IMG/VR virus record: IMGVR_UViG_3300025326_000042
Coordinates: 1-54,567 of that record
Direction: 5' to 3' (one strand)
Length of the DNA: 54,567 nt
Origin: a virus
Shown here: one piece after another, positions 1 to 54,567 of the stretch
How positions within the stretch are numbered: position 1 is the first letter of the stretch
Layout: each line of letters begins with the position of its first letter
Notes under the pieces: model-generated
Database searches by the model: none
What the model saw: the letters and a program-made list of their open reading frames with translations, nothing else
What the model was told of the DNA's origin: nothing
Made by a program: the position numbers and the translations under genes

Positions 1-497
1 TTATCCAGCAGGAGTGCGCCCGCGATGATCACTCGGCGCACCACAGCCTCATTCCAAAGGTACTCCTGTGCGGCATGAGTGTTCTGTGAAGATACGAGCT
101 TATGCGAGATGTTGAAGCTGCACATTCGCGCCATCTCATCGTTCGGAACAATGGTGCCCGCCGTCTCGACTTCCACCGGACACGGGTGCTCGGCGCGGTA
201 GAGGGTAAGAACTTCAGGCAAGGACGACTGCCAGAGCAGAGGCTCGCCGCCTGTGAGCACGACAGCGTGGCAGAGCCCGCCGCCGCCGGTGGTACGCAGC
301 ATCGCGTCGGCAAGCTGCTTGGGAGATTCGTAGACAAGATACTTTCCGAACGCAGGATCACTCTCGTTCCATGTAAACTTGCTGTCGCACCAGGCACACC
401 TCAGATTGCAACGATGCAGCCTGACGAAGAGCGACAGCCTGCCAAGATTCGGCCCCTCTCCCTGTGGAGCCAGATACATCTCGCTGACTTCAATCAC
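1..497 (-). CDS. queE: QueE, 7-carboxy-7-deazaguanine synthase (C-terminus cut by window edge)
   Basis: This is a radical SAM enzyme that converts 6-carboxytetrahydropterin to 7-carboxy-7-deazaguanine, the second dedicated step towards preQ0. The reading frame is open to the left window edge, giving about 165 residues. It shows the substrate-proximal APQGEG segment near residue 10, the Fe-S motif CNLRCAWC (Cx3Cx2C) near residue 30 and the SAM-binding LTGGEPLL motif near residue 80. The start is a GTG at 495-497 with AAGGAG seven bases upstream; an ATG at 477-479 is less well placed. The start overlaps the stop of the upstream zinc protein by 8 nt, so translation is probably coupled. QueD is encoded about 0.8 kb upstream in the same operon, and QueC and DpdA lie at 16-18 kb. 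The identification is firm; only the C-terminus is unseen. Confidence 0.93.
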   Translation of the reverse strand, partial: MIEVSEMYLAPQGEGPNLGRLSLFVRLHRCNLRCAWCDSKFTWNESDPAFGKYLVYESPKQLADAMLRTTGGGGLCHAVVLTGGEPLLWQSSLPEVLTLYRAEHPCPVEVETAGTIVPNDEMARMCSFNISHKLVSSQNTHAAQEYLWNEAVVRRVIIAGALLLD

Positions 498-702
498 CTC
501 CGCGCTCCTTCGCCAGCCCACGACACGCTCCACAAACAACCGCGCTTCTCTTCCTTCGAAGAAATGTTCGCACCTCATCAGCCATCGTAGTGAGTTCATA
601 GTGCCTATCAACGACAATGACTTCCACGTTGCCGTCCTCACCTACAGAAAAGATGTGGTTACATTCATCACATGTCCAATAGATTTCGCTAACCTCAATC
701 AT
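490..702 (-). CDS. Small four-cysteine zinc-binding protein (70 aa)
   Basis: The protein has two CxxC pairs, at residues 11/14 and 57/60, a plausible single zinc site, and an acidic middle. Its function is not recognised. I chose the ATG at 700-702 because it overlaps the upstream stop as ATGATTGA, the same arrangement as the GTGATTGA junction with queE downstream. Its first residues, MIEVSEIYW, closely match the QueE start VIEVSEMYL, at DNA level too, so the two translation-start regions appear related by duplication. Lying between a deoxyribosyltransferase-like gene and queE, it may belong to the deazaguanine module, but that is inferred from position alone. Confidence 0.75.
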   Translation of the reverse strand: MIEVSEIYWTCDECNHIFSVGEDGNVEVIVVDRHYELTTMADEVRTFLRRKRSAVVCGACRGLAKERGGD

Positions 703-1195
703 GTGATTTATCCCCCGTATAGAAGAACTGCTCTCCAACCTCTTCTGGACTAGGATGAGTCTGTTGTGGCATCGTGGCCTCCTTCGCTAGCACTGCCATA
801 CACTCCTCCAAAGTCTGAAAACGCCGAATCTCGCTCAGGCAGTGAAACGCATTCTCGATAGGGCCTATCACCCAGATGTCTTTACCCGTAGCGAGAGCGT
901 AGCCAAGCTCGACGTGTCTGCCCCCACGGCTGGACACTGTATGGGGCGTCTCACTGAAGCATATCACGAGGTCGGCATGATCGATGTCGGCCAAGTCTTC
1001 TCTGGCATAGCGTTCCCCAAGCTGCCTATACACCTCTCCATTCCCAAGCTCGTCATCCGAGATGATATGGCCCCCCTTGATCCAGCGAGAGGTGATAATG
1101 AAGTTGTTCGTTTTCAACCAAGCGGCGAAGGCAAGCAACATCTCTCTCTTCCGATATCTTCCATCTAGGTAGATTCTACGGTGTCCATTCGGCAT
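695..1195 (-). CDS. Nucleoside 2-deoxyribosyltransferase-like protein (166 aa)
   Basis: The fold signature is that of the nucleoside 2-deoxyribosyltransferase-like family: an N-terminal RIYLDGRYRKREM strand-loop, a central ADLVICFSE strand, then GRHVELGYALATGK with the Glu expected at the catalytic position, and VIGPIENAFH. Family members cleave or exchange the glycosidic bond of deoxynucleosides or hydrolyse modified nucleotides. The ATG at 1193-1195 is preferred over an upstream GTG because GGAGA sits about 7 nt before it. The gene lies between queD and queE, which makes a role in handling deazaguanine or guanine deoxynucleosides attractive, but this is inferred only from position. General nucleotide salvage is the alternative. 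Confidence 0.7.
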   Translation of the reverse strand: MPNGHRRIYLDGRYRKREMLLAFAAWLKTNNFIITSRWIKGGHIISDDELGNGEVYRQLGERYAREDLADIDHADLVICFSETPHTVSSRGGRHVELGYALATGKDIWVIGPIENAFHCLSEIRRFQTLEECMAVLAKEATMPQQTHPSPEEVGEQFFYTGDKSHD

Positions 1196-1235
1196 AGCAC
1201 TTCTCCGTCTCGTACAGCCGGACACGGCTCAGTAT

Positions 1236-2147
1236 TTAGGCTCCTCCTGCTCGTGCGCTCACCACCTTTCTTCCAAGGAGCCAAGCGCTTTTCTTCCGCG
1301 ATTTATCCCAACCGTATGCTTCCAGTAGAGCATCGGTGGAGATTTCAGACCAAGAAGTATCAGTCTCCTCGAAGCGAATGCGGTGGAGCCCCTTTAATCC
1401 AATGGACTCCAACCGAAACCAGCACCAAACAAGCATCTCCTCGGATGTTGGGTTAGGTAGAAAATCGTTTAGCAATTGATGATCCAAGGGCTCGACAACT
1501 GCGCTCTTGACACAGGCTTTGAGGTCGGCAAAGTCCATTACCACTCCATTAGGATCGAGGCGCCCTCGAACCTCGACATTCAGATGCCCCGTATGACCAT
1601 GAAGCCGCGCACATTTCCCCGGATGCCAGGGCAATATGTGAGCATACTCGAATGAGAAGCGCTTCCCAACTGTGACGAACGGCGCCTTCTTCTGCTTCGG
1701 GTGCTTTTTGCTCATGCCATAATGAAAGCGCCACATGTGACAAGGCACACAAACCCAAACCAGATTCGTCAGCAGATAATTGTCGTGGTTCTCATCAAGA
1801 TGATGAGCGTTGAGAACGGCACGGCTCCCACAGTACCGACATACCTTTTCTTCGTACTGCTCCAGGATCTCAGCATAGTGCGTCTTGCCCCAAGTCCATA
1901 ATGGATTCCTTTTCCCATATCTTCCAGACATCCCATTTATCCTGCTGTTGTAAGCACCCCGCTTCCATTGACGGCGTACTGCGGTGGCGATACGAAGCCG
2001 GACAGATGGACGCTGGGCTCCGTTTATTTTCTGGCCCAAACCGTTCTCATCTCTATTAGCCCATGCGGCGCGCATCTTTGCTGCTATATCAGCGCGCATT
2101 CTCGCGGCGACTTCTGGTGAATACGAGGATAGTGGTTTCCGTCCCAT
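1236..2147 (-). CDS. queD: HNH endonuclease domain fused to QueD (6-carboxytetrahydropterin synthase)
   Basis: One 303-residue frame joins two domains. Residues about 100-145 form an HNH nuclease: CxxC at 103/106, the HH pair at 115-116 and a second CxxC-H at 133-137. An N-terminal basic segment resembles the DNA-binding arms of phage homing HNH proteins. From about residue 145 the protein is QueD: zinc His170 in FSFEYAH, catalytic Cys179 and zinc His183/185 in CARLHGHTGH, and Glu/Asp/Thr in EETDTSW. QueD turns dihydroneopterin triphosphate into 6-carboxytetrahydropterin. The ATG at 2145-2147 has GGGAGG about 6 nt upstream. An internal Met just before the QueD part (1713-1715) lacks a Shine-Dalgarno, so the fusion is probably expressed as such. 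Confidence 0.9.
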   Translation of the reverse strand: MGRKPLSSYSPEVAARMRADIAAKMRAAWANRDENGLGQKINGAQRPSVRLRIATAVRRQWKRGAYNSRINGMSGRYGKRNPLWTWGKTHYAEILEQYEEKVCRYCGSRAVLNAHHLDENHDNYLLTNLVWVCVPCHMWRFHYGMSKKHPKQKKAPFVTVGKRFSFEYAHILPWHPGKCARLHGHTGHLNVEVRGRLDPNGVVMDFADLKACVKSAVVEPLDHQLLNDFLPNPTSEEMLVWCWFRLESIGLKGLHRIRFEETDTSWSEISTDALLEAYGWDKSRKKSAWLLGRKVVSARAGGA

Positions 2148-2210
2148 TCTAGCCTCCCCTATGATTCGGCAAGTGGTGTGCCGCCTCAAAACGATACGTC
2201 TTCCCTATTT

Positions 2211-2768
2211 TCACGCTAGTCCAAACTCCTCTCTTGCTGGTTCGTATGCCATTGCGGCCTCCTCCCCCTGCTGGACGTAAACACACCAAATTACTGCGTG
2301 AACGTCATACTGGATGCGTATCCATTCCAAGATGGAAAAGCGCCTTCCAACACCAATAAGGTACCTATGCTTGGCTCGCCAGTCAATGATGATGCCATCC
2401 TTGGCATCCTTATATAGCTCCCTATACTCTGGACTCCGAGACGCAACCCCTTCGGGGATGATACCTGCTAAAACAAGGGAGCCAGAATGCCTCTTTCCAT
2501 CACCGCGAGCCGAGTTACACTTCCGGTGGGCCAGCCTGAAGTTCTCCAATCGATCCGAACCTCCCATACTTCTTGGAACAATATGATCAACGCTAACATC
2601 ATCTACTGTTGAGAGATACTTACTACATAAAGAACAGATTGGCCCATCCACCTCTAGAAGGTGGGCAACGACAGCTTTCCAAGCAAAGATCCTCTTCTTC
2701 TTATCTTCACTAAGCTCTCCTAAGAGAGTGACGGTGACATCTCTAGATCGTCTATATGCTTTCTTCAT
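2211..2768 (-). CDS. HNH endonuclease (185 aa)
   Basis: The core is a McrA-type HNH: CSLC at residues 45-48, VDHIVPRSMGG with the catalytic His near residue 62, Asn near 76, then H and C of the second zinc pair near 81-84. The C-terminal 100 residues have no motif I recognise. The ATG at 2766-2768 is preferred over a TTG at 2819 because the likely promoter's -10 box lies at 2805-2810, which would leave the TTG untranscribed. It is the first gene of the leftmost transcription unit and sits directly before the HNH-QueD fusion. It may be a free-standing homing endonuclease; a host-DNA nuclease or packaging-associated HNH is less likely at this position. Confidence 0.85.
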   Translation of the reverse strand: MKKAYRRSRDVTVTLLGELSEDKKKRIFAWKAVVAHLLEVDGPICSLCSKYLSTVDDVSVDHIVPRSMGGSDRLENFRLAHRKCNSARGDGKRHSGSLVLAGIIPEGVASRSPEYRELYKDAKDGIIIDWRAKHRYLIGVGRRFSILEWIRIQYDVHAVIWCVYVQQGEEAAMAYEPAREEFGLA

Positions 2769-2804
2769 GGTCAAAACCCCCCAGACGGCCCGAGTCTCTC
2801 TCTC

Positions 2805-2833
2805 ATCATATATTCTCAATTAATTAATGTCAC
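2805..2833 (-). promoter_or_regulatory. Sigma70-type promoter for the HNH/que operon
   Basis: On the minus strand a GTGACA -35 (2828-2833) is followed by a 17-nt AT-rich spacer and a TATGAT -10 (2805-2810). Each box matches the consensus at five of six positions. The start site would fall near 2798, giving a leader of about 30 nt before the HNH gene. The -35 lies inside one arm of a 13-bp inverted repeat, suggesting an operator. Confidence 0.6.
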
Positions 2834-2888
2834 TCTGTCACTCTTAGAAGGGAGCTAGATAGGAGACAGGTCTGAGACAGAGTGACAT
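2827..2888. repeat. 13-bp inverted repeat overlapping the promoter
   Basis: ATGTCACTCTGTC at 2827-2839 is exactly complementary to GACAGAGTGACAT at 2876-2888, with 36 nt between the arms. It lies in the 106-nt gap between the primase stop and the HNH operon. The left arm contains the -35 hexamer. There is no T-run after either arm, so a regulator-binding site is more likely than a terminator. Confidence 0.65.
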
Positions 2889-2925
2889 CTTTGTCCCCAG
2901 TTATACAGCCTAATCCAGTGAGGCA

Positions 2926-5919
2926 CTAATGTACCTCACTGATATTTAGCAGCTTGAGTGGCATGGACACCAGCCTGATCTGTCTTTTGTGACGACCAAC
3001 CCGAAGTCGATGCTCGTAGGCGCCATAGCCATTCTTGGCTTCCTGCAAGACCGCACTCCATGAAAAAGTGACCTCTCTGCCCTGACGGCGCATCTCACGA
3101 TGATACCAACTGAAGGTCGTACTCTCGTTCAAATGCATGATGCGTCGAGTCTTCGTATCTTGTCGCTCATACTTGCCTCTAGACCACCAGCCGATGATCT
3201 CGGCGCGAGGAGAATCAGGCAATCGCGTTCTCGTCCCCGTGATGCCACGCAGCGGCATGAGTGATACTTTCCCCGCCTCGGCTTCGCTTGCGATGTAGTC
3301 GAGCATCTGCCTTAACGGAGCAAGACGCTTCACTTCTTCCCCTCGTTCCCTCGTGCCGGATACCAGACCACGAATGCCCGCTCGCATCCAGCGCCGCGCT
3401 TCGGCATACTGTTTCGGGTAGCACTCCTCCACGAACGCCAAGAACACATCACCCACCGCCGCCACTGTACTGACAGACGCCAGAAGCCTCCTGTGCATGT
3501 CATATCGTTCGGATGTTTCCAGCAGCTTTCGGTGCCAGCGCTCGCGCTTCTCCTCGACCTCGCGCTTCTCGAAGAGACTGTCCTGTCGAGCGAGCCAAGA
3601 GAGATAGTGTCCGCCGAGTAGCTGCATTGTTCCTGCATCAACAGCATCCTGCGCCACACGGAGTTTCTGGTCGTCGATGTCCCGGTCATGAATATCCAGG
3701 AATATCGTCCTGGCGACCATCGACGCCTCGCGCTCCCAGCGATCTTCTCCATTGCTGAGCATCACAGCTTGAAGCTCCAGGCTCTTGCGACGCTCCCCCG
3801 ACGACTTTAAGCGCTGACGCATCGACTTGTCAGCATAGGCCTGCACAAGCTCGCGCATCCCACGCTTGTCATACACGGCGCCCTCTTTATAGTCATCCAC
3901 CAACACCGTCATATCCTTCGCAGCGCTGAGCAAAGACCTGAGTGCGGACGGCGAGACGGATGTCCAGCTTGCAGTCGGGGGCGTCGTCTTGCGGAATGTC
4001 CCGAACAGCGACATCGCCGCGAGACAGAAACTCGTCTTCAAGACACCCGTTCTCCCCGTGATATGCAGCAGCGACGGCACCTCGTCCGCACCAGCAGACC
4101 AAACCGGCCCCATGAGCACCTGCAAGACTATTGGCACCGTGATGCCGAGCGGCCCACATTCGATGAGCGCTCGCAATGCTCCCCACGCCTGGCGCTTCTC
4201 TCCTTTCGATGCTGGCAGTCTGACGCCCCTGCCGTAAGGCTCGAATTCTTTTCGTGCGATCTCATCCTCGATCTCGGCAAGTTCGTCCATCCGCATCCTG
4301 AGATCAGTCTTCAGCCCCCTCCTCGTGATCGCGCCAAGTGCAGAGGGAAGCAGGTACACGCGCTCTTCTTCTCCAAGATCGTTCGTAATCGTCCACCACC
4401 CAGGCGTTGCTCGGATGCTGTAGCGTTGCACCTCATGCGGGTTCGTCAGTTCCAGGATAGCAGGCTTCAGGTGAACATGGCCATTATGCGAGACAATGTA
4501 GTCATGGGAGAGCTTGTGCGAGAGCGCCCGCTCAAGAGACCCCGTGCTGTCAAACTCGTCCGCTCGCAGTGAGACCTCGCGCACGTGGCCGGTCGCGGAT
4601 GTGATCTGGACACGCCAAACACGATCAGGCGTCGCACTCCCTTTATCAACCACGATCTCTGAGAGGAGCTTCACCATGAAGTTTGCGACTCGCGTTTGGG
4701 TAGTGGCCTTCTTGTGGTAGGTGACATGGTATAGCCTGCCAACCTCCTCATCCCAAAGATAGCTCGGTTGGTCGTCCACCACGTCCGCCGCCTTATCCGC
4801 GCCAGTCTTAGACACCAGATCAAGCTCATCCGGCGGCTCAGCGCCGTCTGGTGGCGGCTCTGGCCGCATATTCTCGGCGTCCAGCGCTCGTATGGCGGCT
4901 ATGTGGTAGCGCTTGTCCGCAGCAGAGCGGCTACGACGGCCACGCTCGACATCCGACTCAAACTTCCCATAATACACGCGGTCGAGCTTCTTGATGATGC
5001 CCGCGAGGATAAGGGAGTCCACCGAGGCGATATTGTACTGCTTCGCGGTACGCAATATTTGGCAGGCCGCGAAGTGCTCCCAGCCACTTAAGTCCTTCTC
5101 GGTATCTCGCACACCCTCTAGCCGCTCACCACGGAGCCTTCGCCTGATGTTCAGCAGATCATCAGCACGAGCGACCCGCTGTGAGATGTCATGGAGATCG
5201 TATTCTTCGATGGGTGTGTCCGGCAGGTTCTCGACATCGACATTGCGGGTCTCGACTGGCTCCACACCATGAGGCGCCAGCAAGCGCCTGACATACTTCA
5301 GCGCATCGGTCGTCTCTATAAGGTGTGGTATCCAGTCGCCCGCTTTCTGGCCGATCCACTTATAGAGCCTTCCAACCGGAGCAGCAGACGGAGGAGCGAT
5401 GACGTAAGAGCCTAGGCCTTGTATGCTGCCGATTTTGTGGCCGGTGACTTTATCTCTCAGATGCCTTGTGCGCTTATCGCCAGAGCATAGGAAGTACACA
5501 TGGACTCCGCGCCCAGTTCGCACGGCGCCTGTTTCATCTTGTAACACCGTCTCGGGAGCGAGGAGCGCAGCAGCGATCTCGGCGTCATCTACGTCGAGTG
5601 CCAGGAGATTCTTGTGGCCGAGCGCAATACCTATATTGGCAGTCTTCGGCCAGCGTGCTATCTCATCCAGATCGGTCGTCGCGCTCTGGACGCCATGCGG
5701 GCTGATCTTCGCAAGCGGATGCTTGCCAGGTGACAAACATCGACTATCGTCACACGAGCAGCCGGTAGGTGTGTTCGTATAGCAGGCTAGAACCGGCCAG
5801 CTCTGCGCGGCATACGCGAGTGCGGCTTCTCGAATACTAGAGCCGGAAGCGCGCCTTCTTCCTCTTCTTGGGTTTAGGCTCCGCTTCTTCGGTCTGGTCT
5901 GTGGGTTTGACATTGCCAT
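2926..5919 (-). CDS. Primase-polymerase/helicase fusion (997 aa)
   Basis: This replication protein joins an N-terminal archaeo-eukaryotic prim-pol domain to a C-terminal ATPase. Residues about 35-250 show the prim-pol signature: SPGKHPL, the SATTDLDEIARW helix, ANIGIALG, the catalytic LLALDVDD strand and TGRGVHVYF. The C-terminal half has Walker A GRTGVLKTS near residue 605, Walker B DMTVLVDD and an LSNGEDRWERE sensor-like strand, resembling DUF927/D5-type phage helicases. The start is ATG 5919 or ATG 5913, both behind GAGGAG; the first 83 nt overlap the preceding gene. It would unwind and prime the phage origin together with the nearby PolA, clamp and helicase. It is the last gene before the 2.8 kb promoter region. 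Confidence 0.88.
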   Translation of the reverse strand: MAMSNPQTRPKKRSLNPRRGRRRASGSSIREAALAYAAQSWPVLACYTNTPTGCSCDDSRCLSPGKHPLAKISPHGVQSATTDLDEIARWPKTANIGIALGHKNLLALDVDDAEIAAALLAPETVLQDETGAVRTGRGVHVYFLCSGDKRTRHLRDKVTGHKIGSIQGLGSYVIAPPSAAPVGRLYKWIGQKAGDWIPHLIETTDALKYVRRLLAPHGVEPVETRNVDVENLPDTPIEEYDLHDISQRVARADDLLNIRRRLRGERLEGVRDTEKDLSGWEHFAACQILRTAKQYNIASVDSLILAGIIKKLDRVYYGKFESDVERGRRSRSAADKRYHIAAIRALDAENMRPEPPPDGAEPPDELDLVSKTGADKAADVVDDQPSYLWDEEVGRLYHVTYHKKATTQTRVANFMVKLLSEIVVDKGSATPDRVWRVQITSATGHVREVSLRADEFDSTGSLERALSHKLSHDYIVSHNGHVHLKPAILELTNPHEVQRYSIRATPGWWTITNDLGEEERVYLLPSALGAITRRGLKTDLRMRMDELAEIEDEIARKEFEPYGRGVRLPASKGEKRQAWGALRALIECGPLGITVPIVLQVLMGPVWSAGADEVPSLLHITGRTGVLKTSFCLAAMSLFGTFRKTTPPTASWTSVSPSALRSLLSAAKDMTVLVDDYKEGAVYDKRGMRELVQAYADKSMRQRLKSSGERRKSLELQAVMLSNGEDRWEREASMVARTIFLDIHDRDIDDQKLRVAQDAVDAGTMQLLGGHYLSWLARQDSLFEKREVEEKRERWHRKLLETSERYDMHRRLLASVSTVAAVGDVFLAFVEECYPKQYAEARRWMRAGIRGLVSGTRERGEEVKRLAPLRQMLDYIASEAEAGKVSLMPLRGITGTRTRLPDSPRAEIIGWWSRGKYERQDTKTRRIMHLNESTTFSWYHREMRRQGREVTFSWSAVLQEAKNGYGAYEHRLRVGRHKRQIRLVSMPLKLLNISEVH

Positions 5920-6334
5920 CCGCTCCTCGCGTCGGTTCGTCCTTCTTCTTCATCGAGGGGTAGATTGCTTCGTAGTGCGCTCGAATCGCCGCCGCGAAGG
6001 CGACCAGTTGCATGTCCGAGAGTCTGATGATGAGCCGTGAGTCCCACCACTGAACTTCGTTCTCCCAAGCCAGATGCTCGGCCACCCAAAGCGCCTCGGC
6101 GTAGCCAATGCGCTTGATGATCCCAACGACCGTCTTCTCGGCCCGCTCTCGACGGCTTGGCATGACGGATGCTCGCTTCTGGTACGCGTCGAGCGGGTGT
6201 CTCATCCGTTCGAGTGTTAGATGCTGCCAGCGAGCGTGAGCCTCACAGTACGATGTTCCGTCTTCCGCGTACTGCCAGACAGGCGCGTCGCAGAGGGAAC
6301 AGATATCAGTGAGTTTGGAGTGATGCTTCTTCAA
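5837..6334 (-). CDS. Protein of unknown function with zinc-like N-terminus (165 aa)
   Basis: I do not recognise a family. The N-terminus has a CxxC-x14-CxxH arrangement (residues 12, 15, 30, 33), consistent with a small zinc finger. A basic helical centre follows, and the C-terminus is very lysine/arginine-rich (KPKKRKKARFRL), as in nucleic-acid-binding tails. Its 3' end overlaps the primase-helicase gene by 83 nt and its start overlaps the VRR-NUC gene by 29 nt, so the three are likely co-translated. A role as a primase accessory or loader-like DNA-binding protein is only inferred from this context. Confidence 0.75.
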   Translation of the reverse strand: MKKHHSKLTDICSLCDAPVWQYAEDGTSYCEAHARWQHLTLERMRHPLDAYQKRASVMPSRRERAEKTVVGIIKRIGYAEALWVAEHLAWENEVQWWDSRLIIRLSDMQLVAFAAAIRAHYEAIYPSMKKKDEPTRGADGNVKPTDQTEEAEPKPKKRKKARFRL

Positions 6335-6617
6335 GATGGATATCCCACATCAGTAGTTGGTGGATGCAGTCCTGGAGACTGTCGGCGACGAAAGCGACTC
6401 CTCCAGCCGAGATGATCCTGAGGAGGTGATGCTTCTGCATCTCGGTAGGAAGTTTTCTTGGCTGTTTCACTTCTATGGCAAAGAACCTTCCATGCCAACA
6501 GCCGATGATGTCAAGGGGGCCCCGCTCCTGCATGGGGCCCCCATGAATCTTAACCGCGTAGCACCCTTGCTGGCGCAGCCATTTGAGAATGGAATCTTTG
6601 ATCGCGGTTTCACTCAT
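6306..6617 (-). CDS. VRR-NUC domain nuclease (103 aa)
   Basis: The whole protein is a stand-alone VRR-NUC domain of the PD-(D/E)XK superfamily. It begins with SETAIKDSILKWLRQQG and has the core GPLDIIG (catalytic Asp) and FFAIEVKQP (Glu-x-Lys), followed by a helix ending in GGVAFVADS. Such domains are common in phage replication clusters and act as structure-specific nucleases resembling Holliday-junction enzymes. The start ATG overlaps the preceding stop as ATGA. Placed between the Sak4-like/DUF669 genes and the primase, it probably processes recombination or replication intermediates. Confidence 0.9.
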   Translation of the reverse strand: MSETAIKDSILKWLRQQGCYAVKIHGGPMQERGPLDIIGCWHGRFFAIEVKQPRKLPTEMQKHHLLRIISAGGVAFVADSLQDCIHQLLMWDIHLEEASLQTH

Positions 6618-6913
6618 GACTTCCGCTTGGCTTTGTCTTTATCTTCGCCGCCTTGCTCTCGGTCCTGGCTGCTCCGCTCGCTCCTCTCACTTCTCTCCCG
6701 TTCTCGCTCCTCGCGCAGCGCCCACTCTATGCTCCTCTCATTCGCCAGCGCGAGGAGGCAGGCTGGACTGCACACATGTTTCTGTAGCATCTCTACACTA
6801 CCAAGATACATAGCAGGCCACGTCGGCAACACCTCGCTTATGTGCAAGAAGCCGTATGCTTGTCCAGCGGTTGCGGTTCGGGGGCACTGATCACACTGTA
6901 TGAGATGAGCCAT
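6614..6913 (-). CDS. Small four-cysteine protein with charged repetitive tail (99 aa)
   Basis: Cysteines at 7/10 and 48/52 (CxxC and CxxxC) suggest one zinc site in a compact N-terminal domain of about 55 residues. The rest is a low-complexity Arg/Glu/Ser tail with REREERSE-like repeats, likely disordered or helical. No family is recognised. The gene is coupled to VRR-NUC by an ATGA overlap and starts two bases after the preceding stop. It may be a nucleic-acid-binding or protein-interaction adaptor in the replication operon. Confidence 0.7.
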   Translation of the reverse strand: MAHLIQCDQCPRTATAGQAYGFLHISEVLPTWPAMYLGSVEMLQKHVCSPACLLALANERSIEWALREERERERSERSERSSQDREQGGEDKDKAKRKS

Positions 6914-6915
6914 CG

Positions 6916-7161
6916 CTATACTCTCCTACTCACCAGCTCATGTGCGCCCCCCTCTTTCTGGATTGCTTGTTCGGCTCTATCCCTTTCTCGATCCTCTTCC
7001 TCAACAGCCATTCGGATGAGATATCTGAGCGCAATCTCGAAGGCTATTGGCTGTAGACTCTCTTGGACACATACTACGACTCCTAGCGCGTTATTTAGAC
7101 ACTCCCTCAAAAGCGCAACATCCTCCTCTTGATCCTTCTCCCGATCAGAAGCGGGCCTCAT
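6916..7161 (-). CDS. Helical protein of unknown function (81 aa)
   Basis: A short, highly charged, predicted mostly helical protein with an amphipathic centre (ALRYLIRMAVEEED). No motif is recognised. The ATG overlaps the stop of the DUF669-like gene as ATGA, which supports translation. It belongs to the replication/recombination operon. Confidence 0.65.
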   Translation of the reverse strand: MRPASDREKDQEEDVALLRECLNNALGVVVCVQESLQPIAFEIALRYLIRMAVEEEDRERDRAEQAIQKEGGAHELVSRRV

Positions 7162-7844
7162 TCTTCGTCCTCATCTTCCTCCTCTTCGTAGAGGTCTTCG
7201 TCTTCGTCTTCGTCCTCTTTGCTCTTGGCCGTACTCTTTACCTTATTCTTGGCTTTAGCAGAAGCCTTGCGAGACTTTCGGGGCTTCTTCTCTTCTTCTT
7301 CTTCTTCTTCCTCTTCCTCCTCCTCTTCCTCCTCTTCGTCTTCGCCACCCTCCTCCTCTTCCTCTTCTTCCTCCTCTTCTTCTTCAGCCGCAGGCTCCTT
7401 CGCCTTCAGCGAGTAGTACGCTTGTGGGGAAGAGACTGTCCGCGCCTTCTGCGATTCTGTCTCTGGCAACGTCGCATCCACGATCTCGGCTATGCACTCG
7501 TGCTTCAGGAGCGCCTTGGCAATCTTCGACAGGGGCACCTTGCCATCTTGCCGCTTGAGTCCGCAAGCGACCATGAAGCCGTGGAGCCTCTGGACACCGA
7601 AGATGCTGTCGTCCGTTCCCTTTCGCGGCAGCACAAACCAATCGCTCACTTTCTTACCCTTGTACTGCCCTTGAGCGATCTCAAGTGTCACGGTTAGCGC
7701 GGGCTTGCCGGTGCTGGTCTGCACAGGTCCCGCTTTGGAACACCTGACTTGGTATGTGGCTTCCGGCACGCGGTCGAACCGCGCTCCTCCGGCTACTGGG
7801 TCTGCACCCTTGAAGTTGACGATTACTTCTGCCACTGGAATCAT
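7158..7844 (-). CDS. DUF669-like putative ssDNA-binding protein with polyglutamate tail (228 aa)
   Basis: Residues 1-130 resemble the DUF669/OB-like phage proteins found beside Sak4 and RecB-type nucleases: ATYQVRCSKAGP, LTVTLEIAQGQYKGKKVSDWF and a FGVQRLHGFMVACGL helix. Such proteins are thought to act as single-strand DNA-binding partners in recombination. The C-terminus contains two long glutamate runs separated by GGED, then a lysine/serine-rich stretch and a second acidic end, extending the acidic C-terminal tail typical of SSB proteins to an extreme. The start may be ATG 7844 or a GTG three codons inside, which has AAAGG nine bases before it. The Sak4-like gene lies immediately upstream. 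Confidence 0.7.
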   Translation of the reverse strand: MIPVAEVIVNFKGADPVAGGARFDRVPEATYQVRCSKAGPVQTSTGKPALTVTLEIAQGQYKGKKVSDWFVLPRKGTDDSIFGVQRLHGFMVACGLKRQDGKVPLSKIAKALLKHECIAEIVDATLPETESQKARTVSSPQAYYSLKAKEPAAEEEEEEEEEEEEGGEDEEEEEEEEEEEEEEEEKKPRKSRKASAKAKNKVKSTAKSKEDEDEDEDLYEEEEDEDEE

Positions 7845-7913
7845 CCTTTCTGTCTAATATCATCAGACGATGAGGGGCTGTGGACTAGCACACTAGGATC
7901 ATGGATCATCCTC

Positions 7914-8738
7914 CTAACTACTCTCTTGTTCTCCTAGATCGACGGTCAGCGTCTCGTCCGGCGCTGCACGAGGGCGCTTGACATCTTCGCCTCGCATCCA
8001 AGCGACGATGCGCCCGAGATTGGGCTTGCGGATGACTGGTGGGAGACTGCGACCGGGTACAGAACGAGCCTTCGTAACGAAGTTAGCGTGCGGGCCGACT
8101 CGCAGATAGCGTTCCCAATCGCCGGAGTCATTCTGGTGCATATAGAGACGGCCAATCAGGATAGGATGTGGGATAAGAGTCCTAAGCGACGCCGGAGTAA
8201 CGTCTGGCACAATGATGCCTTCTTCACTGCCTTCGAGTTCCCGGTCATCTCGCCGCAGCCGCTCCTGCATTGTGAAGTAGACAGGCATAGGGAGCGTTCG
8301 GAATCGCTCAAAGAGTTGGCCCATGAGTTCTCCGATGCTACCGTAGTCCTGGAGTCTGATCTCATAACGCTTCGAGGCGATCTCGTCTCTCTCTTTGAGA
8401 ACTTTCCTACGCGCAAGTTGTTGGCAGGCAGTCCCAGTGTCTATCCCCACCCAATCGTACTTTTTGCCGCTGACGGGCCCCTTCTTGAGAGCGAGATACA
8501 GATCATTCAACTCCTCCCAAGTCTCGGCGGGTGCGATGTCGATGCGATTGGCTTTATCTGCGAGCACCATGTCTCCGCCTTCATACTGCGGTATGTCGAT
8601 GACAAGGCCTTTGCCTGGTATGGTGCCTAGCAGTGTCGTCTTACCAACACCCCCGCGAGCGTAGATGACGACGACGAACTGCTCTGCGGCGGCGATGGGC
8701 TTGCGAATGCGCTCTAGGATCGACTTATGGTTCGCCAC
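7914..8738 (-). CDS. Sak4-like RecA-family ATPase (274 aa)
   Basis: Walker A YARGGVGKTTLLG lies near residues 27-39, a GLVIDIPQYEGG strand follows, and Walker B is in KYDWVGIDTGTA. The architecture is that of AAA_24/Sak4 single-strand annealing proteins of phages, which are reduced RecA relatives working with a DUF669-like SSB and a RecB-like exonuclease, both encoded alongside. The gene overlaps the upstream nuclease gene by 14 nt. It probably catalyses homologous recombination and repair during phage replication. A role as a replicative helicase loader is a less likely alternative. Confidence 0.85.
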   Translation of the reverse strand: MANHKSILERIRKPIAAAEQFVVVIYARGGVGKTTLLGTIPGKGLVIDIPQYEGGDMVLADKANRIDIAPAETWEELNDLYLALKKGPVSGKKYDWVGIDTGTACQQLARRKVLKERDEIASKRYEIRLQDYGSIGELMGQLFERFRTLPMPVYFTMQERLRRDDRELEGSEEGIIVPDVTPASLRTLIPHPILIGRLYMHQNDSGDWERYLRVGPHANFVTKARSVPGRSLPPVIRKPNLGRIVAWMRGEDVKRPRAAPDETLTVDLGEQESS

Positions 8739-9771
8739 GGCTCTTCCTCTCCTTCTTCTCTTCTGTCGTGTAGTGACGGCGCATTAAATCATCTGTATCT
8801 CCTCCCGCTATCGCCGCCTGACAAAGCTTGAGCATTGGGCACCAGTCGCAGTGAGCAGCTATGTTCCGCACAGGGGCAAAGGATTTGCTCTGATGCGCGT
8901 CCGCGATCTGATGCACAGAGGCTGCATAGTCACGCAGCAGCACCTCCTCAGACTGCACTATCGGCAGCGTATAGCGAGGGAACATGACTTGGCGTTCTCG
9001 GCGTTCGATCCTTCGCAAGAAGGGGCCATACTTGTAGGCATCTAAGCCAGCTTTCTTGATGGCGGCGCGGTAGAGTCCTACGGTTGTCGTCTGGTGCTGC
9101 GCCACACTCAAGGTGCCATTCCGAAGCAGCTTTGGGGGCTGCGGAGGAGTCGTGTGGACATAATTCCAGATCAGCCCAGTCAACTCATGATGAAGTAGTA
9201 GCTCCTCTACGGCTACTTTGTAGAGCAATGTCTGGAGGTCTCTGAAGCGGCGTCCTTGCGACGGTATGCTGCCTGTCGTCTTGTGCTCCCAAAGCCAGAC
9301 ACCATCTTTGTTTCGCGTGACGAGATCGATTTGGCCGGGCAGCACAATGCCGTCTATTACGGGCAGCTCGAACTTGCGTTCGACAGCCAGAATCTTGTGC
9401 TCCTGTGCGTCTGTCCGCCCATGCACGCGGTAGTAGGCATTCAGCAAGCGCCTTGCCGTCTTGGGGAGGGCTAGGAGCTTCTTCGCCTCTTCTTCTGCGC
9501 CTAGGCTATCGGCGAGAGATGCGAGTGAACGGATTTCTGGCACAGATTTCTGAAGGATAAAGTCGAGAGCGGCGTTGTGGGAGCTACGTGGGTCGCCCTC
9601 GCGTTGCAAGTCGCCATAGTAGCGCTCGAAGTACGTATGGATGAGCGTTCCTAATTCTGGCGCAGCCTGCCGGACTTTCGGACGCAGCTTCTCAACATAC
9701 CTATACCAGTAGAGTTGCGGGCACTGCCGCCAGTCTTGGACTGCCGAGTAAGACAGACGCAACTGCTTCAT
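8725..9771 (-). CDS. RecB/Cas4-like PD-(D/E)XK exonuclease (348 aa)
   Basis: The motifs of the PDDEXK_1/Cas4-AddB nuclease group appear in order: LSYSAVQDWRQCPQLYW at the N-terminus with its Cys, GTLIHTYFE helix, LPGQIDLV with catalytic Asp, VWLWEHKTTG with Glu-x-Lys, and a C-terminal HCDWCPMLKLCQA cysteine cluster that with the N-terminal Cys could hold a 4Fe-4S cluster. The enzyme should resect DNA ends for the Sak4-like annealase downstream. The ATG has GGAGG nearby (tttggaggagcttcc). A strong promoter directly upstream makes it the first gene of its transcription unit. Confidence 0.88.
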   Translation of the reverse strand: MKQLRLSYSAVQDWRQCPQLYWYRYVEKLRPKVRQAAPELGTLIHTYFERYYGDLQREGDPRSSHNAALDFILQKSVPEIRSLASLADSLGAEEEAKKLLALPKTARRLLNAYYRVHGRTDAQEHKILAVERKFELPVIDGIVLPGQIDLVTRNKDGVWLWEHKTTGSIPSQGRRFRDLQTLLYKVAVEELLLHHELTGLIWNYVHTTPPQPPKLLRNGTLSVAQHQTTTVGLYRAAIKKAGLDAYKYGPFLRRIERRERQVMFPRYTLPIVQSEEVLLRDYAASVHQIADAHQSKSFAPVRNIAAHCDWCPMLKLCQAAIAGGDTDDLMRRHYTTEEKKERKSRGEP

Positions 9772-9831
9772 GGAAGCTCCTCCAAAGTGTCACCAAAGTC
9801 TCTGAGACGGAGAATCCGGGGCGGCGGATAA

Positions 9832-9860
9832 TGTATACCACATCCTGATGATACTGTCAA
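9832..9860 (-). promoter_or_regulatory. Sigma70-type promoter upstream of the nuclease-Sak4 operon
   Basis: On the minus strand a perfect TTGACA -35 (9855-9860) is followed by a 17-nt spacer and TATACA -10 (9832-9837), with TG one base before the -10 (extended -10). The -35 includes the TGA stop codon of the DNA polymerase gene. It would drive the nuclease, Sak4-like, DUF669-like and later genes. Confidence 0.75.
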
Positions 9861-12800
9861 GTAGCCCAGCGCTTGCCGATTTGAATATCGGCGACGAGCG
9901 GGACGGGGAAATCTAGGCCCAAGCGATCCAACGGCGGGTGCTCCCAGGCTTCTCGCACGACACCCGAGACGACATCTCGCAACTGATAATCAAGGTGCAA
10001 AAGAGCAGCGTCGTGGAAGAAGCCTATATTCTCGACGACCTTGTGGACGCCTCTCCCAACGCCGTTACGGAGCAACTCCCAGGTGTAGTCCATGCAGAAG
10101 AGCGAGAGATCAGAGGCGGTCGCTTGCACCGGGAGATTAATGTACTTGCGCCATAGACCGTCCGGCCCTTCGCCGTCATCTCTGACGCTCCGCCGTCGTC
10201 CCAGTGGCGTCTCGCCATAGCCTCTCTGGACATCTCGCCAGAACGTCTCTTGCCAAGGCCGCACGTCGGGGTAGAATAAGTGATATGCGTCGTAGGCTGT
10301 CTGCGCCTGATCGTCGTCGAAGATGATCCCATAGTCTTGTCGCGCCGTCTTCTGGACGACAGTTGGCCCGCCTCCGAAGCCCAATCCGAAGTTGACGGGC
10401 TTTGCGCCGAATCGCTCCTGCGGCGTGACGCCCGCCATCCAACGATCCATGTCTCCTAAGTATCGTTCCAGCGTCCAGCCCTTGTTTAGCGCCTTGATGA
10501 GCCCGGCCATCGCGGTATGCAAGTCCTTCCCCTCTCGAAAGAACTCAAGCATCCTCCGCTCCCTAGCCAGCCATGCGATGATACGTAGCTCGATCTGGGA
10601 GTTGTGAGAGATTATGCCCTGTGCAAGAGCAAAGTTGTTACAGTCCTCGACCTCGATGCAGTATACAGGTTCCTTTCTCGCGGGAGTGATAGAGACAACC
10701 CTGTGATTCAGTCCCCGACTACGGACGTAGTTGTAGCAATCTGAGGAGCAATACTGTGGTAGCTTTCCACTAGCTTGGCTTGGGAAATAATATCGGAACC
10801 TTCGACACACGCGACAGCGAATCGTAACACCGGATCGTTTTCCCCATTGGGAGTTAGTGCGACCTTTACCATAGGCTGATCTCCGGTGGGACTGGGAAAT
10901 AGCTACGCCCATACGTCGGCGAAGACGCCTTCTAGCTGCGGGAGTCATGGTCGCCCAAAATTGCCTACTATGATAGGAGACATGCTGCGCTCTCGACAGC
11001 ACTTCGAGGTTGCTCGGTCGATTATCGTATCGATTATGATTGATGTGATGTACGAATTCGGTAGATGACAATTTTCTGCCTGACACTCCTTCAGCAACAA
11101 CTCGGTGTTCAGGAAATCGATCCTTAGAGGAATTCGTTCTGATTAGGGTATAGGCGCTCTTGTTGCGGATGAATGGCATCAACCTCGTACCTCGCACCAT
11201 CTCATCTACTCGTATGTAGGAGCCATCCATCTGTTGAAATCGATGTTCAGCAGTCGCTCGAACTTCCTCACCCGAACTCAAACGAATATTATAGGTTTGA
11301 CGAGAGCCAATGCTTTTGTGACTGCGGACCTTCCTCGCAACAGGCACTGAGCCAATAGTTCCGAAGACGAACGCACCAGGCTGGATATCCTTAATCGGTA
11401 CTAGTCCTTCGACTGTTTCGACTAACGTATCCCCACTTAGGCACTGATCGACGGAAAGTATGTGCCACCCAGGACGGGCACACACCAGGCGTCTAATGCT
11501 CTTGCTGCGAGGGAACTGCTGGAACGTGTAGCCCATCTCCGCTTCAGCGGACGATCTTCCTGTGCTGGCAGCAGTAAGCCGGTAGACACTATGGAGCCGT
11601 CTATCTCGCTGTGCTTTCAGAAGCCATCGCCACGGTCTGTAGTAGCTGTCTTCGCGCTTCCTGAGATGCCGACGCCGGATGATAGCCGGAACAATAGGGT
11701 GACTCCGTTTCTGTTGGAGCAGAACGTCGTTTGTGACGCTAGGCTTGTTCGTCTTCTTCGTCCTAGGCAGCTTTAGTCCCAGCTGTTCGAGGGAAGGAGC
11801 AAGTTTCTCGCCGCTACCGATAATCGCTTCGTAGCCGCCCGCCGGTAGCCTGAGCGCATCGCCTATCTTCTCAGTGAGATCACAAGTTCGCTCTAGCAGC
11901 CTGCGTTGCATCTCTCCCAGTAGATTCTCATCGACGGGCGTTCCACTTAGCGACGACCTCGCTAGTATCTTCGTAGCAGGCAAGAGTACGTGCTCGTAGA
12001 GAGGCAATACGCTCTCTCGGCCCTGTTCGCTCGCCATCGTAAGCAGCTTCTTCCTGAGAATCAGTGTGGCGATAGCGTCGTTCGCATTGCGCTTGAGCAG
12101 CCTGCGCCAGCCGTCTCTCGAAGACGGCATCGTCCCCGCGCCACTGCCTTTCTTCCAGCCTGCTTCCATCTCCGTCAGCGTGGATGCAAGAGCCTCCAGC
12201 GACAGTGAGCTATCGATGTTCAGGAGCGAAGCAAGCAGGTACGTATCGTCCGAGAGCTTGATCGGCCACTTCAGGTGATAAAGCCAGATTAGGTCTGCCA
12301 TTGCGTTATGGTAGACCGTAGGGACTGAGCGAATGATCTTGCGTACTTTGGGAGCGTACTCGCTTGTGAAGGGAATCGACAGAGCCACGAGCTTGTGATT
12401 TACCTCGCCTGCGATGGCAATGCTGACTTCCCTTGGCAGCTTGTCGTTGCGTCTCGACCAGGGCCACATGCCAGGCGGGTCTTTCTTCTGAGCAGGCAAA
12501 ACTTCCCACTCAAGGTCGCAGCCCAGGACATCGCAGCGAGCCAGGCGTCGGAGCGTTCGCTCGACAGATTCACCCGGGCTCAGCGACGTGACGATCTTCG
12601 TCTGCATGACAGACCCCGAAGCGATCTTCTGCGCGAGGCGCATATCTTCCATAATCGCTTTCGAGTACGCAGTGCGGGCTGCGGGATTATGTAAGTACGC
12701 CGCCGGGTGATAGGTTGCCAGGACAGGTATGCTCGAACGGTACTGTGGCAGCAGCGAGAGCATCTTGCCCCGGTTATCGCCTATCTTGCCGACGCCAGTA

Positions 12801-13174
12801 AGCGCTTTGAGCGCAGAGACACCCAAAGCGACGATGACTTTAGGCTTCACATGCGATATCTCGCGCACAGTATAGAACATGCAGGCGGATCGCTCGGCGT
12901 CGTTCGGGTCTCGGTTCCCTGGAGGCCTGCACCTCACGACATTCGAGACACGGACTCTCTTACGGGATAGACCGGCTTGCCTGAGCAGATCATCCAGCTC
13001 ATGTCCCGCGGGGCCTACGAACGGCTTATTCGCAGCGTCTTCGTCTGCTCCTGGTGCTTCGCCATAGACTAAAATCTCGGCGTCGTCGGGGCCGTCGGCG
13101 GGGACGCAGACACTCGTGGCTGCATGATGGAGGATGCAGCGTTGACATGAAGGGTCAAAGATACTTCTTGACAT
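9857..13174 (-). CDS. Uracil-DNA glycosylase/family A DNA polymerase fusion containing an intein (1,105 aa)
   Basis: Residues 1-188 are a family 4-type uracil-DNA glycosylase: GEAPGADED, KPFVGPAG, TYHPAAY, and four cysteines near 10, 13, 82 and 98 for a 4Fe-4S cluster. A 3'-5' exonuclease follows (CDLEWE Exo I, YHNAMADLIW Exo II). The polymerase has motif A SVDQ-SQIELR split by an intein, motif B RFGAKPVNFGLGFGGG and motif C HDAALL. The last has Ala where Pol I has Glu, and motif B ends in Phe where Tyr is usual. Removing the 281-residue intein leaves about 824 residues. The start ATG 13172-13174 overlaps the MT-A70 gene by 20 nt; an upstream in-frame start at 13240 is less likely. It is the replicative polymerase. 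Confidence 0.92.
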   Translation of the reverse strand: MSRSIFDPSCQRCILHHAATSVCVPADGPDDAEILVYGEAPGADEDAANKPFVGPAGHELDDLLRQAGLSRKRVRVSNVVRCRPPGNRDPNDAERSACMFYTVREISHVKPKVIVALGVSALKALTGVGKIGDNRGKMLSLLPQYRSSIPVLATYHPAAYLHNPAARTAYSKAIMEDMRLAQKIASGSVMQTKIVTSLSPGESVERTLRRLARCDVLGCDLEWEVLPAQKKDPPGMWPWSRRNDKLPREVSIAIAGEVNHKLVALSIPFTSEYAPKVRKIIRSVPTVYHNAMADLIWLYHLKWPIKLSDDTYLLASLLNIDSSLSLEALASTLTEMEAGWKKGSGAGTMPSSRDGWRRLLKRNANDAIATLILRKKLLTMASEQGRESVLPLYEHVLLPATKILARSSLSGTPVDENLLGEMQRRLLERTCDLTEKIGDALRLPAGGYEAIIGSGEKLAPSLEQLGLKLPRTKKTNKPSVTNDVLLQQKRSHPIVPAIIRRRHLRKREDSYYRPWRWLLKAQRDRRLHSVYRLTAASTGRSSAEAEMGYTFQQFPRSKSIRRLVCARPGWHILSVDQCLSGDTLVETVEGLVPIKDIQPGAFVFGTIGSVPVARKVRSHKSIGSRQTYNIRLSSGEEVRATAEHRFQQMDGSYIRVDEMVRGTRLMPFIRNKSAYTLIRTNSSKDRFPEHRVVAEGVSGRKLSSTEFVHHINHNRYDNRPSNLEVLSRAQHVSYHSRQFWATMTPAARRRLRRRMGVAISQSHRRSAYGKGRTNSQWGKRSGVTIRCRVCRRFRYYFPSQASGKLPQYCSSDCYNYVRSRGLNHRVVSITPARKEPVYCIEVEDCNNFALAQGIISHNSQIELRIIAWLARERRMLEFFREGKDLHTAMAGLIKALNKGWTLERYLGDMDRWMAGVTPQERFGAKPVNFGLGFGGGPTVVQKTARQDYGIIFDDDQAQTAYDAYHLFYPDVRPWQETFWRDVQRGYGETPLGRRRSVRDDGEGPDGLWRKYINLPVQATASDLSLFCMDYTWELLRNGVGRGVHKVVENIGFFHDAALLHLDYQLRDVVSGVVREAWEHPPLDRLGLDFPVPLVADIQIGKRWAT
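10601..11443 (-). mobile_element. Intein with HNH homing endonuclease in DNA polymerase motif A
   Basis: The 281-residue insertion begins with Cys (block A CLSGDTLV), has a TAEH block B, a YCIEVEDCNNFALAQ block F and ends ISHN. The +1 extein residue is Ser. Between the blocks lies an HNH endonuclease (FVHHINHNRYDNRPSNLEVL) plus a CxxC/CxxxC zinc cluster. Excision restores DQSQIELR, the catalytic motif A of family A polymerases. The boundaries 10601 and 11443 are exact from the translation. The element also looks more AT-rich than the flanking polymerase, consistent with horizontal acquisition. Confidence 0.93.
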
Positions 13175-13766
13175 CTCGTTCCAGCTCTCTATCCAGCTCT
13201 TTCGCTTCCAGCCCCCACGAGTCCCAGCCCTTACGAGCACGCCGAGCGAAGAGTTCGATGCGAGGTTCTTTAGACATAGCTTCGATGTCTTGATACGACT
13301 GCCGAGGTTTCCGCGAGTGTGGCAATCTATTAGGCGTGGTCAGCAGTGTGGACAGAATCGGGGGCTTAGGTCGATAAGGACGCCCACGAGTTGCTAAAAT
13401 AATATGCTCCGACTGTCCCCACAACCAAACGCCCATGCCGGTTCTAGGCTTGCACCATGTCCTCATAGTGCGCCACTGAAATCCCCAAGCGTCCAATACT
13501 TTAATAGCTTCAGGAAGCGTTGCGTTAGTCGTCCAGAGCCATAGCTGGCAATCAGATAAAGCAATCCTTTCGACTGGCAGGGCCGCAATATCCTTCGTTC
13601 GCATGGTGGAGTATGGTAGATAGATGCCTGTTCTCGGGTCACTATACGGTATCTCCATTCGATGATGAAAGAACCACGGCGGATCGGCAAGGATCGTTGC
13701 GTATCGACGCTTCGTGGTGTGGATGTCAACGACTGCCAAAGAACACTCGCGCCCTTCCTTTGTCAA
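13155..13766 (-). CDS. MT-A70 family adenine methyltransferase (203 aa)
   Basis: The ILADPPWFF strand carries the DPPW catalytic motif of MT-A70 N6-adenine methyltransferases. YSTMRTKDIAALPV, QLWLWTTNATLPEA and WGFQWRTMRTWCKP follow in the expected order, then the EHIILATRGRP strand. Length matches phage-encoded members. It probably methylates adenine in phage DNA. The annotated start is a TTG within the helicase gene; a TTG nine codons later has GGAAGG upstream, so the exact start is uncertain. The 3' end overlaps the polymerase gene by 20 nt. Confidence 0.9.
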   Translation of the reverse strand: MTKEGRECSLAVVDIHTTKRRYATILADPPWFFHHRMEIPYSDPRTGIYLPYSTMRTKDIAALPVERIALSDCQLWLWTTNATLPEAIKVLDAWGFQWRTMRTWCKPRTGMGVWLWGQSEHIILATRGRPYRPKPPILSTLLTTPNRLPHSRKPRQSYQDIEAMSKEPRIELFARRARKGWDSWGLEAKELDRELERDVKKYL

Positions 13767-15147
13767 GAAGCTGTCTCTGCAACTCGTCCTTCTTCTTCAG
13801 CGCCTCGTATATCTTGCCGTCGATAGTCTTTTCCGCAAGCAGGTGATAATATGTCACCTTTTCCTTCTGCCCGTGTCGGTGCAGCCTCCCACGAGCCTGG
13901 TCGAAGTTCAAGAGTGAGTAGTCCCTGCTGTAGAAGACCCCTATATGAGCGCAGGATAGATCAATAGCGAGCGACGCGACTTGAATCTGTCCAACCAGCA
14001 CACTTGGCTCGAATGTCCTGAACCGCGGCAATTGCCGCTCCCGGTCTACGACGCTCACCGTTCCGTCAATACGGAACACGGCGTCACCTACGATCTTCTT
14101 GGCGACTTCGATAGCGGCGTCAACATCATGCCTAAAGCGGCAGAAGACGACCACTCTCCCCGCGGCTTGTACTATGTCCTGGAGCAAGTCTGCGAGCGCA
14201 TTGCGCTTCGCAGTGTCGAAGTCCAGAATCCTTCCATCCTCGACTTTGACAAAGCCTGATGCGACTTGTTGTAGCCTGATGATGTTCGTCAGCACGATGC
14301 GCGAGAGCGCGATGCCCTTGCCCTGGAAGCCCTCGATCTCGGCGATGGCGTCTTTTGCCAGCCTATCGTAAATCTCTCTCGCCTTCTTGCTGAGCACCAC
14401 AGGTACTTCGACATCGACTTCTTCTGGCAGATCGAGCGCTTCGGCTTTCGTGATCCTGAATGAGTTAGCAGCGACTTTCTCTTCCAACTCTGGCAGATTA
14501 CGGTAGCCCACGATCTGATATCGCTGGAAACCCCCTCGGACGACGTAGCGATCCTCAAAGTCAAGCCATCGTGTGCCGAAGATCGCAGGTGCAAAGGCCT
14601 TGAAGAGGGAGAAGAAGTCGTGCGGGCCATTGGGCGCGGGTGTGCCAGTCAGCGCCAAAATATAGACGGGCTTGGACAGCTTGCCGTCCGTAGACGCAAG
14701 CGAGTGAGCGAACCTGCTCTGCTTCGTTCCTTTGCCTTTGAGACGGTGCGCTTCGTCATAGATGATCATCTGAGGATCATATTTCAGGATTTCAGATCGC
14801 AGCGGTTCGCGCCAGTAGGACTCATAGCCTACGACGACATAGACTCGACGAGAAGGCTTACGAATCCTCAGTCTCCTGAGCTTGGCCGCTCGCTGTACAA
14901 TGGAGCCTCTGATACATCTTAACGTCCGCGCTTCCGGCGCCCATTTCTTGACTTGATCTCGCCAGACGCCCGCTGCGAAGAGAGGCGCGACGACGAGGAT
15001 ACGATGGCAGTTAGCGAGATGCTTGGCCGCTTCGATAGCCACGCGAGTCTTTCCAGTGCCCACATCTGGAAACAAGCCACATCGACCATGAAGCTCAAGC
15101 ACTTTTTCACCGGCCTGCTCCTGGTGGCGGTAGAGCTTAGGGGGCAT
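13726..15147 (-). CDS. SF2 (SNF2/DEAH-type) DNA helicase (473 aa)
   Basis: A compact two-domain superfamily 2 ATPase. Motif I is PDVGTGKTRVAIE near residue 30, motif II is IIYDEAHR near residue 130, motif III is LALTGTPAPNG, and the C-terminal domain has VVVFCRFRHDVDAAI, a GTVSVVDRE loop and the arginine-finger motif FDQARGRLHRHGQ. This is the typical phage SNF2-like helicase of replication clusters. Its start shares one base with the clamp gene stop (TAATG). It overlaps the MT-A70 gene by 41 nt. Confidence 0.92.
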   Translation of the reverse strand: MPPKLYRHQEQAGEKVLELHGRCGLFPDVGTGKTRVAIEAAKHLANCHRILVVAPLFAAGVWRDQVKKWAPEARTLRCIRGSIVQRAAKLRRLRIRKPSRRVYVVVGYESYWREPLRSEILKYDPQMIIYDEAHRLKGKGTKQSRFAHSLASTDGKLSKPVYILALTGTPAPNGPHDFFSLFKAFAPAIFGTRWLDFEDRYVVRGGFQRYQIVGYRNLPELEEKVAANSFRITKAEALDLPEEVDVEVPVVLSKKAREIYDRLAKDAIAEIEGFQGKGIALSRIVLTNIIRLQQVASGFVKVEDGRILDFDTAKRNALADLLQDIVQAAGRVVVFCRFRHDVDAAIEVAKKIVGDAVFRIDGTVSVVDRERQLPRFRTFEPSVLVGQIQVASLAIDLSCAHIGVFYSRDYSLLNFDQARGRLHRHGQKEKVTYYHLLAEKTIDGKIYEALKKKDELQRQLLDKGRARVFFGSR

Positions 15148-16178
15148 TATGACCTCACAAGAGGTGACATCCAGAGCATCCGTTTACTACCTAAGAACAA
15201 CACTGGCGTCCGGCCATCATTGTAGCGCATCGCTACCTGATCGCCAATGTACTGCGTCGCGTCGAGCCAGTGGGCATCGAAGATGATCTCGATATCGGGG
15301 ACATCGCATCTGCCGACAGGCTGCCGGAAGCCTCCCGTCTCTTGTCCTCGCACGAGTAGAGCGCCTCGCCTATTCTCGACTGAGAATACCACAAGACGAT
15401 CACTGTCGAGCAGTACCGCCGCGCGGGTGGCAACTTCGAGGTCTATCTTCTTCAGGGAGACTTCGTGTTTGTAGCTCCCTGGATTTTTCAACTTGCCAAG
15501 ATCAGGATAGGGAGGCTGTAACAACGAGAGCTTGATCGAAGTGGTCTTATCTCGTAGCCGGATATGCCTCGATGAGAACCGTATCCCTAACTTTGGATCG
15601 AGCAGCGAGAGCGCCGCTTCAAAGTCGGCAGCCGGAATGATAGTCTGGTCTGGGATCCGACACGGGAGAGAGATTCTGACTCGCCCGGATCGGCTCGATG
15701 CGTCAGTCGCTTCCAGGATGACTCGGTTGCCGTCCGGTCTAACGTGGATGCCAGTCAGTACAGGCTGAACGACTCCCCCTGCAACGCAGGCCCTCAAGAA
15801 AGGCATCTCTCGGCGAAGTCTGGTGCTATCGAATCGATCTGCCTTGAAGCTGAGTTTTTGCTTGATTGGATTAGTGATAACCCGGCGTCTCAATACTGCT
15901 CGTCTTCCGCCAGCCGAGATCACCAGAGATGCCTCGGTCTGTTTCAGGTCGATCTCGGCATCTGGCCGGAAGAGTGCGACTGTCCCCAAGAGAGTTGGCC
16001 CATCTACACTGAAGTCTCCGTCGAGAGGTAGCACACCACTGTCGGAGCGTCGAGCAGCCTCAACATGCATCCCTTGGATGTAGGCACCCCACTTGTCGAG
16101 GTGTATCTCCTTCGTACTCGGGTCTTTCTCGACGAGCCGCCAGACTTCCACCAGACGAGCGAACTCCCGGACGAGCAT
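15147..16178 (-). CDS. DNA polymerase sliding clamp (beta-clamp/DnaN-like, 343 aa)
   Basis: Length and pattern fit a three-domain bacterial-type beta clamp. The middle domain carries VLTGIHVRPDGNRVILEATD, the counterpart of the bacterial G-hydrophobic-ATD signature; similar strands occur in the first (LLGTVALFRPDAEIDL) and third domains, and the C-terminus ends in a short hydrophobic strand. It would tether the phage PolA. The ATG 16178 has a strong AAGGAGGATCCA leader shared with several other genes. No clamp-loader genes are visible, so loading would rely on the host. Confidence 0.75.
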   Translation of the reverse strand: MLVREFARLVEVWRLVEKDPSTKEIHLDKWGAYIQGMHVEAARRSDSGVLPLDGDFSVDGPTLLGTVALFRPDAEIDLKQTEASLVISAGGRRAVLRRRVITNPIKQKLSFKADRFDSTRLRREMPFLRACVAGGVVQPVLTGIHVRPDGNRVILEATDASSRSGRVRISLPCRIPDQTIIPAADFEAALSLLDPKLGIRFSSRHIRLRDKTTSIKLSLLQPPYPDLGKLKNPGSYKHEVSLKKIDLEVATRAAVLLDSDRLVVFSVENRRGALLVRGQETGGFRQPVGRCDVPDIEIIFDAHWLDATQYIGDQVAMRYNDGRTPVLFLGSKRMLWMSPLVRS

Positions 16179-16198
16179 TGGATCCTCCTTCGTATGTG

Positions 16199-17230
16199 CT
16201 AGATGGTATATGTTATAGGCAGCCGAGCAGGCTCATGGGGCGTAGCAACAGGATTAAGCAGAGCTTGCTTACGTTGAAAGAGCGCGATGGCGATCTCGAA
16301 CTTCGCTACGGCATTTGGGCCGGTCGTGTCAGGCGTGGCGAGGACTGCTGGATCGATACCAAGCTCTCGGGTAAATTGTTCAAGCCAAGCATGTCGGCTG
16401 TCGTAGCTGTTCTTCTTGTATCTCAGACCATAGTTGATGCCCGCGAAGATGCCATAGACGATGCCACTGATCCACGTCGAGCAATCGGCTGTATCAAAGG
16501 GTACTCTTCCAAGGACTTTCGTGCCTACTGCTAGTCCGTGGACGAGGCGGCCGTGTGTGTGAGCGTAGTCGCAGGCATATTTTAACTCACGGTTTCTGAG
16601 CTTCGCATCACTTCCGATAGCCAGGTACTTGTACTTAGCTACGAGAGTTTTCCAGTAGTCCCATGACATCCTAGCGGGATGCCAGACGACGATTAGTTTA
16701 GGCCCGCAGATTTCGTAAAGTTGCTCCGTCATCCTCTCCGCGACCATTAGACCAGAGACGACCTTGCCATCGCCGCGCTCGATATCCATCTGTTCGATAT
16801 CAAAGTTCAACGCAAAGTCCCACTCGTCCAGGTGGGCTTTTAAGTAATCACGGTACGCGATGAAGCGATCATGTATGATCGCCTGCGGCACGACAACACG
16901 CTTGCGCTCCTGTCGAAGAACTTGTACAGGCATCCTCTTCTTGAGTGTGGCGAGCCGCTGCTGTTTGGGCTGCGTGTTCGCGCTCACTCTTGATATGCCC
17001 GCTTGCCGCATCAATGTGAACACACCGCTGTCGAGATAACGGTACTGGGGCCAGTGGTCGAAGTGCTTGCGCTTCTCCCTCTCCCACCAGGAGCCTTTTC
17101 TGACCGACTCGTGTGATACCATGATCGCTTCTGCTTTGCGACGATAGAGTGCAACACTCCTCGCTCCAGGCAAAGTCCCAGCGAAGACGATCAGCCGCTT
17201 GGCGGGGAACGAATTGTCATCTGTCATCAC
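16199..17230 (-). CDS. dpdA: DpdA, DNA 7-deazaguanine transglycosylase (343 aa)
   Basis: The protein is a TGT-like transglycosylase of the DpdA group, which exchanges guanine in DNA for preQ0 or a related base. Seen motifs: YLDSGVFTL at residues 65-73 with the Asp matching the substrate-binding Asp of TGT, LNFDIEQMD at 141-149, a WHPARMSWDYW segment, HGLAVGT at 231-237 and DTADCSTW at 246-253, the last two being characteristic of phage DpdA. The start is GTG 17230 or the ATG three bases on; both overlap the queC stop. Association with queC, queD and queE argues for DNA rather than tRNA modification. It appears early in the replication operon, before the clamp. Confidence 0.88.
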   Translation of the reverse strand: MMTDDNSFPAKRLIVFAGTLPGARSVALYRRKAEAIMVSHESVRKGSWWEREKRKHFDHWPQYRYLDSGVFTLMRQAGISRVSANTQPKQQRLATLKKRMPVQVLRQERKRVVVPQAIIHDRFIAYRDYLKAHLDEWDFALNFDIEQMDIERGDGKVVSGLMVAERMTEQLYEICGPKLIVVWHPARMSWDYWKTLVAKYKYLAIGSDAKLRNRELKYACDYAHTHGRLVHGLAVGTKVLGRVPFDTADCSTWISGIVYGIFAGINYGLRYKKNSYDSRHAWLEQFTRELGIDPAVLATPDTTGPNAVAKFEIAIALFQRKQALLNPVATPHEPARLPITYTI

Positions 17231-17883
17231 GGGTCAATTAAGGCATTCTCTGCGAAGGCATTTTTTCGAGCGATGCATTCACGACAAGAGCCACAGGGGA
17301 TCTTTGTCGCGAAACATGACCTTGTAAACTGGAATGGCACGCCAATCGAGTCCCCCATTTTGACGATTTCTGCCTTGGACATCCATTGAAGAGGCGTTAA
17401 GAGTCTGAGTCTCCCCGATGTGCCAGTATAGACAGCAGCCGTCATTGCACCAACGAACTCGGGCTTACAATCGACGAAGGCGCCATTGTGCCAATTCCGA
17501 AGATGTATTCCTAGGTAGACTTCTTCCGCGCCAATAGACAATGCGAAATTAGCGCCCACTGAAATAAACACTGCATTCCTGAAGGGTACTATGATATCCT
17601 GATGATCTGAAGCGATTGCTTCCTGCTCCGTCTCGTACTGACGAGTCTGAATAGTACCCTCGACAAGTCCGCCAGAAAGGATACCTCTAAGTCCAAGCTC
17701 GTGATGCCTAGTTGCATAGTAGTGCGATATGTCCATCGCGCAGCCAAGCTCCCAGACGTTGCGCTGTCCATAACTAAATGTAAGCGTATGGATGGTAGCT
17801 TGTGGACTCTCTCTCGCTACCATGCCTAGCAGCACGGCTGAGTCAAGGCCCCCCGATAGTAAGACAACGGCGTGAGATGGCAT
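17227..17883 (-). CDS. queC: QueC, 7-cyano-7-deazaguanine (preQ0) synthase (218 aa)
   Basis: QueC makes preQ0 from 7-carboxy-7-deazaguanine, ATP and ammonia. The PP-loop SGGLDS is at residues 10-15, a FSYGQRNVWEL segment follows, VPFRNAVF and GIHLRNWHNGAF are present, and the zinc site has Cys at about 190, 197, 200 and 203 (SCFATKIPCGSCREC). The ATG at 17881-17883 with GGAGGAG eight bases before is clearly better than the upstream in-frame starts. The stop overlaps the dpdA start, so preQ0 supply and insertion are translationally linked. Confidence 0.96.
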   Translation of the reverse strand: MPSHAVVLLSGGLDSAVLLGMVARESPQATIHTLTFSYGQRNVWELGCAMDISHYYATRHHELGLRGILSGGLVEGTIQTRQYETEQEAIASDHQDIIVPFRNAVFISVGANFALSIGAEEVYLGIHLRNWHNGAFVDCKPEFVGAMTAAVYTGTSGRLRLLTPLQWMSKAEIVKMGDSIGVPFQFTRSCFATKIPCGSCRECIARKNAFAENALIDP

Positions 17884-17947
17884 TATGTAGGCTCCTCCTT
17901 CAGCAACCGCGTTTCTCTCCCCACCGAAGGCCAGCAACCCAGGCGAA

Positions 17948-17979
17948 GCGGAGCGCATCAGCGGCGGAGCGCATCAGCG
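17948..17979. repeat. Perfect 16-bp tandem duplication
   Basis: gcggagcgcatcagcg occurs twice without a spacer (17948-17963 and 17964-17979). The duplication contains the stop codon of the small 44-residue gene, so the copy downstream is non-coding. It looks like a recent slippage event in the queC leader. Confidence 0.9.
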
Positions 17980-18092
17980 ATTGACGGCCAACTTGAGTAG
18001 CTTGGCCCTCCCCTCGGCAAGGCAAAGAAGGCCCGTTCCATCTTGCGGAACGCCGCCTCGTCCTCCCGCTCGCCGATGGTCTGCTCGCTCAT
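17958..18092 (-). CDS. Small protein of unknown function (44 aa)
   Basis: A 44-codon frame beginning MSEQTIGERED. It is supported by a very strong GGGGGAGGAG just before the ATG at 18090-18092. A longer frame starts at 18143 with an ATGAGTGA overlap, but the internal start has the better ribosome-binding site. The N-terminus is acidic and helical and the C-terminus carries a 16-bp tandem duplication. No function is recognised. Confidence 0.5.
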   Translation of the reverse strand: MSEQTIGEREDEAAFRKMERAFFALPRGGPSYSSWPSIADALRR

Positions 18093-18135
18093 GGCTCCTC
18101 CCCCAACATAATGCGGGTGTGCGGTCCGCTGGTGC

Positions 18136-18561
18136 TCACTCATCCGGCACCTCGTAGCCCTTCATCTGCAATATCTCCTTGATGACCTTCCAGTCCCCTC
18201 TCCGGGAGTAACGATGGGGACAATCTGCATCTCCTAGGTTGTGTACACCCGCGTTACACGGCCAGCGGAGAGCGACCTGTTCACGCTTTGTAGCCCAACG
18301 GTCTAGGAAGAACCATATTGGGAGCCGGAGCTTCCGCGCCCGCTGGTAGTTCTTAGCGGTGATCTCCGCGCCGTCGGGCCACTCACGCTCGAAGCTCTCC
18401 ATGTAGCCGCAGTCCGCATTTATGTATCCCTTGCCGCGCCGCCGCAGCCACCTGGCGGTGAGCACGAAGCGCCTTTTAGCAAGCCGCCGCCGTGGTGTAC
18501 GCCCACCAGCCGCCGCGGGCGACGCGCTCGGCGACCCAGGCTGTCGTGATCTCGAAGCCAT
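18136..18561 (-). CDS. Protein of unknown function (141 aa)
   Basis: The N-terminal 35 residues are basic and low complexity. The remainder looks globular: INADCGYMESFEREWPDG, a KNYQRARKLRLPIWFFLDRW helix and a Cys/His-containing CNAGVHNLGDADCPHRY stretch that could bind a metal. No family is recognised. The ATG shares bases with the lipoprotein stop (TGATG). It lies between the lysis genes and queC, so it may belong to either module. Confidence 0.65.
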   Translation of the reverse strand: MASRSRQPGSPSASPAAAGGRTPRRRLAKRRFVLTARWLRRRGKGYINADCGYMESFEREWPDGAEITAKNYQRARKLRLPIWFFLDRWATKREQVALRWPCNAGVHNLGDADCPHRYSRRGDWKVIKEILQMKGYEVPDE

Positions 18562-19097
18562 CACTCGACAGGCCGAATCAAGATAGGCTCTGTTTCGAGC
18601 ACGAGGGGCGCGTCAAACGTCATGATCTTGATCCCGAAAGCCAGCCCCATAACTCCGGTCGCGGCGTCAACAAAAATCCAGCCATCACACGCAGCGGCAG
18701 CACCAGCACCACCATAGAAGATTCCATCCAGCGATGGCGCTGTCACCACAATCGTACCCTCGTACTGCGTCTCAATATCCTCCGTAGAGGAAAGAAACGC
18801 ACAGGCGTTGACCGGAACGGCTGTGCTCACGAAATAGTGCGTTACCTGACCAGTATCGCTGAGCAGGTAGGTGTACCAGGGATGGTTTACGAGGTCTTGG
18901 CGGCGCGTGTACTCTGCCAGAACCTCACGAAGAGGAAAGTTCTCGGTTCGTGGTATGGGTATCAGCGCCTCCGCTCTGGCAAACATTTCCGTCCGCGTCT
19001 CAACACTGCGCTGGCGTTGCTGCGCCCCTGATTGTGTTGACTCACAAGCCGCGCTGAGAAGGGCTAGGAGCACCAAGCCAACTACTGCAAAGCGCAT
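18561..19097 (-). CDS. Putative lipoprotein (178 aa)
   Basis: A typical lipoprotein signal: Met-Arg, a hydrophobic run, then the lipobox LLSAAC with the modified Cys at residue 18. The exported part has no recognised domain and ends in a hydrophobic strand-rich region. It overlaps the 3' end of the inner-membrane protein gene by 16 nt. An inner-membrane protein followed by an overlapping lipoprotein just downstream of lysis enzymes recalls a two-component spanin pair, but its length and lack of a proline-rich linker are atypical. Other surface or exclusion functions remain possible. Confidence 0.75.
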   Translation of the reverse strand: MRFAVVGLVLLALLSAACESTQSGAQQRQRSVETRTEMFARAEALIPIPRTENFPLREVLAEYTRRQDLVNHPWYTYLLSDTGQVTHYFVSTAVPVNACAFLSSTEDIETQYEGTIVVTAPSLDGIFYGGAGAAAACDGWIFVDAATGVMGLAFGIKIMTFDAPLVLETEPILIRPVE

Positions 19098-19534
19098 ATC
19101 GTCTTCCCTCCTTCTGCTGGATAATTGCTGTCGGGGAGCTGGTAGGGCAAATCACGGTCTCTGAATTGGCCCTCAGTATAGTCTTTGAGCGCATCCTGGT
19201 TGTACTTGGCGATACTGTTGTGCCGAAGACCCTTCGTTCCAGTGAGCGCCGAGATGGTGTAGTTGTGGGCCCGTGTGCCGGGGATCATCCTCGGGAGAGT
19301 ACGTTCAAGCTCGTCAATCTGCCCTTCGAGACCCTGGATCGAAGCGCATTGAGCGAAAAAGCTCTGATAGGCTTCGATGCGGAAGGGAGCGGACTGAATC
19401 TGGACACGAGCCTCGCCCCTTCCGTAGAGGCCCGCTGTCGCCACACGAAGACCCCAGACGCCGGCGATGACCCCAAACACGAGTCCCATGATAAAGATCA
19501 TCGCACCGACATAATAGAGCACTAGCCTGACCAT
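19082..19534 (-). CDS. Single-span membrane protein (150 aa)
   Basis: An N-terminal transmembrane segment (residues about 4-33, hydrophobic and glycine-rich) is followed by a roughly 110-residue extracytoplasmic domain. This contains a helical stretch (GLEGQIDELERTLP) and a conserved-looking end, KYNQDALKDYTEGQFRDRDL. It lies directly upstream of the lipoprotein gene and after the transglycosylase. It could be the inner-membrane partner of a spanin-like pair; this is a context-based guess. Confidence 0.75.
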   Translation of the reverse strand: MVRLVLYYVGAMIFIMGLVFGVIAGVWGLRVATAGLYGRGEARVQIQSAPFRIEAYQSFFAQCASIQGLEGQIDELERTLPRMIPGTRAHNYTISALTGTKGLRHNSIAKYNQDALKDYTEGQFRDRDLPYQLPDSNYPAEGGKTICALQ

Positions 19535-19551
19535 TGTTTCTTACCTCCTTA

Positions 19552-20124
19552 CTATCTCGCGCATGTCCACTGTCCCCAACCGTTCTCAGCCACGTACTCG
19601 GCGACGAAAGGTATCTGCTGCATCGGCTCGAAGAAGTCGGTGTAGCCAGCCTCTAAGAATCGTGTGCCGACGCCGGCTGGGTGGAGCAACTGGAAGATGC
19701 CTCTCTCTCCCGCCGCGCCCGTCCGTGGGCCATAGATAACGTCCAGCGCAAAACTGTCGCTCTCGCATCGCGCTACTTCCCAGGCGTACTCCCAGTCGAG
19801 GCCGCGCTGGGAGAACTCGCGGCGGATAACTTGGTGAATAGTATCCTGCGAAGGTTCGACATCTCGTAGGCGCACATCGAGGACTCGAAGGTAAGCCTGT
19901 TGAACGATTTCACTAGATGGCCGAGTGAGCGGCGTATCCGCCGCCACTGCCTCCGCGAGCGCCATGAGCGCAGAGCCGACTTCCAACTGAGTAGCAAGGT
20001 CATCAGCGATCCCGCCGTTCAGCCAGGCTGACCAGGAGCCAGACAATCCCGATGTAGACGAGAACAAACGCGGGCCAGTACTCAAGCGTAGCGCATCACC
20101 TCCCTGTCCTAGTACCGCGCTCAT
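19552..20124 (-). CDS. Lytic transglycosylase/lysozyme-like protein (190 aa or slightly longer)
   Basis: The C-terminal 85 residues resemble the lysozyme-like fold of SLT and Rpf-type domains: YAWEVARCESDS with the catalytic Glu, GAAGERGIFQLLHP, a TDFFEPMQQIPFVAEYV helix and a terminal GWGQWTC, with two Cys positioned for a disulfide. It would cleave glycan strands of peptidoglycan. The N-terminus is uncertain. ATG 20124 has no Shine-Dalgarno, and extending the same frame upstream to a CTG at 20164-20166 gives MRWLLPTLCAILIAMSAVLG, a convincing signal peptide or anchor. A second hydrophobic frame overlaps at 20003-20095. Confidence 0.75.
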   Translation of the reverse strand: MSAVLGQGGDALRLSTGPRLFSSTSGLSGSWSAWLNGGIADDLATQLEVGSALMALAEAVAADTPLTRPSSEIVQQAYLRVLDVRLRDVEPSQDTIHQVIRREFSQRGLDWEYAWEVARCESDSFALDVIYGPRTGAAGERGIFQLLHPAGVGTRFLEAGYTDFFEPMQQIPFVAEYVAENGWGQWTCAR

Positions 20125-20257
20125 CGCGATGAGGATCGCGCAGAGCGTCGGGAGTAGCCATCTCAGTGAACCCCGACCTTACTATCTCTCTCCGCCAAGA
20201 AAGTGCGGGATATCTGTAGCTTCACATCACACCTCCTATCTTCTTCTCCGCCTTGTT

Positions 20258-20336
20258 GTAGCCAGAGGAGCCCACCAGTCGCCTCTGCTGGTGGCGGGGG
20301 TGGTGGGGAGGAAAACTGATGGGCTCCTCTGGCTAC
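20258..20336. repeat. Perfect 17-bp inverted repeat with inner hairpin after the endolysin gene
   Basis: GTAGCCAGAGGAGCCCA (20258-20274) pairs exactly with 20320-20336. A 7-bp CCACCAG/CTGGTGG hairpin is nested just inside the left arm. The outer right arm includes the amidase stop codon. No T-run follows on the minus strand, so it is not an ordinary intrinsic terminator; an RNA processing or stability structure, or a protein-binding site, is possible. Confidence 0.85.
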
Positions 20337-21100
20337 GGGCCTGGTATGGCCTGCAAGATGGCTGGATCGATTTCGATGGGGCCTCGCACACCGATAAATT
20401 GCAGGAACACAGTCTCTTGTGCGTCCACGGGCCGCTTGCGTATCCAGTCGGTCAGGAACACACCTGATACGTCTGATTGCTTGACCAGTATGACTGCCAT
20501 GCTGTCCTCCTGTTCTTCCTCGAATCCTAACTTGCCGATAGCCGCCCACAGTGCCGTCCCTGGACATTCCGTGCCTGGCCGAAAGTCCCTGTGCCCCCAT
20601 ATCGACCGGCCCTGTGGATGTATCTCTCCAAGATTAGGCAGCAGAGTGGACTTTAGCCAGAACCAAAACGCATTGATAGGCGGGATGTGCGGCGCGAAGT
20701 CGCGCATTAGGTTCGTGTTGCCCTCGATGGCAAGCGCGATGCCGCTGTCGTTGAGCCAGTTACCCTCAGTATCATGGCTTCTTGTATGCGCTCCGCTTCT
20801 GGCCCAACCACGCCCCTCTGCTACGATCAGTCGGGCTTTCGTGAAGCTCTCAGCCATGAGAAATCCCACAAAGTTGTACGGCACATCGAGTCCCAGATCG
20901 GGCCGGATGCGCTGAAGCTGGCGCATCTTCGCTTTCACCTCGCCCTCTGTCTCCCAGAGATTAGGCGTCGCATCATCATCAATAACGACCGTGTGGTGCA
21001 TGATGGCGAGCTTCCGCATCTTAAAGGGGACATTCCAGCCCAGTCTCGGGAGCGTAGTATCCGCTCCCCATTCAACGCGGCTCATGTACATCCAACTCAT
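20333..21100 (-). CDS. Endolysin, N-acetylmuramoyl-L-alanine amidase (255 aa)
   Basis: An Amidase_2/PGRP-type domain fills residues about 5-195: MSRVEWGAD, the zinc His in LAIMHHTV, YNFVGFL, and the HRDFRPGTECPG motif with the second His and Cys/metal ligand. The remaining 60 residues may form a small wall-binding or strand-rich domain. It cleaves the bond between muramic acid and the stem peptide. Start ATG 21100 overlaps the zinc-ribbon gene stop as ATGA and has TGGAG seven bases upstream. Holin-like membrane genes lie just upstream. Confidence 0.93.
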   Translation of the reverse strand: MSWMYMSRVEWGADTTLPRLGWNVPFKMRKLAIMHHTVVIDDDATPNLWETEGEVKAKMRQLQRIRPDLGLDVPYNFVGFLMAESFTKARLIVAEGRGWARSGAHTRSHDTEGNWLNDSGIALAIEGNTNLMRDFAPHIPPINAFWFWLKSTLLPNLGEIHPQGRSIWGHRDFRPGTECPGTALWAAIGKLGFEEEQEDSMAVILVKQSDVSGVFLTDWIRKRPVDAQETVFLQFIGVRGPIEIDPAILQAIPGP

Positions 21101-21300
21101 AAGATCGCTCCATGAGAACGCATTACATTCCGCCTCTTTTTAGCAGAGCCTAAGAGAGGGCGCTCCGGCAGCGCTCCACATTGCACACACGATCCATCCA
21201 AAAGACTGCCGCCACATCTCCAACATTCACGCCCCGCTTTGTAGAATCCTCGATACCTGTCCGCGATGCAATGCGAATAGCATGATTCGATACTGCTCAT
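21097..21300 (-). CDS. Small zinc-ribbon protein (67 aa)
   Basis: Two close CxxC knuckles, CWRCGG and CVQCG, form a classical zinc ribbon, preceded by two more cysteines near the N-terminus. The ATG at 21298-21300 has AAGGAGG about nine bases upstream. It is the first gene after a strong promoter and is coupled to the endolysin. Function unknown; a regulatory role in lysis timing is speculative. Confidence 0.75.
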   Translation of the reverse strand: MSSIESCYSHCIADRYRGFYKAGRECWRCGGSLLDGSCVQCGALPERPLLGSAKKRRNVMRSHGAIL

Positions 21301-21361
21301 CCCAGTAGACCTCCTTCGGCTCATCCAGCGGAAGAAAACCGAGATTCTTGATGACGGAGAT

Positions 21362-21390
21362 GTTATAACATATCAAGCTCTCTGTGTCAA
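21362..21390 (-). promoter_or_regulatory. Strong sigma70-type promoter for the endolysin unit
   Basis: A perfect TTGACA -35 (21385-21390), a 17-nt spacer and a TATAAC -10 (21362-21367, five of six) lie on the minus strand. They overlap the 3' end of the upstream membrane-protein gene. The start site near 21355 would drive the zinc ribbon, amidase, transglycosylase and probably later genes. Confidence 0.8.
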
Positions 21391-21567
21391 GTACCGTCTT
21401 GCCACTTCCATCCATAAAGCCATTGCCATGACATGACCTCCCAAGAAGATGACCCAACTCCAGATAAACGCCTGCCCGCCCCAAACGAGATAGTCTATCG
21501 AGCTGGGTTCGAGCTGGCGCTCCGCTTCGGAGATCGCGTCTTCGATTGCCTTACTGATCGCGTCCAT
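21373..21567 (-). CDS. Small membrane protein (64 aa)
   Basis: A helical N-terminus (MDAISKAIEDAISEAERQ) is followed by one or two hydrophobic segments (AFIWSWVIFLGGHVMAMALW) and a basic tail. The ATG has AAGGA nine bases upstream and overlaps the previous gene by 17 nt. It fits a holin or holin-accessory protein in the lysis cluster but has no sequence signature to prove it. Confidence 0.65.
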   Translation of the reverse strand: MDAISKAIEDAISEAERQLEPSSIDYLVWGGQAFIWSWVIFLGGHVMAMALWMEVARRYLTQRA

Positions 21568-21829
21568 TGACGATGTTCCTTGCAGCATCCACACCTGTCC
21601 TGGTGATGGAATAGAACCCACTCGCCGCCAATCCGTAAACGACACCACGAAGGATATCTAATCTTGTGAACTCATCTGTCCCGACTGTAAGGGAGACATT
21701 CCACACGATGCCGATGGCGATAGCCGCGAGCGGCAGCGCTCGCATTGGAATAAAGCCCTTTGCAGCCTGCAAGACGGCGGTGATGATTGGGATCGCCGCC
21801 ATGCCCCCTAACGCGATGCTATCTTCCAC
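21551..21829 (-). CDS. Holin-like membrane protein (92 aa)
   Basis: Two or three hydrophobic segments: an amphipathic Ile/Ala-rich start, LPLAAIAIGIVWNVSL, and GVVYGLAASGFYSI. A charged C-terminus follows. The GTG start at 21827-21829 has AAGGAG seven bases upstream, much better than the in-frame ATG at 21904. Size, topology and position just before the endolysin fit a class I/II holin, though neighbouring membrane proteins are equally possible candidates. Confidence 0.7.
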   Translation of the reverse strand: MEDSIALGGMAAIPIITAVLQAAKGFIPMRALPLAAIAIGIVWNVSLTVGTDEFTRLDILRGVVYGLAASGFYSITRTGVDAARNIVNGRDQ

Positions 21830-21845
21830 GAGTCCACTCCTTTCT

Positions 21846-22160
21846 CTATTCACCTCTGTCCTGGTCGCTCCTCCGATGATTCCCGATCTGGATAATGCCT
21901 GCAACTTGGCTTAAAATCGCCAGAGCGACGAAGATCGCCAGGCCATTGTATGTTCTCGCATCCGGTGGCGTCAGGATATTCGCTGTGTCTAACGCTCGCA
22001 TGAGGACAATGAACATGATATAGAGGCTCGATACCGCCATCGCTTCACGCCCATACCTAGCATAGAGCCTGCCATTCAGCACGGAGATGCGCCACAAGAT
22101 GAGCGCAAACAGAAGCATCCCTGCTGTCCCAATGATCTGAAGTATGTCCGTCTGGCTCAT
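21846..22160 (-). CDS. Three-span membrane protein (104 aa)
   Basis: Three hydrophobic segments are seen (GTAGMLLFALILW, SSLYIMFIVLMRA, GLAIFVALAILSQVAGII) with a charged C-terminus. ATG 22160 follows GGGAGG by five bases and overlaps the preceding stop as ATGA. It is probably part of the holin/antiholin set; the exact role cannot be read from sequence. Confidence 0.7.
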   Translation of the reverse strand: MSQTDILQIIGTAGMLLFALILWRISVLNGRLYARYGREAMAVSSLYIMFIVLMRALDTANILTPPDARTYNGLAIFVALAILSQVAGIIQIGNHRRSDQDRGE

Positions 22161-22309
22161 ACAAACCTCCCGATGATTAGTCCCGCGACGCCAACAAGAA
22201 TCGGAGCAGCCCACCGCATGACACTGAAAGCCGCATCGAGCACGGCTTGCCTACGCTCAAGCGCGTCCAGCCTCGCTTCCATAGCCGCCAAGCGATCCTC
22301 AATACTCAT
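22157..22309 (-). CDS. XhlA-like tail-anchored membrane protein (50 aa)
   Basis: A short protein with an N-terminal coiled-coil (MSIEDRLAAMEARLDALERR) and a C-terminal transmembrane helix (WAAPILVGVAGLIIG). That layout is typical of XhlA/haemolysin-type lysis proteins. GGAGG lies seven bases before the ATG, and ATGA overlaps are present at both ends. It is too short for most gene callers but strongly supported by coupling. Confidence 0.75.
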   Translation of the reverse strand: MSIEDRLAAMEARLDALERRQAVLDAAFSVMRWAAPILVGVAGLIIGRFV

Positions 22310-22410
22310 CCTTCGTCCTCCTCGATGGCCGTCCGGCAGGCCATGATGTCGGCGATCTTGTAGCGGTGCTGCCAGCAGAACCTCTGGCGCAGGAGCCGGA
22401 TCGGGTTCAT
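22306..22410 (-). CDS. Very small basic protein (34 aa)
   Basis: A 34-codon frame (MNPIRLLRQRFCWQHRYK start) ends in an ATGA overlap with the XhlA-like gene. It begins nine bases after the stop of the upstream structural gene. The ribosome-binding site is only moderate. No function is recognised. Confidence 0.5.
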   Translation of the reverse strand: MNPIRLLRQRFCWQHRYKIADIMACRTAIEEDEG

Positions 22411-22418
22411 AGCACCAT

Positions 22419-23546
22419 CTATCCTGCTGCCAGCAGCCTCCGGCGGTCTGCGGCGGCTGCTGCGGGATCGTCCGTCAGCGCGATCAGCTCGACGCAGAGG
22501 GCAGTCACTTCCAGGTTGGCGGCGTCGCCTGCCGGAAAGCGTTTGGCTCCCGCTTCGAGATTGGGAATATCCCAGGAGCCGCCAGGCGCGGTGTTGATCA
22601 AGCCGCGCACCCCGCGCCACTCCGTGTTGTCGATGGTATCCATTAGCTTCAGGACTTGATTGGCTCCACTTTGCTGGATCACGGCGTAAAGCGTCGCACC
22701 CTTGTTCGCCACGTTCATCCGTGTCCGCATGATGACATAGACGCCACCAACGACCCCCGTTGGCGAAGCCGTCGTGAGCGCTGAAACCTCTGTGGCGATA
22801 CCCTGTGCCGCGTAGCAGATCGTTGTCCCGTCGTCCGGCGTCCCGCCCGCCACAAAGTCGTCCCAGTCCGTGTAGACCCCCACCCACCCGTCCACGACGT
22901 TGCCGTTTGGGTCGAGGCGGAAGGACTCAGCCGTTGCGCCTGGCCGGTCGGCTCCACTCGCTCCTGTGGCAGTGGCCCAATTCGACCACCGCTTCGTCAG
23001 CCCCGTTCCCACATCGCCCGTGACGACCCACAGGAGGACGCGGCCATTGGTCGGTCGGTTCGCCGTAGTGAAGGTCGCTTCCACGAGACCGTTGATCTCA
23101 AGGATGCAGGTCGTCCCGTTCCACTCGCGGCGGATCGTCAGCAGGTCGCTTGAAGCGTAGTCGGAGGAAGAGATGGCGTCCGCTGTGCCATCGTTCTGTG
23201 TGAGCGCGACCTTGTAGCGCCCGTTCGCTTGGCCGATGCCGCGAAGCCCGATGCAATGGTAGAGACCGTCCCCATCTGTGTCCGTGTATTGCCATCTGTA
23301 GCAAATACCAAAGAGCACACTGGCGTCGATGGCGCTATTGATCGCCTTAAACTGACCAACCTCCCAGACGGGGACGCCAGTGAAGTCTGCGGCGTTCTGC
23401 TCCATCGGCAGGGCGTATGCACCGGGGCTGATCGCCTGGATGTAGTACGCACCCTCCGAGCCGCCGATGGTGTAGGGTGAAGGCAGGTTGTAGCTCGGCG
23501 CGTGGTTGACGACCGGCCCGAAACCGCCGCGCAGCGTCCTAGCCAA
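22419..23546 (-). CDS. Virion appendage protein, possibly with ConA-like domain (375 aa)
   Basis: The protein is rich in beta-strand, Gly, Thr and Ala. Around residues 80-240 it carries a strand pattern (WQYTDTDGDGLYHCIGLRG, TCILEINGLVEATF) resembling concanavalin/LamG-like modules of tail proteins. The start is inferred as TTG 23544-23546 inside the end of the upstream gene, because no ATG/GTG lies nearby in frame and the frame above overlaps another gene. It is the last of the tail-appendage genes before the lysis cluster, so it is likely exposed at the tail tip. Confidence 0.65.
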   Translation of the reverse strand: MARTLRGGFGPVVNHAPSYNLPSPYTIGGSEGAYYIQAISPGAYALPMEQNAADFTGVPVWEVGQFKAINSAIDASVLFGICYRWQYTDTDGDGLYHCIGLRGIGQANGRYKVALTQNDGTADAISSSDYASSDLLTIRREWNGTTCILEINGLVEATFTTANRPTNGRVLLWVVTGDVGTGLTKRWSNWATATGASGADRPGATAESFRLDPNGNVVDGWVGVYTDWDDFVAGGTPDDGTTICYAAQGIATEVSALTTASPTGVVGGVYVIMRTRMNVANKGATLYAVIQQSGANQVLKLMDTIDNTEWRGVRGLINTAPGGSWDIPNLEAGAKRFPAGDAANLEVTALCVELIALTDDPAAAAADRRRLLAAG

Positions 23547-23997
23547 TGAGCGCCGCCTGTCCGAGCGTCCAGGAAATCTCCCACGTGCCGTCAGCCCGCT
23601 GCGCCACGACCGCGCCTGTGAATGTCTGCTGCCAGTTGAGGCAAGCAGCTTTCCCACCATCGAGCTCGCCAAAGAAGGTGGCGGAGACGCGCCACGTCGC
23701 CGATCCCGTGTGGGAGGTTAGGGCGTCCCGCAGCGCAGCAGCCATCACGCGGAGACGCCGCAGGCGAGCAGCGCTCGCGGGCAGCAGATGAGTCACGGCG
23801 GCAACGTGCGCTACCGTGTCCACGGCGACGCGGCAGAGAATCCCCCGCAGGTCATCTATCCAGATGTGCTCGTTCGAGTTGGTGAGGATGCTCGGCATGA
23901 AGGGCGGTTCAAGCTGGGGCGATGGCGGCGGATCGTAGGAGATACCCGCCATGTCCAGGAGAACCAGGTCACGGAGATCGGCTTTACGGATCGTCAT
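23539..23997 (-). CDS. Putative tail-associated protein of unknown function (152 aa)
   Basis: No motif is recognised. The N-terminus is mixed alpha/beta, the centre has a helical Ala/Arg-rich stretch, and the C-terminal half looks beta-rich (SATWRVSATFFGELDGG, TWEISWTLGQAALIG). ATGA coupling joins it to the upstream fibre-like gene, and it sits within an uninterrupted set of appendage genes. A structural role is inferred from position. Confidence 0.7.
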   Translation of the reverse strand: MTIRKADLRDLVLLDMAGISYDPPPSPQLEPPFMPSILTNSNEHIWIDDLRGILCRVAVDTVAHVAAVTHLLPASAARLRRLRVMAAALRDALTSHTGSATWRVSATFFGELDGGKAACLNWQQTFTGAVVAQRADGTWEISWTLGQAALIG

Positions 23998-24689
23998 GTG
24001 CTCAGCGGCCTCTTCACGCGCAACGTCGTCGTCGCGTCCTTCGGCGTACCGACGATGGTGCCCCAGTTGACGCGCAGCAGCCGATTCGCCGGTATGGTCG
24101 CATTGGTCATCGAGCTGGTGTTCGCGCTCTTCTCCGAGGATAGTGTGAGGGTTGCAATCGTCGTCCAGGCAGCCGGATTCACCGTGTCGAGATCGTCCGT
24201 GTCCGCATATTGCCAGGTGACGGGCAGCCCGCTCGCGCCCGGCGCAGTCTCGGCATCGACGTATAGCTTCACCGCCGTCTCGTCTGCGGGGCCGCTGTGG
24301 TGAACCGCGCCCTGCTGGTCCCCGGCTGTGATGGTGACACCCTGAGCCGCATCGGGGACGTTAGAGTAGTGATATAAGGAGTTGAGTGCCGTGCTGATCT
24401 CTGCCCAGCCGGTCGCACCGTTGTTGTTCACGTAGAGCTTGTTGTCAACGGTATTCCAGCAGAGCGTCCCCGCACTCGCGCTGTGCGTTGGCGCTCCAGT
24501 CGTGGTCTTCGTCTGTACAACAACTTCACCTACCGGCGTGGTCGCGTGAGAACCGCCCTTGATCGCGCCTCCTGCGATGAGCTGTAGGATCACATTGATG
24601 TTGCCCGCCTCGATGTCGTCGGGCTGATACAGATCGAAGGTGCCTGGGCCTGCCGACGGCTGGAACTTGCCCGTGATTGGAATCGGCAT
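23994..24689 (-). CDS. Tail fibre-like protein (231 aa)
   Basis: The segment GTLCWNTVDNKLYVNNNG is the familiar short beta motif of phage fibre and appendage proteins that precedes trimeric shaft regions. The rest is Thr/Ala/Gly-rich beta sequence. It abuts the 509-residue fibre protein with no gap and is coupled to the next gene by ATGA. It probably forms part of the host-contact apparatus. Confidence 0.7.
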   Translation of the reverse strand: MPIPITGKFQPSAGPGTFDLYQPDDIEAGNINVILQLIAGGAIKGGSHATTPVGEVVVQTKTTTGAPTHSASAGTLCWNTVDNKLYVNNNGATGWAEISTALNSLYHYSNVPDAAQGVTITAGDQQGAVHHSGPADETAVKLYVDAETAPGASGLPVTWQYADTDDLDTVNPAAWTTIATLTLSSEKSANTSSMTNATIPANRLLRVNWGTIVGTPKDATTTLRVKRPLST

Positions 24690-26219
24690 TTACGTCACCA
24701 CCACATCATCGCCGTCCGACAGAATGCCTGGGTTGTCCGAACGCCAGCAGCGATACGTCTCCTGTGCGCCCCACTGGTTCGTGTGCGTGATGTTGTTTCG
24801 GTACGACCCCGCGACGCCGATCCCTGTGCTCGACTGCTTGATCGTCGCCAGGTCGGGGATGCGGTCGGGATGGCAGAACCAGAGGTGCTCGCCCGCCTCG
24901 ATCTTGATCGCCGTGTACGTGCGGACGACCGTGCTGGACACGATACTCTCACCATCCGCTGTATCGTCGAGAGCAAGTACCTGAGCGTTCGTAATCGTGT
25001 CCGTGCCGTTTACCGCTGGCCCCATGTAGATGCGGTTGTTGGGCTGTGTTGTTGTAGGCACGGGAGTCACGGTGCCGAGGTTTTGATTGTCCGAGCGATA
25101 TTGCTGGAAGGTCTCGGCGAATCCGCTGTCGTTGGTATGACTCATCGTGAGCAAGTCGCTGAACGCCGCCCACTCGCTGTTGATGGCGAAGTAGAGCGCC
25201 GCGCCAAGCGCCGAGCGGTAGGCATACCAACAATACTGGCCCGCTCCAATAATAACCGCAGCGGGCATCGCGCCGGTCTTGCCCGTGTTCAGTTCCGACG
25301 TGCCACCCGCGCCATCGAGGGCAAGTATCTGCGCGGAGCTGAGCTGCGTCGCCTGGCTATTCGGCCCCATGTAACGCCGGTTGATGTAAGAGATCGTCAC
25401 GGTCTTGGTCTTGGTCTGGCCAGCTACGACAACTGTAGCCGTGAAGATACGTGTACTGCCAACCGTTGTGCCGCGATACCAGTTGGGTGCATTTAGGTAC
25501 TGGAGGAAGGGCGTTAGCAGCGTTACTGGATAGTCGGCTGGGTTGATCTCACCCCCGTCAATGTCGATCTTGGGGCCAGGTGCATCCCCTGATGGAGTCC
25601 CCACATAGGTGAGATCGAACTTCGTGTGATTCGGTGGGCTGATATCCTCCGGCGAGCTTGCACCACCAACTTCGTGATTCGTTGCCGAGTAGCCGTCCAC
25701 GGTGAAGGTGGCGATGCTTGGTGTAAACGTCTGCGGGTTCAGCAGTGAAAGCTCCACCCAAAAGCTCAGCACGGAGTCATACATCACGCCCATCGTCCCT
25801 CCAGGGTTGATCGTCAGCGTATTCGCCGTGAGCCTGAGTAGCGAGCCTCCCAAAGCGTTTACGTCCTGGAGCGTGATGTTGTAGGAACCGACATTGTGTA
25901 AGTACGCGATCTGCCCATTCCGGCCAGCGGCTATTGTTGGCTGCGAGGTAAGCGTGATGGCGCTCGCGCTGTCAATCTGGCAATCCGGCTCCCCGTCTGT
26001 AACGGTGATAGCGGAAGAGGCGATGAGCGTCTGCGTGGCGACGAACGTAAACAGTTCTCGGATGCCGCCACTGACTTGAGCGATGGGCAAGATTCCCACC
26101 ACATCACCAAGCCGCACCTGTCCCGCACCTGTCGAGATCGCGTTGAGCCTGGCCTTAATCGCCTGCACCTCGTCCCAGAGCCTTCTAACAGTAGTGGCCA
26201 GTGGCAGGAACGCGCTCAC
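24690..26219 (-). CDS. Tail fibre/tip protein with an internal duplication (509 aa)
   Basis: A coiled-coil-like start (RRLWDEVQAIKARLNAI) is followed by beta-rich sequence typical of fibre shafts. The C-terminal 230 residues contain two related modules, each beginning YMGP, then an ILALD or VLALD strand, a C-x-Y/F aromatic strand, and ending in QQYRSDN or RCWRSDN. The module was therefore duplicated in the gene. The GTG start shares GTGA with the upstream stop. A receptor-binding role is likely but not demonstrable here. Confidence 0.75.
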   Translation of the reverse strand: MSAFLPLATTVRRLWDEVQAIKARLNAISTGAGQVRLGDVVGILPIAQVSGGIRELFTFVATQTLIASSAITVTDGEPDCQIDSASAITLTSQPTIAAGRNGQIAYLHNVGSYNITLQDVNALGGSLLRLTANTLTINPGGTMGVMYDSVLSFWVELSLLNPQTFTPSIATFTVDGYSATNHEVGGASSPEDISPPNHTKFDLTYVGTPSGDAPGPKIDIDGGEINPADYPVTLLTPFLQYLNAPNWYRGTTVGSTRIFTATVVVAGQTKTKTVTISYINRRYMGPNSQATQLSSAQILALDGAGGTSELNTGKTGAMPAAVIIGAGQYCWYAYRSALGAALYFAINSEWAAFSDLLTMSHTNDSGFAETFQQYRSDNQNLGTVTPVPTTTQPNNRIYMGPAVNGTDTITNAQVLALDDTADGESIVSSTVVRTYTAIKIEAGEHLWFCHPDRIPDLATIKQSSTGIGVAGSYRNNITHTNQWGAQETYRCWRSDNPGILSDGDDVVVT

Positions 26220-27463
26220 GGGATCACCGCCATCAGGGAGGAGCTTTGCAGAGCCGTACTGTATGAGGTGTGGCTGCCGATGGGCAGCAGCGTGTCGCTG
26301 TAGTCCGCCCAGATGCTCGTCGCCACGGGCTGCTGGAGGCGCATGAGCAGGTAATCGTTCGTCAGCCTGCCACCCTCGCCGAAGGCGTAGATCGCGAGGT
26401 CTCGCTCGTCGTAGGCGAAGCCGCTGTAGTTATAGCTCGCGCTTGGAATGGGTATGTTGTTCCCGATGTTCTGCCAGGTCTGCCCCTGGTCGATTGACTC
26501 CAAAACCTCATGCGCGTTCGGGGAGGCCTGTATATCGATGTGTAGAACGTAGAGCTTCCCGCCGTTCTTCGCGCCTGTCGGGCCGATGGCTATCTGAAAG
26601 CTGGATGAGCCAAAGTCCTTCTTGTTGACCCAACTCCCGCCGTTATTGTCGCTCACAACGATACCTGTATTGTTCCCGGTCAGCAGGATACTGACCATGA
26701 CGATCCTGTTGTCCGGGAGTTGCAGGGCGCCCCTCCTTCTGCCAACATTGCCTGCGTAGAAGACGCCAGAGGCGTCATTCACCGTCCACGTCGCGCCCCT
26801 GTCCGTTGTGAAGAGTGTTAGGCAATTAGTCCCACCACTGCCAAGCCGATCACCTATAGCTGCAACTCGCTGATCGTTCGTCGGGTGCGCCACAAGATGA
26901 GAGAACATGCGGTCGGTGCCCACCCCGCCATCCTCTTGCTTCGAGAGTATCCATGTGTCTCCTTGGTCGGTCGAGTAGAGGATTTTGGACCTGCCGTTCA
27001 CGTTATCTACATTCTGGCCGGTCAGCCCCCACACGCGACCGGAGGCGTCGATAGCGAAGGCTTGCCAGGCGTCGTTCGTGGATGGACGCGCCAGAGTAGC
27101 CCACGTCGCGCCCGCATCTTTCGTCCGCAGCACGGTCGTATCCTGATTCAACTCCGTGGTGGCGGCGACGATGAACCATAGACTATTCGTGAGCGCGAAC
27201 GTCTGGAAGCGGTCTTTCGTAACCTCCTCAGCCCCGAGACGGCTGTTAAATCTCACCTCATTGCGCCGCCAAAGGAACACGCGCTCGGTGGGCGTAGCTA
27301 CCATCGCCGCCGCCAGGACGCGACAGCGCCTGCTCGTGCTCGGCCCGATTGCGATGTCTTTCCCCTTCGCCAAACTGGGCCATGCAGGGAAGCCGGTGGC
27401 TGGTCTGAGCAGCCCGACACTGAGAAGACCGTTCGTGCTCTTGTAGATGCCTCGCGTGCTCAT
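26216..27463 (-). CDS. Asp-box (BNR) beta-propeller tail protein (415 aa)
   Basis: Five Asp-box motifs of the S/T-x-D-x-G-x-T-W type are visible (TKDAGATW, STDQGDTW, TTDRGATW, SDNNGGSW, SIDQGQTW), predicting a sialidase-like propeller. The catalytic triad of true sialidases cannot be recognised, so binding rather than hydrolysis is likely. The first 45 residues (GIYKSTN..., LRPATGF, LAKGKDIAIGP) match residues about 92-130 of the neighbouring 501-residue protein, showing the two are paralogues. It is coupled to its neighbour by ATGA. Confidence 0.8.
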   Translation of the reverse strand: MSTRGIYKSTNGLLSVGLLRPATGFPAWPSLAKGKDIAIGPSTSRRCRVLAAAMVATPTERVFLWRRNEVRFNSRLGAEEVTKDRFQTFALTNSLWFIVAATTELNQDTTVLRTKDAGATWATLARPSTNDAWQAFAIDASGRVWGLTGQNVDNVNGRSKILYSTDQGDTWILSKQEDGGVGTDRMFSHLVAHPTNDQRVAAIGDRLGSGGTNCLTLFTTDRGATWTVNDASGVFYAGNVGRRRGALQLPDNRIVMVSILLTGNNTGIVVSDNNGGSWVNKKDFGSSSFQIAIGPTGAKNGGKLYVLHIDIQASPNAHEVLESIDQGQTWQNIGNNIPIPSASYNYSGFAYDERDLAIYAFGEGGRLTNDYLLMRLQQPVATSIWADYSDTLLPIGSHTSYSTALQSSSLMAVIP

Positions 27464-28965
27464 GCCCGCCTCGCAATCCCGCGAGCGGCAATGGCGTCAT
27501 TGCTGCCGGTGAACTTGCCATCGAGACCCAGAGAGATGTCCCGCAGCGGATAGTGCGCTGGACAGATGCCAGGCTTGTCGAGAGCGAAGACACGTGCAGA
27601 CGCTCCCTCTTCCAGTGTGGAGATGTAGAGGACGCCCCCCGAACCCGCGAGCCGGTCGTAAGTCAGCCCTGCGAATGTATTGACAGCCGCCGGAACATCG
27701 GTCGAATCCAGGATAGTCAGCCAGCTTAGCCCTCGATCCATACTCCGTACTAGCACAGGATTCAGAGCGGAACCGCCGCTGGCGAGCAGCACGTCCGCCC
27801 CGATGTCGATGATCTGGTAGGAGTAGGTGGAGAAGATAACTGGCCCTTCCGTCCACTGAGTCGCGCCGAAGTCGTCCGTATAGATGGCCGTTATGCGGCG
27901 GATGGCGACGATGCGATTCGTCGGAACGTGAAGCAGGACTCCGTGGCGTAAGCCTTCGACGCTCTGCCCCGCGCTGCCCTCGTTCCGAGTGAAGTCAGCG
28001 CCGTTCTGCGTCACCCAAGTGTTGGCTATTCCATTCGCCCTGTCGCCGATGATAGCGATGATCGCGCTGCTGGCCAGGTGCGTCATGATGTCGAGGAAGC
28101 GCCGCCATTGGAGAGGAGTGCCAGCTTGTGATGTATCCTGGTATACCAGAGTCCAATTGGCTCCATCGTCGATGCTCTTGTACACGGCGGGCGCATGTCC
28201 CGCTTCAGCGCTTGGGACAGCGCCGGTGGCGGCGAGCCAGAGAACGCCGCCTGGAGCGATTTCGACATCCTGCACCCCCCACCAGTAGCCGTTCGACAGA
28301 TTCGGAGCGGGGCCGATATTCGCCCACGTCACGCCTTCGTCGGTAGACCTCTGTAGCTGGCCGACATGTGGCCCGTATGTCGGTGAGTTGCCGTCCGACG
28401 TTGCAATGCGATAGAGATTGTTACCCAGTCGCTTGAGACTGTCGAGTGGGAACTGGCTGGCGGCGACAGGATCCTGCTTCAACACCCATGAGACCTCTAG
28501 TCTGGCAGTGCGACGGGGATATGTAGCAGAACCGCCAATAGGACTCTGCACCACGGTCGGCCAATCGTTATAGAGAGCGACAGGCCCGACAGCAATATCC
28601 TTCCCCTTCGCCAGCAGCGGCCACGCGGCAAACCCAGTAGCCGGTCGCAGCATCCGCACTGTCTCCATTGCGTCCGTGGACTTGTAGATGCCTACGCCTT
28701 TGATGAAGATGGCCTCAACGGAGATACGCAACAGCCGACCAGGACGCTGCCCCGCACCTACGAGAACTTCAGCGGACTCTCGCTCCATGCGGCCAGGCCG
28801 TTGTCCTGCTCCGATCAGGACTTCGGTGGAGCCGCGCAAAAGACGCGCCGCTCGTTGCCCCGCGCCGACAAGAATCTCCGTAGAGCCTCGCAGCAGACGT
28901 GCAGTACGGCTACCGGCAGCGACTAGCGCCTCAGTTGACTCGCGGAGCAGTCGTGCGAAAGACAC
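27460..28965 (-). CDS. Asp-box propeller tail protein with N-terminal 18-residue repeats (501 aa)
   Basis: The N-terminus consists of about five tandem 18-residue repeats (consensus ARLLRGSTEVLVGAGQRP), which look like an alternating coil or beta-solenoid. The paralogous GIYKSTD.../LRPATGF/LAKGKDIAVGP segment follows, then an Asp-box propeller (STDEGVTW, SIDDGANW, TDDFGATQW, SMDRGLSW). The GTG start shares one base with the preceding TAG. The protein is likely anchored to the tail by its repeats with the propeller outward. Function beyond probable carbohydrate binding is unknown. Confidence 0.8.
   Translation of the reverse strand: MSFARLLRESTEALVAAGSRTARLLRGSTEILVGAGQRAARLLRGSTEVLIGAGQRPGRMERESAEVLVGAGQRPGRLLRISVEAIFIKGVGIYKSTDAMETVRMLRPATGFAAWPLLAKGKDIAVGPVALYNDWPTVVQSPIGGSATYPRRTARLEVSWVLKQDPVAASQFPLDSLKRLGNNLYRIATSDGNSPTYGPHVGQLQRSTDEGVTWANIGPAPNLSNGYWWGVQDVEIAPGGVLWLAATGAVPSAEAGHAPAVYKSIDDGANWTLVYQDTSQAGTPLQWRRFLDIMTHLASSAIIAIIGDRANGIANTWVTQNGADFTRNEGSAGQSVEGLRHGVLLHVPTNRIVAIRRITAIYTDDFGATQWTEGPVIFSTYSYQIIDIGADVLLASGGSALNPVLVRSMDRGLSWLTILDSTDVPAAVNTFAGLTYDRLAGSGGVLYISTLEEGASARVFALDKPGICPAHYPLRDISLGLDGKFTGSNDAIAARGIARRA
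28693..28956 (-). repeat. Five tandem 54-bp (18-codon) repeats
   Basis: The 5' end of the 501-residue tail gene encodes five successive 18-residue units starting at residues 4, 22, 40, 58 and 76. Units 2 and 3 are nearly identical, while unit 5 has diverged. The period is exact in codons, so copy number could change without shifting frame. Confidence 0.85.
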
Positions 28966-29987
28966 TACACCACCTGGATGCCGAACTCGGCATTATCTAC
29001 GTCCGTGATGTCCCACGGCAGGCTGTCTGCCGGGTTGTCTTGCCAAAGCTCAGTGTAGGTCTGTGGCGTCTGATTGAGCGTCTTCGTCGCGCCAAGGTAA
29101 TCGACGCCAGCTTGCCTTGTCATCGCCTTCACGTCGCGCACGCCTGCATCGTCCGTCTCGCCGTAGAGGTGCACTTGCACAGCGGCGATCTGGCCCGGGC
29201 CGCTCAAGTTCTCGAAGGCGTAAGAGTCCTTCTGCCCGCTCGTATTCGATTCCACGTAGTCGGTGTCCACAGGCGGATTCTCGTCCACACATAAGTAGTT
29301 CGCCTGCGTAGGCGTCGGCGTGAACTGCGCGTAGTTGCCAGCGCCATTGGGCAGGATATTCTGCACACGGCAGTCGTTGAGGAAGTCGTTTCGAGATGCG
29401 CCCTGCTCGTTCAGCAGGTAGAGATCATCCACGTCCACGACCAAGTAGTCGCCTACTTCCGCGAGCAACGCGATCTGATCAAAGACAGTCTTCGTGCCTC
29501 CATTCTTCGTGTCGATGTTCTGTGCGTTGATGCGCTCCTGGCCATCCACGCGCACCACCAGGAAGCCCAGCGTGTCATGCAGCTTGATCTTGACTTCGAG
29601 ATAGCGCCAGATACCCTCGCCGAAGGCGCAAGAGCCTATAAGTACAGGGGAGCCGCCATCTTGATAGAAGCGTAGCTCTGCGCCCGTCCCTACGCCCGTA
29701 AACTTCATGTACACATGCGATGTGGAGCCGCCATCCGACTCGAACGCGAGAAACCTTGGCGAAGGGGACGAGAGGGGGGTCGCCTTGACCGCGCATCCCA
29801 AGACGATGACATCATCCTCCTCTGTCGTTGACAGCGACCTCTTCAGTTGGCTGGCGGGAGAAGGCGTATAAGAGAGGCGGGCTCCGTTCCCTGTGCGCCC
29901 AGCAACGAGCGTGACCCCCTGCATCGCCGTCCACTTGTTTTTCAGGAACAGATTATCATCGAAGCCGTCGAACATAATGATACTCAT
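28965..29987 (-). CDS. Tail protein with ConA/LamG-like domain (340 aa)
   Basis: The first 200 residues have the layout of a concanavalin-like lectin/glucanase fold found in phage tail proteins: an N-terminal FDGFDD, a GNGARLSY strand, RFLAFESDGG and DVDDLYLLNEQGASRNDFL, the last a very common phage signature. The C-terminal part has further beta strands. It lies between the hub gene and the propeller proteins and is probably a tail-tip or baseplate component that contacts glycans. Confidence 0.8.
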   Translation of the reverse strand: MSIIMFDGFDDNLFLKNKWTAMQGVTLVAGRTGNGARLSYTPSPASQLKRSLSTTEEDDVIVLGCAVKATPLSSPSPRFLAFESDGGSTSHVYMKFTGVGTGAELRFYQDGGSPVLIGSCAFGEGIWRYLEVKIKLHDTLGFLVVRVDGQERINAQNIDTKNGGTKTVFDQIALLAEVGDYLVVDVDDLYLLNEQGASRNDFLNDCRVQNILPNGAGNYAQFTPTPTQANYLCVDENPPVDTDYVESNTSGQKDSYAFENLSGPGQIAAVQVHLYGETDDAGVRDVKAMTRQAGVDYLGATKTLNQTPQTYTELWQDNPADSLPWDITDVDNAEFGIQVV

Positions 29988-29996
29988 ATACTCCTC

Positions 29997-32357
29997 CTAG
30001 TCCTCCGCCGCGATGAACCAGACGTTCGGCCCAAGCATCCCGAGTTCTGGGTCGACATACCAGAGCGCTTTGTTCGGCGTGACGCCGACGGGCATCACGT
30101 CGGCGGTCTTCGTCCACGTGATGCCATCGAGCGAATGCCAGACATCGCGGTTGTTGAACGCCGCATGAAAGTGATTCACGATGCCGTTGTCGCCCACCAC
30201 GTAACGCCCAGTCGTCAAGCCCGCGTCAAGTCCCGTCGCCCGCTTCCACGTCGAGGGCTGGAATGGATTGTCGCAGTGATAGACGGGCCGGACACCGGAG
30301 GCGCCACCATCCGCGTTCTCCATCACGATGACCAGCCCGGAACCGTCGCCCTTGTCGAGCGCATCGACGATCCTGAGAGACGCGGATGCAGCCGGAAGAT
30401 CGCTAGTCAACTCGCCTCCGAACGCAAGCTGCGTCCAGGCGAGAGACGGCACCACTGGATCGTAGGCGATGACAGGTCTATTCGCGCCGTCGCCACCGAA
30501 GACCCAGACGCCCCCGCCGCCTGGCAGTCCGATCTTGCGCCCTGTCGCCGATGCGCCCAAGCCGAGCTTCGTTCGGACGTTATCATACGTCGCCCACGTC
30601 GCGCCTCCGTCGGTCGAGATGTAGACGATGAGATCATCCGTCAGCGCCCAGACGACACTGGCATTGCGCCAGTCCCACGCGATGTCCTGGATCGCCGCGC
30701 CTCCAGCGGCTCGCACAGTAGCGATGCTCTGACAGTAGTCAGTCGTGCGCTTGATTGAGCCGTCGGCGAAGCCGTAGACGGCATGGCCCGAGTTCACGCC
30801 ATCGTTCGGACGCGCAGCGACGCAGATGCAGGTCGAGCCTGCCTCGTCATTCCAGTTCTCGCCGCCGTCAGGCGTCGCCGAGGCGTTGTTGTCCAACGCG
30901 GCGAAGATGGCGGGGATATGGACTTCGCTCTCCGTCGCCGCGATGGGGATGACCTGCATGACGGCGTTCGTCCGGCCCGAGTCATCCGTGACGGTCAGCG
31001 TCACCTCCCAGTCGCCCGACACGGCGGCCGGATCAACACGCACAGTCGCTATTTTGGTGGTGATGTTGTCGATCTGCGGGTTCGTGAAGGATGCAGCCTG
31101 ATTGTCCGACCACGCGTAGCTCGCTATCGAGCCGTCTCGATCCTGGGACTCAGAGGCGTCGAATGTGGCGAATGCGTAGACGCGATCTCCGAAGACCTCG
31201 CGCTCAATCTCATACCGGAACGCCGCATCTGGATCGAGACCGATTTCCCCGCCCAGCTCATCGCCTCCCCGCAGCCTGAGCGTCGTTGAGAAGCCACGCG
31301 AGTCGATGTCGTGCGAGAGGCCGATGACGAGGAAGTTCCCCACAGCGTCAAGCTCGGCGAAGTCCAGATGGATCGTCACGCCTAGTTCGATTTGTGGATC
31401 GCCAGGCAGTTCTATCGTGAGTTCTCGTGGGACGCGGGCGTGATCCGACAGTAGCCGCAACGCGACTTCAGCCGCTTTCGCATCCGTATCGATCAAGCTG
31501 TTGCTATACTCTTCGTCGATAAATGTGCCTGACGGCAGCGGTGGCTGCACAAGTGGATTGTCTACGACGGACGCCGACGCCGTGATAACGCGGCTTGTCT
31601 CATTCGGCGGCGTCCCCTCGACGACCGTGGCGCCCGTTACCAGCACGCGGGTGCGGAGCTGCTCTGGGTCTTCTCGGTCGGTGCCGCGAATAATCCTCGC
31701 CGTCCCCGCGACATTCGTTGTATACGTGCGCCATGAAGTAGCTGCGGGCACCATCGGTATCCGGCGGATGACGACTTTGCCTGTGCCAAGTTCGTAAACG
31801 CGTAGCCCTTCCAAGTCCATCACATACTGAAGCATCTGCGAGGGCATCATCCGTTCGAGCTTCGCCACGTAGTTGGGCGCACTGCCCAATACAAAGCCGG
31901 ATGTGAAGATGAGTCGATTGTCCGTGATGCCCACATAGGCGAGGATATTGCCGAGCGCTTGCGTCACCGTCAGCCCATCCAGGTCGCGCTCGCCAATCTC
32001 AGGCGTATGGAAGAGTGGGTAAAGTCTCCCATCACAGATGATCGCTCCACCTGGGAAGTCGCGCTCCCTCGCTTGGATGGTGCCTGTGAAGACCCTATAG
32101 TACTCGCCATCGAAGCCGAGGTTCACCCTCACACGCTGCCCACGATGCATCCATGTCGGGATACGATTCAGAGAGATGCGGCAGACTGGGACGGGCGCGT
32201 CAAAGGACTTAGAGATCGATAGCCCCGTGATACCAGGCTGTCCGGCTGGATTCGTCTCATTGCGCGGGACGAGCAGCACGCTGCCGCCGAGCGCATCGAC
32301 CCACACGCGCAAGTAGAGCTGACGCGTGAGATTAAAGATTTTGGTGGCGAGCGCCAT
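29997..32357 (-). CDS. Tail hub protein fused to PKD and Asp-box domains (786 aa)
   Basis: Residues 1-380 look like a gp27/gpD-type hub: an FSISK-like start, PTWMHRGQRVRVNLGF, ITDNRLIFTSGF, and an RELTIELPGDPQIELGVTI domain ending near the GFSTTLRLRGGD strand. A PKD-like Ig domain follows at about 390-470 (FDASESQDRDGSIASYAWS, VTLTVTDDSG). The C-terminal 300 residues contain an Asp-box propeller (STDGGATW, SLDGITWTK). It sits immediately after two tail genes downstream of the tape measure, as hub genes do. The fusion places possible sugar-binding modules directly on the hub. Confidence 0.75.
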   Translation of the reverse strand: MALATKIFNLTRQLYLRVWVDALGGSVLLVPRNETNPAGQPGITGLSISKSFDAPVPVCRISLNRIPTWMHRGQRVRVNLGFDGEYYRVFTGTIQARERDFPGGAIICDGRLYPLFHTPEIGERDLDGLTVTQALGNILAYVGITDNRLIFTSGFVLGSAPNYVAKLERMMPSQMLQYVMDLEGLRVYELGTGKVVIRRIPMVPAATSWRTYTTNVAGTARIIRGTDREDPEQLRTRVLVTGATVVEGTPPNETSRVITASASVVDNPLVQPPLPSGTFIDEEYSNSLIDTDAKAAEVALRLLSDHARVPRELTIELPGDPQIELGVTIHLDFAELDAVGNFLVIGLSHDIDSRGFSTTLRLRGGDELGGEIGLDPDAAFRYEIEREVFGDRVYAFATFDASESQDRDGSIASYAWSDNQAASFTNPQIDNITTKIATVRVDPAAVSGDWEVTLTVTDDSGRTNAVMQVIPIAATESEVHIPAIFAALDNNASATPDGGENWNDEAGSTCICVAARPNDGVNSGHAVYGFADGSIKRTTDYCQSIATVRAAGGAAIQDIAWDWRNASVVWALTDDLIVYISTDGGATWATYDNVRTKLGLGASATGRKIGLPGGGGVWVFGGDGANRPVIAYDPVVPSLAWTQLAFGGELTSDLPAASASLRIVDALDKGDGSGLVIVMENADGGASGVRPVYHCDNPFQPSTWKRATGLDAGLTTGRYVVGDNGIVNHFHAAFNNRDVWHSLDGITWTKTADVMPVGVTPNKALWYVDPELGMLGPNVWFIAAED

Positions 32358-32358
32358 G

Positions 32359-32718
32359 TTACCTCTTTGTCAGCGTGAAGCTGCACCTGAACTTGCTCTG
32401 CGCTTCAGGTGCGGAGTGCTCGATTTGGAGGTCATCCAAGACGACATTGAAGCCTGTAGCATTCTGAGGTGTGACAAACAATACAGCAATGCCTCCGTCG
32501 TTCACGGCGACCAGCTTGTCTTTCGTCGCAGCGGAAGCCCGCGCGACGAAGAACGGCCAGCTCTCCGAGTCTGTGCCCATGAGCGTCATAACCGTGCCAG
32601 GTTCTCCGACGCCGATAACGGCGTGGCGAGCCCACCGCTGGCGCTTGTGCTCGATTACTGGCCCACGTGCTGGCTCTTCGCCGTTTGGGAATGGGTAGCC
32701 GTCAAGTATGAAAGGCAT
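32359..32718 (-). CDS. Small tail protein, possibly distal tail component (119 aa)
   Basis: The sequence is beta-rich (VMTLMGTDSESWPFFVARA, NVVLDDLQIEHS) with a basic end. No family is clearly recognised. It sits between the tape measure and the hub protein, where many siphoviruses encode the distal tail protein, so that role is plausible by position but short for the family. Confidence 0.65.
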   Translation of the reverse strand: MPFILDGYPFPNGEEPARGPVIEHKRQRWARHAVIGVGEPGTVMTLMGTDSESWPFFVARASAATKDKLVAVNDGGIAVLFVTPQNATGFNVVLDDLQIEHSAPEAQSKFRCSFTLTKR

Positions 32719-32724
32719 CTAGAC

Positions 32725-35700
32725 TCACCCTGGTACGAACGTGCCGGACGATACGAACCCGCCACCATGCGCCGCGTCTCGCAATGCACGCGCCAGCATC
32801 GCATCCACCTCTCGTCTGACGTCCCGATCTGATGTCCCCGGAGCAGCGTTCACATTCACTCTAATCGAGATATTCGGCGCATAAGGACTGGTGTAGGCGC
32901 TACCAGGCGCGGGGAGCAAACCTCGCGCTGTCAAGAGTGCGTCGGAGAAGAGGCCCAGTTGCGTGGTCGCTCCTATGAGCGCCAGCCGCTCATAGTCGAG
33001 TTGCAGATTCAGGTCTCTGATTAGCCCCGACTCGTCTGAGATGAGCCCAATAAGCATCGTCGCTTGCTGGATCATCTCACGGTCAGTGAGAATCGCCTCG
33101 TCCGCAAGCTGGCCTCGGATACGCATGATCTCGATCTCAGTCTTGCGGAGGTCTAGCTCTCGCTCGATGGCTTCAATTTGGCGGTCGAGAGGCTCAAGGA
33201 CATCTGCCAGCTCTTCTTCCGTAGCGCCTCCCCTGAGCATGAGCGAGCGCTGACGCTGTAGCTGCGCGAGCCTGAACTCCATCGCAAGCGTCTCTCTCGT
33301 AGGCGCTCCTAACACCTGACCAAGACGCTGGCGTGCGAAGTCGAGCGTCGCGGCGGCGAGTCTGTGCAAGTATGCGATGACCGTCTCTTCCGAAGTCTTG
33401 AACGCCGCTTTGAGGGAGATGAGCGCCGCCCGGAACACAGCAGCGTCACCTGAAAGCCCCCTCGCGCCCAACATGACTTCAAGATCGGCAAGCTCTTCAG
33501 CCAACGTCCTAACAGCTCGGGCGGCTTGGGCGGCTTGGGCACCGTAGTTGCCTCCAAAGGGGGGCTCTCCGGGCTTAGGAGCCGATAGCCCCTTGATCGC
33601 CTCGACAGCTTCCAGGATCATGTACGGATTCTGCTCAGTCAGGAGCCCGAATGAGATCGCTGCCCGCGCCATGCTTGCTGCAACAGTATCCCCCGCTGAC
33701 GCCAAAACGAAGACTTGTCGAATCGCGTACTCGACACCATCTACGCGAACATTCATCACGAAGTCTTCTGCTGTCAGCTTGCCTCCCCATGCAAGCAGGT
33801 CTCGGAGAGCCACCCTTGCTTCATCTTCCCCGAGTACGCGCACGATCATCCCGAACCCAGCTTGCACCAGCGGACTTGCCCGCGAAACTAGGGTTTTAAG
33901 CTCCATCCATGCTGCGTCTGCGGCAGCGCGTTCTGCCGCACCTGCCGCCGTCGCGCCAGAAGCCAAGTCTCCATAGGCTCGTGTTCCCGCTTCTATCGCA
34001 TCGGTTAATTCCTGTTGAGTTTTCAGTCCTCCTAACTGCAAGTTCGCCGTCGTCTTAGCTACCTCTCCTATTAAGCGTTCCTTCTCAATATACGCCTGCT
34101 GCGCTGGGATGAGGTTATTCTGCAAGACATCGACGCGATCTTTCTCAGCCTGTGTCCACGGGCGCGGCAGCGTCCGAAGGTTATTCAGCTCCTGCTGCAA
34201 GCCAAGCAGCGTGAGTCTCGCCTTCTCTTCTTCTACCGTCGGCTCGCTGAACATTGCAAAAAGCTTCTTGCGAGCGTCCTCAGCAGCAGTTCCAATCGCG
34301 CTGATATCTGGCGCAAGTCCGCCGAGGTTGCTACCGAGAGTGGAAGCACCTCCACTTGCCGCACTCATTGCACCAACAAAGTTCGTGGTGGCGATGTCAG
34401 CGTCTCTAGTCGCTTCCTCCTGATCTCGGAAGAGACCTTGGAGGGTGTCTATATGTCCGTAAAGCTGTCTAATCGCCTTAAGGGGCCCAGGAGTTGGGTC
34501 AAGGATTTGTCTAGCTGTCTCCCCAACCATCTTCCCTACCGAGATGTCGGGGAGGGGACCTGGTAAACTTACCGACAGAAGGTTTAATTTATCGGTCGCG
34601 TATCCGGCAGCATCCCCCAACTCGCGTAGCGCGGCAGCGAAGTCAGCCACTATCTGGGCTGTGAGGGTAATATAGGGTAACAGGACGGTTCCAACTTCAA
34701 TCGCTAAGTCGCCGATTGCTGCCTTGGCGACATTAAGTTGTCCCGCCGTCGTATTTAATTGTTTCTGGAACTCTTCGTGACGCGCCGAACTCTCCTGAAC
34801 GGCAGTACGTCCTTCATCAATGACATCTCGAAGCAGTCCACCTGCCGCAGCCAATCTGAGGAACTCTCGGGTGAGCCGTACATCGCTTAACTCTAAGGCC
34901 TCAAGCCAGAGTTGCGCCTCTTCGCCGGAAGCTGCGAGCTGTTCAACAAAGCGCGTGAAGACTTCTGTGGGATCCGTCCGCACAAGCTCGCGGAACTGCT
35001 CACCAGTCAGGCCTAGTAGACCGGAGAAGACCTTGAGTTCGTCACCGCCTTTGACTGCTGCTCCTTGCATCGCCAAGAGCACTCGTTGGATTGCCGAGCC
35101 CGACGCCTCCGCATCCTTCGACACAGACGACATTGCCGCCGCAATTCCGACAAGATCAGCGCCGGAGATTTTTAGGACGGCGCCTGCGCCCGAGATGCGA
35201 TTAAGCAGCTCAGTGATCTGTCCCTCTGTCGCAGTGAACTTGTTTCCGAGATCAACCACCTCGTTGGTCAGACGGTCGATATCATCGACGGAGAGGCTGA
35301 GAGTGTAAGCCAGCCTGCCGAAGGAGGCGGCCGCCTCATCCGCTGAGAGGTCCTCAGACGCGCTCGCCAGCTCAATAATGATCCGCTCGAACTGCACGAT
35401 GTCCTTTACAGCAATGCCCAAAGACCCCGCAGCCCGTCCGACATTGTTGATCGTATTGACGTTCGTGCCCAGAGAGATGGCGAGTGCGCGGTTCTGTCGC
35501 CCTAGCTCTGCGAACTCTTCATCAGTTGCCTCGACCGTCTTCCTGATGCCTACGAAGCTCGACTCGAATGCAATAGCAGCCTGAGTGGATTTATAGAGTC
35601 CGGTGGCGAGTGCAATCGCGCCTACAGACGCCCCCGCCAGAATGAGCGTCCCCGTCGCACTAAGCTGGAACAGGCCGTCAAGTTGCGCGGCGGCGGTGGC

Positions 35701-36075
35701 GGCGGTCGGGCTGATGAAGCCAAGCGCGGCGGTCGTTCGCGTCGCTGCTCTGGTGAATGCATCCGCGCCCGCTCGTGACAAGCCGAATGCGCCGCTCGCC
35801 TGCCTGACACTGTGATCCATGGCCGCAGCCGAGCGCGTGAGAGCATCAAGTTGCGCTGCTGTCGCTTTTACAGCAGGAGCCGTATCTTTGACTAGTACAA
35901 GGCCAAACTTCGCCGCCATCTCTTTGGCTTGCTTCAGCGTGGCGGCGGAGGCGGCAGTACTCCTCGTGCCCGCATTGATCGAGGCATTGAGGTTCTTTAG
36001 CTCCTGCGAGAGCTTCTTTATCTGCCCGGAGCCCTCGTCGCGGATGCGGAACCCAAGTTCGATTCGTTCAGGCAC
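32725..36075 (-). CDS. Tail tape measure protein (1,116 aa)
   Basis: This is the longest structural gene. It encodes an Ala-rich helical protein with an N-terminal coiled-coil, a hydrophobic segment near residues 135-160 (TGTLILAGASVGAIALATG), and the TP901-type tape-measure core around residues 170-420 (VGIRKTVEATDEEFAELG, LAIDVKDIV-like repeats, GADLVGIAAAMSSV). It scaffolds tail-tube length and is ejected into the host. At about 0.15 nm per residue the tail would be near 165 nm (inference). The GTG start follows the frameshifted chaperone stop by five bases. Confidence 0.9.
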   Translation of the reverse strand: MPERIELGFRIRDEGSGQIKKLSQELKNLNASINAGTRSTAASAATLKQAKEMAAKFGLVLVKDTAPAVKATAAQLDALTRSAAAMDHSVRQASGAFGLSRAGADAFTRAATRTTAALGFISPTAATAAAQLDGLFQLSATGTLILAGASVGAIALATGLYKSTQAAIAFESSFVGIRKTVEATDEEFAELGRQNRALAISLGTNVNTINNVGRAAGSLGIAVKDIVQFERIIIELASASEDLSADEAAASFGRLAYTLSLSVDDIDRLTNEVVDLGNKFTATEGQITELLNRISGAGAVLKISGADLVGIAAAMSSVSKDAEASGSAIQRVLLAMQGAAVKGGDELKVFSGLLGLTGEQFRELVRTDPTEVFTRFVEQLAASGEEAQLWLEALELSDVRLTREFLRLAAAGGLLRDVIDEGRTAVQESSARHEEFQKQLNTTAGQLNVAKAAIGDLAIEVGTVLLPYITLTAQIVADFAAALRELGDAAGYATDKLNLLSVSLPGPLPDISVGKMVGETARQILDPTPGPLKAIRQLYGHIDTLQGLFRDQEEATRDADIATTNFVGAMSAASGGASTLGSNLGGLAPDISAIGTAAEDARKKLFAMFSEPTVEEEKARLTLLGLQQELNNLRTLPRPWTQAEKDRVDVLQNNLIPAQQAYIEKERLIGEVAKTTANLQLGGLKTQQELTDAIEAGTRAYGDLASGATAAGAAERAAADAAWMELKTLVSRASPLVQAGFGMIVRVLGEDEARVALRDLLAWGGKLTAEDFVMNVRVDGVEYAIRQVFVLASAGDTVAASMARAAISFGLLTEQNPYMILEAVEAIKGLSAPKPGEPPFGGNYGAQAAQAARAVRTLAEELADLEVMLGARGLSGDAAVFRAALISLKAAFKTSEETVIAYLHRLAAATLDFARQRLGQVLGAPTRETLAMEFRLAQLQRQRSLMLRGGATEEELADVLEPLDRQIEAIERELDLRKTEIEIMRIRGQLADEAILTDREMIQQATMLIGLISDESGLIRDLNLQLDYERLALIGATTQLGLFSDALLTARGLLPAPGSAYTSPYAPNISIRVNVNAAPGTSDRDVRREVDAMLARALRDAAHGGGFVSSGTFVPG

Positions 36076-36079
36076 GACT

Positions 36080-36639
36080 CTATCGCCTCTTCACATCAGG
36101 TTCTTCTTCAACCAGATGTTCTGCTTCCATGACAAGCAGCATATCCTCGATGACCCACTGTGGCGTCGCACATAGCTCTTGAAACGAGAGCTTCCATCGC
36201 TCCATCAAGAGCAGATAGATCATCTGGCTGGGCCAGTAAGCGCTTTCTCCTCCGACGACGAACTTTCGTCTGGCGACGCCGATGCTGAGGTAGAGCTGTT
36301 CTCTAAAGGGGCCTTCTGCTCCTCCGGCTCCGTTCCAAGGATGACCGACAGGACCTGCTGAATAGTCTTATCAGGCATCTCCTGCACCGTCTCCTCGTTG
36401 ATCGGCATGTCTTCAGACCAAGCGACGATCATGCGCGTCAGGAGCGACAGGTTGAATGCGCTGATGTCGAAGTCCACCTGAGCCGCAGCAGCTCGATCTT
36501 TGCCCCTGCTTGCGGAGACCTTAGCTGCTGCGGCTCGTTGCGCTTCGACCGTATCCCGATACATGCGTTCAGTTCGGACATCGATCCAGTCCTCACCGAA
36601 CCAAAGTCTCTTGGTCTTGCGCTCTCGTCTGAGTGCCAT
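36080..36639 (-). CDS. Tail assembly chaperone, -1 frameshift product (186 aa)
   Basis: Translation starts as for the 139-residue chaperone but shifts to the -1 frame at the CCCTTTA heptamer. It continues for about 74 codons (REQLYLSIGVARRKFVVG...YWPSQMIYLLLMERW) to a TAG at 36080-36082, five bases before the tape measure GTG. The downstream frame has no good start codon of its own but has clear coding character. This is the gpG/gpGT arrangement of lambda-like phages; the extended product chaperones the tape measure. The junction is inferred from sequence and needs experimental proof. Confidence 0.85.
36220..36639 (-). CDS. Tail assembly chaperone, short form (139 aa)
   Basis: The zero-frame protein has an acidic, helical core (residues 55-100: FNLSLLTRMIVAWSEDMPI, PDKTIQQVLSVIL) and a Ser/Glu-rich tail. 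It lies directly upstream of the tape measure gene, as expected for the chaperone. ATG 36639 is preceded by GGAGGATCCTA, a ribosome-binding cassette shared with several genes here. The short form would outnumber the frameshifted form. Confidence 0.85.
   Translation of the reverse strand: MALRRERKTKRLWFGEDWIDVRTERMYRDTVEAQRAAAAKVSASRGKDRAAAAQVDFDISAFNLSLLTRMIVAWSEDMPINEETVQEMPDKTIQQVLSVILGTEPEEQKAPLENSSTSASASPDESSSSEEKALTGPAR
36304..36310 (-). other. Programmed -1 frameshift slippery heptamer CCCTTTA
   Basis: On the minus strand the zero-frame codons read gcC CCT TTA, a canonical X XXY YYZ slippery sequence (CCC TTT A). Slipping here joins the zero-frame chaperone to the open -1 frame that runs to 36080. 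The -1 frame is also open for some distance upstream of the site, but no other canonical heptamer was seen in the overlap. Confidence 0.85.
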
Positions 36640-36673
36640 TAGGATCCTCCTTCTACTAGGACACTAGAGCTGC

Positions 36674-37069
36674 TTAAACCTGATGGAACACCTGTGTCGC
36701 TGGTCGGATCGTGTACGACTCGTCCCAGAGTCCGCCCATGTCGCCTCCATGATCGTCGAGAGAGACATACCCGGAGCCATACCAGTAGTCCGTCGTCACG
36801 CCCCGATCTGGGTACATGTAGAACGATCGGGGTGTTGGGCTGTTGGCGATGGCGTCCGACTCCATGCCCCTGAACCCGGCCTGGTCGTAGTGCCTCCGGA
36901 CGGTCATCTCGAAGTCGCCGAATCCAGGCTGGTATGTCCTGTTTGTGTCGCCGTAAGCCGTATCCTCGATCCACTCCCTATCGAAGCTGACCGAGATCGC
37001 GGTGCCTTCAGTGACGAATGCGCTATTCCAGTAGAGATATGCGTTCCTCCACTTAATTGGCCCTGCCAT
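36674..37069 (-). CDS. Putative tail tube protein (131 aa)
   Basis: A small beta-rich protein with many aromatics and Gly: AYLYWNSAFVTEGTAISVSF, DFEMTVRRHYDQAGFRG, TTDYWYGSGYVSL. The YMYPDRG and tube-like strand pattern and the position just before the chaperones support a major tail tube protein, though it is short and could be one subdomain-type tube protein. GGAGGAGG precedes the ATG. Confidence 0.7.
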   Translation of the reverse strand: MAGPIKWRNAYLYWNSAFVTEGTAISVSFDREWIEDTAYGDTNRTYQPGFGDFEMTVRRHYDQAGFRGMESDAIANSPTPRSFYMYPDRGVTTDYWYGSGYVSLDDHGGDMGGLWDESYTIRPATQVFHQV

Positions 37070-37087
37070 GTGCTACGTCCTCCTCCG

Positions 37088-38170
37088 TTACAGAGCTTCG
37101 AGCGCCTGACGCATCCGAGCTTCGAAGGTGTAAGGCTTCACGGCTTCGTGTTGCGCCTGCGCCAGCTCCTCTCGACGCACAGGATCATCCAAATGTCTCC
37201 GTAGCAGCAGACCTAACTCGTCCGGCGTCCTGTACGTCGGCACGGAGTCACCAAAAACCTCTCGCAGTTCTGCCCTCCCTTCATCACATACCTGAAATGT
37301 TCCGCACGCTGCAAGCTCATAGCAGCGGGGCGCGATACTGTACGCTTCGAGATTCTCGTTCGGCACAGCGCCAAGAATGCCGCGCTCGCCTCGCTGGATC
37401 GCTCGCATCAGCCTCTCACCTGTGATAGAGTCGTTTCGATGGAATTGCACTCCTATCCTCGAACGATGGTAGAGCCTCGTCGTCGCGTCGTTCAGCAATA
37501 CGCCACCTCGGACGAACTTCCGCAGCGGTGACATGTTCCCTAACGGCGTGATGCCATAGAGATGCATGTCGATGCCATCCCAGTTGACCTGCTCCAAAAA
37601 CTTGACGCGGCTCGGGAACAGGGTCATAACAAGCGACACGTCGATGTCCGGCTTCATGCCATTCGCAGGAGGGTAGTGGAGCGCGGGGTCGTAGGCGTGG
37701 CCGACGTAGAAGCTATGGGAGTTCTTCTCCAAGAACGCTGGGAGCGAGATGTTATCGCAGATGAAGGCGTAGTCGCACAGCTCAGCGAACTTCAGTTGCC
37801 AGGAGTCATCGTCGTATGGGCATTCTGTGAAGTAGATCGCCGTCTTGATGCCCAGCTTGCGGAGCGACTGCAAGACCTTCAGCGTCGTAGGTGACACATG
37901 CATAGGCGCGACGAGCCAGACAAGATCGACCTCCAACACGAGTGCCGCCATGACGATTCTGTCTCCCGCCATGAGGTTCACATCAACGGAGCCAAACCGC
38001 GAACGCCCCGTGCAGACCATCATCTCCGAGAAGTCGGCAAACGCTTGCCAGACCTTGCCGTACTCCATCCTCGTGACTTCGCAGCCAAGCTGCTCAAACC
38101 CCGCACATTGACCTCGCCAGACATCGCGTGTGGCGTATTCAGGAATGGGAGAGACAGCAAGGATTTTCAC
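37088..38170 (-). CDS. CgeB-type glycosyltransferase (360 aa)
   Basis: A GT-B fold enzyme of the CgeB/Glyco_trans_1_2 type: an N-terminal Rossmann start (MKILAVSPIP), DLVWLVAPMHVSP, GIKTAIYFTECPYDDD, a SFYVGHAYDPALHYP segment, and the C-terminal donor-binding RCYELAACGTFQVCDE followed by the PYTFEARM helix. It should transfer a sugar from an NDP donor. It lies between tail-tube and methyltransferase genes and is the last member of the sugar cassette. The acceptor is unknown. Confidence 0.85.
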   Translation of the reverse strand: MKILAVSPIPEYATRDVWRGQCAGFEQLGCEVTRMEYGKVWQAFADFSEMMVCTGRSRFGSVDVNLMAGDRIVMAALVLEVDLVWLVAPMHVSPTTLKVLQSLRKLGIKTAIYFTECPYDDDSWQLKFAELCDYAFICDNISLPAFLEKNSHSFYVGHAYDPALHYPPANGMKPDIDVSLVMTLFPSRVKFLEQVNWDGIDMHLYGITPLGNMSPLRKFVRGGVLLNDATTRLYHRSRIGVQFHRNDSITGERLMRAIQRGERGILGAVPNENLEAYSIAPRCYELAACGTFQVCDEGRAELREVFGDSVPTYRTPDELGLLLRRHLDDPVRREELAQAQHEAVKPYTFEARMRQALEAL

Positions 38171-38178
38171 AATTTCTC

Positions 38179-38703
38179 CTAGTTAATGCCTACAGCCACG
38201 ATCTCCATTGGGCTATATCGGATATTTGCTTTGCTCAGGCCCGCTCGCCAGCCGAGATCGTGCGCTCTATTGCTACGCCGCTCTCTACGAGCCGAGATTT
38301 GCCTGAACCCAGCCATCGTCATACACTGGATGAGGCGCCAGGGTGTGAAGCCGGTCTTATGATACTGGCCTTCATCCTCCTGACTGCCGTAGAGCGTATA
38401 GAGAACGATGCCCCAACGCTCCTCTTGTGAGCGAGCCGTTGCGAATTTCCGGCACGTCCAAAGCAAGTCCGGCACCCAGACTTCGAGACAGCCTTCCGGC
38501 TTTAGAGCGCGTCGCATCTCTTTCAGAGCGGGCACCACGTCGCTGTTCGGCAGGTGCTCAAGCACGTGCGAGGCGTACACTTCGTCGAGACCCCTGAATG
38601 GAAGCGCTCGAATGTCGGCGAGCACATCCGGGCGATGCATGACATCCACCTGGATGTAACCTTCTCGCGGCGTCGTGTTGCCACCGATCTCGATGCGGTT
38701 CAT
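38179..38703 (-). CDS. Class I SAM-dependent methyltransferase (174 aa)
   Basis: The protein matches small predicted methyltransferases that act beside glycosyltransferases: MNRIEIGGNTTPREGYIQVD motif I region, VLADIRALPF, EVYASHVLEHL motif, LKEMRRALKPEGCLEVWVPD. The ATG at 38701-38703 shares ATGA with the upstream connector stop; a longer frame from 38739 is not needed. It probably methylates a sugar or the glycosylated virion component made by its neighbours. Confidence 0.85.
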   Translation of the reverse strand: MNRIEIGGNTTPREGYIQVDVMHRPDVLADIRALPFRGLDEVYASHVLEHLPNSDVVPALKEMRRALKPEGCLEVWVPDLLWTCRKFATARSQEERWGIVLYTLYGSQEDEGQYHKTGFTPWRLIQCMTMAGFRQISARRERRSNRAHDLGWRAGLSKANIRYSPMEIVAVGIN

Positions 38704-39125
38704 GCGTTCACCCGCTCTTCGATCTCGACATCTATCCACTCGTGCAGGAAGACGACATTGCCTATCCTGACTTCTTCGTCTTCTCGCTCACCACGTACAG
38801 GCATCGAGTCAAGAGCTGTGGCGCCCAACGTCGGGTTTTGCAAGATGCGAGTGACGATCTCGTCTCGCCTATCCCTGAGCGCGTTGTTCGCTCCATCATC
38901 GTCCGTATAACGAGCGTAGAGGTTAATTCTGGCTGTCCAGACGAAGAGCGTATCGACATCTGACGAGTCTCGCACCGCTCTGAAGCCGTTATACTCGATG
39001 ACTGCGGCATGGGGATGCCCGTAGCCGAGGATGAGAAAGTTGCCTTGAGAGACTTGATCATCGTCGAACGCCGAGAGTGCTTTGATCTGCGTGGCGAGGC
39101 CAGTCTCGACTGTCTCATAGCTCAT
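38700..39125 (-). CDS. Putative tail terminator/head-tail connector (141 aa)
   Basis: The size, N-terminal helix and central strands (DVDTLFVWTARINLYARY) and the helix NALRDRRDEIVTRILQNPTLG resemble tail completion or terminator proteins of siphoviruses. It is coupled by ATGA to genes on both sides. The assignment rests on pattern and synteny; no decisive motif is visible. Confidence 0.65.
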   Translation of the reverse strand: MSYETVETGLATQIKALSAFDDDQVSQGNFLILGYGHPHAAVIEYNGFRAVRDSSDVDTLFVWTARINLYARYTDDDGANNALRDRRDEIVTRILQNPTLGATALDSMPVRGEREDEEVRIGNVVFLHEWIDVEIEERVNA

Positions 39126-39682
39126 GGCAACACCGTCCCGGAGTCGTCGATGATCCTACCGATTCTAGGATCTCTACCGAAGCCGCGCTTGAACCTCGAC
39201 TGCACGGCGTCTGAATCGTCGTAGACCGTAAGTTTCCTGGCTCTGCTGACCCCGCCGACCCCCACATACTCGGAGAGATCGACAGACCTGGTGACGCCCA
39301 AGACGGACAACGCATCCGACGCAAGCATCGTAACGCCCTTGTCGTACAGATCACGATATGCCTCATAACGCTCATTCGGCTCTCCACGCCCCGTGACCGG
39401 ATGAGCCATCTCGATCTGCATCACTGCGCCATAGACATTCAGCCGCTCCAAGAATGAGAGCGCCGCAGTCGCCGATGCGGGGACGGTGACGCTATAGCCT
39501 TCTTTCGTAAGCTCCATCTGGAGGCCGTAGTAGGCTTCGTCGATCCACTGCTCGACACGACCCAGTGGCGGCGTGCCAGTGGCCGAGAATGTGCCTCCAA
39601 CAGTCAGGTGGCGGCAGTGTGCTTCGACTGACTTGATCACAGAGGTGCCCGCTTGTACTTCGTATGCCGAGTAGGGAGCCAT
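39122..39682 (-). CDS. Putative head-tail connector or completion protein (186 aa)
   Basis: Residues 40-180 are mixed helix and strand (VEQWIDEAYYGLQMELTKEG, ALSFLERLNVYGAVMQIEMA, RYEAYRDLYDKGVTML), resembling phage connector or neck proteins. It abuts the GT4 gene with no spacer and overlaps the terminator-like gene as ATGA. The role is inferred from position. Confidence 0.6.
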   Translation of the reverse strand: MAPYSAYEVQAGTSVIKSVEAHCRHLTVGGTFSATGTPPLGRVEQWIDEAYYGLQMELTKEGYSVTVPASATAALSFLERLNVYGAVMQIEMAHPVTGRGEPNERYEAYRDLYDKGVTMLASDALSVLGVTRSVDLSEYVGVGGVSRARKLTVYDDSDAVQSRFKRGFGRDPRIGRIIDDSGTVLP

Positions 39683-40981
39683 CTACGTTCGCACTCCTAC
39701 TTCCGTCAGGGCTTGTATGGGCTCAGGCGGAAGAAGCGTCAGCTTAGCAGGACGCCGTAGCGTCTTGACTTGCACACGCTCCCACAGCCAGTCGATGAAT
39801 GGGTACCACATGTCTTTGACGAGGTGCTCCCAGTCGTACTGCATAGCGAACTCTCGCGCCCGCTGCTGCTTCGACTCGCGCAAATCCGCGTTGTGTAGAG
39901 TGCGGTATGCATCCTCCATCGCAAAGATGAGCGCATCGACATCGGCATAGGCTTGGAACGCCTGAAGCAGCGTAGGGATCTTCTTGCCCACGCGCACCAG
40001 CCAGCCGGAGCCACACAGCTCAGCGCACGCTGTCCAGTCTGTCGTAATCACCGGCACGGCACATGCTTGCGCCTCGATGAGAGGGATGCCAAACCCCTCT
40101 CCCATGCTGGGCAAGCAGAATACGTCCATCGCGTTGTAGAACCTGCACATCTCGCGGGGCGAGAACCCAGTGAGGTTGACATATGGGCGCGAGAAGCGCA
40201 CGAAGTCGTCGATGCCATACAGCTTTGCGAGCGCTGAAAGGTTCATCCCGCTGTAGCGTGTGTCGATCATCTCCGTGTGCGCGACGAGACGAGCTTCAGG
40301 ATGTTTGTCATGGAAGACGGCGAATGCCTCGAACAGCTCCGGGTAGCCTTTTCGAGACGGCCAGCCCGCGTTCCTCGCAACCGTGCCGACCAAGAAGACA
40401 TCAGGCTCAAACTCAAGCCACTTCTTCGCCTGAATCTTTCCACCCCTGTCATAAGGCTTGAAGATACTCGTCTCGACCCCATGCGGGATATAGTGATAGT
40501 CGAGACCCGCTTCGGCAAAAAGCCCAGCGGCGTGCTTGCTGTACGCGACCGGGTGATACGTCTGCCGCAGCCTATCGAGCACCTGTGGAGGGATCGTCTC
40601 GTGGTCGATTGGCGCGTAGGGCACCCATAAGAAGCCTCCGTGTCCGTAGTCTTGCTTGAGCACCCATACGTCCATGAGTGTGATAATCACGTCTGCATCG
40701 AAGTGCCTGGCGTGCTCCCACACGACATCGTTCCCCCAGCCGTCAGACCCGCTGACTGGATAGTGCGCCATCATCCTGCTCTGGACACCAGGGATGTTCT
40801 CGCCGACCGGCAGTACGCAGATACCTCCTGCGATACCGTAATAGCCGAAGATGCCGATCTCTTCGACATTCGGGTGCTGCGCCAGACGGGGGAGCAGGCT
40901 ATTCGCCTGCACGCCATAGCCGGAGCCAACGTGGGGGGCGTTTGACTTCCACAGGATACGTAGACCTTTCTTCTTAGCCAT
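39683..40981 (-). CDS. GT4-family glycosyltransferase (432 aa)
   Basis: GT-B fold with WKSNAPHVGSGYGVQA at the N-terminal acceptor/donor loop, a HGVETSIFKP segment, VGTVARNAGWPSRKGY, and the donor-binding EGFGIPLIEAQACAVPVI with the two Glu of the EX7E motif. DVIITLMDVW and HYIPHGV are typical of GT4 enzymes. The leader GGAGGATGATCCT precedes ATG 40981. It sits in the sugar cassette between a GT2 gene and a connector gene. Confidence 0.93.
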   Translation of the reverse strand: MAKKKGLRILWKSNAPHVGSGYGVQANSLLPRLAQHPNVEEIGIFGYYGIAGGICVLPVGENIPGVQSRMMAHYPVSGSDGWGNDVVWEHARHFDADVIITLMDVWVLKQDYGHGGFLWVPYAPIDHETIPPQVLDRLRQTYHPVAYSKHAAGLFAEAGLDYHYIPHGVETSIFKPYDRGGKIQAKKWLEFEPDVFLVGTVARNAGWPSRKGYPELFEAFAVFHDKHPEARLVAHTEMIDTRYSGMNLSALAKLYGIDDFVRFSRPYVNLTGFSPREMCRFYNAMDVFCLPSMGEGFGIPLIEAQACAVPVITTDWTACAELCGSGWLVRVGKKIPTLLQAFQAYADVDALIFAMEDAYRTLHNADLRESKQQRAREFAMQYDWEHLVKDMWYPFIDWLWERVQVKTLRRPAKLTLLPPEPIQALTEVGVRT

Positions 40982-40985
40982 AGGA

Positions 40986-41702
40986 TCATCCTCCTGCTAC
41001 TGCCGCTGGTCTAGCCAGCGATGACTTCTGAAGATGCTCACTCCACTTCTTGAGGAACCACTCGCCACTCCCCATTCGCTTGCCTCGCGTCGCGCTCTCG
41101 ATGTGGATCGCCTTCGCTTCAGCGACGAACCTGACGCGGAAGCCCCCCTGCCACGCTCGTAGGCAGAAATCCACGTCTCCCCATGCAAGCTCGCAGTCAG
41201 AGTCATACCAGCCAATGCGATCCAGCACATCGCGCCGCGTCATCATGAGAGCGCCTGTCACGCAGTCTACGTCTTGTGAGATGAACTCCCGCAGGGGCTC
41301 ATGATGTGCGATGTGAGCAGCGCCAATGCTAACTTGTCTGCCCAGAACTCCCATCACTGGAACCACTCTTACAACTGCGCCCGCGTGCTGGACGGTCTGC
41401 TCATCGGGGTATCGCAAGAGTGCTCCGGCGACACCGACCGACTGATCCTTGAGCGCTCGTTTGAGGTGTTCGAGCGCATCAGGGTCTACGAAGCAGTCAT
41501 CACAACAGAACGCGACGTAGCCTCCTACAGCAGCAGAAATACCCTGGTTAGCGACTGGCCCTGATTTCCATTGGTAGTTGCGGCTAAGGAGGATAATCTC
41601 GTATGGCACCGTGCTCTGTGTGAGGTGCCTAAGCGCCCGCTGGGTTCTCTCTTGAAGCGGGTCTACCGTGCTCATGATGACGGAGATCAGGTCACTAAGC
41701 AT
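40986..41702 (-). CDS. GT2-family glycosyltransferase (238 aa)
   Basis: A GT-A enzyme: LISVIMSTVDP start, YEIILLSRN, the YVAFCCDDCFVDPDALEHL strand with the DxD-like acidic cluster, GVAGALLRYPDEQTVQHAG, and DCVTGALMMTRRDVLDRIGWYD followed by WGDVDFCLRAWQ, all typical of rhamnosyl-type GT2 proteins. The ATG at 41700-41702 overlaps the aminotransferase stop by 8 nt; an earlier in-frame ATG lacks support. Confidence 0.92.
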   Translation of the reverse strand: MLSDLISVIMSTVDPLQERTQRALRHLTQSTVPYEIILLSRNYQWKSGPVANQGISAAVGGYVAFCCDDCFVDPDALEHLKRALKDQSVGVAGALLRYPDEQTVQHAGAVVRVVPVMGVLGRQVSIGAAHIAHHEPLREFISQDVDCVTGALMMTRRDVLDRIGWYDSDCELAWGDVDFCLRAWQGGFRVRFVAEAKAIHIESATRGKRMGSGEWFLKKWSEHLQKSSLARPAAVAGG

Positions 41703-42810
41703 GGACGCTCTCGTGTCGCTCAACTGTGATGCCATGATCACTCGCCCATGCTCGGATGAGCGATACGACATGTTCCAAGTCAGCTACGCCAAGCCACGGG
41801 CCAACAGGGATGGAAACCTGTCGCTCTGAGAACCTATCGAGACCTGGTAACGACACGCGCCATTCCCGATAGATGTCTTGTAAATCGTTTCGAGAGTGAA
41901 CCATGCTTACCTGGACGCCCTCTCGCTCCATGTATGAGATAAACGCATCTCGTTCAGGCACTAAGATCGTATAGAGCCAGTACGAAGCGCCTGGATCGTA
42001 TGCTGCCGTGAATTCTCGTGGCAAGAACGCATCGTAGTACCGAGCGTTCCACCGCCGTATCTTGACCGATGCGACTGCTTCGGGGAGGTTAGCCAGCCCG
42101 ATGGACGCGGCGATGTCGTTCATCTGGTACTTGAACCCAGGCTCAGGCGCCTGCTGTAAGCATCGCATGGCTGTCGAGTCGCGCCGGTCGAGCCCGTACC
42201 ACCTTAAAAGCCTCGCACGCTCATGCTCGCGTGGGAGAGTTTTGAGCGCTCCTCCGTCGCCAGTCGTCAAGTGCTTGATCGCCTGGAACGACCACGCGAT
42301 GTAGTCCCCCCCTATGAGTCCCAACGGCAAGTCGGCAAGCGACGCTCCAAACGCATGGGCGGCATCTTCGACTATCGGGATATGACGAGGCATCTGCGAG
42401 CGCAGAAGAGGATAATCACAAGGACGCCCAGCCCAGTCCACGCAGATAATAGCTTTCGTCTCAGGCGTGATCTTGGCGAGGACATCATTGAGACAGATGT
42501 TGCCCGTCAGCTCGTCCACGTCAGCCCAGACGATCTTACAGCCCCTGAGAGCCAAGGGCATTGTCGTAGCGAGGCATGTCATCGGCGTGCAGATTACTTC
42601 ATCGCCATGCCCAAATCCGATCAGGTGATAGGCGAGATCGAGTGCCGACGTGCAAGAGTTTGTGCAGAGCACCTGAGCGCCCAAAACCGGCTCTAGTGCT
42701 TTTTCGAACTCGGCGACCCTCGGCCCCTCCCCGATGTAGCCTGAGTGGAGCGTCTCCACAACGCGATCCTCCACGCCCGGAGCCATCATCACTTTGAAGA
42801 GAGGAATCAT
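41695..42810 (-). CDS. DegT/DnrJ/EryC1 sugar aminotransferase (371 aa)
   Basis: A PLP enzyme of the DegT family that aminates NDP-keto sugars. Seen: GYIGEGPRVAEFE, CTNSCTSALDLAYHL, DEVICTPMTCLATTM, IPIVEDAAHAFGAS and the PLP-lysine motif SFQAIKHLTTGDGG. Together with the GNAT gene downstream-overlapping its start, it suggests synthesis of an N-acetylated aminosugar. The required keto-sugar precursor enzymes are not in the window, so the host or another phage region must supply the precursor. Confidence 0.95.
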   Translation of the reverse strand: MIPLFKVMMAPGVEDRVVETLHSGYIGEGPRVAEFEKALEPVLGAQVLCTNSCTSALDLAYHLIGFGHGDEVICTPMTCLATTMPLALRGCKIVWADVDELTGNICLNDVLAKITPETKAIICVDWAGRPCDYPLLRSQMPRHIPIVEDAAHAFGASLADLPLGLIGGDYIAWSFQAIKHLTTGDGGALKTLPREHERARLLRWYGLDRRDSTAMRCLQQAPEPGFKYQMNDIAASIGLANLPEAVASVKIRRWNARYYDAFLPREFTAAYDPGASYWLYTILVPERDAFISYMEREGVQVSMVHSRNDLQDIYREWRVSLPGLDRFSERQVSIPVGPWLGVADLEHVVSLIRAWASDHGITVERHESVHA

Positions 42811-43292
42811 CAGAAGTGCTCCTCCGGCTCGACGCGCCAGTTTCCGGGAGCGATGTGTATGTCTCCATGTAAGGCGTTCGCAAGTAGATCATCGGCGATC
42901 TGCATGAACCCGAATCGGTTATAGAGACTGCGTGGTGACGCATGAAGAATCACGAGATCAGCGCTTGGCTGCTCCTCCCGCAACTTGCCCACCGTCGCTT
43001 TGAGAAGCGCTGTCGCATGGCCTCTCCCACGAGACTCGGGCCTCGTCCAGACGCCACCAATGCCTACAGCGCGAAACGTCCTCGTATCGCTCTTCAACAA
43101 CCGAATGAAGATACGTAAGATCGACTGCGGCGCCCCATCGGACGCATCCTCGACTTTGAGGATATATGAGGACGATGGCTTGATGCTCCACTTCCAATGA
43201 GGCTCGCGCATCATACCAGGCCCATACATGAGCGCGTCACCGGGGAGCACGGTGAGCGGAGCGAGGGCTTCCGTGAATGGAGTCACACTCAT
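42810..43292 (-). CDS. GNAT-family acetyltransferase (160 aa)
   Basis: The acetyl-CoA binding motif VWTRPESRGRGHATALLKA and the ILHASPRSLYNRFGFMQI strand-loop of GNAT enzymes are clear. ATG 43290-43292 overlaps the upstream stop as ATGA, and the stop overlaps the aminotransferase start as TGATG. It probably acetylates the aminosugar produced by the DegT enzyme. Confidence 0.9.
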   Translation of the reverse strand: MSVTPFTEALAPLTVLPGDALMYGPGMMREPHWKWSIKPSSSYILKVEDASDGAPQSILRIFIRLLKSDTRTFRAVGIGGVWTRPESRGRGHATALLKATVGKLREEQPSADLVILHASPRSLYNRFGFMQIADDLLANALHGDIHIAPGNWRVEPEEHF

Positions 43293-44134
43293 GCTATCGC
43301 CTCCTCGACTACGCGCCAGAACTCTTGCGCCGCGCCAGCGCATTTGTCGATGAGCGCGTCTGGGTCTCCGAAGCTCAGGCAGCCAATCTCGCCAGAGTAT
43401 GACACTTCGAGTCCGAGCGCATACGCGAGCAAGGCTGGAAGTCCAAATGGCACAGGTGTCCTTGGGAAGAAGACGAATTGTGAGTACCGCTGGAAGACAG
43501 CCACAGCCGCATTGTCCCTGAGAGCGATGCCCCCACAACCCTCGATTGTTGGCGTGATCATCCCTATCGGAACACCAAGCCCATAAGCGTGGACGAGCTT
43601 CTCCTCTCGCGCAGACCACCTGATCAGGATGTCGCTGCCATTGTCGGGGTGCCAGGGAGCACACCAGAGCGCGGCATCTACGGGCTCCGATCCATCGCGG
43701 CACATCTCATTACTAGCTGGCATCGGGATAGGCACGATATGGGTATTTGCCTCGATCTGGTAGAGCCTCTGATATCGCTTGGCGTGGAGCGGACTGTAGA
43801 AGACGACGGCACGAGCGCCCTCCAAAAGACGGTTGCGCCATCTGCTCTGCGGCTGCACCGGCTCCCACCAGTCCTGAGCGACATGGACATGGCGGGGATG
43901 GGCTAACAGGCTCTCGAAGACTTGATCTGGGTATCGCTTAATGCCGAACGAGATGATGACATCAGCCTGTTCGATGTCGCCCCGCTCCACGAATCCTGGT
44001 GGGAGCACCTTGTACTCCACTGTCTCAGGTGCGCTCTGCAAGAAGCACTCTATCGCAAACTCTTCCTCAGCTTGCCTCTCAACATACGAGAAGTCCCGCA
44101 ACACGACGACGTGCCGCATTTCTGTCTCTACCAT
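43289..44134 (-). CDS. Glycosyltransferase-like protein (281 aa)
   Basis: A GT-B-like enzyme: EQADVIISFGIKRYP, HVHVAQDWWEPVQP, ARAVVFYSPLHAKRY, THIVPIPMPAS and a C-terminal half with HPDNGSDILIRW, VHAYGLGVPIGMI and GLPALLAYALGLEV. The ATG at 44132-44134 has AGGAGGATCCT directly before it, which rules out the longer frame. It is the first gene of the contiguous part of the sugar cassette. Substrate unknown. Confidence 0.75.
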   Translation of the reverse strand: MVETEMRHVVVLRDFSYVERQAEEEFAIECFLQSAPETVEYKVLPPGFVERGDIEQADVIISFGIKRYPDQVFESLLAHPRHVHVAQDWWEPVQPQSRWRNRLLEGARAVVFYSPLHAKRYQRLYQIEANTHIVPIPMPASNEMCRDGSEPVDAALWCAPWHPDNGSDILIRWSAREEKLVHAYGLGVPIGMITPTIEGCGGIALRDNAAVAVFQRYSQFVFFPRTPVPFGLPALLAYALGLEVSYSGEIGCLSFGDPDALIDKCAGAAQEFWRVVEEAIA

Positions 44135-44153
44135 AGGATCCTCCTGACATGCA

Positions 44154-44501
44154 CTAGAACCGTTCTTCACGCCCAACGAGTGTGCAGGTGACAGTGCCTC
44201 CCCCTGCGAGCGTCTTGAAACCGAGCACGGCGTCGAGGTCTGCGTAAAGACCCGCGTCTCCGAAGTCAAGGTCGTCTGTGACGCCGTTGGCGGCAACACC
44301 GAAGTAGCCCAGAGTGCCCGCCGCCGCAGCCGTGCCATTCGTGACGGCGATAGTCAATGCCGTCCCCGCCGTCTCTCTGATATTGCCAATCCCCATGAGC
44401 CGGACACGGCGCCCCGCAGGCGGATCCCAGACGGCGGCTATCGTTGTCGAGAGCGCGGTAGGCGCGAGTGGCTTAACGTGCGTTCGTCTAAGATTCCCCA
44501 C
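44154..44501 (-). CDS. Small virion protein, probable decoration or head fibre subunit (115 aa)
   Basis: Ala/Thr/Gly-rich and beta-like (ALTIAVTNGTAAAAGTLG, GFKTLAGGGTVTCTLVG), as in small exposed virion proteins. The GTG at 44499-44501 follows GAGGAG by seven bases and overlaps the upstream stop by 14 nt. It could be an acceptor for the neighbouring glycosyltransferases, which is only a positional guess. Confidence 0.65.
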   Translation of the reverse strand: MGNLRRTHVKPLAPTALSTTIAAVWDPPAGRRVRLMGIGNIRETAGTALTIAVTNGTAAAAGTLGYFGVAANGVTDDLDFGDAGLYADLDAVLGFKTLAGGGTVTCTLVGREERF

Positions 44502-44721
44502 CTGCGGACTCCTCTTCGACTCCACCGGCTACAGCGTCGTCCGACTCGGAGCCTGCGGACTCCTCAGCAGCAACAGGAGCGATGGGCGGCGCAAGCGCCG
44601 CAATCGCCGCTCGCACGGTGGATGTGACAAGCTCGCCTGGAGCGATGCCCGCCTCTTCGCATCGGCGAAGATCGGCATCATCGAGACTGATTCTGAACTC
44701 TTGAAGTCGTGGCCCTGCCAT
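44488..44721 (-). CDS. Small acidic protein of unknown function (77 aa)
   Basis: The N-terminal 40 residues look like a small helical domain (ISLDDADLRRCEEAGIAPGEL); the rest is Ala/Pro then Glu/Ser-rich and probably disordered. It is coupled to the next virion gene by a 14-nt overlap. No family is recognised. Confidence 0.65.
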   Translation of the reverse strand: MAGPRLQEFRISLDDADLRRCEEAGIAPGELVTSTVRAAIAALAPPIAPVAAEESAGSESDDAVAGGVEEESAGGES

Positions 44722-44735
44722 ACGAATCCTCCCTG

Positions 44736-45044
44736 CTACGTAACGGGTGTTCCCGTAACCGCGCCTCCCGCGGCGGCGAAGTAGAGCTGATAGACGGTGC
44801 CATCGCTATGCCGAAAAGCGACGCACGGAGTCCCCGCGCCGCGCTGCCTCAGAACAATAGCGCCTGCGACGCCGAACAGAGCCGCAGTGCCGATGACTGC
44901 CGTGCTACTATCTACAGCGAGCGTATCCCCCGACAGTGGCCCGATGACTCCGGCAGCAAGGCGCCTCAGCCCACTGTCGGCGTTCGCGCCAATGGTCACG
45001 CTGCCTCCGATATGTAGTCTGCGTCTGATCTTCTCGATGCCCAT
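44736..45044 (-). CDS. Small beta-rich virion protein (102 aa)
   Basis: The sequence is Gly/Ala/Val-rich with a repeated strand-turn pattern (HIGGSVTIGANADSG, SSTAVIGTAALFGVAGAIVL, YQLYFAAAGGAVTGTPVT). This resembles short collar, fibre or decoration subunits. TAGGAGG precedes its ATG. It lies between the capsid genes and the sugar cassette. Confidence 0.7.
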   Translation of the reverse strand: MGIEKIRRRLHIGGSVTIGANADSGLRRLAAGVIGPLSGDTLAVDSSTAVIGTAALFGVAGAIVLRQRGAGTPCVAFRHSDGTVYQLYFAAAGGAVTGTPVT

Positions 45045-45054
45045 ACGTTACCTC

Positions 45055-45591
45055 CTAGCGGTTTCCGAGAGAGAGACGCACACCGCGAGGCGATTCTTCT
45101 TCGAGCTTACGTTCAGCGGGAGCGCCTTCCGGTTCGAGATCCCAGTCACTTCGGTCTTCGACATCTGGATCGGCACCGGGGTCGCCAACACGAGGCTTGC
45201 GCCCGTCTGGCGCTTGGAGTCCTGTGTCGAGATCGACCTTCGCCATGTCGTGCCTCGCGTATTCCAGATGCGCCTTGTACGGCCCCGACATGACGCTCCC
45301 AGTGAACGTCAGCCCACATGATTCACACCGGCGAGCTTCCATGTGCTCCTGTAACGGAACCACATAGCCGTGCTTGAGGAGCAACTCGTCGTTCCTGAGA
45401 TATTGCCTCCGGACGACTTGCCCAACACGTTCGATTACGTAGTCTCCATACTGCTTCATCCGGCCTGAGTTGACAACCCACAGCCCTACACGACTTTCGA
45501 CACGGCTCTTAGGCGGCGCACCTGGAGCTGGCGATGGCTCGTCAATAGAAGATGCCTCGCGGCGCTTGCGTCTCTTGCGATCTTCTGTCAT
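45055..45591 (-). CDS. C2H2-like zinc protein with charged termini (178 aa)
   Basis: Basic start (MTEDRKRRKRRE) and acidic end flank a central domain with CESCG followed by H-x6-H (HLEYARHD), a possible C2H2 zinc site. The strand-helix segment RVGLWVVNSGRMKQYGDYVIERVG precedes it. The ATG 45589-45591 follows GGAGG. It lies immediately after the major capsid gene; a head-completion or capsid-associated role is possible but unproven. Confidence 0.7.
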   Translation of the reverse strand: MTEDRKRRKRREASSIDEPSPAPGAPPKSRVESRVGLWVVNSGRMKQYGDYVIERVGQVVRRQYLRNDELLLKHGYVVPLQEHMEARRCESCGLTFTGSVMSGPYKAHLEYARHDMAKVDLDTGLQAPDGRKPRVGDPGADPDVEDRSDWDLEPEGAPAERKLEEESPRGVRLSLGNR

Positions 45592-45620
45592 TGGATCGTC
45601 CTCCTTTCTGTTTACTCTAG

Positions 45621-46610
45621 CTAGTCCACACAATCAGCGAAAAAGTATCCGCTTTCTGTCTCTGTGGCCTTCTGGTCAATGTAGCTGAACGCCTCGATCA
45701 CGTCCTTCTTCTCAGGCTCCATGCGATACTTCCTCATGAACTGGACGCCTCCGCCTGTAAGCGGCCTCCAGTAGAACGAGATGCCCGCCGTCGGCGTCAT
45801 CAGACCAGGCGTGGGAGTGGCGAAGAGCAGCAATGCATCGTCGTCGATGACTCGCGCCAATGTCAAAGACGCACCTTCCGCGCTCGACCTGTAGATCGCT
45901 CTGCCGACCAACACCTCTTCGATCTCAAGGATCGAGGCGAGAAGCTGGCGCTGCACAAGAGCGGGCTGGCCGGTCGTTGCGCCGCCCTTGATCCTGTCAA
46001 CGAGGTCTGGGTGATGCTTGAAGCGCCTCCACGGAAGAGCGCCCATGATGAGCTTGTTCGGACGCTGGCCTGTCGCGGCTTCCACAGCGTCCAGCCCATC
46101 TTCCAGATCAGTAAACGGGTCTGAGCCACCGTAGTCCGACCACTTCACAAAGTCTGTCGTCCCCGTCTTGGTCGTCCCCCACACGCTCCCCGCCATGAAG
46201 TCCGCAGCGAATGCTCGCTCACGGCGGATGAGCTGAATCTGCGTCGCCAGGATCGTCGCTTCGCGGTCGAGGTTGAACGGAGCGTCCGCGTTGCCGCGAA
46301 GCTCATCCGGGACCTCGACGCCGATGGCGAAGTTGTCACATCGATACGAGTTGCTGTTGTCGATGCGATACCCAGCGACCGCCGCTCGCGTACCCGGAGC
46401 ACGGAGCAAATGGCGCATCGCCTGCGCGTCTTCAGCGCCCTGGAAGAAGTCGCCTCTCGTGTACACCGCGTACACATCCGACTGCTTATCCACTCCTACA
46501 AGCGGAAAGCACTTGTCCGCAATGAAGAACTCCTCTTTGTTCAGGTGCGCGATGCTAACATTCGTCAGCAGCGCATTAACATGCACATCGCCCACATCTG
46601 GCTGTGGCAT
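45621..46610 (-). CDS. Major capsid protein (329 aa)
   Basis: The pattern is that of an HK97-fold/phage capsid protein E-like protein: an N-terminal arm (VSIAHLNKEEFFIADKCFP), NKLIMGALPWRRFKHHPDLVD with the P-domain-type spine helix region, QLLASILEIEEVLVGRAIY, and a C-terminal strand LMTPTAGISFYWRPL. It follows protease/scaffold and decoration genes in the standard head order. Leader GGGAGG is present. This protein should be the most abundant virion component. Confidence 0.88.
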   Translation of the reverse strand: MPQPDVGDVHVNALLTNVSIAHLNKEEFFIADKCFPLVGVDKQSDVYAVYTRGDFFQGAEDAQAMRHLLRAPGTRAAVAGYRIDNSNSYRCDNFAIGVEVPDELRGNADAPFNLDREATILATQIQLIRRERAFAADFMAGSVWGTTKTGTTDFVKWSDYGGSDPFTDLEDGLDAVEAATGQRPNKLIMGALPWRRFKHHPDLVDRIKGGATTGQPALVQRQLLASILEIEEVLVGRAIYRSSAEGASLTLARVIDDDALLLFATPTPGLMTPTAGISFYWRPLTGGGVQFMRKYRMEPEKKDVIEAFSYIDQKATETESGYFFADCVD

Positions 46611-46637
46611 ATTTCGTTACCTCCCTTCTTCTCTACG

Positions 46638-47027
46638 TTACACCGATGTGCCCGAGAAGCGGTCAGGGTTGACCATCACCTCGAAGAGCACACCGGAGGC
46701 CGCCGCTGGTGTTAGAGCACGCCCTACAACGTAGTCGCCTGCCGTGGTCGTCGGAGAGCCCCGACCTCCAGCGACCGCCGTGATCGCATCACGCTCGGCG
46801 ACCGCAGCGCCCGCTTCGAGCTTGACGATGCTCCCCGAGATGGCGAGTTCTCCCTCTCGGTCAACCGCTGCGGGCTTGTTGAGCAGGACACCTACGAACG
46901 GTGTAGCGGCGTTCACGCCTGCGACCAGCCTTCCGTCGTCATTCTCGATCATGATGCGATGCTGGTTGCTTGACAGGTCTCCGCTCGCGGGCAGTGTGAC
47001 TGACTTGATCAGCCTGTTCAGCGCCAT
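46638..47027 (-). CDS. Capsid decoration protein, DUF2190-like (129 aa)
   Basis: Ala/Val/Gly-rich small protein with strand pattern GVLLNKPAAVDREGELAISG, VKLEAGAAVAERDAITAVAGG and YVVGRALTPAAASG, the signature of DUF2190-type head decoration proteins that stabilise HK97-like capsids. It lies between scaffold and major capsid genes. GGGAGG precedes the ATG. Confidence 0.85.
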   Translation of the reverse strand: MALNRLIKSVTLPASGDLSSNQHRIMIENDDGRLVAGVNAATPFVGVLLNKPAAVDREGELAISGSIVKLEAGAAVAERDAITAVAGGRGSPTTTAGDYVVGRALTPAAASGVLFEVMVNPDRFSGTSV

Positions 47028-47052
47028 CTATGCGTTCCTCCCTTCTTGATCT

Positions 47053-47805
47053 CTATGAGCCCGTGCCAACGTACCCGCCGCGACGGCCCGAGATCTCCTT
47101 GTCGTAGCGGTCGTACAGGCTCTTGTCCTCAGTGGCGATCTTTGCGATAGCCTCATCTTCCTTCATGCCGGTAGCAAGGAGCGCTTCGATGCGCGACTTC
47201 ATCTCCTTGACTACGCTGCCACCAGCAGGTTCTCCCGTTGAATCGACGCCCCGTTCGCCAAAGAGCCCCGACTGGTGAATCTGGCTGGCATGCTCTCGCT
47301 CGCTTGCGATGTACGCCTTGAACTCAGCCGAGTCCTCGCCCTTCGTCTCGGCGAGCGCTCGCATGATTTGGAGCTTCGCCGCATGATCGCCGACCATCGG
47401 ATGCAGCGCCACGCTGGACTCCTGCGCTTGCCTTACCGAGTCTTCGTCGCGCCCAAGAATGACATCGCGGAATCGCTGCGTCTGGCGCTCTTGCTCAAGG
47501 CCGGTCAGGCGCTTCTCGGCAGCCTCCCGCGCCTTCTTCTCGCTGGCAAGCGCAGTCCTCAACGCCACTCCCTCCGCTGCGGTCATCGCAGCGCCCTCGG
47601 CTGGCTTAGGCTCTTCGCCTTCCGGCTTCGGCTCCGGCTTTGGCTCCTCCGTGTCGTCCTCGTCACCGTCTCCGTTTTTGCCCGGCTCTGGATCATGGCC
47701 GAACTTCACGGTCGCCTTAAGCGACGATGCGAGGCGCTGGAAGAGCGTTGTCTGATCCTTCTTTGGGAGCTTGTCGATCTCAAGCTCATCGACGTTTACC
47801 GTCAT
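47053..47805 (-). CDS. Nested scaffolding protein from internal start (250 aa)
   Basis: An in-frame ATG at 47803-47805 inside the protease gene is preceded by AAGGAGGATCAA, as strong as any gene start here. It would yield only the acidic, coiled-coil C-terminal scaffold. This parallels lambda Nu3 within C and Mu Z within I. The nested product is inferred from the ribosome-binding site and domain boundary. Confidence 0.8.
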   Translation of the reverse strand: MTVNVDELEIDKLPKKDQTTLFQRLASSLKATVKFGHDPEPGKNGDGDEDDTEEPKPEPKPEGEEPKPAEGAAMTAAEGVALRTALASEKKAREAAEKRLTGLEQERQTQRFRDVILGRDEDSVRQAQESSVALHPMVGDHAAKLQIMRALAETKGEDSAEFKAYIASEREHASQIHQSGLFGERGVDSTGEPAGGSVVKEMKSRIEALLATGMKEDEAIAKIATEDKSLYDRYDKEISGRRGGYVGTGS

Positions 47806-49017
47806 TTGATCCTCCTTCGCTGCTTTGTCCTTCGTGCTGCCCTTCCAATCTTCCGGCAGCAAGTCTGTTCTGCCCAGTGCTCGCGCTCTCTTCGTGATAT
47901 GTCTCTTTACAACCTCCTTGGCCTTGGATCGTCCAACCGCCTTGATGGCGTTCTTCAGATCGCCGACAGTCACGATGGGGTACGAGCCATCTGGCATGGC
48001 ATACCCCTTTGACGCAAGCTCCTCCCGCTTCTCCGGCGAGAAGTCACGCCCCTGATGCGGCGAGTCTTCCCAAACTGTCCGGCGTTGCACCTCCCTCGGC
48101 TGACCGGAAAATGTGACCTCTTCGCCCTCAAACGAAAAGTCCACGCGGTAGTAGCAGTCGCCACTGCTGATGACTGCGTAATCGTCCCACAGATCGACAA
48201 GCCAGCCGCCACCAGCTTGAGAACCGAAGATGCCAGGGAACTTGTGCCTAGCCGCGCTCATCACCATCGACTGCACATCGTTGTATGAGATACCTTCGAC
48301 GGTGCTCTTGATGAGGGGCGTCCGCTCGTCCGAGTCAACGTCGTACCAGCGCCCCTCGCTTGCCACGAGCGAGCGCAGTCCTTTAAAGAATGGCCTGGTC
48401 GTCAGCGCTGCTCCAATCAAGACGTTCTCGTATTCGTCTCCGGTCGCGGGGTCTTTCCAGGTCTCGTACCATTCGGGGCTGACGTACTTGAACGAGTCGT
48501 CCTCGATGAGCTTTCGCCCACGCTCCGTCCACTCAACCTCAGCCTCGATGCTGCCGTCAGCGTTCGTCGTGAGCTTCTTGATGTAGCCCACAGCGCCCGA
48601 CAGCTTCGTCTCATGCTCAGCGTCGATGGGGACGTGTTCTTGGTAAATCTGATCGTTGAAGTGCTCGACGAACTTCTCGTTGCCCTCCTCCGTGACCTCA
48701 ACGTCGCCCCACAGCGGGTGCTTATAGACGCCAGGTGCGGGGAAGACATTAATCGTCTCAGGAGGCTCAGCGCCCTCCAGCTCGATGAACGCTCGCCCGA
48801 GCGCGTCCTCACCCCCGAGCATCGCCGCATACGTGGAGCCCTTCATCATCACACCGTTAGCGTTCTTGAACGCGAACGCCTCACAGTTCTTGCCTCCCTT
48901 CGCCAGGCAACTCTTATGGGCCGAGTTGAAGACATGCACCCATTGCCGCCTCTGCTTTGAGCTTAGCTTCTTGACGTTGCTCGGGAGCGATTTGTCGTCG
49001 GGCCCTGAGTATGGCAC
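47053..49017 (-). CDS. ChaB-domain/Mu gpI-like capsid protease fused to scaffold (654 aa)
   Basis: Three parts are visible. Residues 1-60 are a ChaB-like domain (SLPSNVKKLSSKQRRQWVHVF, CEAFAFKNANGVM). Residues about 90-230 match the Mu gene I/U35-type prohead protease (VPIDAEHETKLSGAVGYIKKL, YVSPEWYETWKDP, IGAALTTRPFFKG). The C-terminal 250 residues are acidic, helical scaffold (EKKAREAAEKRLTGLEQERQ). It would mature the prohead and be self-cleaved. The start is GTG behind AGGAGG, 13 bases after a terminator-like hairpin. Confidence 0.85.
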   Translation of the reverse strand: MPYSGPDDKSLPSNVKKLSSKQRRQWVHVFNSAHKSCLAKGGKNCEAFAFKNANGVMMKGSTYAAMLGGEDALGRAFIELEGAEPPETINVFPAPGVYKHPLWGDVEVTEEGNEKFVEHFNDQIYQEHVPIDAEHETKLSGAVGYIKKLTTNADGSIEAEVEWTERGRKLIEDDSFKYVSPEWYETWKDPATGDEYENVLIGAALTTRPFFKGLRSLVASEGRWYDVDSDERTPLIKSTVEGISYNDVQSMVMSAARHKFPGIFGSQAGGGWLVDLWDDYAVISSGDCYYRVDFSFEGEEVTFSGQPREVQRRTVWEDSPHQGRDFSPEKREELASKGYAMPDGSYPIVTVGDLKNAIKAVGRSKAKEVVKRHITKRARALGRTDLLPEDWKGSTKDKAAKEDQMTVNVDELEIDKLPKKDQTTLFQRLASSLKATVKFGHDPEPGKNGDGDEDDTEEPKPEPKPEGEEPKPAEGAAMTAAEGVALRTALASEKKAREAAEKRLTGLEQERQTQRFRDVILGRDEDSVRQAQESSVALHPMVGDHAAKLQIMRALAETKGEDSAEFKAYIASEREHASQIHQSGLFGERGVDSTGEPAGGSVVKEMKSRIEALLATGMKEDEAIAKIATEDKSLYDRYDKEISGRRGGYVGTGS

Positions 49018-49036
49018 CGCTGCCTCCTACATAAAG

Positions 49037-49079
49037 AAACGCCACAGACGGCAATCTGGATCATCCATCTATGGCGTTT
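49037..49079 (-). terminator. Terminator-like hairpin in the capsid protease leader
   Basis: Arms 49037-49051 and 49065-49079 pair over 15 bp with two G-U-type positions and a 13-nt loop. In the minus-strand transcript the stem is followed by TTTCTTTAT. It lies just before the protease ribosome-binding site and downstream of a candidate promoter, so it could terminate upstream transcripts or act as an attenuator. Confidence 0.7.
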
Positions 49080-49127
49080 GCTCGGAGTTTAGCCACGTCT
49101 TGCGCGACTGCTCCTCATCATGTACGT

Positions 49128-49155
49128 ACTAGCACATATACCCTCTCGCTGTCAA
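49128..49155 (-). promoter_or_regulatory. Candidate promoter for the head operon
   Basis: A perfect TTGACA (49150-49155) on the minus strand lies in the 175-nt gap before the protease gene, but the -10 at 17-nt spacing (CTAGTA) matches poorly. An 8-bp palindrome GTACGTAC (49122-49129) overlaps the -10 region. Confidence 0.4.
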
Positions 49156-49192
49156 GAACCATGATCGGGCGCTGTGTAGCCCTGTGTCAGAC

Positions 49193-49504
49193 CTACCCCA
49201 TTGTCTCCGTCCGCTGGATCAGTATCGATCTAGGTGCATCGAAGCCGAACTCAGCTACGCGAGCAGGCGTCCCGCTGTTCGTCGCATACGCGAGCCGGAG
49301 CAACTGCATCTGGACATCGGGGTGCAACTCATGACGCTCGCCGGGGCCAAGCTCTAACAACTCAGGCTCGCCATCCAGCCCCCTGAACACCTGGAGCAGC
49401 GCACACGCGCCCAACCAGTCGATGCCAGCAAGCCTGACTCTAATCGGGGTATCAGACGCCAAGATCGTAACGGAGGTTCCTACGGTGCGCCGGAGGACAT
49501 ACAC
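49193..49504 (-). CDS. CsrA-like protein (103 aa)
   Basis: The N-terminus MYVLRRTVGTSVTI resembles the first strand of the RNA-binding regulator CsrA, and residues about 57-103 (GERHELHPDVQMQLLRL..., FGFDAPRSILIQRTE) align by eye with its remaining strands, including the GxxAPxxxxIxRxE end. About 25 extra residues separate the two parts, so it is either an expanded or partly duplicated CsrA. CsrA binds GGA in leader RNAs. It shares its start with the FkbM gene stop and precedes the long structured leader of the capsid operon, which it might regulate. A structural protein is the alternative. Confidence 0.5.
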   Translation of the reverse strand: MYVLRRTVGTSVTILASDTPIRVRLAGIDWLGACALLQVFRGLDGEPELLELGPGERHELHPDVQMQLLRLAYATNSGTPARVAEFGFDAPRSILIQRTETMG

Positions 49505-50331
49505 TAGTCGGAGATCCTACAAGCATTCACCCGCACGTGGGCTCTAGGGATATAAGAATAGACAAGTTCGAGCAGCCTCTCGATACTGTAACCCTGCTCC
49601 TCAAGCGTCGTATTGATATGAAACTCGCCTGAGAGGAACCTGACTTTGGAGAGCACGGACGGATCGGTGTGCAAGATACTGTGCTCCGCACCCTCACAGT
49701 CCATCTTGAGTAAGGTACAACCGCTCCGAGCATATTCATCAAGCACGGAGCGAAGCGTCCGAGATGAGACTGGCGCACGCACGCCCTGTCCACGAGTGAA
49801 TGCCGAGAAGCCCCCACTATTCGTTGCATGAGAGCCTGACAGCAACAGGGTACCTCCAGCAGCGCTGATAGCATACGGCTTCGCCACTACCCTGCCGTCA
49901 CAGCCGTTTGCTTTAAGGTTCCTAACCAGCCTCTTGAAGTTCATCGGTTCGGGCTCAAACGCGATGATGCGAGACGCCGAGTACTTCTTCGCAAGAAAAA
50001 TACTGACGACGCCGACGTGCGCCCCTACGTCAATGATAGTGTCTTCCTCAGCGGAGAACTCGGGAAGCCAGCCATCATCAAAGCGCGAATAGGCTTCTCT
50101 GAGCACGATTTTAGCTACGCCACCCGATTCATCATCGTCGATATCGAGGAGCTTTCCATCCAGCCACAAGCCACGGCCCTCGACGATGCGGGTGTGCTGC
50201 ACAAGTTCAAGCTCGGCACAGCAAGCATTTCGTAGACAGGGAGCGTAAAGTCTGCCATCGTCCCAGACACCAGTGGGCGACCAGCGGTGCTCACCAGAGA
50301 CACAAGGGGCTGCATTGTCTTGCTCGCTCAT
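49504..50331 (-). CDS. FkbM-family methyltransferase (275 aa)
   Basis: Residues about 90-270 form a class I methyltransferase of the FkbM family: TIIDVGAHVGVVSIFLAKK motif I, IIAFEPEPMNFKRLVRNL, ANGCDGRVV, TLLKMDCEGAEHSIL motif, FLSGEFHI. FkbM enzymes O-methylate sugars and related hydroxyls. The first 45 residues include a Cys-rich segment (CLRNACC). ATG 50331 is coupled by ATGA to the small zinc gene. It lies outside the contiguous sugar cassette but could methylate its product. Confidence 0.93.
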   Translation of the reverse strand: MSEQDNAAPCVSGEHRWSPTGVWDDGRLYAPCLRNACCAELELVQHTRIVEGRGLWLDGKLLDIDDDESGGVAKIVLREAYSRFDDGWLPEFSAEEDTIIDVGAHVGVVSIFLAKKYSASRIIAFEPEPMNFKRLVRNLKANGCDGRVVAKPYAISAAGGTLLLSGSHATNSGGFSAFTRGQGVRAPVSSRTLRSVLDEYARSGCTLLKMDCEGAEHSILHTDPSVLSKVRFLSGEFHINTTLEEQGYSIERLLELVYSYIPRAHVRVNACRISD

Positions 50332-50489
50332 GATGTCTCCTCATTCTGTGCCTCTACGACGATCATCCTGCCAGCCGCTCCACATTCAGGGCAGATCGCC
50401 AACCGCTCATGGCAGACCAGCCTCAAAACATGCAACTCATTGCGGTCGCAGATAAAGAGGTGCATGTGTTGGTGCAGCACCTTAGGCAT
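50328..50489 (-). CDS. Small zinc-knuckle protein (53 aa)
   Basis: A 53-codon gene with CPECG and additional Cys/His (CDRNE, CHERL) giving a likely zinc knuckle. The ATG overlaps the upstream stop by 8 nt (ATGCCTAA) and the stop overlaps the FkbM start as ATGA, so both ends support it. Function unknown. Confidence 0.75.
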   Translation of the reverse strand: MPKVLHQHMHLFICDRNELHVLRLVCHERLAICPECGAAGRMIVVEAQNEETS

Positions 50490-50718
50490 TTCTGATAGCC
50501 TTGCTTCCCGCGCACAGCATCTTATGAATGTTGCTGTTCAGAGCGCGCCCGCAGAGCGGACATCTCCTGTTGCTATGCAGATGCAAGACGCCCACGCCCG
50601 TCCTCATCAGCTTCGTGGAGTCGAACTCTCGCACCGCACCACATGAACAATCTCCGAGAGTAATCGTCGTCTCGGGAGCGGGCGTACCGAGCTTCCAATG
50701 ATGGACATGAGCCATCAT
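50482..50718 (-). CDS. Small zinc-ribbon protein (78 aa)
   Basis: Two Cys groups, CSCG and CPLCG, with flanking His residues indicate a zinc ribbon. ATG 50718 or the following ATG overlaps the upstream stop. The gene is between the gp10-like connector and another zinc protein. No function is recognised. Confidence 0.75.
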   Translation of the reverse strand: MMAHVHHWKLGTPAPETTITLGDCSCGAVREFDSTKLMRTGVGVLHLHSNRRCPLCGRALNSNIHKMLCAGSKAIRNA

Positions 50719-51098
50719 CTGAACTCCCGAAAGACGCGCTCTTCGATAATGGCCTTGATCGCAGAAGCCTGCTGGCGCTTGATCTTCCTCATGAACGCAT
50801 CGCCAGCGCCACGCCTTCTACCGCCTGGGAGCGTTGTGCTCATCGAGGCGCCCGTCACGTACTCGGCATACGGGGCATCGTTCGAGATACGCCTCTCATC
50901 GTAAGCGACTCTATCCTGCCACCAGCGGCCCTTGTAGTAGCCTGTATCGACGCGCGAGTCCGCCCGGATCACTTTGAGCATGTGCCGCGCCGCCAAGCCC
51001 AAAGCTCCGTCGAGCGTCCGGCGCATACGACCAGGGCTGAGCAGATCGAGCGCTCGCTGGTAGCCATGCTGCTTGAGTGTTAGGCTTACTTCAGTCAT
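50715..51098 (-). CDS. HK97 gp10-like head-tail connector (127 aa)
   Basis: VDTGYYKGRWW followed by ISNDAPYAEYVTGAS is the hallmark of gp10-like and minor tail/connector proteins, with an N-terminal helical region that includes RTLDGALGLAARHMLKVIRAD. It follows the portal gene by about 300 nt, consistent with neck assembly. Leader is weak; the preceding 56-nt gap has no other clear feature. Confidence 0.8.
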   Translation of the reverse strand: MTEVSLTLKQHGYQRALDLLSPGRMRRTLDGALGLAARHMLKVIRADSRVDTGYYKGRWWQDRVAYDERRISNDAPYAEYVTGASMSTTLPGGRRRGAGDAFMRKIKRQQASAIKAIIEERVFREFR

Positions 51099-51154
51099 GG
51101 TCTGCTAGTAGCTCAATGCGAATGATTAGGAGCCCTCGTGAGCGGCGTAATATT

Positions 51155-51394
51155 TCATGTTCCGTCGTCCCCCAAAGACACAGATGCAGGCCATATCGGA
51201 GGGATCTCACCTAGCCGTTGTGGTATGCCAGTTGCCTGATAGCACCCGATCAACTCTAACACCTTCCAGTTTGGGAGTGAGCCGTGCAGAGCAATGTGCT
51301 CCTCCAACTTCGATAACTCGTACAAGTCCATATAGGGGTAGCCGGGATCTATCCGGTAGGCGTTAGCCCACACAGCGCCAGGATATCTTCCCAT
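51155..51394 (-). CDS. Protein of unknown function (79 aa)
   Basis: A small mixed-charge protein with aromatic residues (AYRIDPGYPYMDLYELSKLEE) and a proline-rich end. The ATG shares one base with the portal stop (TAATG). Position between portal and connector suggests a head-completion or accessory function, but there is no motif to support it. Confidence 0.7.
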   Translation of the reverse strand: MGRYPGAVWANAYRIDPGYPYMDLYELSKLEEHIALHGSLPNWKVLELIGCYQATGIPQRLGEIPPIWPASVSLGDDGT

Positions 51395-52830
51395 TACTTG
51401 TTCGGCCTCCCCAGCGTCGTTGGCGTCTGGTGCTGCCGGTCTGTGTTCTTCGGCAGATTCCGAGGCTCTCCAGGCTGCGCTTCGTCTTTAGGCTTATTCG
51501 TCGTCTCAGGCGGAGGCTCCTCTTCAAGCTGCTTCGCAGCATCCGGGTCGGGCGGTGGCAAGCCAGCGCGGTCGTGCAGGTGCTCGATGACTTCTTGCGT
51601 CGAGCTGATTAAGCCAAGCTCGCCCAAGACTCTCAGGAATGGCGTCAGCTTCTCCATGTCAATCTCACCGAGATCAGTATGGCTGATCTTGGGCAATCCA
51701 GAAATATCGGGAAACTCGTTCAGCGCAAAGAGTTTAGGAACAAGATGGAGATTAATCTCATCCTGGAGCGTATCGAGCCTCCCCTTAACAGCCAGATGCC
51801 ACAAATCTTTCTGCGATGTCGAGAGCGCCCACGAGCCTGTGCGTCCCTGGCCGAGCGTCAGGAATTGCGCCAGCACAGAGCGCGTGATAAGGGTGCTACA
51901 GCGCGTGATCGTCTTATCCGTATCGACGACTTTCTGGCCTGGCGTTTTGATCACATCGACATCCCAACCCTCGTGTGGTTGAGGCCCGAAGCGTTGGAGC
52001 AGGAAATAGGTCTGGTCGTCGGCTCGATATCGCTCGCCCATTTCGCGGGCTTTGTTGAAGTCCGGCTCCGAGGCGTTCGCTGGGAGCATGATCTTCAGCA
52101 CACCTGTCATGTCGCGCTCGGCGCCTATGACCTCGATCTCTTCGATGTTCGTCTTGATGTAGTAGGGACGGTAGGCGTTTCTGAGGAGTGAGATGCCCTC
52201 CGGGTTGTTCTTCTCCGACGATACGCGCACCAGGAGCGACTTCGCAATAGGAATCTCGACGAGCTTAAAGCCGGGTGGCGCTTGCTGGATCATGCCCTGC
52301 ACGCCGCCGTGGTCGTCGAACTCCCATCTAAGCAGCGTCTCCTGTCCACGGAAGCCCAGCTTTCTGATCCCTATGCGTCCATCGCTGTATCTCGAAGGCG
52401 GAGTCTCGGCCGCGCCGAGCCTTTGTTTGAAGACGATCTCGAAGAGAGCCCAGCCAAACGCATTCGAGGTCATTGCGTTGATCACGAAGTCACGCCATGA
52501 GTGCGACATGTCCTCAAACAAGGACTCGCGCAAGAAGTCAGCAGCGTCGATGTCGGGCTGCTGTGGGCTTGCCGCCTCAACCGCCCATGTGGAGCCCAGC
52601 GCGACATGCAAGATCGCGTAGAGTATCGCGCCGATGTCGGGGTCATTGCGGCGCATCTCGTCATAGACGCGGACGCCTCTGACGCCCCTAAGATTCGGGT
52701 CGAACTCTTCTTGGACCTCGCCGCCAAACCGCTTCAGCCCGGTCGTGCCAACCTCCGCGAAGGGCGAACCTGGTCTGTCGCCGTTCGCAGAGACGCCTAA
52801 CTGCTGTTGCGTCGGGATGTCTTCAGGCAT
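51394..52830 (-). CDS. Portal protein, DUF935/Mu gp29-like (478 aa)
   Basis: The family signature is clear: VYDEMRRNDPDIGAILYAIL, STWAVEAASPQQPD, SWRDFVINAMTSNAFGWALFE, YFLLQRFGPQPHEGWDVDVIK. Pro/Glu-rich C-terminal end is normal for portals. It forms the dodecameric DNA gate in the prohead vertex. Its ATG overlaps the HTH gene by 8 nt (ATGCCTGA). Confidence 0.93.
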   Translation of the reverse strand: MPEDIPTQQQLGVSANGDRPGSPFAEVGTTGLKRFGGEVQEEFDPNLRGVRGVRVYDEMRRNDPDIGAILYAILHVALGSTWAVEAASPQQPDIDAADFLRESLFEDMSHSWRDFVINAMTSNAFGWALFEIVFKQRLGAAETPPSRYSDGRIGIRKLGFRGQETLLRWEFDDHGGVQGMIQQAPPGFKLVEIPIAKSLLVRVSSEKNNPEGISLLRNAYRPYYIKTNIEEIEVIGAERDMTGVLKIMLPANASEPDFNKAREMGERYRADDQTYFLLQRFGPQPHEGWDVDVIKTPGQKVVDTDKTITRCSTLITRSVLAQFLTLGQGRTGSWALSTSQKDLWHLAVKGRLDTLQDEINLHLVPKLFALNEFPDISGLPKISHTDLGEIDMEKLTPFLRVLGELGLISSTQEVIEHLHDRAGLPPPDPDAAKQLEEEPPPETTNKPKDEAQPGEPRNLPKNTDRQHQTPTTLGRPNK

Positions 52831-53179
52831 CTATAGCCTCCTTAGATAGAAGCCGGTACACCGTGCGTCGAGAGACACCTAGGACGCCAGCGATGCTTTC
52901 TGCGGTCATGCCCGTATCTCGCAGGACGCGAGTCTCTTTCTCTCTGGATCGAGCGCGTATTGCCTTCGCCCCGCCATGCACATCATAGCGGCAAGCGGGG
53001 AGCGGACACGACAAGCATGTGGGGTGGAGACTACACCCCATATCGATGAATGTATGATGTTCCGGCAGCGTGTCTATGCGCGTGAGACGGCCACGCTCGT
53101 TCAGGCGGCGTTGCCGCATCCTCTGCCACCTGGAGGGAACAGCCGGGCGGGCTGTGGCGCGAGAGTACAGTCCCTTCAT
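52823..53179 (-). CDS. HTH DNA-binding protein with cysteine cluster (118 aa)
   Basis: The C-terminus is a helix-turn-helix (MTAESIAGVLGVSRRTVYRLL). Before it lies a cysteine cluster (LHPTCLSCPLPACRYD), a pattern common in phage HTH proteins. The ATG at 53177-53179 overlaps the upstream stop as TGATG. It lies between TerL and portal. A small terminase role is possible, but the gene is downstream of TerL rather than upstream, so a transcriptional regulator is equally likely. Confidence 0.75.
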   Translation of the reverse strand: MKGLYSRATARPAVPSRWQRMRQRRLNERGRLTRIDTLPEHHTFIDMGCSLHPTCLSCPLPACRYDVHGGAKAIRARSREKETRVLRDTGMTAESIAGVLGVSRRTVYRLLSKEAIDA

Positions 53180-53415
53180 CACCTTATGACCGCCTCGCCT
53201 TTGAAGACTTTGTTCATCAATCTGTACCAACGAGAGAGCTTGAGGACCGGCAGCGATGCGCTACATTGCGCGATCATACAACAGAACGCATCGAGTGTAC
53301 CCGAGACCCACTGGTGCAGGAGAGACTTTGAGCAGGTGACACAGAAGACGCTGAGGTGTGAAGCCCGGTACGAGCCGACATACCGCTGGCCGCAATGCTG
53401 GCAGTGGTAGCTCAT
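53179..53415 (-). CDS. Small cysteine-rich zinc protein (78 aa)
   Basis: CQHCGQRYVG and CVTC give two CxxC knuckles, with further Cys (FCCMIAQC) downstream, so one or two zinc sites are likely. The ATG at 53413-53415 has AGGAG 11 bases before. It is the first gene after the promoter that follows TerL. Function unknown. Confidence 0.7.
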   Translation of the reverse strand: MSYHCQHCGQRYVGSYRASHLSVFCVTCSKSLLHQWVSGTLDAFCCMIAQCSASLPVLKLSRWYRLMNKVFKGEAVIR

Positions 53416-53443
53416 GAGAAGCGGTGCTCCTCTCCCACATGAG

Positions 53444-53473
53444 AGTATAGCACGGCATGTCAAGGCGCGTCAA
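53444..53473 (-). promoter_or_regulatory. Sigma70-type promoter after terL
   Basis: TTGACG -35 (53468-53473) immediately follows the TerL stop codon; an 18-nt spacer leads to TATACT -10 (53444-53449). Each hexamer matches five of six. A second TTGACA lies inside the spacer but is too close to the -10. The unit would include the HTH, portal and later head genes. Confidence 0.7.
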
Positions 53474-54567
53474 CTAGCGGCTGCCGGTGAACCGGCGGGG
53501 GAGCCCTGCCAACCGTGACCGAAGCCCCTGCCTCGTTCCGAGATACATGCGTGCGGTCGAGCCACCGGACACTGCGCTCTCCGGGATGCCGGGGTCCTCG
53601 AGCTTCCAGCCGCCCATGCGCCCGGGAGAGAACGCTTGATCGGGCAGCGAGCGTCCAGAGCTTTTCAGCCCCCAACAGAGATACTGCAAGGCGTCGGAGC
53701 CGTGGTCGTTCATCTTGATGACCTTATCGGGGTGCTCTGCGTCCCAGACGTAGGAGTCCTGTTCTTTAGAAAGCTCGGTTAGTCTGCCACGGACGAAGAA
53801 GAGGCGCCCGGTCGCCAGCCGCTCGAAGACTTCCTTGAGTCCCTCTACCACCTCATGGCGCGGGCACGCCGTCATGCGCCATCGCTGATGCACGAACTCG
53901 GCGATGGCTTCGGGCGCAGCCGGGTCGCCCCACGCCATCGTGACCTGCTCTCGATGAGGCGCCTCTCTCGCATTCTGCGCGTTTGTTCGTTCTGTCGCAT
54001 AATACTCGTCGAAGATGTAGAGGATGTCACTGACCGCATCGTGCGCTCCGTAAACCTGGGCGTGTGGGGCATTATAACCAAAGTCGGCGCCCGCGTAGCC
54101 GGGCCACGCTTGCCAACCCTTCGGCATCTGGCTTGTGTTGATCCAGTGATCATCCGTGATCATGGAATACACGAGGCCGGCAGGTCTGTCCCACTCGCCG
54201 AGATAGAACATCCTGAACATCCAAGGTGGCAGCGTTGCACGAGCACGCTCAAACTCTTCTTTCGGGAACTTCGGGTTCTCAATACTGGGGAATGTAATGA
54301 TATCCACGTCGGCGCGACGTGCGGGATTCACGCGCTCGCGCCCATGCGAGTCTTTACTCGTCGGAGGCAAGCGCGTGGCGTCCGAGAGCGCCTTAAGCCA
54401 GCCCAAGACGTAGGGCGTTGTCGTAATCAGGATTCTGCCCGAGTAAAACCGCACGCGGCGCTCGGCGGCTCTGAAGCTCTCTTGCGGGAACTGGCGCTGG
54501 CCCGCCTCGTCCAAGACGGCCCAATGCACGTGGGCGCCCTCGATGGACTCGGGCGTGTCGGCGCTGC
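53474..54567 (-). CDS. terL: Large terminase subunit (N-terminus cut by window edge)
   Basis: The frame is open to the right edge, so the Walker A region is outside the window. HWAVLDEAGQ is the Walker B/catalytic Glu motif, ILITTTPYVLGWLK the coupling motif region, and GYAGADFGYNAPHAQVYGA begins the RNase H-like nuclease, with a later acidic site near DHGSDALQYLCWGLK. An apparent GTG start at 54529 is internal, because upstream in-frame codons (ADTPESIEGAHV) read on sensibly. It packages DNA through the portal encoded downstream. Confidence 0.93.
   Translation of the reverse strand, partial: SADTPESIEGAHVHWAVLDEAGQRQFPQESFRAAERRVRFYSGRILITTTPYVLGWLKALSDATRLPPTSKDSHGRERVNPARRADVDIITFPSIENPKFPKEEFERARATLPPWMFRMFYLGEWDRPAGLVYSMITDDHWINTSQMPKGWQAWPGYAGADFGYNAPHAQVYGAHDAVSDILYIFDEYYATERTNAQNAREAPHREQVTMAWGDPAAPEAIAEFVHQRWRMTACPRHEVVEGLKEVFERLATGRLFFVRGRLTELSKEQDSYVWDAEHPDKVIKMNDHGSDALQYLCWGLKSSGRSLPDQAFSPGRMGGWKLEDPGIPESAVSGGSTARMYLGTRQGLRSRLAGLPRRFTGSR

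Follow-up and report, generated by a model that had tools for sequence, protein, structure and literature searches.

We found, in a 54,567-base virus record (hereafter the window), a gene that joins an HNH endonuclease domain and a complete QueD in a single protein. Judging from sequence comparisons, we consider it probable, at roughly three chances in four, that this fusion is a mobile gene of the homing type, which has queD as its target and carries a substitute QueD along with it. The sequence-only reading of this DNA had raised the idea of a homing endonuclease captured by queD. This idea is now well supported and can be sharpened, since the fused QueDs form one clade, the fetched fusion loci range from 28% to 71% in G+C, and a severed queD was recognised at seven sites.

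The HNH-QueD fusion gene

The fusion gene lies on the minus strand (1236..2147) and encodes 303 amino acids, from an ATG at 2147, preceded by the SD sequence GGAGG, to a TAA stop codon at 1238-1236. Translation of the window gave one uninterrupted frame with no internal stop. Together with the match to PF01242 and residue conservation in 18 of 18 distinct fusions, this bore out the earlier proposal that a complete HNH domain stands N-terminal to a complete QueD in one frame. An assembly artefact at about 1713-1760, named in the sequence-only reading as a possible refutation, was ruled out because collinear fusions are present on 18 other contigs.

The QueD domain occupies residues 157-270 (1338..1679, minus strand), with the codon of the catalytic Cys179 at 1613-1611. 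PF01242 matched residues 160-270 with E=5.1e-27 and 94.7 bits, against a cut-off of 22.4, and Foldseek aligned this part with 2oba and 4ntk (Pseudomonas and E. coli QueD) at E values of about 1e-10. The score for TIGR03367, the NCBIfam QueD equivalog, was 85.2 bits for the window, just below the cut-off of 89.25, and 90.9 bits, above it, for the related locus L131. Residues H170, C179, H183, H185, D222, H223 and E261 were invariant in 18/18 distinct fusions, and we take their zinc-binding and catalytic roles (H170, H183 and H185 as the three zinc His, C179 as the catalytic Cys, then the Asp-His pair and the Glu) to be those of their counterparts in E. coli QueD. The invariance of these seven residues agrees with the earlier statement that the QueD half retains all of its zinc and catalytic residues. 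We presume this half to be active as an enzyme.

The HNH core spans residues 103-142 (1722..1841, minus strand) and follows the pattern CxxC...HHxD...N...NL...CxxCH... In the window fusion, PF01844 reached 12.6 bits (E=0.16), where its cut-off is 21.4. Three relatives, L147, L142 and L134, passed the cut-off with 24.6-25.3 bits and six of the nine relatives scanned fell below it, which makes three of ten fusions when the window is included. The HNH motif with its zinc Cys pairs was found in all 18 distinct fusions: C103, C106, H115, H116, D118, N123, N128, C133, C136 and H137 were invariant, and the last HNH histidine, H142, was kept in at least 90%. Identities between members in the HNH core fall as low as 25%, yet these HNH residues do not vary. 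An AF2 model of the HNH part had a pLDDT of 75.8, and Foldseek returned weak matches only, none at E<=0.001. The top one was Legionella DotN (E=0.08), which is not known to us as a nuclease, followed by the Gme HNH nicking enzyme (E=0.79). We presume the HNH half to be a working nuclease.

Ahead of the core lies a helical segment (residues 11-75, 1923..2117, minus strand) with conserved N42, W61, Y66, R69 and G72. It gave no profile match, and we presume that it resembles the NUMOD3-type DNA-binding repeats of homing endonucleases. Fronts vary between members of the group: several relatives carry HTH-like or zinc-finger-like stretches, recognised by eye or through Pfam matches that all lie below curated cut-offs, and the HTH-like and ROS/MucR-like fronts likewise rest on Pfam matches that are every one below the curated cut-off. 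At the other end, the C-terminal tail (residues 271-303, 1239..1337, minus strand) was modelled mostly with low confidence, pLDDT being <50 over residues 280-303, and a tail clearly like that of the window was seen, by eye, in L009/L146 only. The L142 fusion (3824-5122, on a contig shared with L090 and L105) continues for about 120 further residues at its C-terminus, among which a P-loop-like stretch was recognised, also by eye.

Further genes of the pathway are present in the window. QueE (7-carboxy-7-deazaguanine synthase; 1..620, minus strand) is cut by the window edge, with an open frame from about 620, and matched TIGR03963 with E=2.3e-19; its 70 bits do not reach the cut-off set for whole proteins, which a fragment would not be expected to do. 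QueC is encoded at 17227..17958 on the minus strand (PF06508, E=1.5e-47). A transglycosylase-like protein (16199..17230, minus strand) matched phrog_887, 'queuine tRNA-ribosyltransferase', with E=6.1e-11 and had no Pfam or NCBIfam match; we read it as the probable DpdA of this pathway. No FolE was detected in the window. Across the 19 fusion contigs, many of which may be fragments, phrog_887 and FolE were each found on 15; 14 had QueC, in one case with a match below its cut-off.

Relatives of the fusion and severed queD pieces beside it

The sequence-only reading had proposed a search for other proteins with the same domain order. Such proteins were found on 18 further contigs, 17 viral and one from an archaeal metagenome-assembled genome (Nanoarchaeia), and a DpdA-type phrog_887 match is present on 15 of the 19 contigs that include the window. 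These 19 contigs hold 18 distinct fusions, as L138 and L139 share the same ORF and were counted once. Among the best 80 of 285 loci in a QueD alignment scan, a single one, L009, carried an HNH motif in frame with QueD; its fusion is 60% identical to that of the window. Scans with the HNH part gave the others. Two of these scans had 12 of 14 loci translated (L089 being the L009 contig and L101 left out) and 12 of 22. In a larger scan, 28 of 61 loci were translated, giving 17 fusions and 11 loci that are not fusions, and a further scan with five of six loci translated (L195 left out) gave one fusion. Single-protein scans of viral contigs returned no close relative of the window, and the first genome-contig scan returned no relative.

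PF01242 scored above its cut-off on all 19 contigs, and on 16 of them the fused copy was the sole match. The L135 contig also encodes, several kb away from the fusion, another PTPS-like protein of divergent sequence (L199, 1036-1779). In the archaeal genome, whose fusion is L192, the frame L198 (1487-1711, on a different contig, C5) matched PF01242 over profile positions 2-38 only and resembles the stub type of L147 described below.

A tree of QueD domains (89 rows, 18 of them fused, over as few as 124 columns) placed the fused QueDs together in one group, supported at 93/86 and recovered in 94% of 200 bootstrap trees. Pairwise identities of the HNH half and of the C-terminal part of QueD (QueD-C) agreed (Mantel r=0.715, p=0.0002), which indicates that the two halves travel together. 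The 23-residue N-terminal part (QueD-N) gave r=0.554 with QueD-C and r=0.226 (p=0.068) with HNH.

Directly upstream of the window fusion lies a queD 5' stub (2214-2149, minus strand), made of a GTG start, 20 codons that read like QueD, another codon and a TAG, and cut off just before the catalytic-Cys codon. Against a QueD N-terminal profile, its iE was 4.8e-7 among 2,592 fragments and it ranked second of 3,940 peptides; against the full QueD profile, E was 0.0033 among 27,443. A tblastn search of phages with its 21 residues gave no match. The GTG start overlaps by 4 nt (GTGA) the stop of a separate HNH endonuclease gene located just upstream (2211..2819, minus strand; PF01844, E=8.8e-10). Immediately after the fusion stop and in frame with it, there is a queD 3' remnant of 19 codons plus a stop (1235-1176, minus strand). 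It was the top hit of 3,446 peptides for a QueD C-terminal profile (26.5 bits, E=7.7e-7; next 7.3 bits) and had E=1.5 with the full profile. The sequence-only reading had mentioned neither of these two pieces.

Stubs of this kind were found at 7/18 distinct loci, namely the window, L147, L142, L132, L134, L138 and L140, and none was found at the other 11 in the stretch checked. They sit 1-26 nt from the fusion start or, for L132, in frame with the fusion. All seven differ in sequence, and their ends, placed by eye except for that of L134, which is set by a repeat, fall 21-27 nt past the zinc-His codon. The ends thus spread over no more than 6 nt near the codon of the catalytic Cys, which the L140 stub still retains. 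Of the 3,940 upstream peptides (147 test, 3,793 control) scored with the N-terminal profile, the six best all came from the 18 fusion loci, with 9.7-31.5 bits versus 6.6 for the best peptide of 502 control ORFs, for a profile whose sequences were partly picked by their N-terminal motif and which thus favours that type. On their own, the L134 (E=0.053) and L132 (E=0.15) stubs are weak, and the seventh, at L142/L105, was recognised by eye. In further tblastn searches, the L105 stub matched four records, two of them Lactobacillus phages, with E values of 0.4-5, which we took as chance because annotated genes run on the other strand in the record inspected; the L103 stub matched three records (E 0.02, 0.7 and 2), all at spots already found as QueD.

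We considered that a stub might be a copy of the N-terminus of its own fused gene and rejected this, as the fused QueD was no closer to the stub than many others. For five of the seven stubs, the non-fused QueDs that came at least as close as the fused one made up more than half of the 71 compared; the numbers for L142 and L138 were 17/71 and 20/71.

L134 differs in having a complete resident queD just downstream of the fusion. The first 66 nt of this gene, from the start codon to the insertion point, are repeated upstream as the stub, with 98% identity, in a direct repeat (3747-3812 and 4924-4989). The repeat starts exactly at the queD start codon, a boundary that simple duplication does not explain. 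At the position of the catalytic Cys, the resident QueD has an Ala, the residue being Cys in 88/88 non-fused rows and in 18/18 fused ones. We found no empty-site allele of L134 in close relatives, one search returning only its own contig and a second one nothing. L134 looks like an early stage of queD replacement. The loci can be arranged as a series, with the resident gene kept (L134), two remnants left (the window), a stub only (five loci) or nothing (eleven loci), although the order of these stages is our own reconstruction.

A probable homing-type element and its alternatives

The seven stub ends within 6 nt point to recurrent insertion at one conserved queD site. Following the logic of cleavage-site work on the WHO elements of yeasts, as far as described in PMC7282813, a boundary shared by the stubs would mark where the HNH half breaks queD. 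By this analogy, queD would be the target of the HNH and the common stub end its cut site. In the mechanism that we propose, the HNH half, with its variable front, would cut the resident queD around the catalytic-Cys codons. Repair would then leave the 5' end of the resident gene as a stub directly upstream and install the HNH-QueD gene, the stub possibly acting as one recombination arm and the QueD half as the other. The complete QueD half would take over the enzymatic role, and because the fusion supplies it, the pathway would survive and the resident copy would be free to decay. Several observations stand against the homing reading: PF01844 matches the window fusion only weakly, DotN is the top structural match, 11/18 loci have no stub in the stretch checked, the empty-site allele of a close relative, searched for L134, was not found, and the L134 repeat has its boundary right at the start codon.

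A different view is that HNH and QueD fused a single time, that the nuclease is now irrelevant, and that resident queDs were replaced through ordinary phage recombination that left remnants. Such a static relic would agree with the fused QueDs being one group with co-inherited halves, and with the lack of a stub at 11/18 distinct loci. Nevertheless, a spread of just 6 nt among seven stub ends speaks for site specificity, and the HNH residues have stayed invariant though core identities fall to 25%. We therefore regard this view as rather unlikely.

The sequence-only reading had also offered a functional fusion, in which the HNH nuclease acts on unmodified DNA, from the host or from a rival phage, and is joined to the enzyme that makes the base. 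Both halves are conserved in 18/18 distinct fusions, the pathway genes counted above are found on most contigs, and the weaker Foldseek matches of the HNH part include the modification-dependent enzymes EcoKMcrA (E=1.8) and ScoMcrA (E=3.2), neither being significant. These observations would suit a functional fusion. However, it leaves unexplained the severed queD pieces that end at one place, and it would give the nuclease no evident DNA targeting because QueD works on a small molecule. No modification-reading domain appeared among the sequence-family matches of the fusions scanned, and this coupling of DNA cutting to base synthesis found no direct support; we judge it quite unlikely.

Alternatively, QueD might also be made alone from an internal start, so that one frame would yield two proteins. 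The window does have internal ATGs 19 and 12 residues ahead of the QueD start, and three of the 18 members (L135, L136 and L143) show an SD-like stretch near an internal start. On the other hand, no start codon near the QueD part of the window has an SD of at least 4 nt, such an SD is absent from the internal starts in 15/18 members, and 16/18 have one at the gene start. The earlier remark that no recognisable ribosome-binding site precedes QueD is thus upheld, and separate translation of QueD appears very improbable.

Conserved active-site codons are a usual place for introns and inteins. An intein or a group I intron that separates the stub from the 3' part of queD and is spliced out would fit the stub ending at such a codon, but this is scarcely credible, since Rfam had no match at E<=1 in window positions 1-4000, against a group I/II intron, the fusion protein had no match to intein families at E<=1, and splicing would duplicate the QueD N-terminus that the fused gene already has complete.

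The DNA polymerase of the same window does hold an intein. This polymerase A (9857-13240, minus strand) has an N-terminal uracil-DNA glycosylase domain, and its intein holds an HNH_3 domain. By eye, we also noticed a QueE-like protein split by a segment that looks like an intein and has an HNH motif (L164, 601-2250), and ThyX-like proteins split in the same manner in L149, L150 and L160. An HNH-thymidylate synthase in vir335, considered as a parallel to the fusion, was rejected, as it reads by eye as a ThyX intein.

Relation to known systems and implications

The closest precedents for the homing-type reading are the WHO elements of Torulaspora and Lachancea yeasts, as presented in PMC7282813. 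These home without splicing and target a conserved metabolic gene, FBA1. They carry a resistant replacement piece of their target, and the host gene end is duplicated at two loci, so that the gene is not disrupted. Leftover target fragments all come from one end, many starting at about the cut site, and cleavage has been shown for Who6. HNH-QueD likewise has target fragments with a shared boundary, as a mirror image (5' fragments), the boundary being the presumed cut site. The WHO nuclease is intein-like with a zinc finger, is encoded by a separate downstream gene and replaces the 3' end, whereas the fusion is viral, uses an HNH, leaves 5' fragments and carries a complete enzyme in frame. Discordant evolution of the target gene on the two sides of the cut, as expected of a WHO element, was not seen here. 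A strict mirror image of the WHO mechanism would predict that the QueD C-terminus often derives from the recipient; this was not supported, as the C-terminus tracks the HNH half and not the recipient (r=0.715), and it speaks against a strictly WHO-like mechanism. As judged from sequence, HNH-QueD would work like a WHO element but is not one, because its nuclease is an HNH, its fragments are 5' and its nuclease and replacement enzyme form one chain.

Other systems share single features with the fusion. Mobile ORFs (mORFs) of fungal mitochondria form gene hybrids of atp6, atp9, cox2 and nad3, and as in HNH-QueD an endonuclease ORF brings a foreign, divergent target piece that restores the target gene. 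They differ in the portion of PMC3630166 available by bringing C-terminal pieces, by their LAGLIDADG or GIY-YIG nucleases, by their mitochondrial location and by having no fusion of nuclease and complete enzyme. That an HNH can sit in a phage modification gene with no splicing detected is already known from the ShiLan domain, a hidden HNH in a phage DNA methylase; unlike the fusion, it is an out-of-frame ORF inside the host gene without a replacement enzyme, as far as the accessible text of PMC11855218 goes. In PhiPA3, the phage HNH homing endonuclease gp210 is likewise known to attack a gene of another phage during co-infection; it differs in being intron-encoded, with no enzyme domain mentioned in the accessible part of PMC11620839. 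Phage QueD itself (6-carboxytetrahydropterin synthase) has the same catalytic domain, residues and pathway neighbours as the fusion, and the available text of PMC6884629 contains neither 'endonuclease' nor 'fusion', its one 'fused' passage concerning Gat-QueC. We found no description of an HNH-QueD fusion in the literature searched, a search that most subscription journals lie outside of.

Home-and-rescue drives exist as engineered systems (PMC7968924, in the part available). We tentatively suggest, as a possibility of less than even odds, that HNH-QueD is a one-protein weapon of the home-and-rescue type: in co-infection the HNH half would destroy the queD of a rival phage and with it the rival's capacity to produce its protective 7-deazaguanine DNA base, and the QueD half would protect the carrier and the converted genomes. 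If this were true, genomes not yet converted would be disarmed, and the element would thereby drive its way through phage populations.

The homing-type reading yields a testable prediction of the cleavage site. If it is right, HNH-QueD would be a splicing-free phage homing element that combines in one polypeptide a nuclease and a replacement of the target enzyme, aimed at the active-site codons of a DNA-protection gene. The WHO/mORF principle of eukaryotic genomes would then reach into viruses as well, and engineered home-and-rescue drives would have a parallel in nature.

Follow-up and report, generated by a model that had tools for sequence, protein, structure and literature searches.

Separable head and tail gene modules predicted to glycosylate the particle of an uncultivated siphophage

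Overview

The genome of an uncultivated siphophage (virus record IMGVR_UViG_3300025326_000042 of IMG/VR) carries sugar-modifying genes among its late genes, and from their content and order we consider it likely that the phage glycosylates its own particle through two independent modules, with expression of both alongside the late genes. The main new result is that these head and tail modules are separable, since each is found in relatives that lack the other, a double dissociation. Each module most likely modifies the structural protein to which its genes are linked, and the different gene contents suggest that head and tail would carry different sugars. The original prediction, that a virion protein is glycosylated with late expression, is upheld as the best reading of the sequence, with support from the linkage of GT4 to the capsid gene and of CgeB to g368.

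Late-gene layout and enzyme assignments

The window is the whole record of 54,567 bases, in which most genes lie on the minus strand. Read downward from 54.5 kb, the late order starts with terminase, portal, neck1, FkbM, protease, cement and capsid (cap_E type). Small proteins of the head region come next, followed by the sugar genes, by predicted genes for head completion and for a tail terminator, and by MT, CgeB, a predicted tail tube, a predicted chaperone and the tape measure (Table 1). The eight enzymes first read from the sequence (four glycosyltransferases, DegT, GNAT, a class I methyltransferase and FkbM) are all present amid these late genes, on the minus strand between 37 and 50 kb. 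Matches for CgeB, MT, GT4, GT2, DegT, GNAT and FkbM all exceed Pfam cut-offs, with the fourth glycosyltransferase, GTB2, a probable assignment from a partial structure model. The enzyme genes overlap or abut head and tail genes, as had been claimed: the gene at 38700-39125 overlaps MT by 4 nt, FkbM overlaps the gene at 49193-49504 by 1 nt, and GT4 abuts the head-completion gene. Within the head module, GNAT and DegT share 1 nt and DegT and GT2 share 8 nt. Starts were corrected using ribosome sites and homologues for GTB2 (44134), GNAT (43292), GT2 (41702) and MT (38703). Promoter-like and terminator-like sites were not more frequent than in shuffled sequences.

Table 1. Late-region features, with coordinates and the evidence for each assignment
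Feature	Coordinates	Strand	Evidence
FkbM-family methyltransferase, between neck1 and protease genes	49504..50331	-	PF05050 9.7e-17; fkbM_fam 92.7 bits, over cut-off
Major capsid protein, cap_E type; possible acceptor	45621..46610	-	PF03864 1.4e-6; phrog_1005 1.6e-68
g448, small head-region protein, Thr-rich C-terminus; candidate acceptor	44736..45044	-	kept in A, B, C, E
g443, small Thr/Ala-rich protein	44154..44501	-	absent in lineage E
GTB2, probable GT-B glycosyltransferase	43289..44134	-	Foldseek GlgM E 4.6e-4; homologues in 7 lineages
GNAT, predicted sugar N-acetyltransferase	42810..43292	-	PF13527 8.7e-11
DegT-family sugar aminotransferase	41695..42810	-	PF01041 2.5e-65, 221.5 bits; PLP lysine
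GT2 glycosyltransferase	40986..41702	-	PF00535 1.4e-7; present in A, B, E
GT4 glycosyltransferase	39683..40981	-	PF13692 1.1e-16; phrog_2170 2.1e-38
Predicted head-completion protein	39122..39682	-	position and conservation; no family match
Predicted tail-terminator protein	38700..39125	-	position and conservation; no family match
MT, small class I methyltransferase	38179..38703	-	PF08241 5.5e-7; upstream of CgeB in 10/10 lineages
CgeB-type glycosyltransferase (Glyco_trans_1_2)	37088..38170	-	PF13524 3.5e-16, 59.9 vs cut-off 25 bits
g368, predicted tail-tube protein	36674..37069	-	between tail terminator and TMP; downstream of CgeB in 10/10 lineages

Relatives for comparison came from IMG/VR. 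Identical copies make up lineage A (L002, L003, L013 and L014), to which are added the distinct lineages B (L015-L018), C (L005) and E (L041/L116, a 63 kb record), lineage D (L004), in which the sequence ends before the cassette, and the more distant L117 (G002), L118 (G003) and L046 (G006). A nucleotide search of phage isolates returned no match, and genome contigs searched for a host with capsid and GT4 profiles yielded no relative. Characteristic motifs are intact in the enzymes, including CDDC in GT2, RGRGHA in GNAT, DVGAHVG in FkbM, the E-x7-E motif of GT4 (E295 and E303 invariant) and the PLP lysine of DegT, which sits within SFQAIKHLTTGDGG. In comparisons with lineages B and E, dN falls well short of dS wherever dS, itself near saturation, can be estimated. 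Together, intact motifs and low dN argue that the sugar-enzyme ORFs are not chance ORFs.

The DegT protein lies closest to the sugar aminotransferases AtS13/CalS13 (4zwv/4xau and 4zas), which are established TDP-4-keto-6-deoxyglucose 4-aminotransferases, and its PseC score of 174.1 bits does not reach the curated equivalog cut-off of 423.5 bits. No NAD-dependent sugar dehydratase or epimerase was found within the window, so the phage would need a keto-sugar from its host. GTB2 has no family match. Its structure model has a pLDDT of 62, with the N-terminal half alone well modelled and the C-terminal half unreliable, and retrieves GT-B glycosyltransferases from the PDB (GlgM best, also MGD1, SenB and BshA), so that GTB2 is probably a GT-B glycosyltransferase; profile comparison detected no relation to GT4 or CgeB.

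The tail module

The tail module consists of MT, CgeB and g368. That g368 is a tail-tube protein is a prediction from its position and from a weak hhalign similarity to a major tail protein (E 0.005, low probability); it has no PHROG match, and a PDB search gave no meaningful match. A scan with g368 uncovered one new lineage, L126, in which MT (55%), CgeB (58%) and g368 (72%) follow in the same order. GT4 and GT2 are absent from this record, as are GTB2 and DegT from the stretch of it that was read. A scan with CgeB added six further loci (L133-L138; CgeB 34-38%), all six with a small MT upstream of CgeB and a g368 homologue (29-40%) downstream, and with an HNH-like gene inserted between CgeB and the g368 homologue in L136. 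Linkage of MT, CgeB and g368 thus holds in every one of the ten lineages found with CgeB (A, B, E, L126 and L133-L138). In lineage E, MT lacks the N-terminal SAM motif. Our literature search found no paper joining phage, CgeB and glycosyltransferase.

With G000 as the positive control in both searches, GT4 was not found in the available sequence of seven tail-only records (two of them below 6 kb), nor CgeB in 35 GT4-bearing records; many records are fragments, and these absences are provisional. Both GT4 and CgeB occur in A, B and E only. Lineage C, L117, L118 and L046 carry the head module and no CgeB, with another protein pair at the tail-tube position. This distribution groups MT and CgeB with g368 and sets them apart from the amino-sugar genes.

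The head module

The head module, sited between the capsid and head-completion genes, includes GTB2 and GT4 in each of the seven lineages with a related head (A, B, C, E, L117, L118 and L046), and conservation of GT4 (70%, A-E) is about that of structural genes (portal 74%, head completion 68%). What lies between the two transferase genes differs from lineage to lineage. In lineage A the interval holds GNAT, DegT and GT2. Lineage B has DegT, GT2 and a different GNAT (Acetyltransf_3, nearest PseH), which is unrelated to the A type and, at 35 bits, does not reach the curated PseH cut-off of 93.1 bits. Lineage E retains the A-type GNAT, followed by two inserted genes, one of them for a virion structural protein (phrog_1645), and by DegT, a methyltransferase and GT2. 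In lineage C the interval encodes a methyltransferase, a protein of DegT fold and a small protein that has a single hydrophobic stretch. By sequence inspection, L117 contains a B12-binding/radical-SAM-like, a methyltransferase-like and a third GT-like protein. L118 has a single small gene only. The transferase pair is therefore constant, with the sugar genes between its members exchanged. In the DegT homologue of lineage C, His replaces the PLP lysine (SFYSTH vs SFQAIK) and the nearest relatives include RfbH and E1 3-dehydratase, from which its sugar is predicted to be 3-deoxy rather than amino.

The sugar proposed for this phage, a methylated N-acetylaminosugar, is kept in part. An N-acetylated amino sugar agrees with the AtS13/CalS13-like DegT and with the unrelated PseH-like GNAT that fills the same slot in lineage B; MT goes with the tail module.

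GT4 in other phages

Association of GT4 with head genes extends beyond this clade, to many unrelated phages. Among isolates, the nearest GT4 relatives are encoded at MCP/neck or portal/MCP positions in Mae-JY09, phiPsal1 and S-CBS4, with GT2, MT or epimerase genes as partners; TJE1 has GT4, together with sugar genes, on the upstream side of the terminase, and in S-EIVl, as an exception, it lies away from head genes. At least 576 stretches in IMG/VR encode a GT4 relative. A recognisable capsid gene was present in 17 of 50 such records tested, and GT4 lay 0.3-5.2 kb downstream of MCP on the same strand in 16 of the 17, the remaining record having its capsid match 7 kb downstream of GT4; the ranking of relatives used similarity to seeds that were themselves head-located, and some of the 17 are not independent of one another (L102 and L105 are near-identical by appearance). 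A naive chance estimate for this adjacency (about 1e-13) was set aside on account of shared descent among the records and the head-located seeds. The largest gene upstream of GT4 mostly falls in head families, and genes downstream fall in GT2, epimerase and methyltransferase families, the tallies counting members per family, so that one gene may match several. In isolates of the same capsid family (Rhizobium RHph_Y52, RDJL Phi 1 and ValentiniPuff), no sugar genes are annotated between capsid and tail genes.

Proposed mechanism and alternative explanations

From the sequences we infer enzyme activities, sugar identity, acceptors and glycan site as follows. In the head module, DegT would turn a host NDP-4-keto-6-deoxyhexose into a 4-amino sugar, which GNAT would N-acetylate and which GTB2, GT2 and GT4 would place on a head protein, the candidates being the capsid, g448 and other proteins of the head surface. 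For the tail, the CgeB-type enzyme would glycosylate the predicted tail-tube protein g368, with the small MT methylating the g368 glycan. The resulting glycan coat would serve to alter the particle surface. Beyond this phage, the balance of evidence tips modestly towards a swappable arrangement, in which MT, CgeB and tail-tube genes pass as a block among phages whose heads are unrelated, and GTB2 and GT4, following the capsid gene, form a separate chassis into which different sugar genes can be fitted, so that head and tail glycosylation could each be exchanged and the head sugar diversified between relatives (N-acetylamino vs 3-deoxy).

Small Ala/Thr-rich proteins had been put forward as the glycan targets. 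The proposal is not specific, as g443 is missing in lineage E, yet g448, retained by A, B, C and E, survives as a candidate, with a C-terminus of TGTPVT in A, B and E. The structure model of g443 (pLDDT 55) is too poor for use, and g443 was dropped as an acceptor because lineage E (L116) keeps the full cassette without it. FkbM occurs in lineage A and, as a 45% homologue, in L117, and no homologue was found in L005 or L116. As for substrates generally, linkage is no proof, and neighbouring genes may travel together by recombination.

The genes had been read as one cassette, and a single pathway might build one glycan, a methylated N-acetylaminosugar, and attach it to a single small head protein rich in Ala and Thr. 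The genes are all collinear in A, B and E, within which one shared pathway is possible, but we give this explanation only a small chance of being right, as MT-CgeB occurs without GT4, GT4 occurs without CgeB, and lineage E keeps the cassette without g443. With L126 and L133-L138, the single-cassette reading gave way to two separable modules. It is also unlikely that the enzymes act late on a polysaccharide or lipid of the host surface, for instance to block superinfection or to keep progeny from sticking to debris. Polysaccharide loci typically carry DegT, GNAT, GT2 and GT4, but no gene clearly encoding a membrane flippase, a polymerase or a lipid carrier accompanies these enzymes, and host-surface modification is disfavoured by this and by the linkage to particle genes, with the tail module tied to one structural gene in all ten lineages and GT4 usually following the capsid gene.

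Glycosylation of phage DNA, on a 7-deazaguanine base made through QueC and DpdA, in the way that other phages glycosylate modified bases to resist restriction, appears highly improbable. The phage does carry a DpdA-like gene (phrog_887, 6.1e-11) and QueC at 16.2-18.0 kb, both also found in lineage E, and modification of DNA bases is a known activity of phage glycosyltransferases (PMC12619734, citing Pyle 2024). However, DpdA/QueC lie about 20 kb from the sugar genes, which are instead linked to capsid and tail-tube genes, and the DNA explanation is disfavoured because neither gene was found in seven other GT4-bearing records, several of them above 60 kb, although these may be fragments. The earlier ranking of modified-base glycosylation as the less likely option therefore held. 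We thus retain glycosylation of the particle by two modules as the preferred explanation.

Significance and comparison with known systems

Few phages have documented virion glycosylation. If the preferred explanation is true, the GT4 family would mark virion glycosylation in hundreds of uncultivated phages, and each transferase would gain a predicted substrate (a head protein or the tail tube). The purpose of virion glycans would become testable by comparing relatives distinguished by a single module or a single sugar gene, and the modules would be a source of compact phage enzymes with a defined protein as substrate.

Glycosylation of the capsid and tail tube is established for mycobacteriophages (PMC12363180, PMC11600133, PMC4351075), and in Corndog methyltransferase and glycosyltransferase genes lie between portal and protease (PMC4351075). 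Our phage resembles Corndog (gp35-38), Che8 (gp110) and Myrna in encoding its own glycosyltransferases, and its virion gene cluster includes glycosyltransferase and methyltransferase genes, as in Corndog/Che8-type systems, Corndog having an O-methyltransferase amid virion genes. At the sequence level, no mycobacteriophage is among the tblastn matches listed for GT4, GTB2, CgeB, DegT, MT, GT2 and FkbM. Mae-JY09 (Microcystis), phiPsal1 (Pontimonas) and S-CBS4 (Synechococcus) have a homologue of GT4 next to MCP, neck or portal genes, but differ in head and host, and no DegT or GNAT was seen adjoining their GT4. Bacterial pathways of the PseC/PseH and AtS13/CalS13 types likewise pair a DegT-family aminotransferase with a subsequent GNAT acetyltransferase, but here the scores against PseC and PseH fall far below curated cut-offs and the window encodes no enzyme for the dehydratase step. 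Glycosylation of capsid and tail tube is thus known from mycobacteriophages, and what this phage appears to add are genes for sugar synthesis and a division into two modules that can occur apart, each linked to structural genes of its own.

Head and tail modules in relatives

In L116, the lineage E relative that keeps the full sugar cassette, two genes lie within that cassette, flanked by GNAT and DegT. The tail-module methyltransferase of this record (L116:16156-16608, + strand) lacks the N-terminal SAM-binding stretch, and may be in decay in lineage E. In L136, a record with the tail module, CgeB and the predicted tail-tube gene are separated by an HNH-homing-endonuclease-like gene on the opposite strand (L136:7053-7784, - strand). 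In the late region of the more distant L117, FkbM is adjoined by a protein called subtilisin-like by inspection only (L117:16441-17976, - strand).

Genes inserted in the sugar cassette of L116
Feature	Length	Location	Strand	Annotation	Family
Inserted gene 1	98 aa	within L116:9530-11346	+		
Inserted gene 2	500 aa	within L116:9530-11346	+	virion structural protein	phrog_1645

Other genes of the window

A tail-region protein (27460-28965, - strand) carries an N-terminal tandem repeat of RLLRGSTEVLVGAGQR-like units of ~18 residues. A single ORF (9857-13240, - strand) combines a uracil-DNA glycosylase domain, a 3′-5′ exonuclease and a family A DNA polymerase, and contains an intein with an HNH domain. 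An MT-A70 methyltransferase is located at 13155-13766. QueC adjoins a DpdA/TGT-like gene, and from this pair (16199-17958, - strand) 7-deazaguanine DNA modification is predicted.
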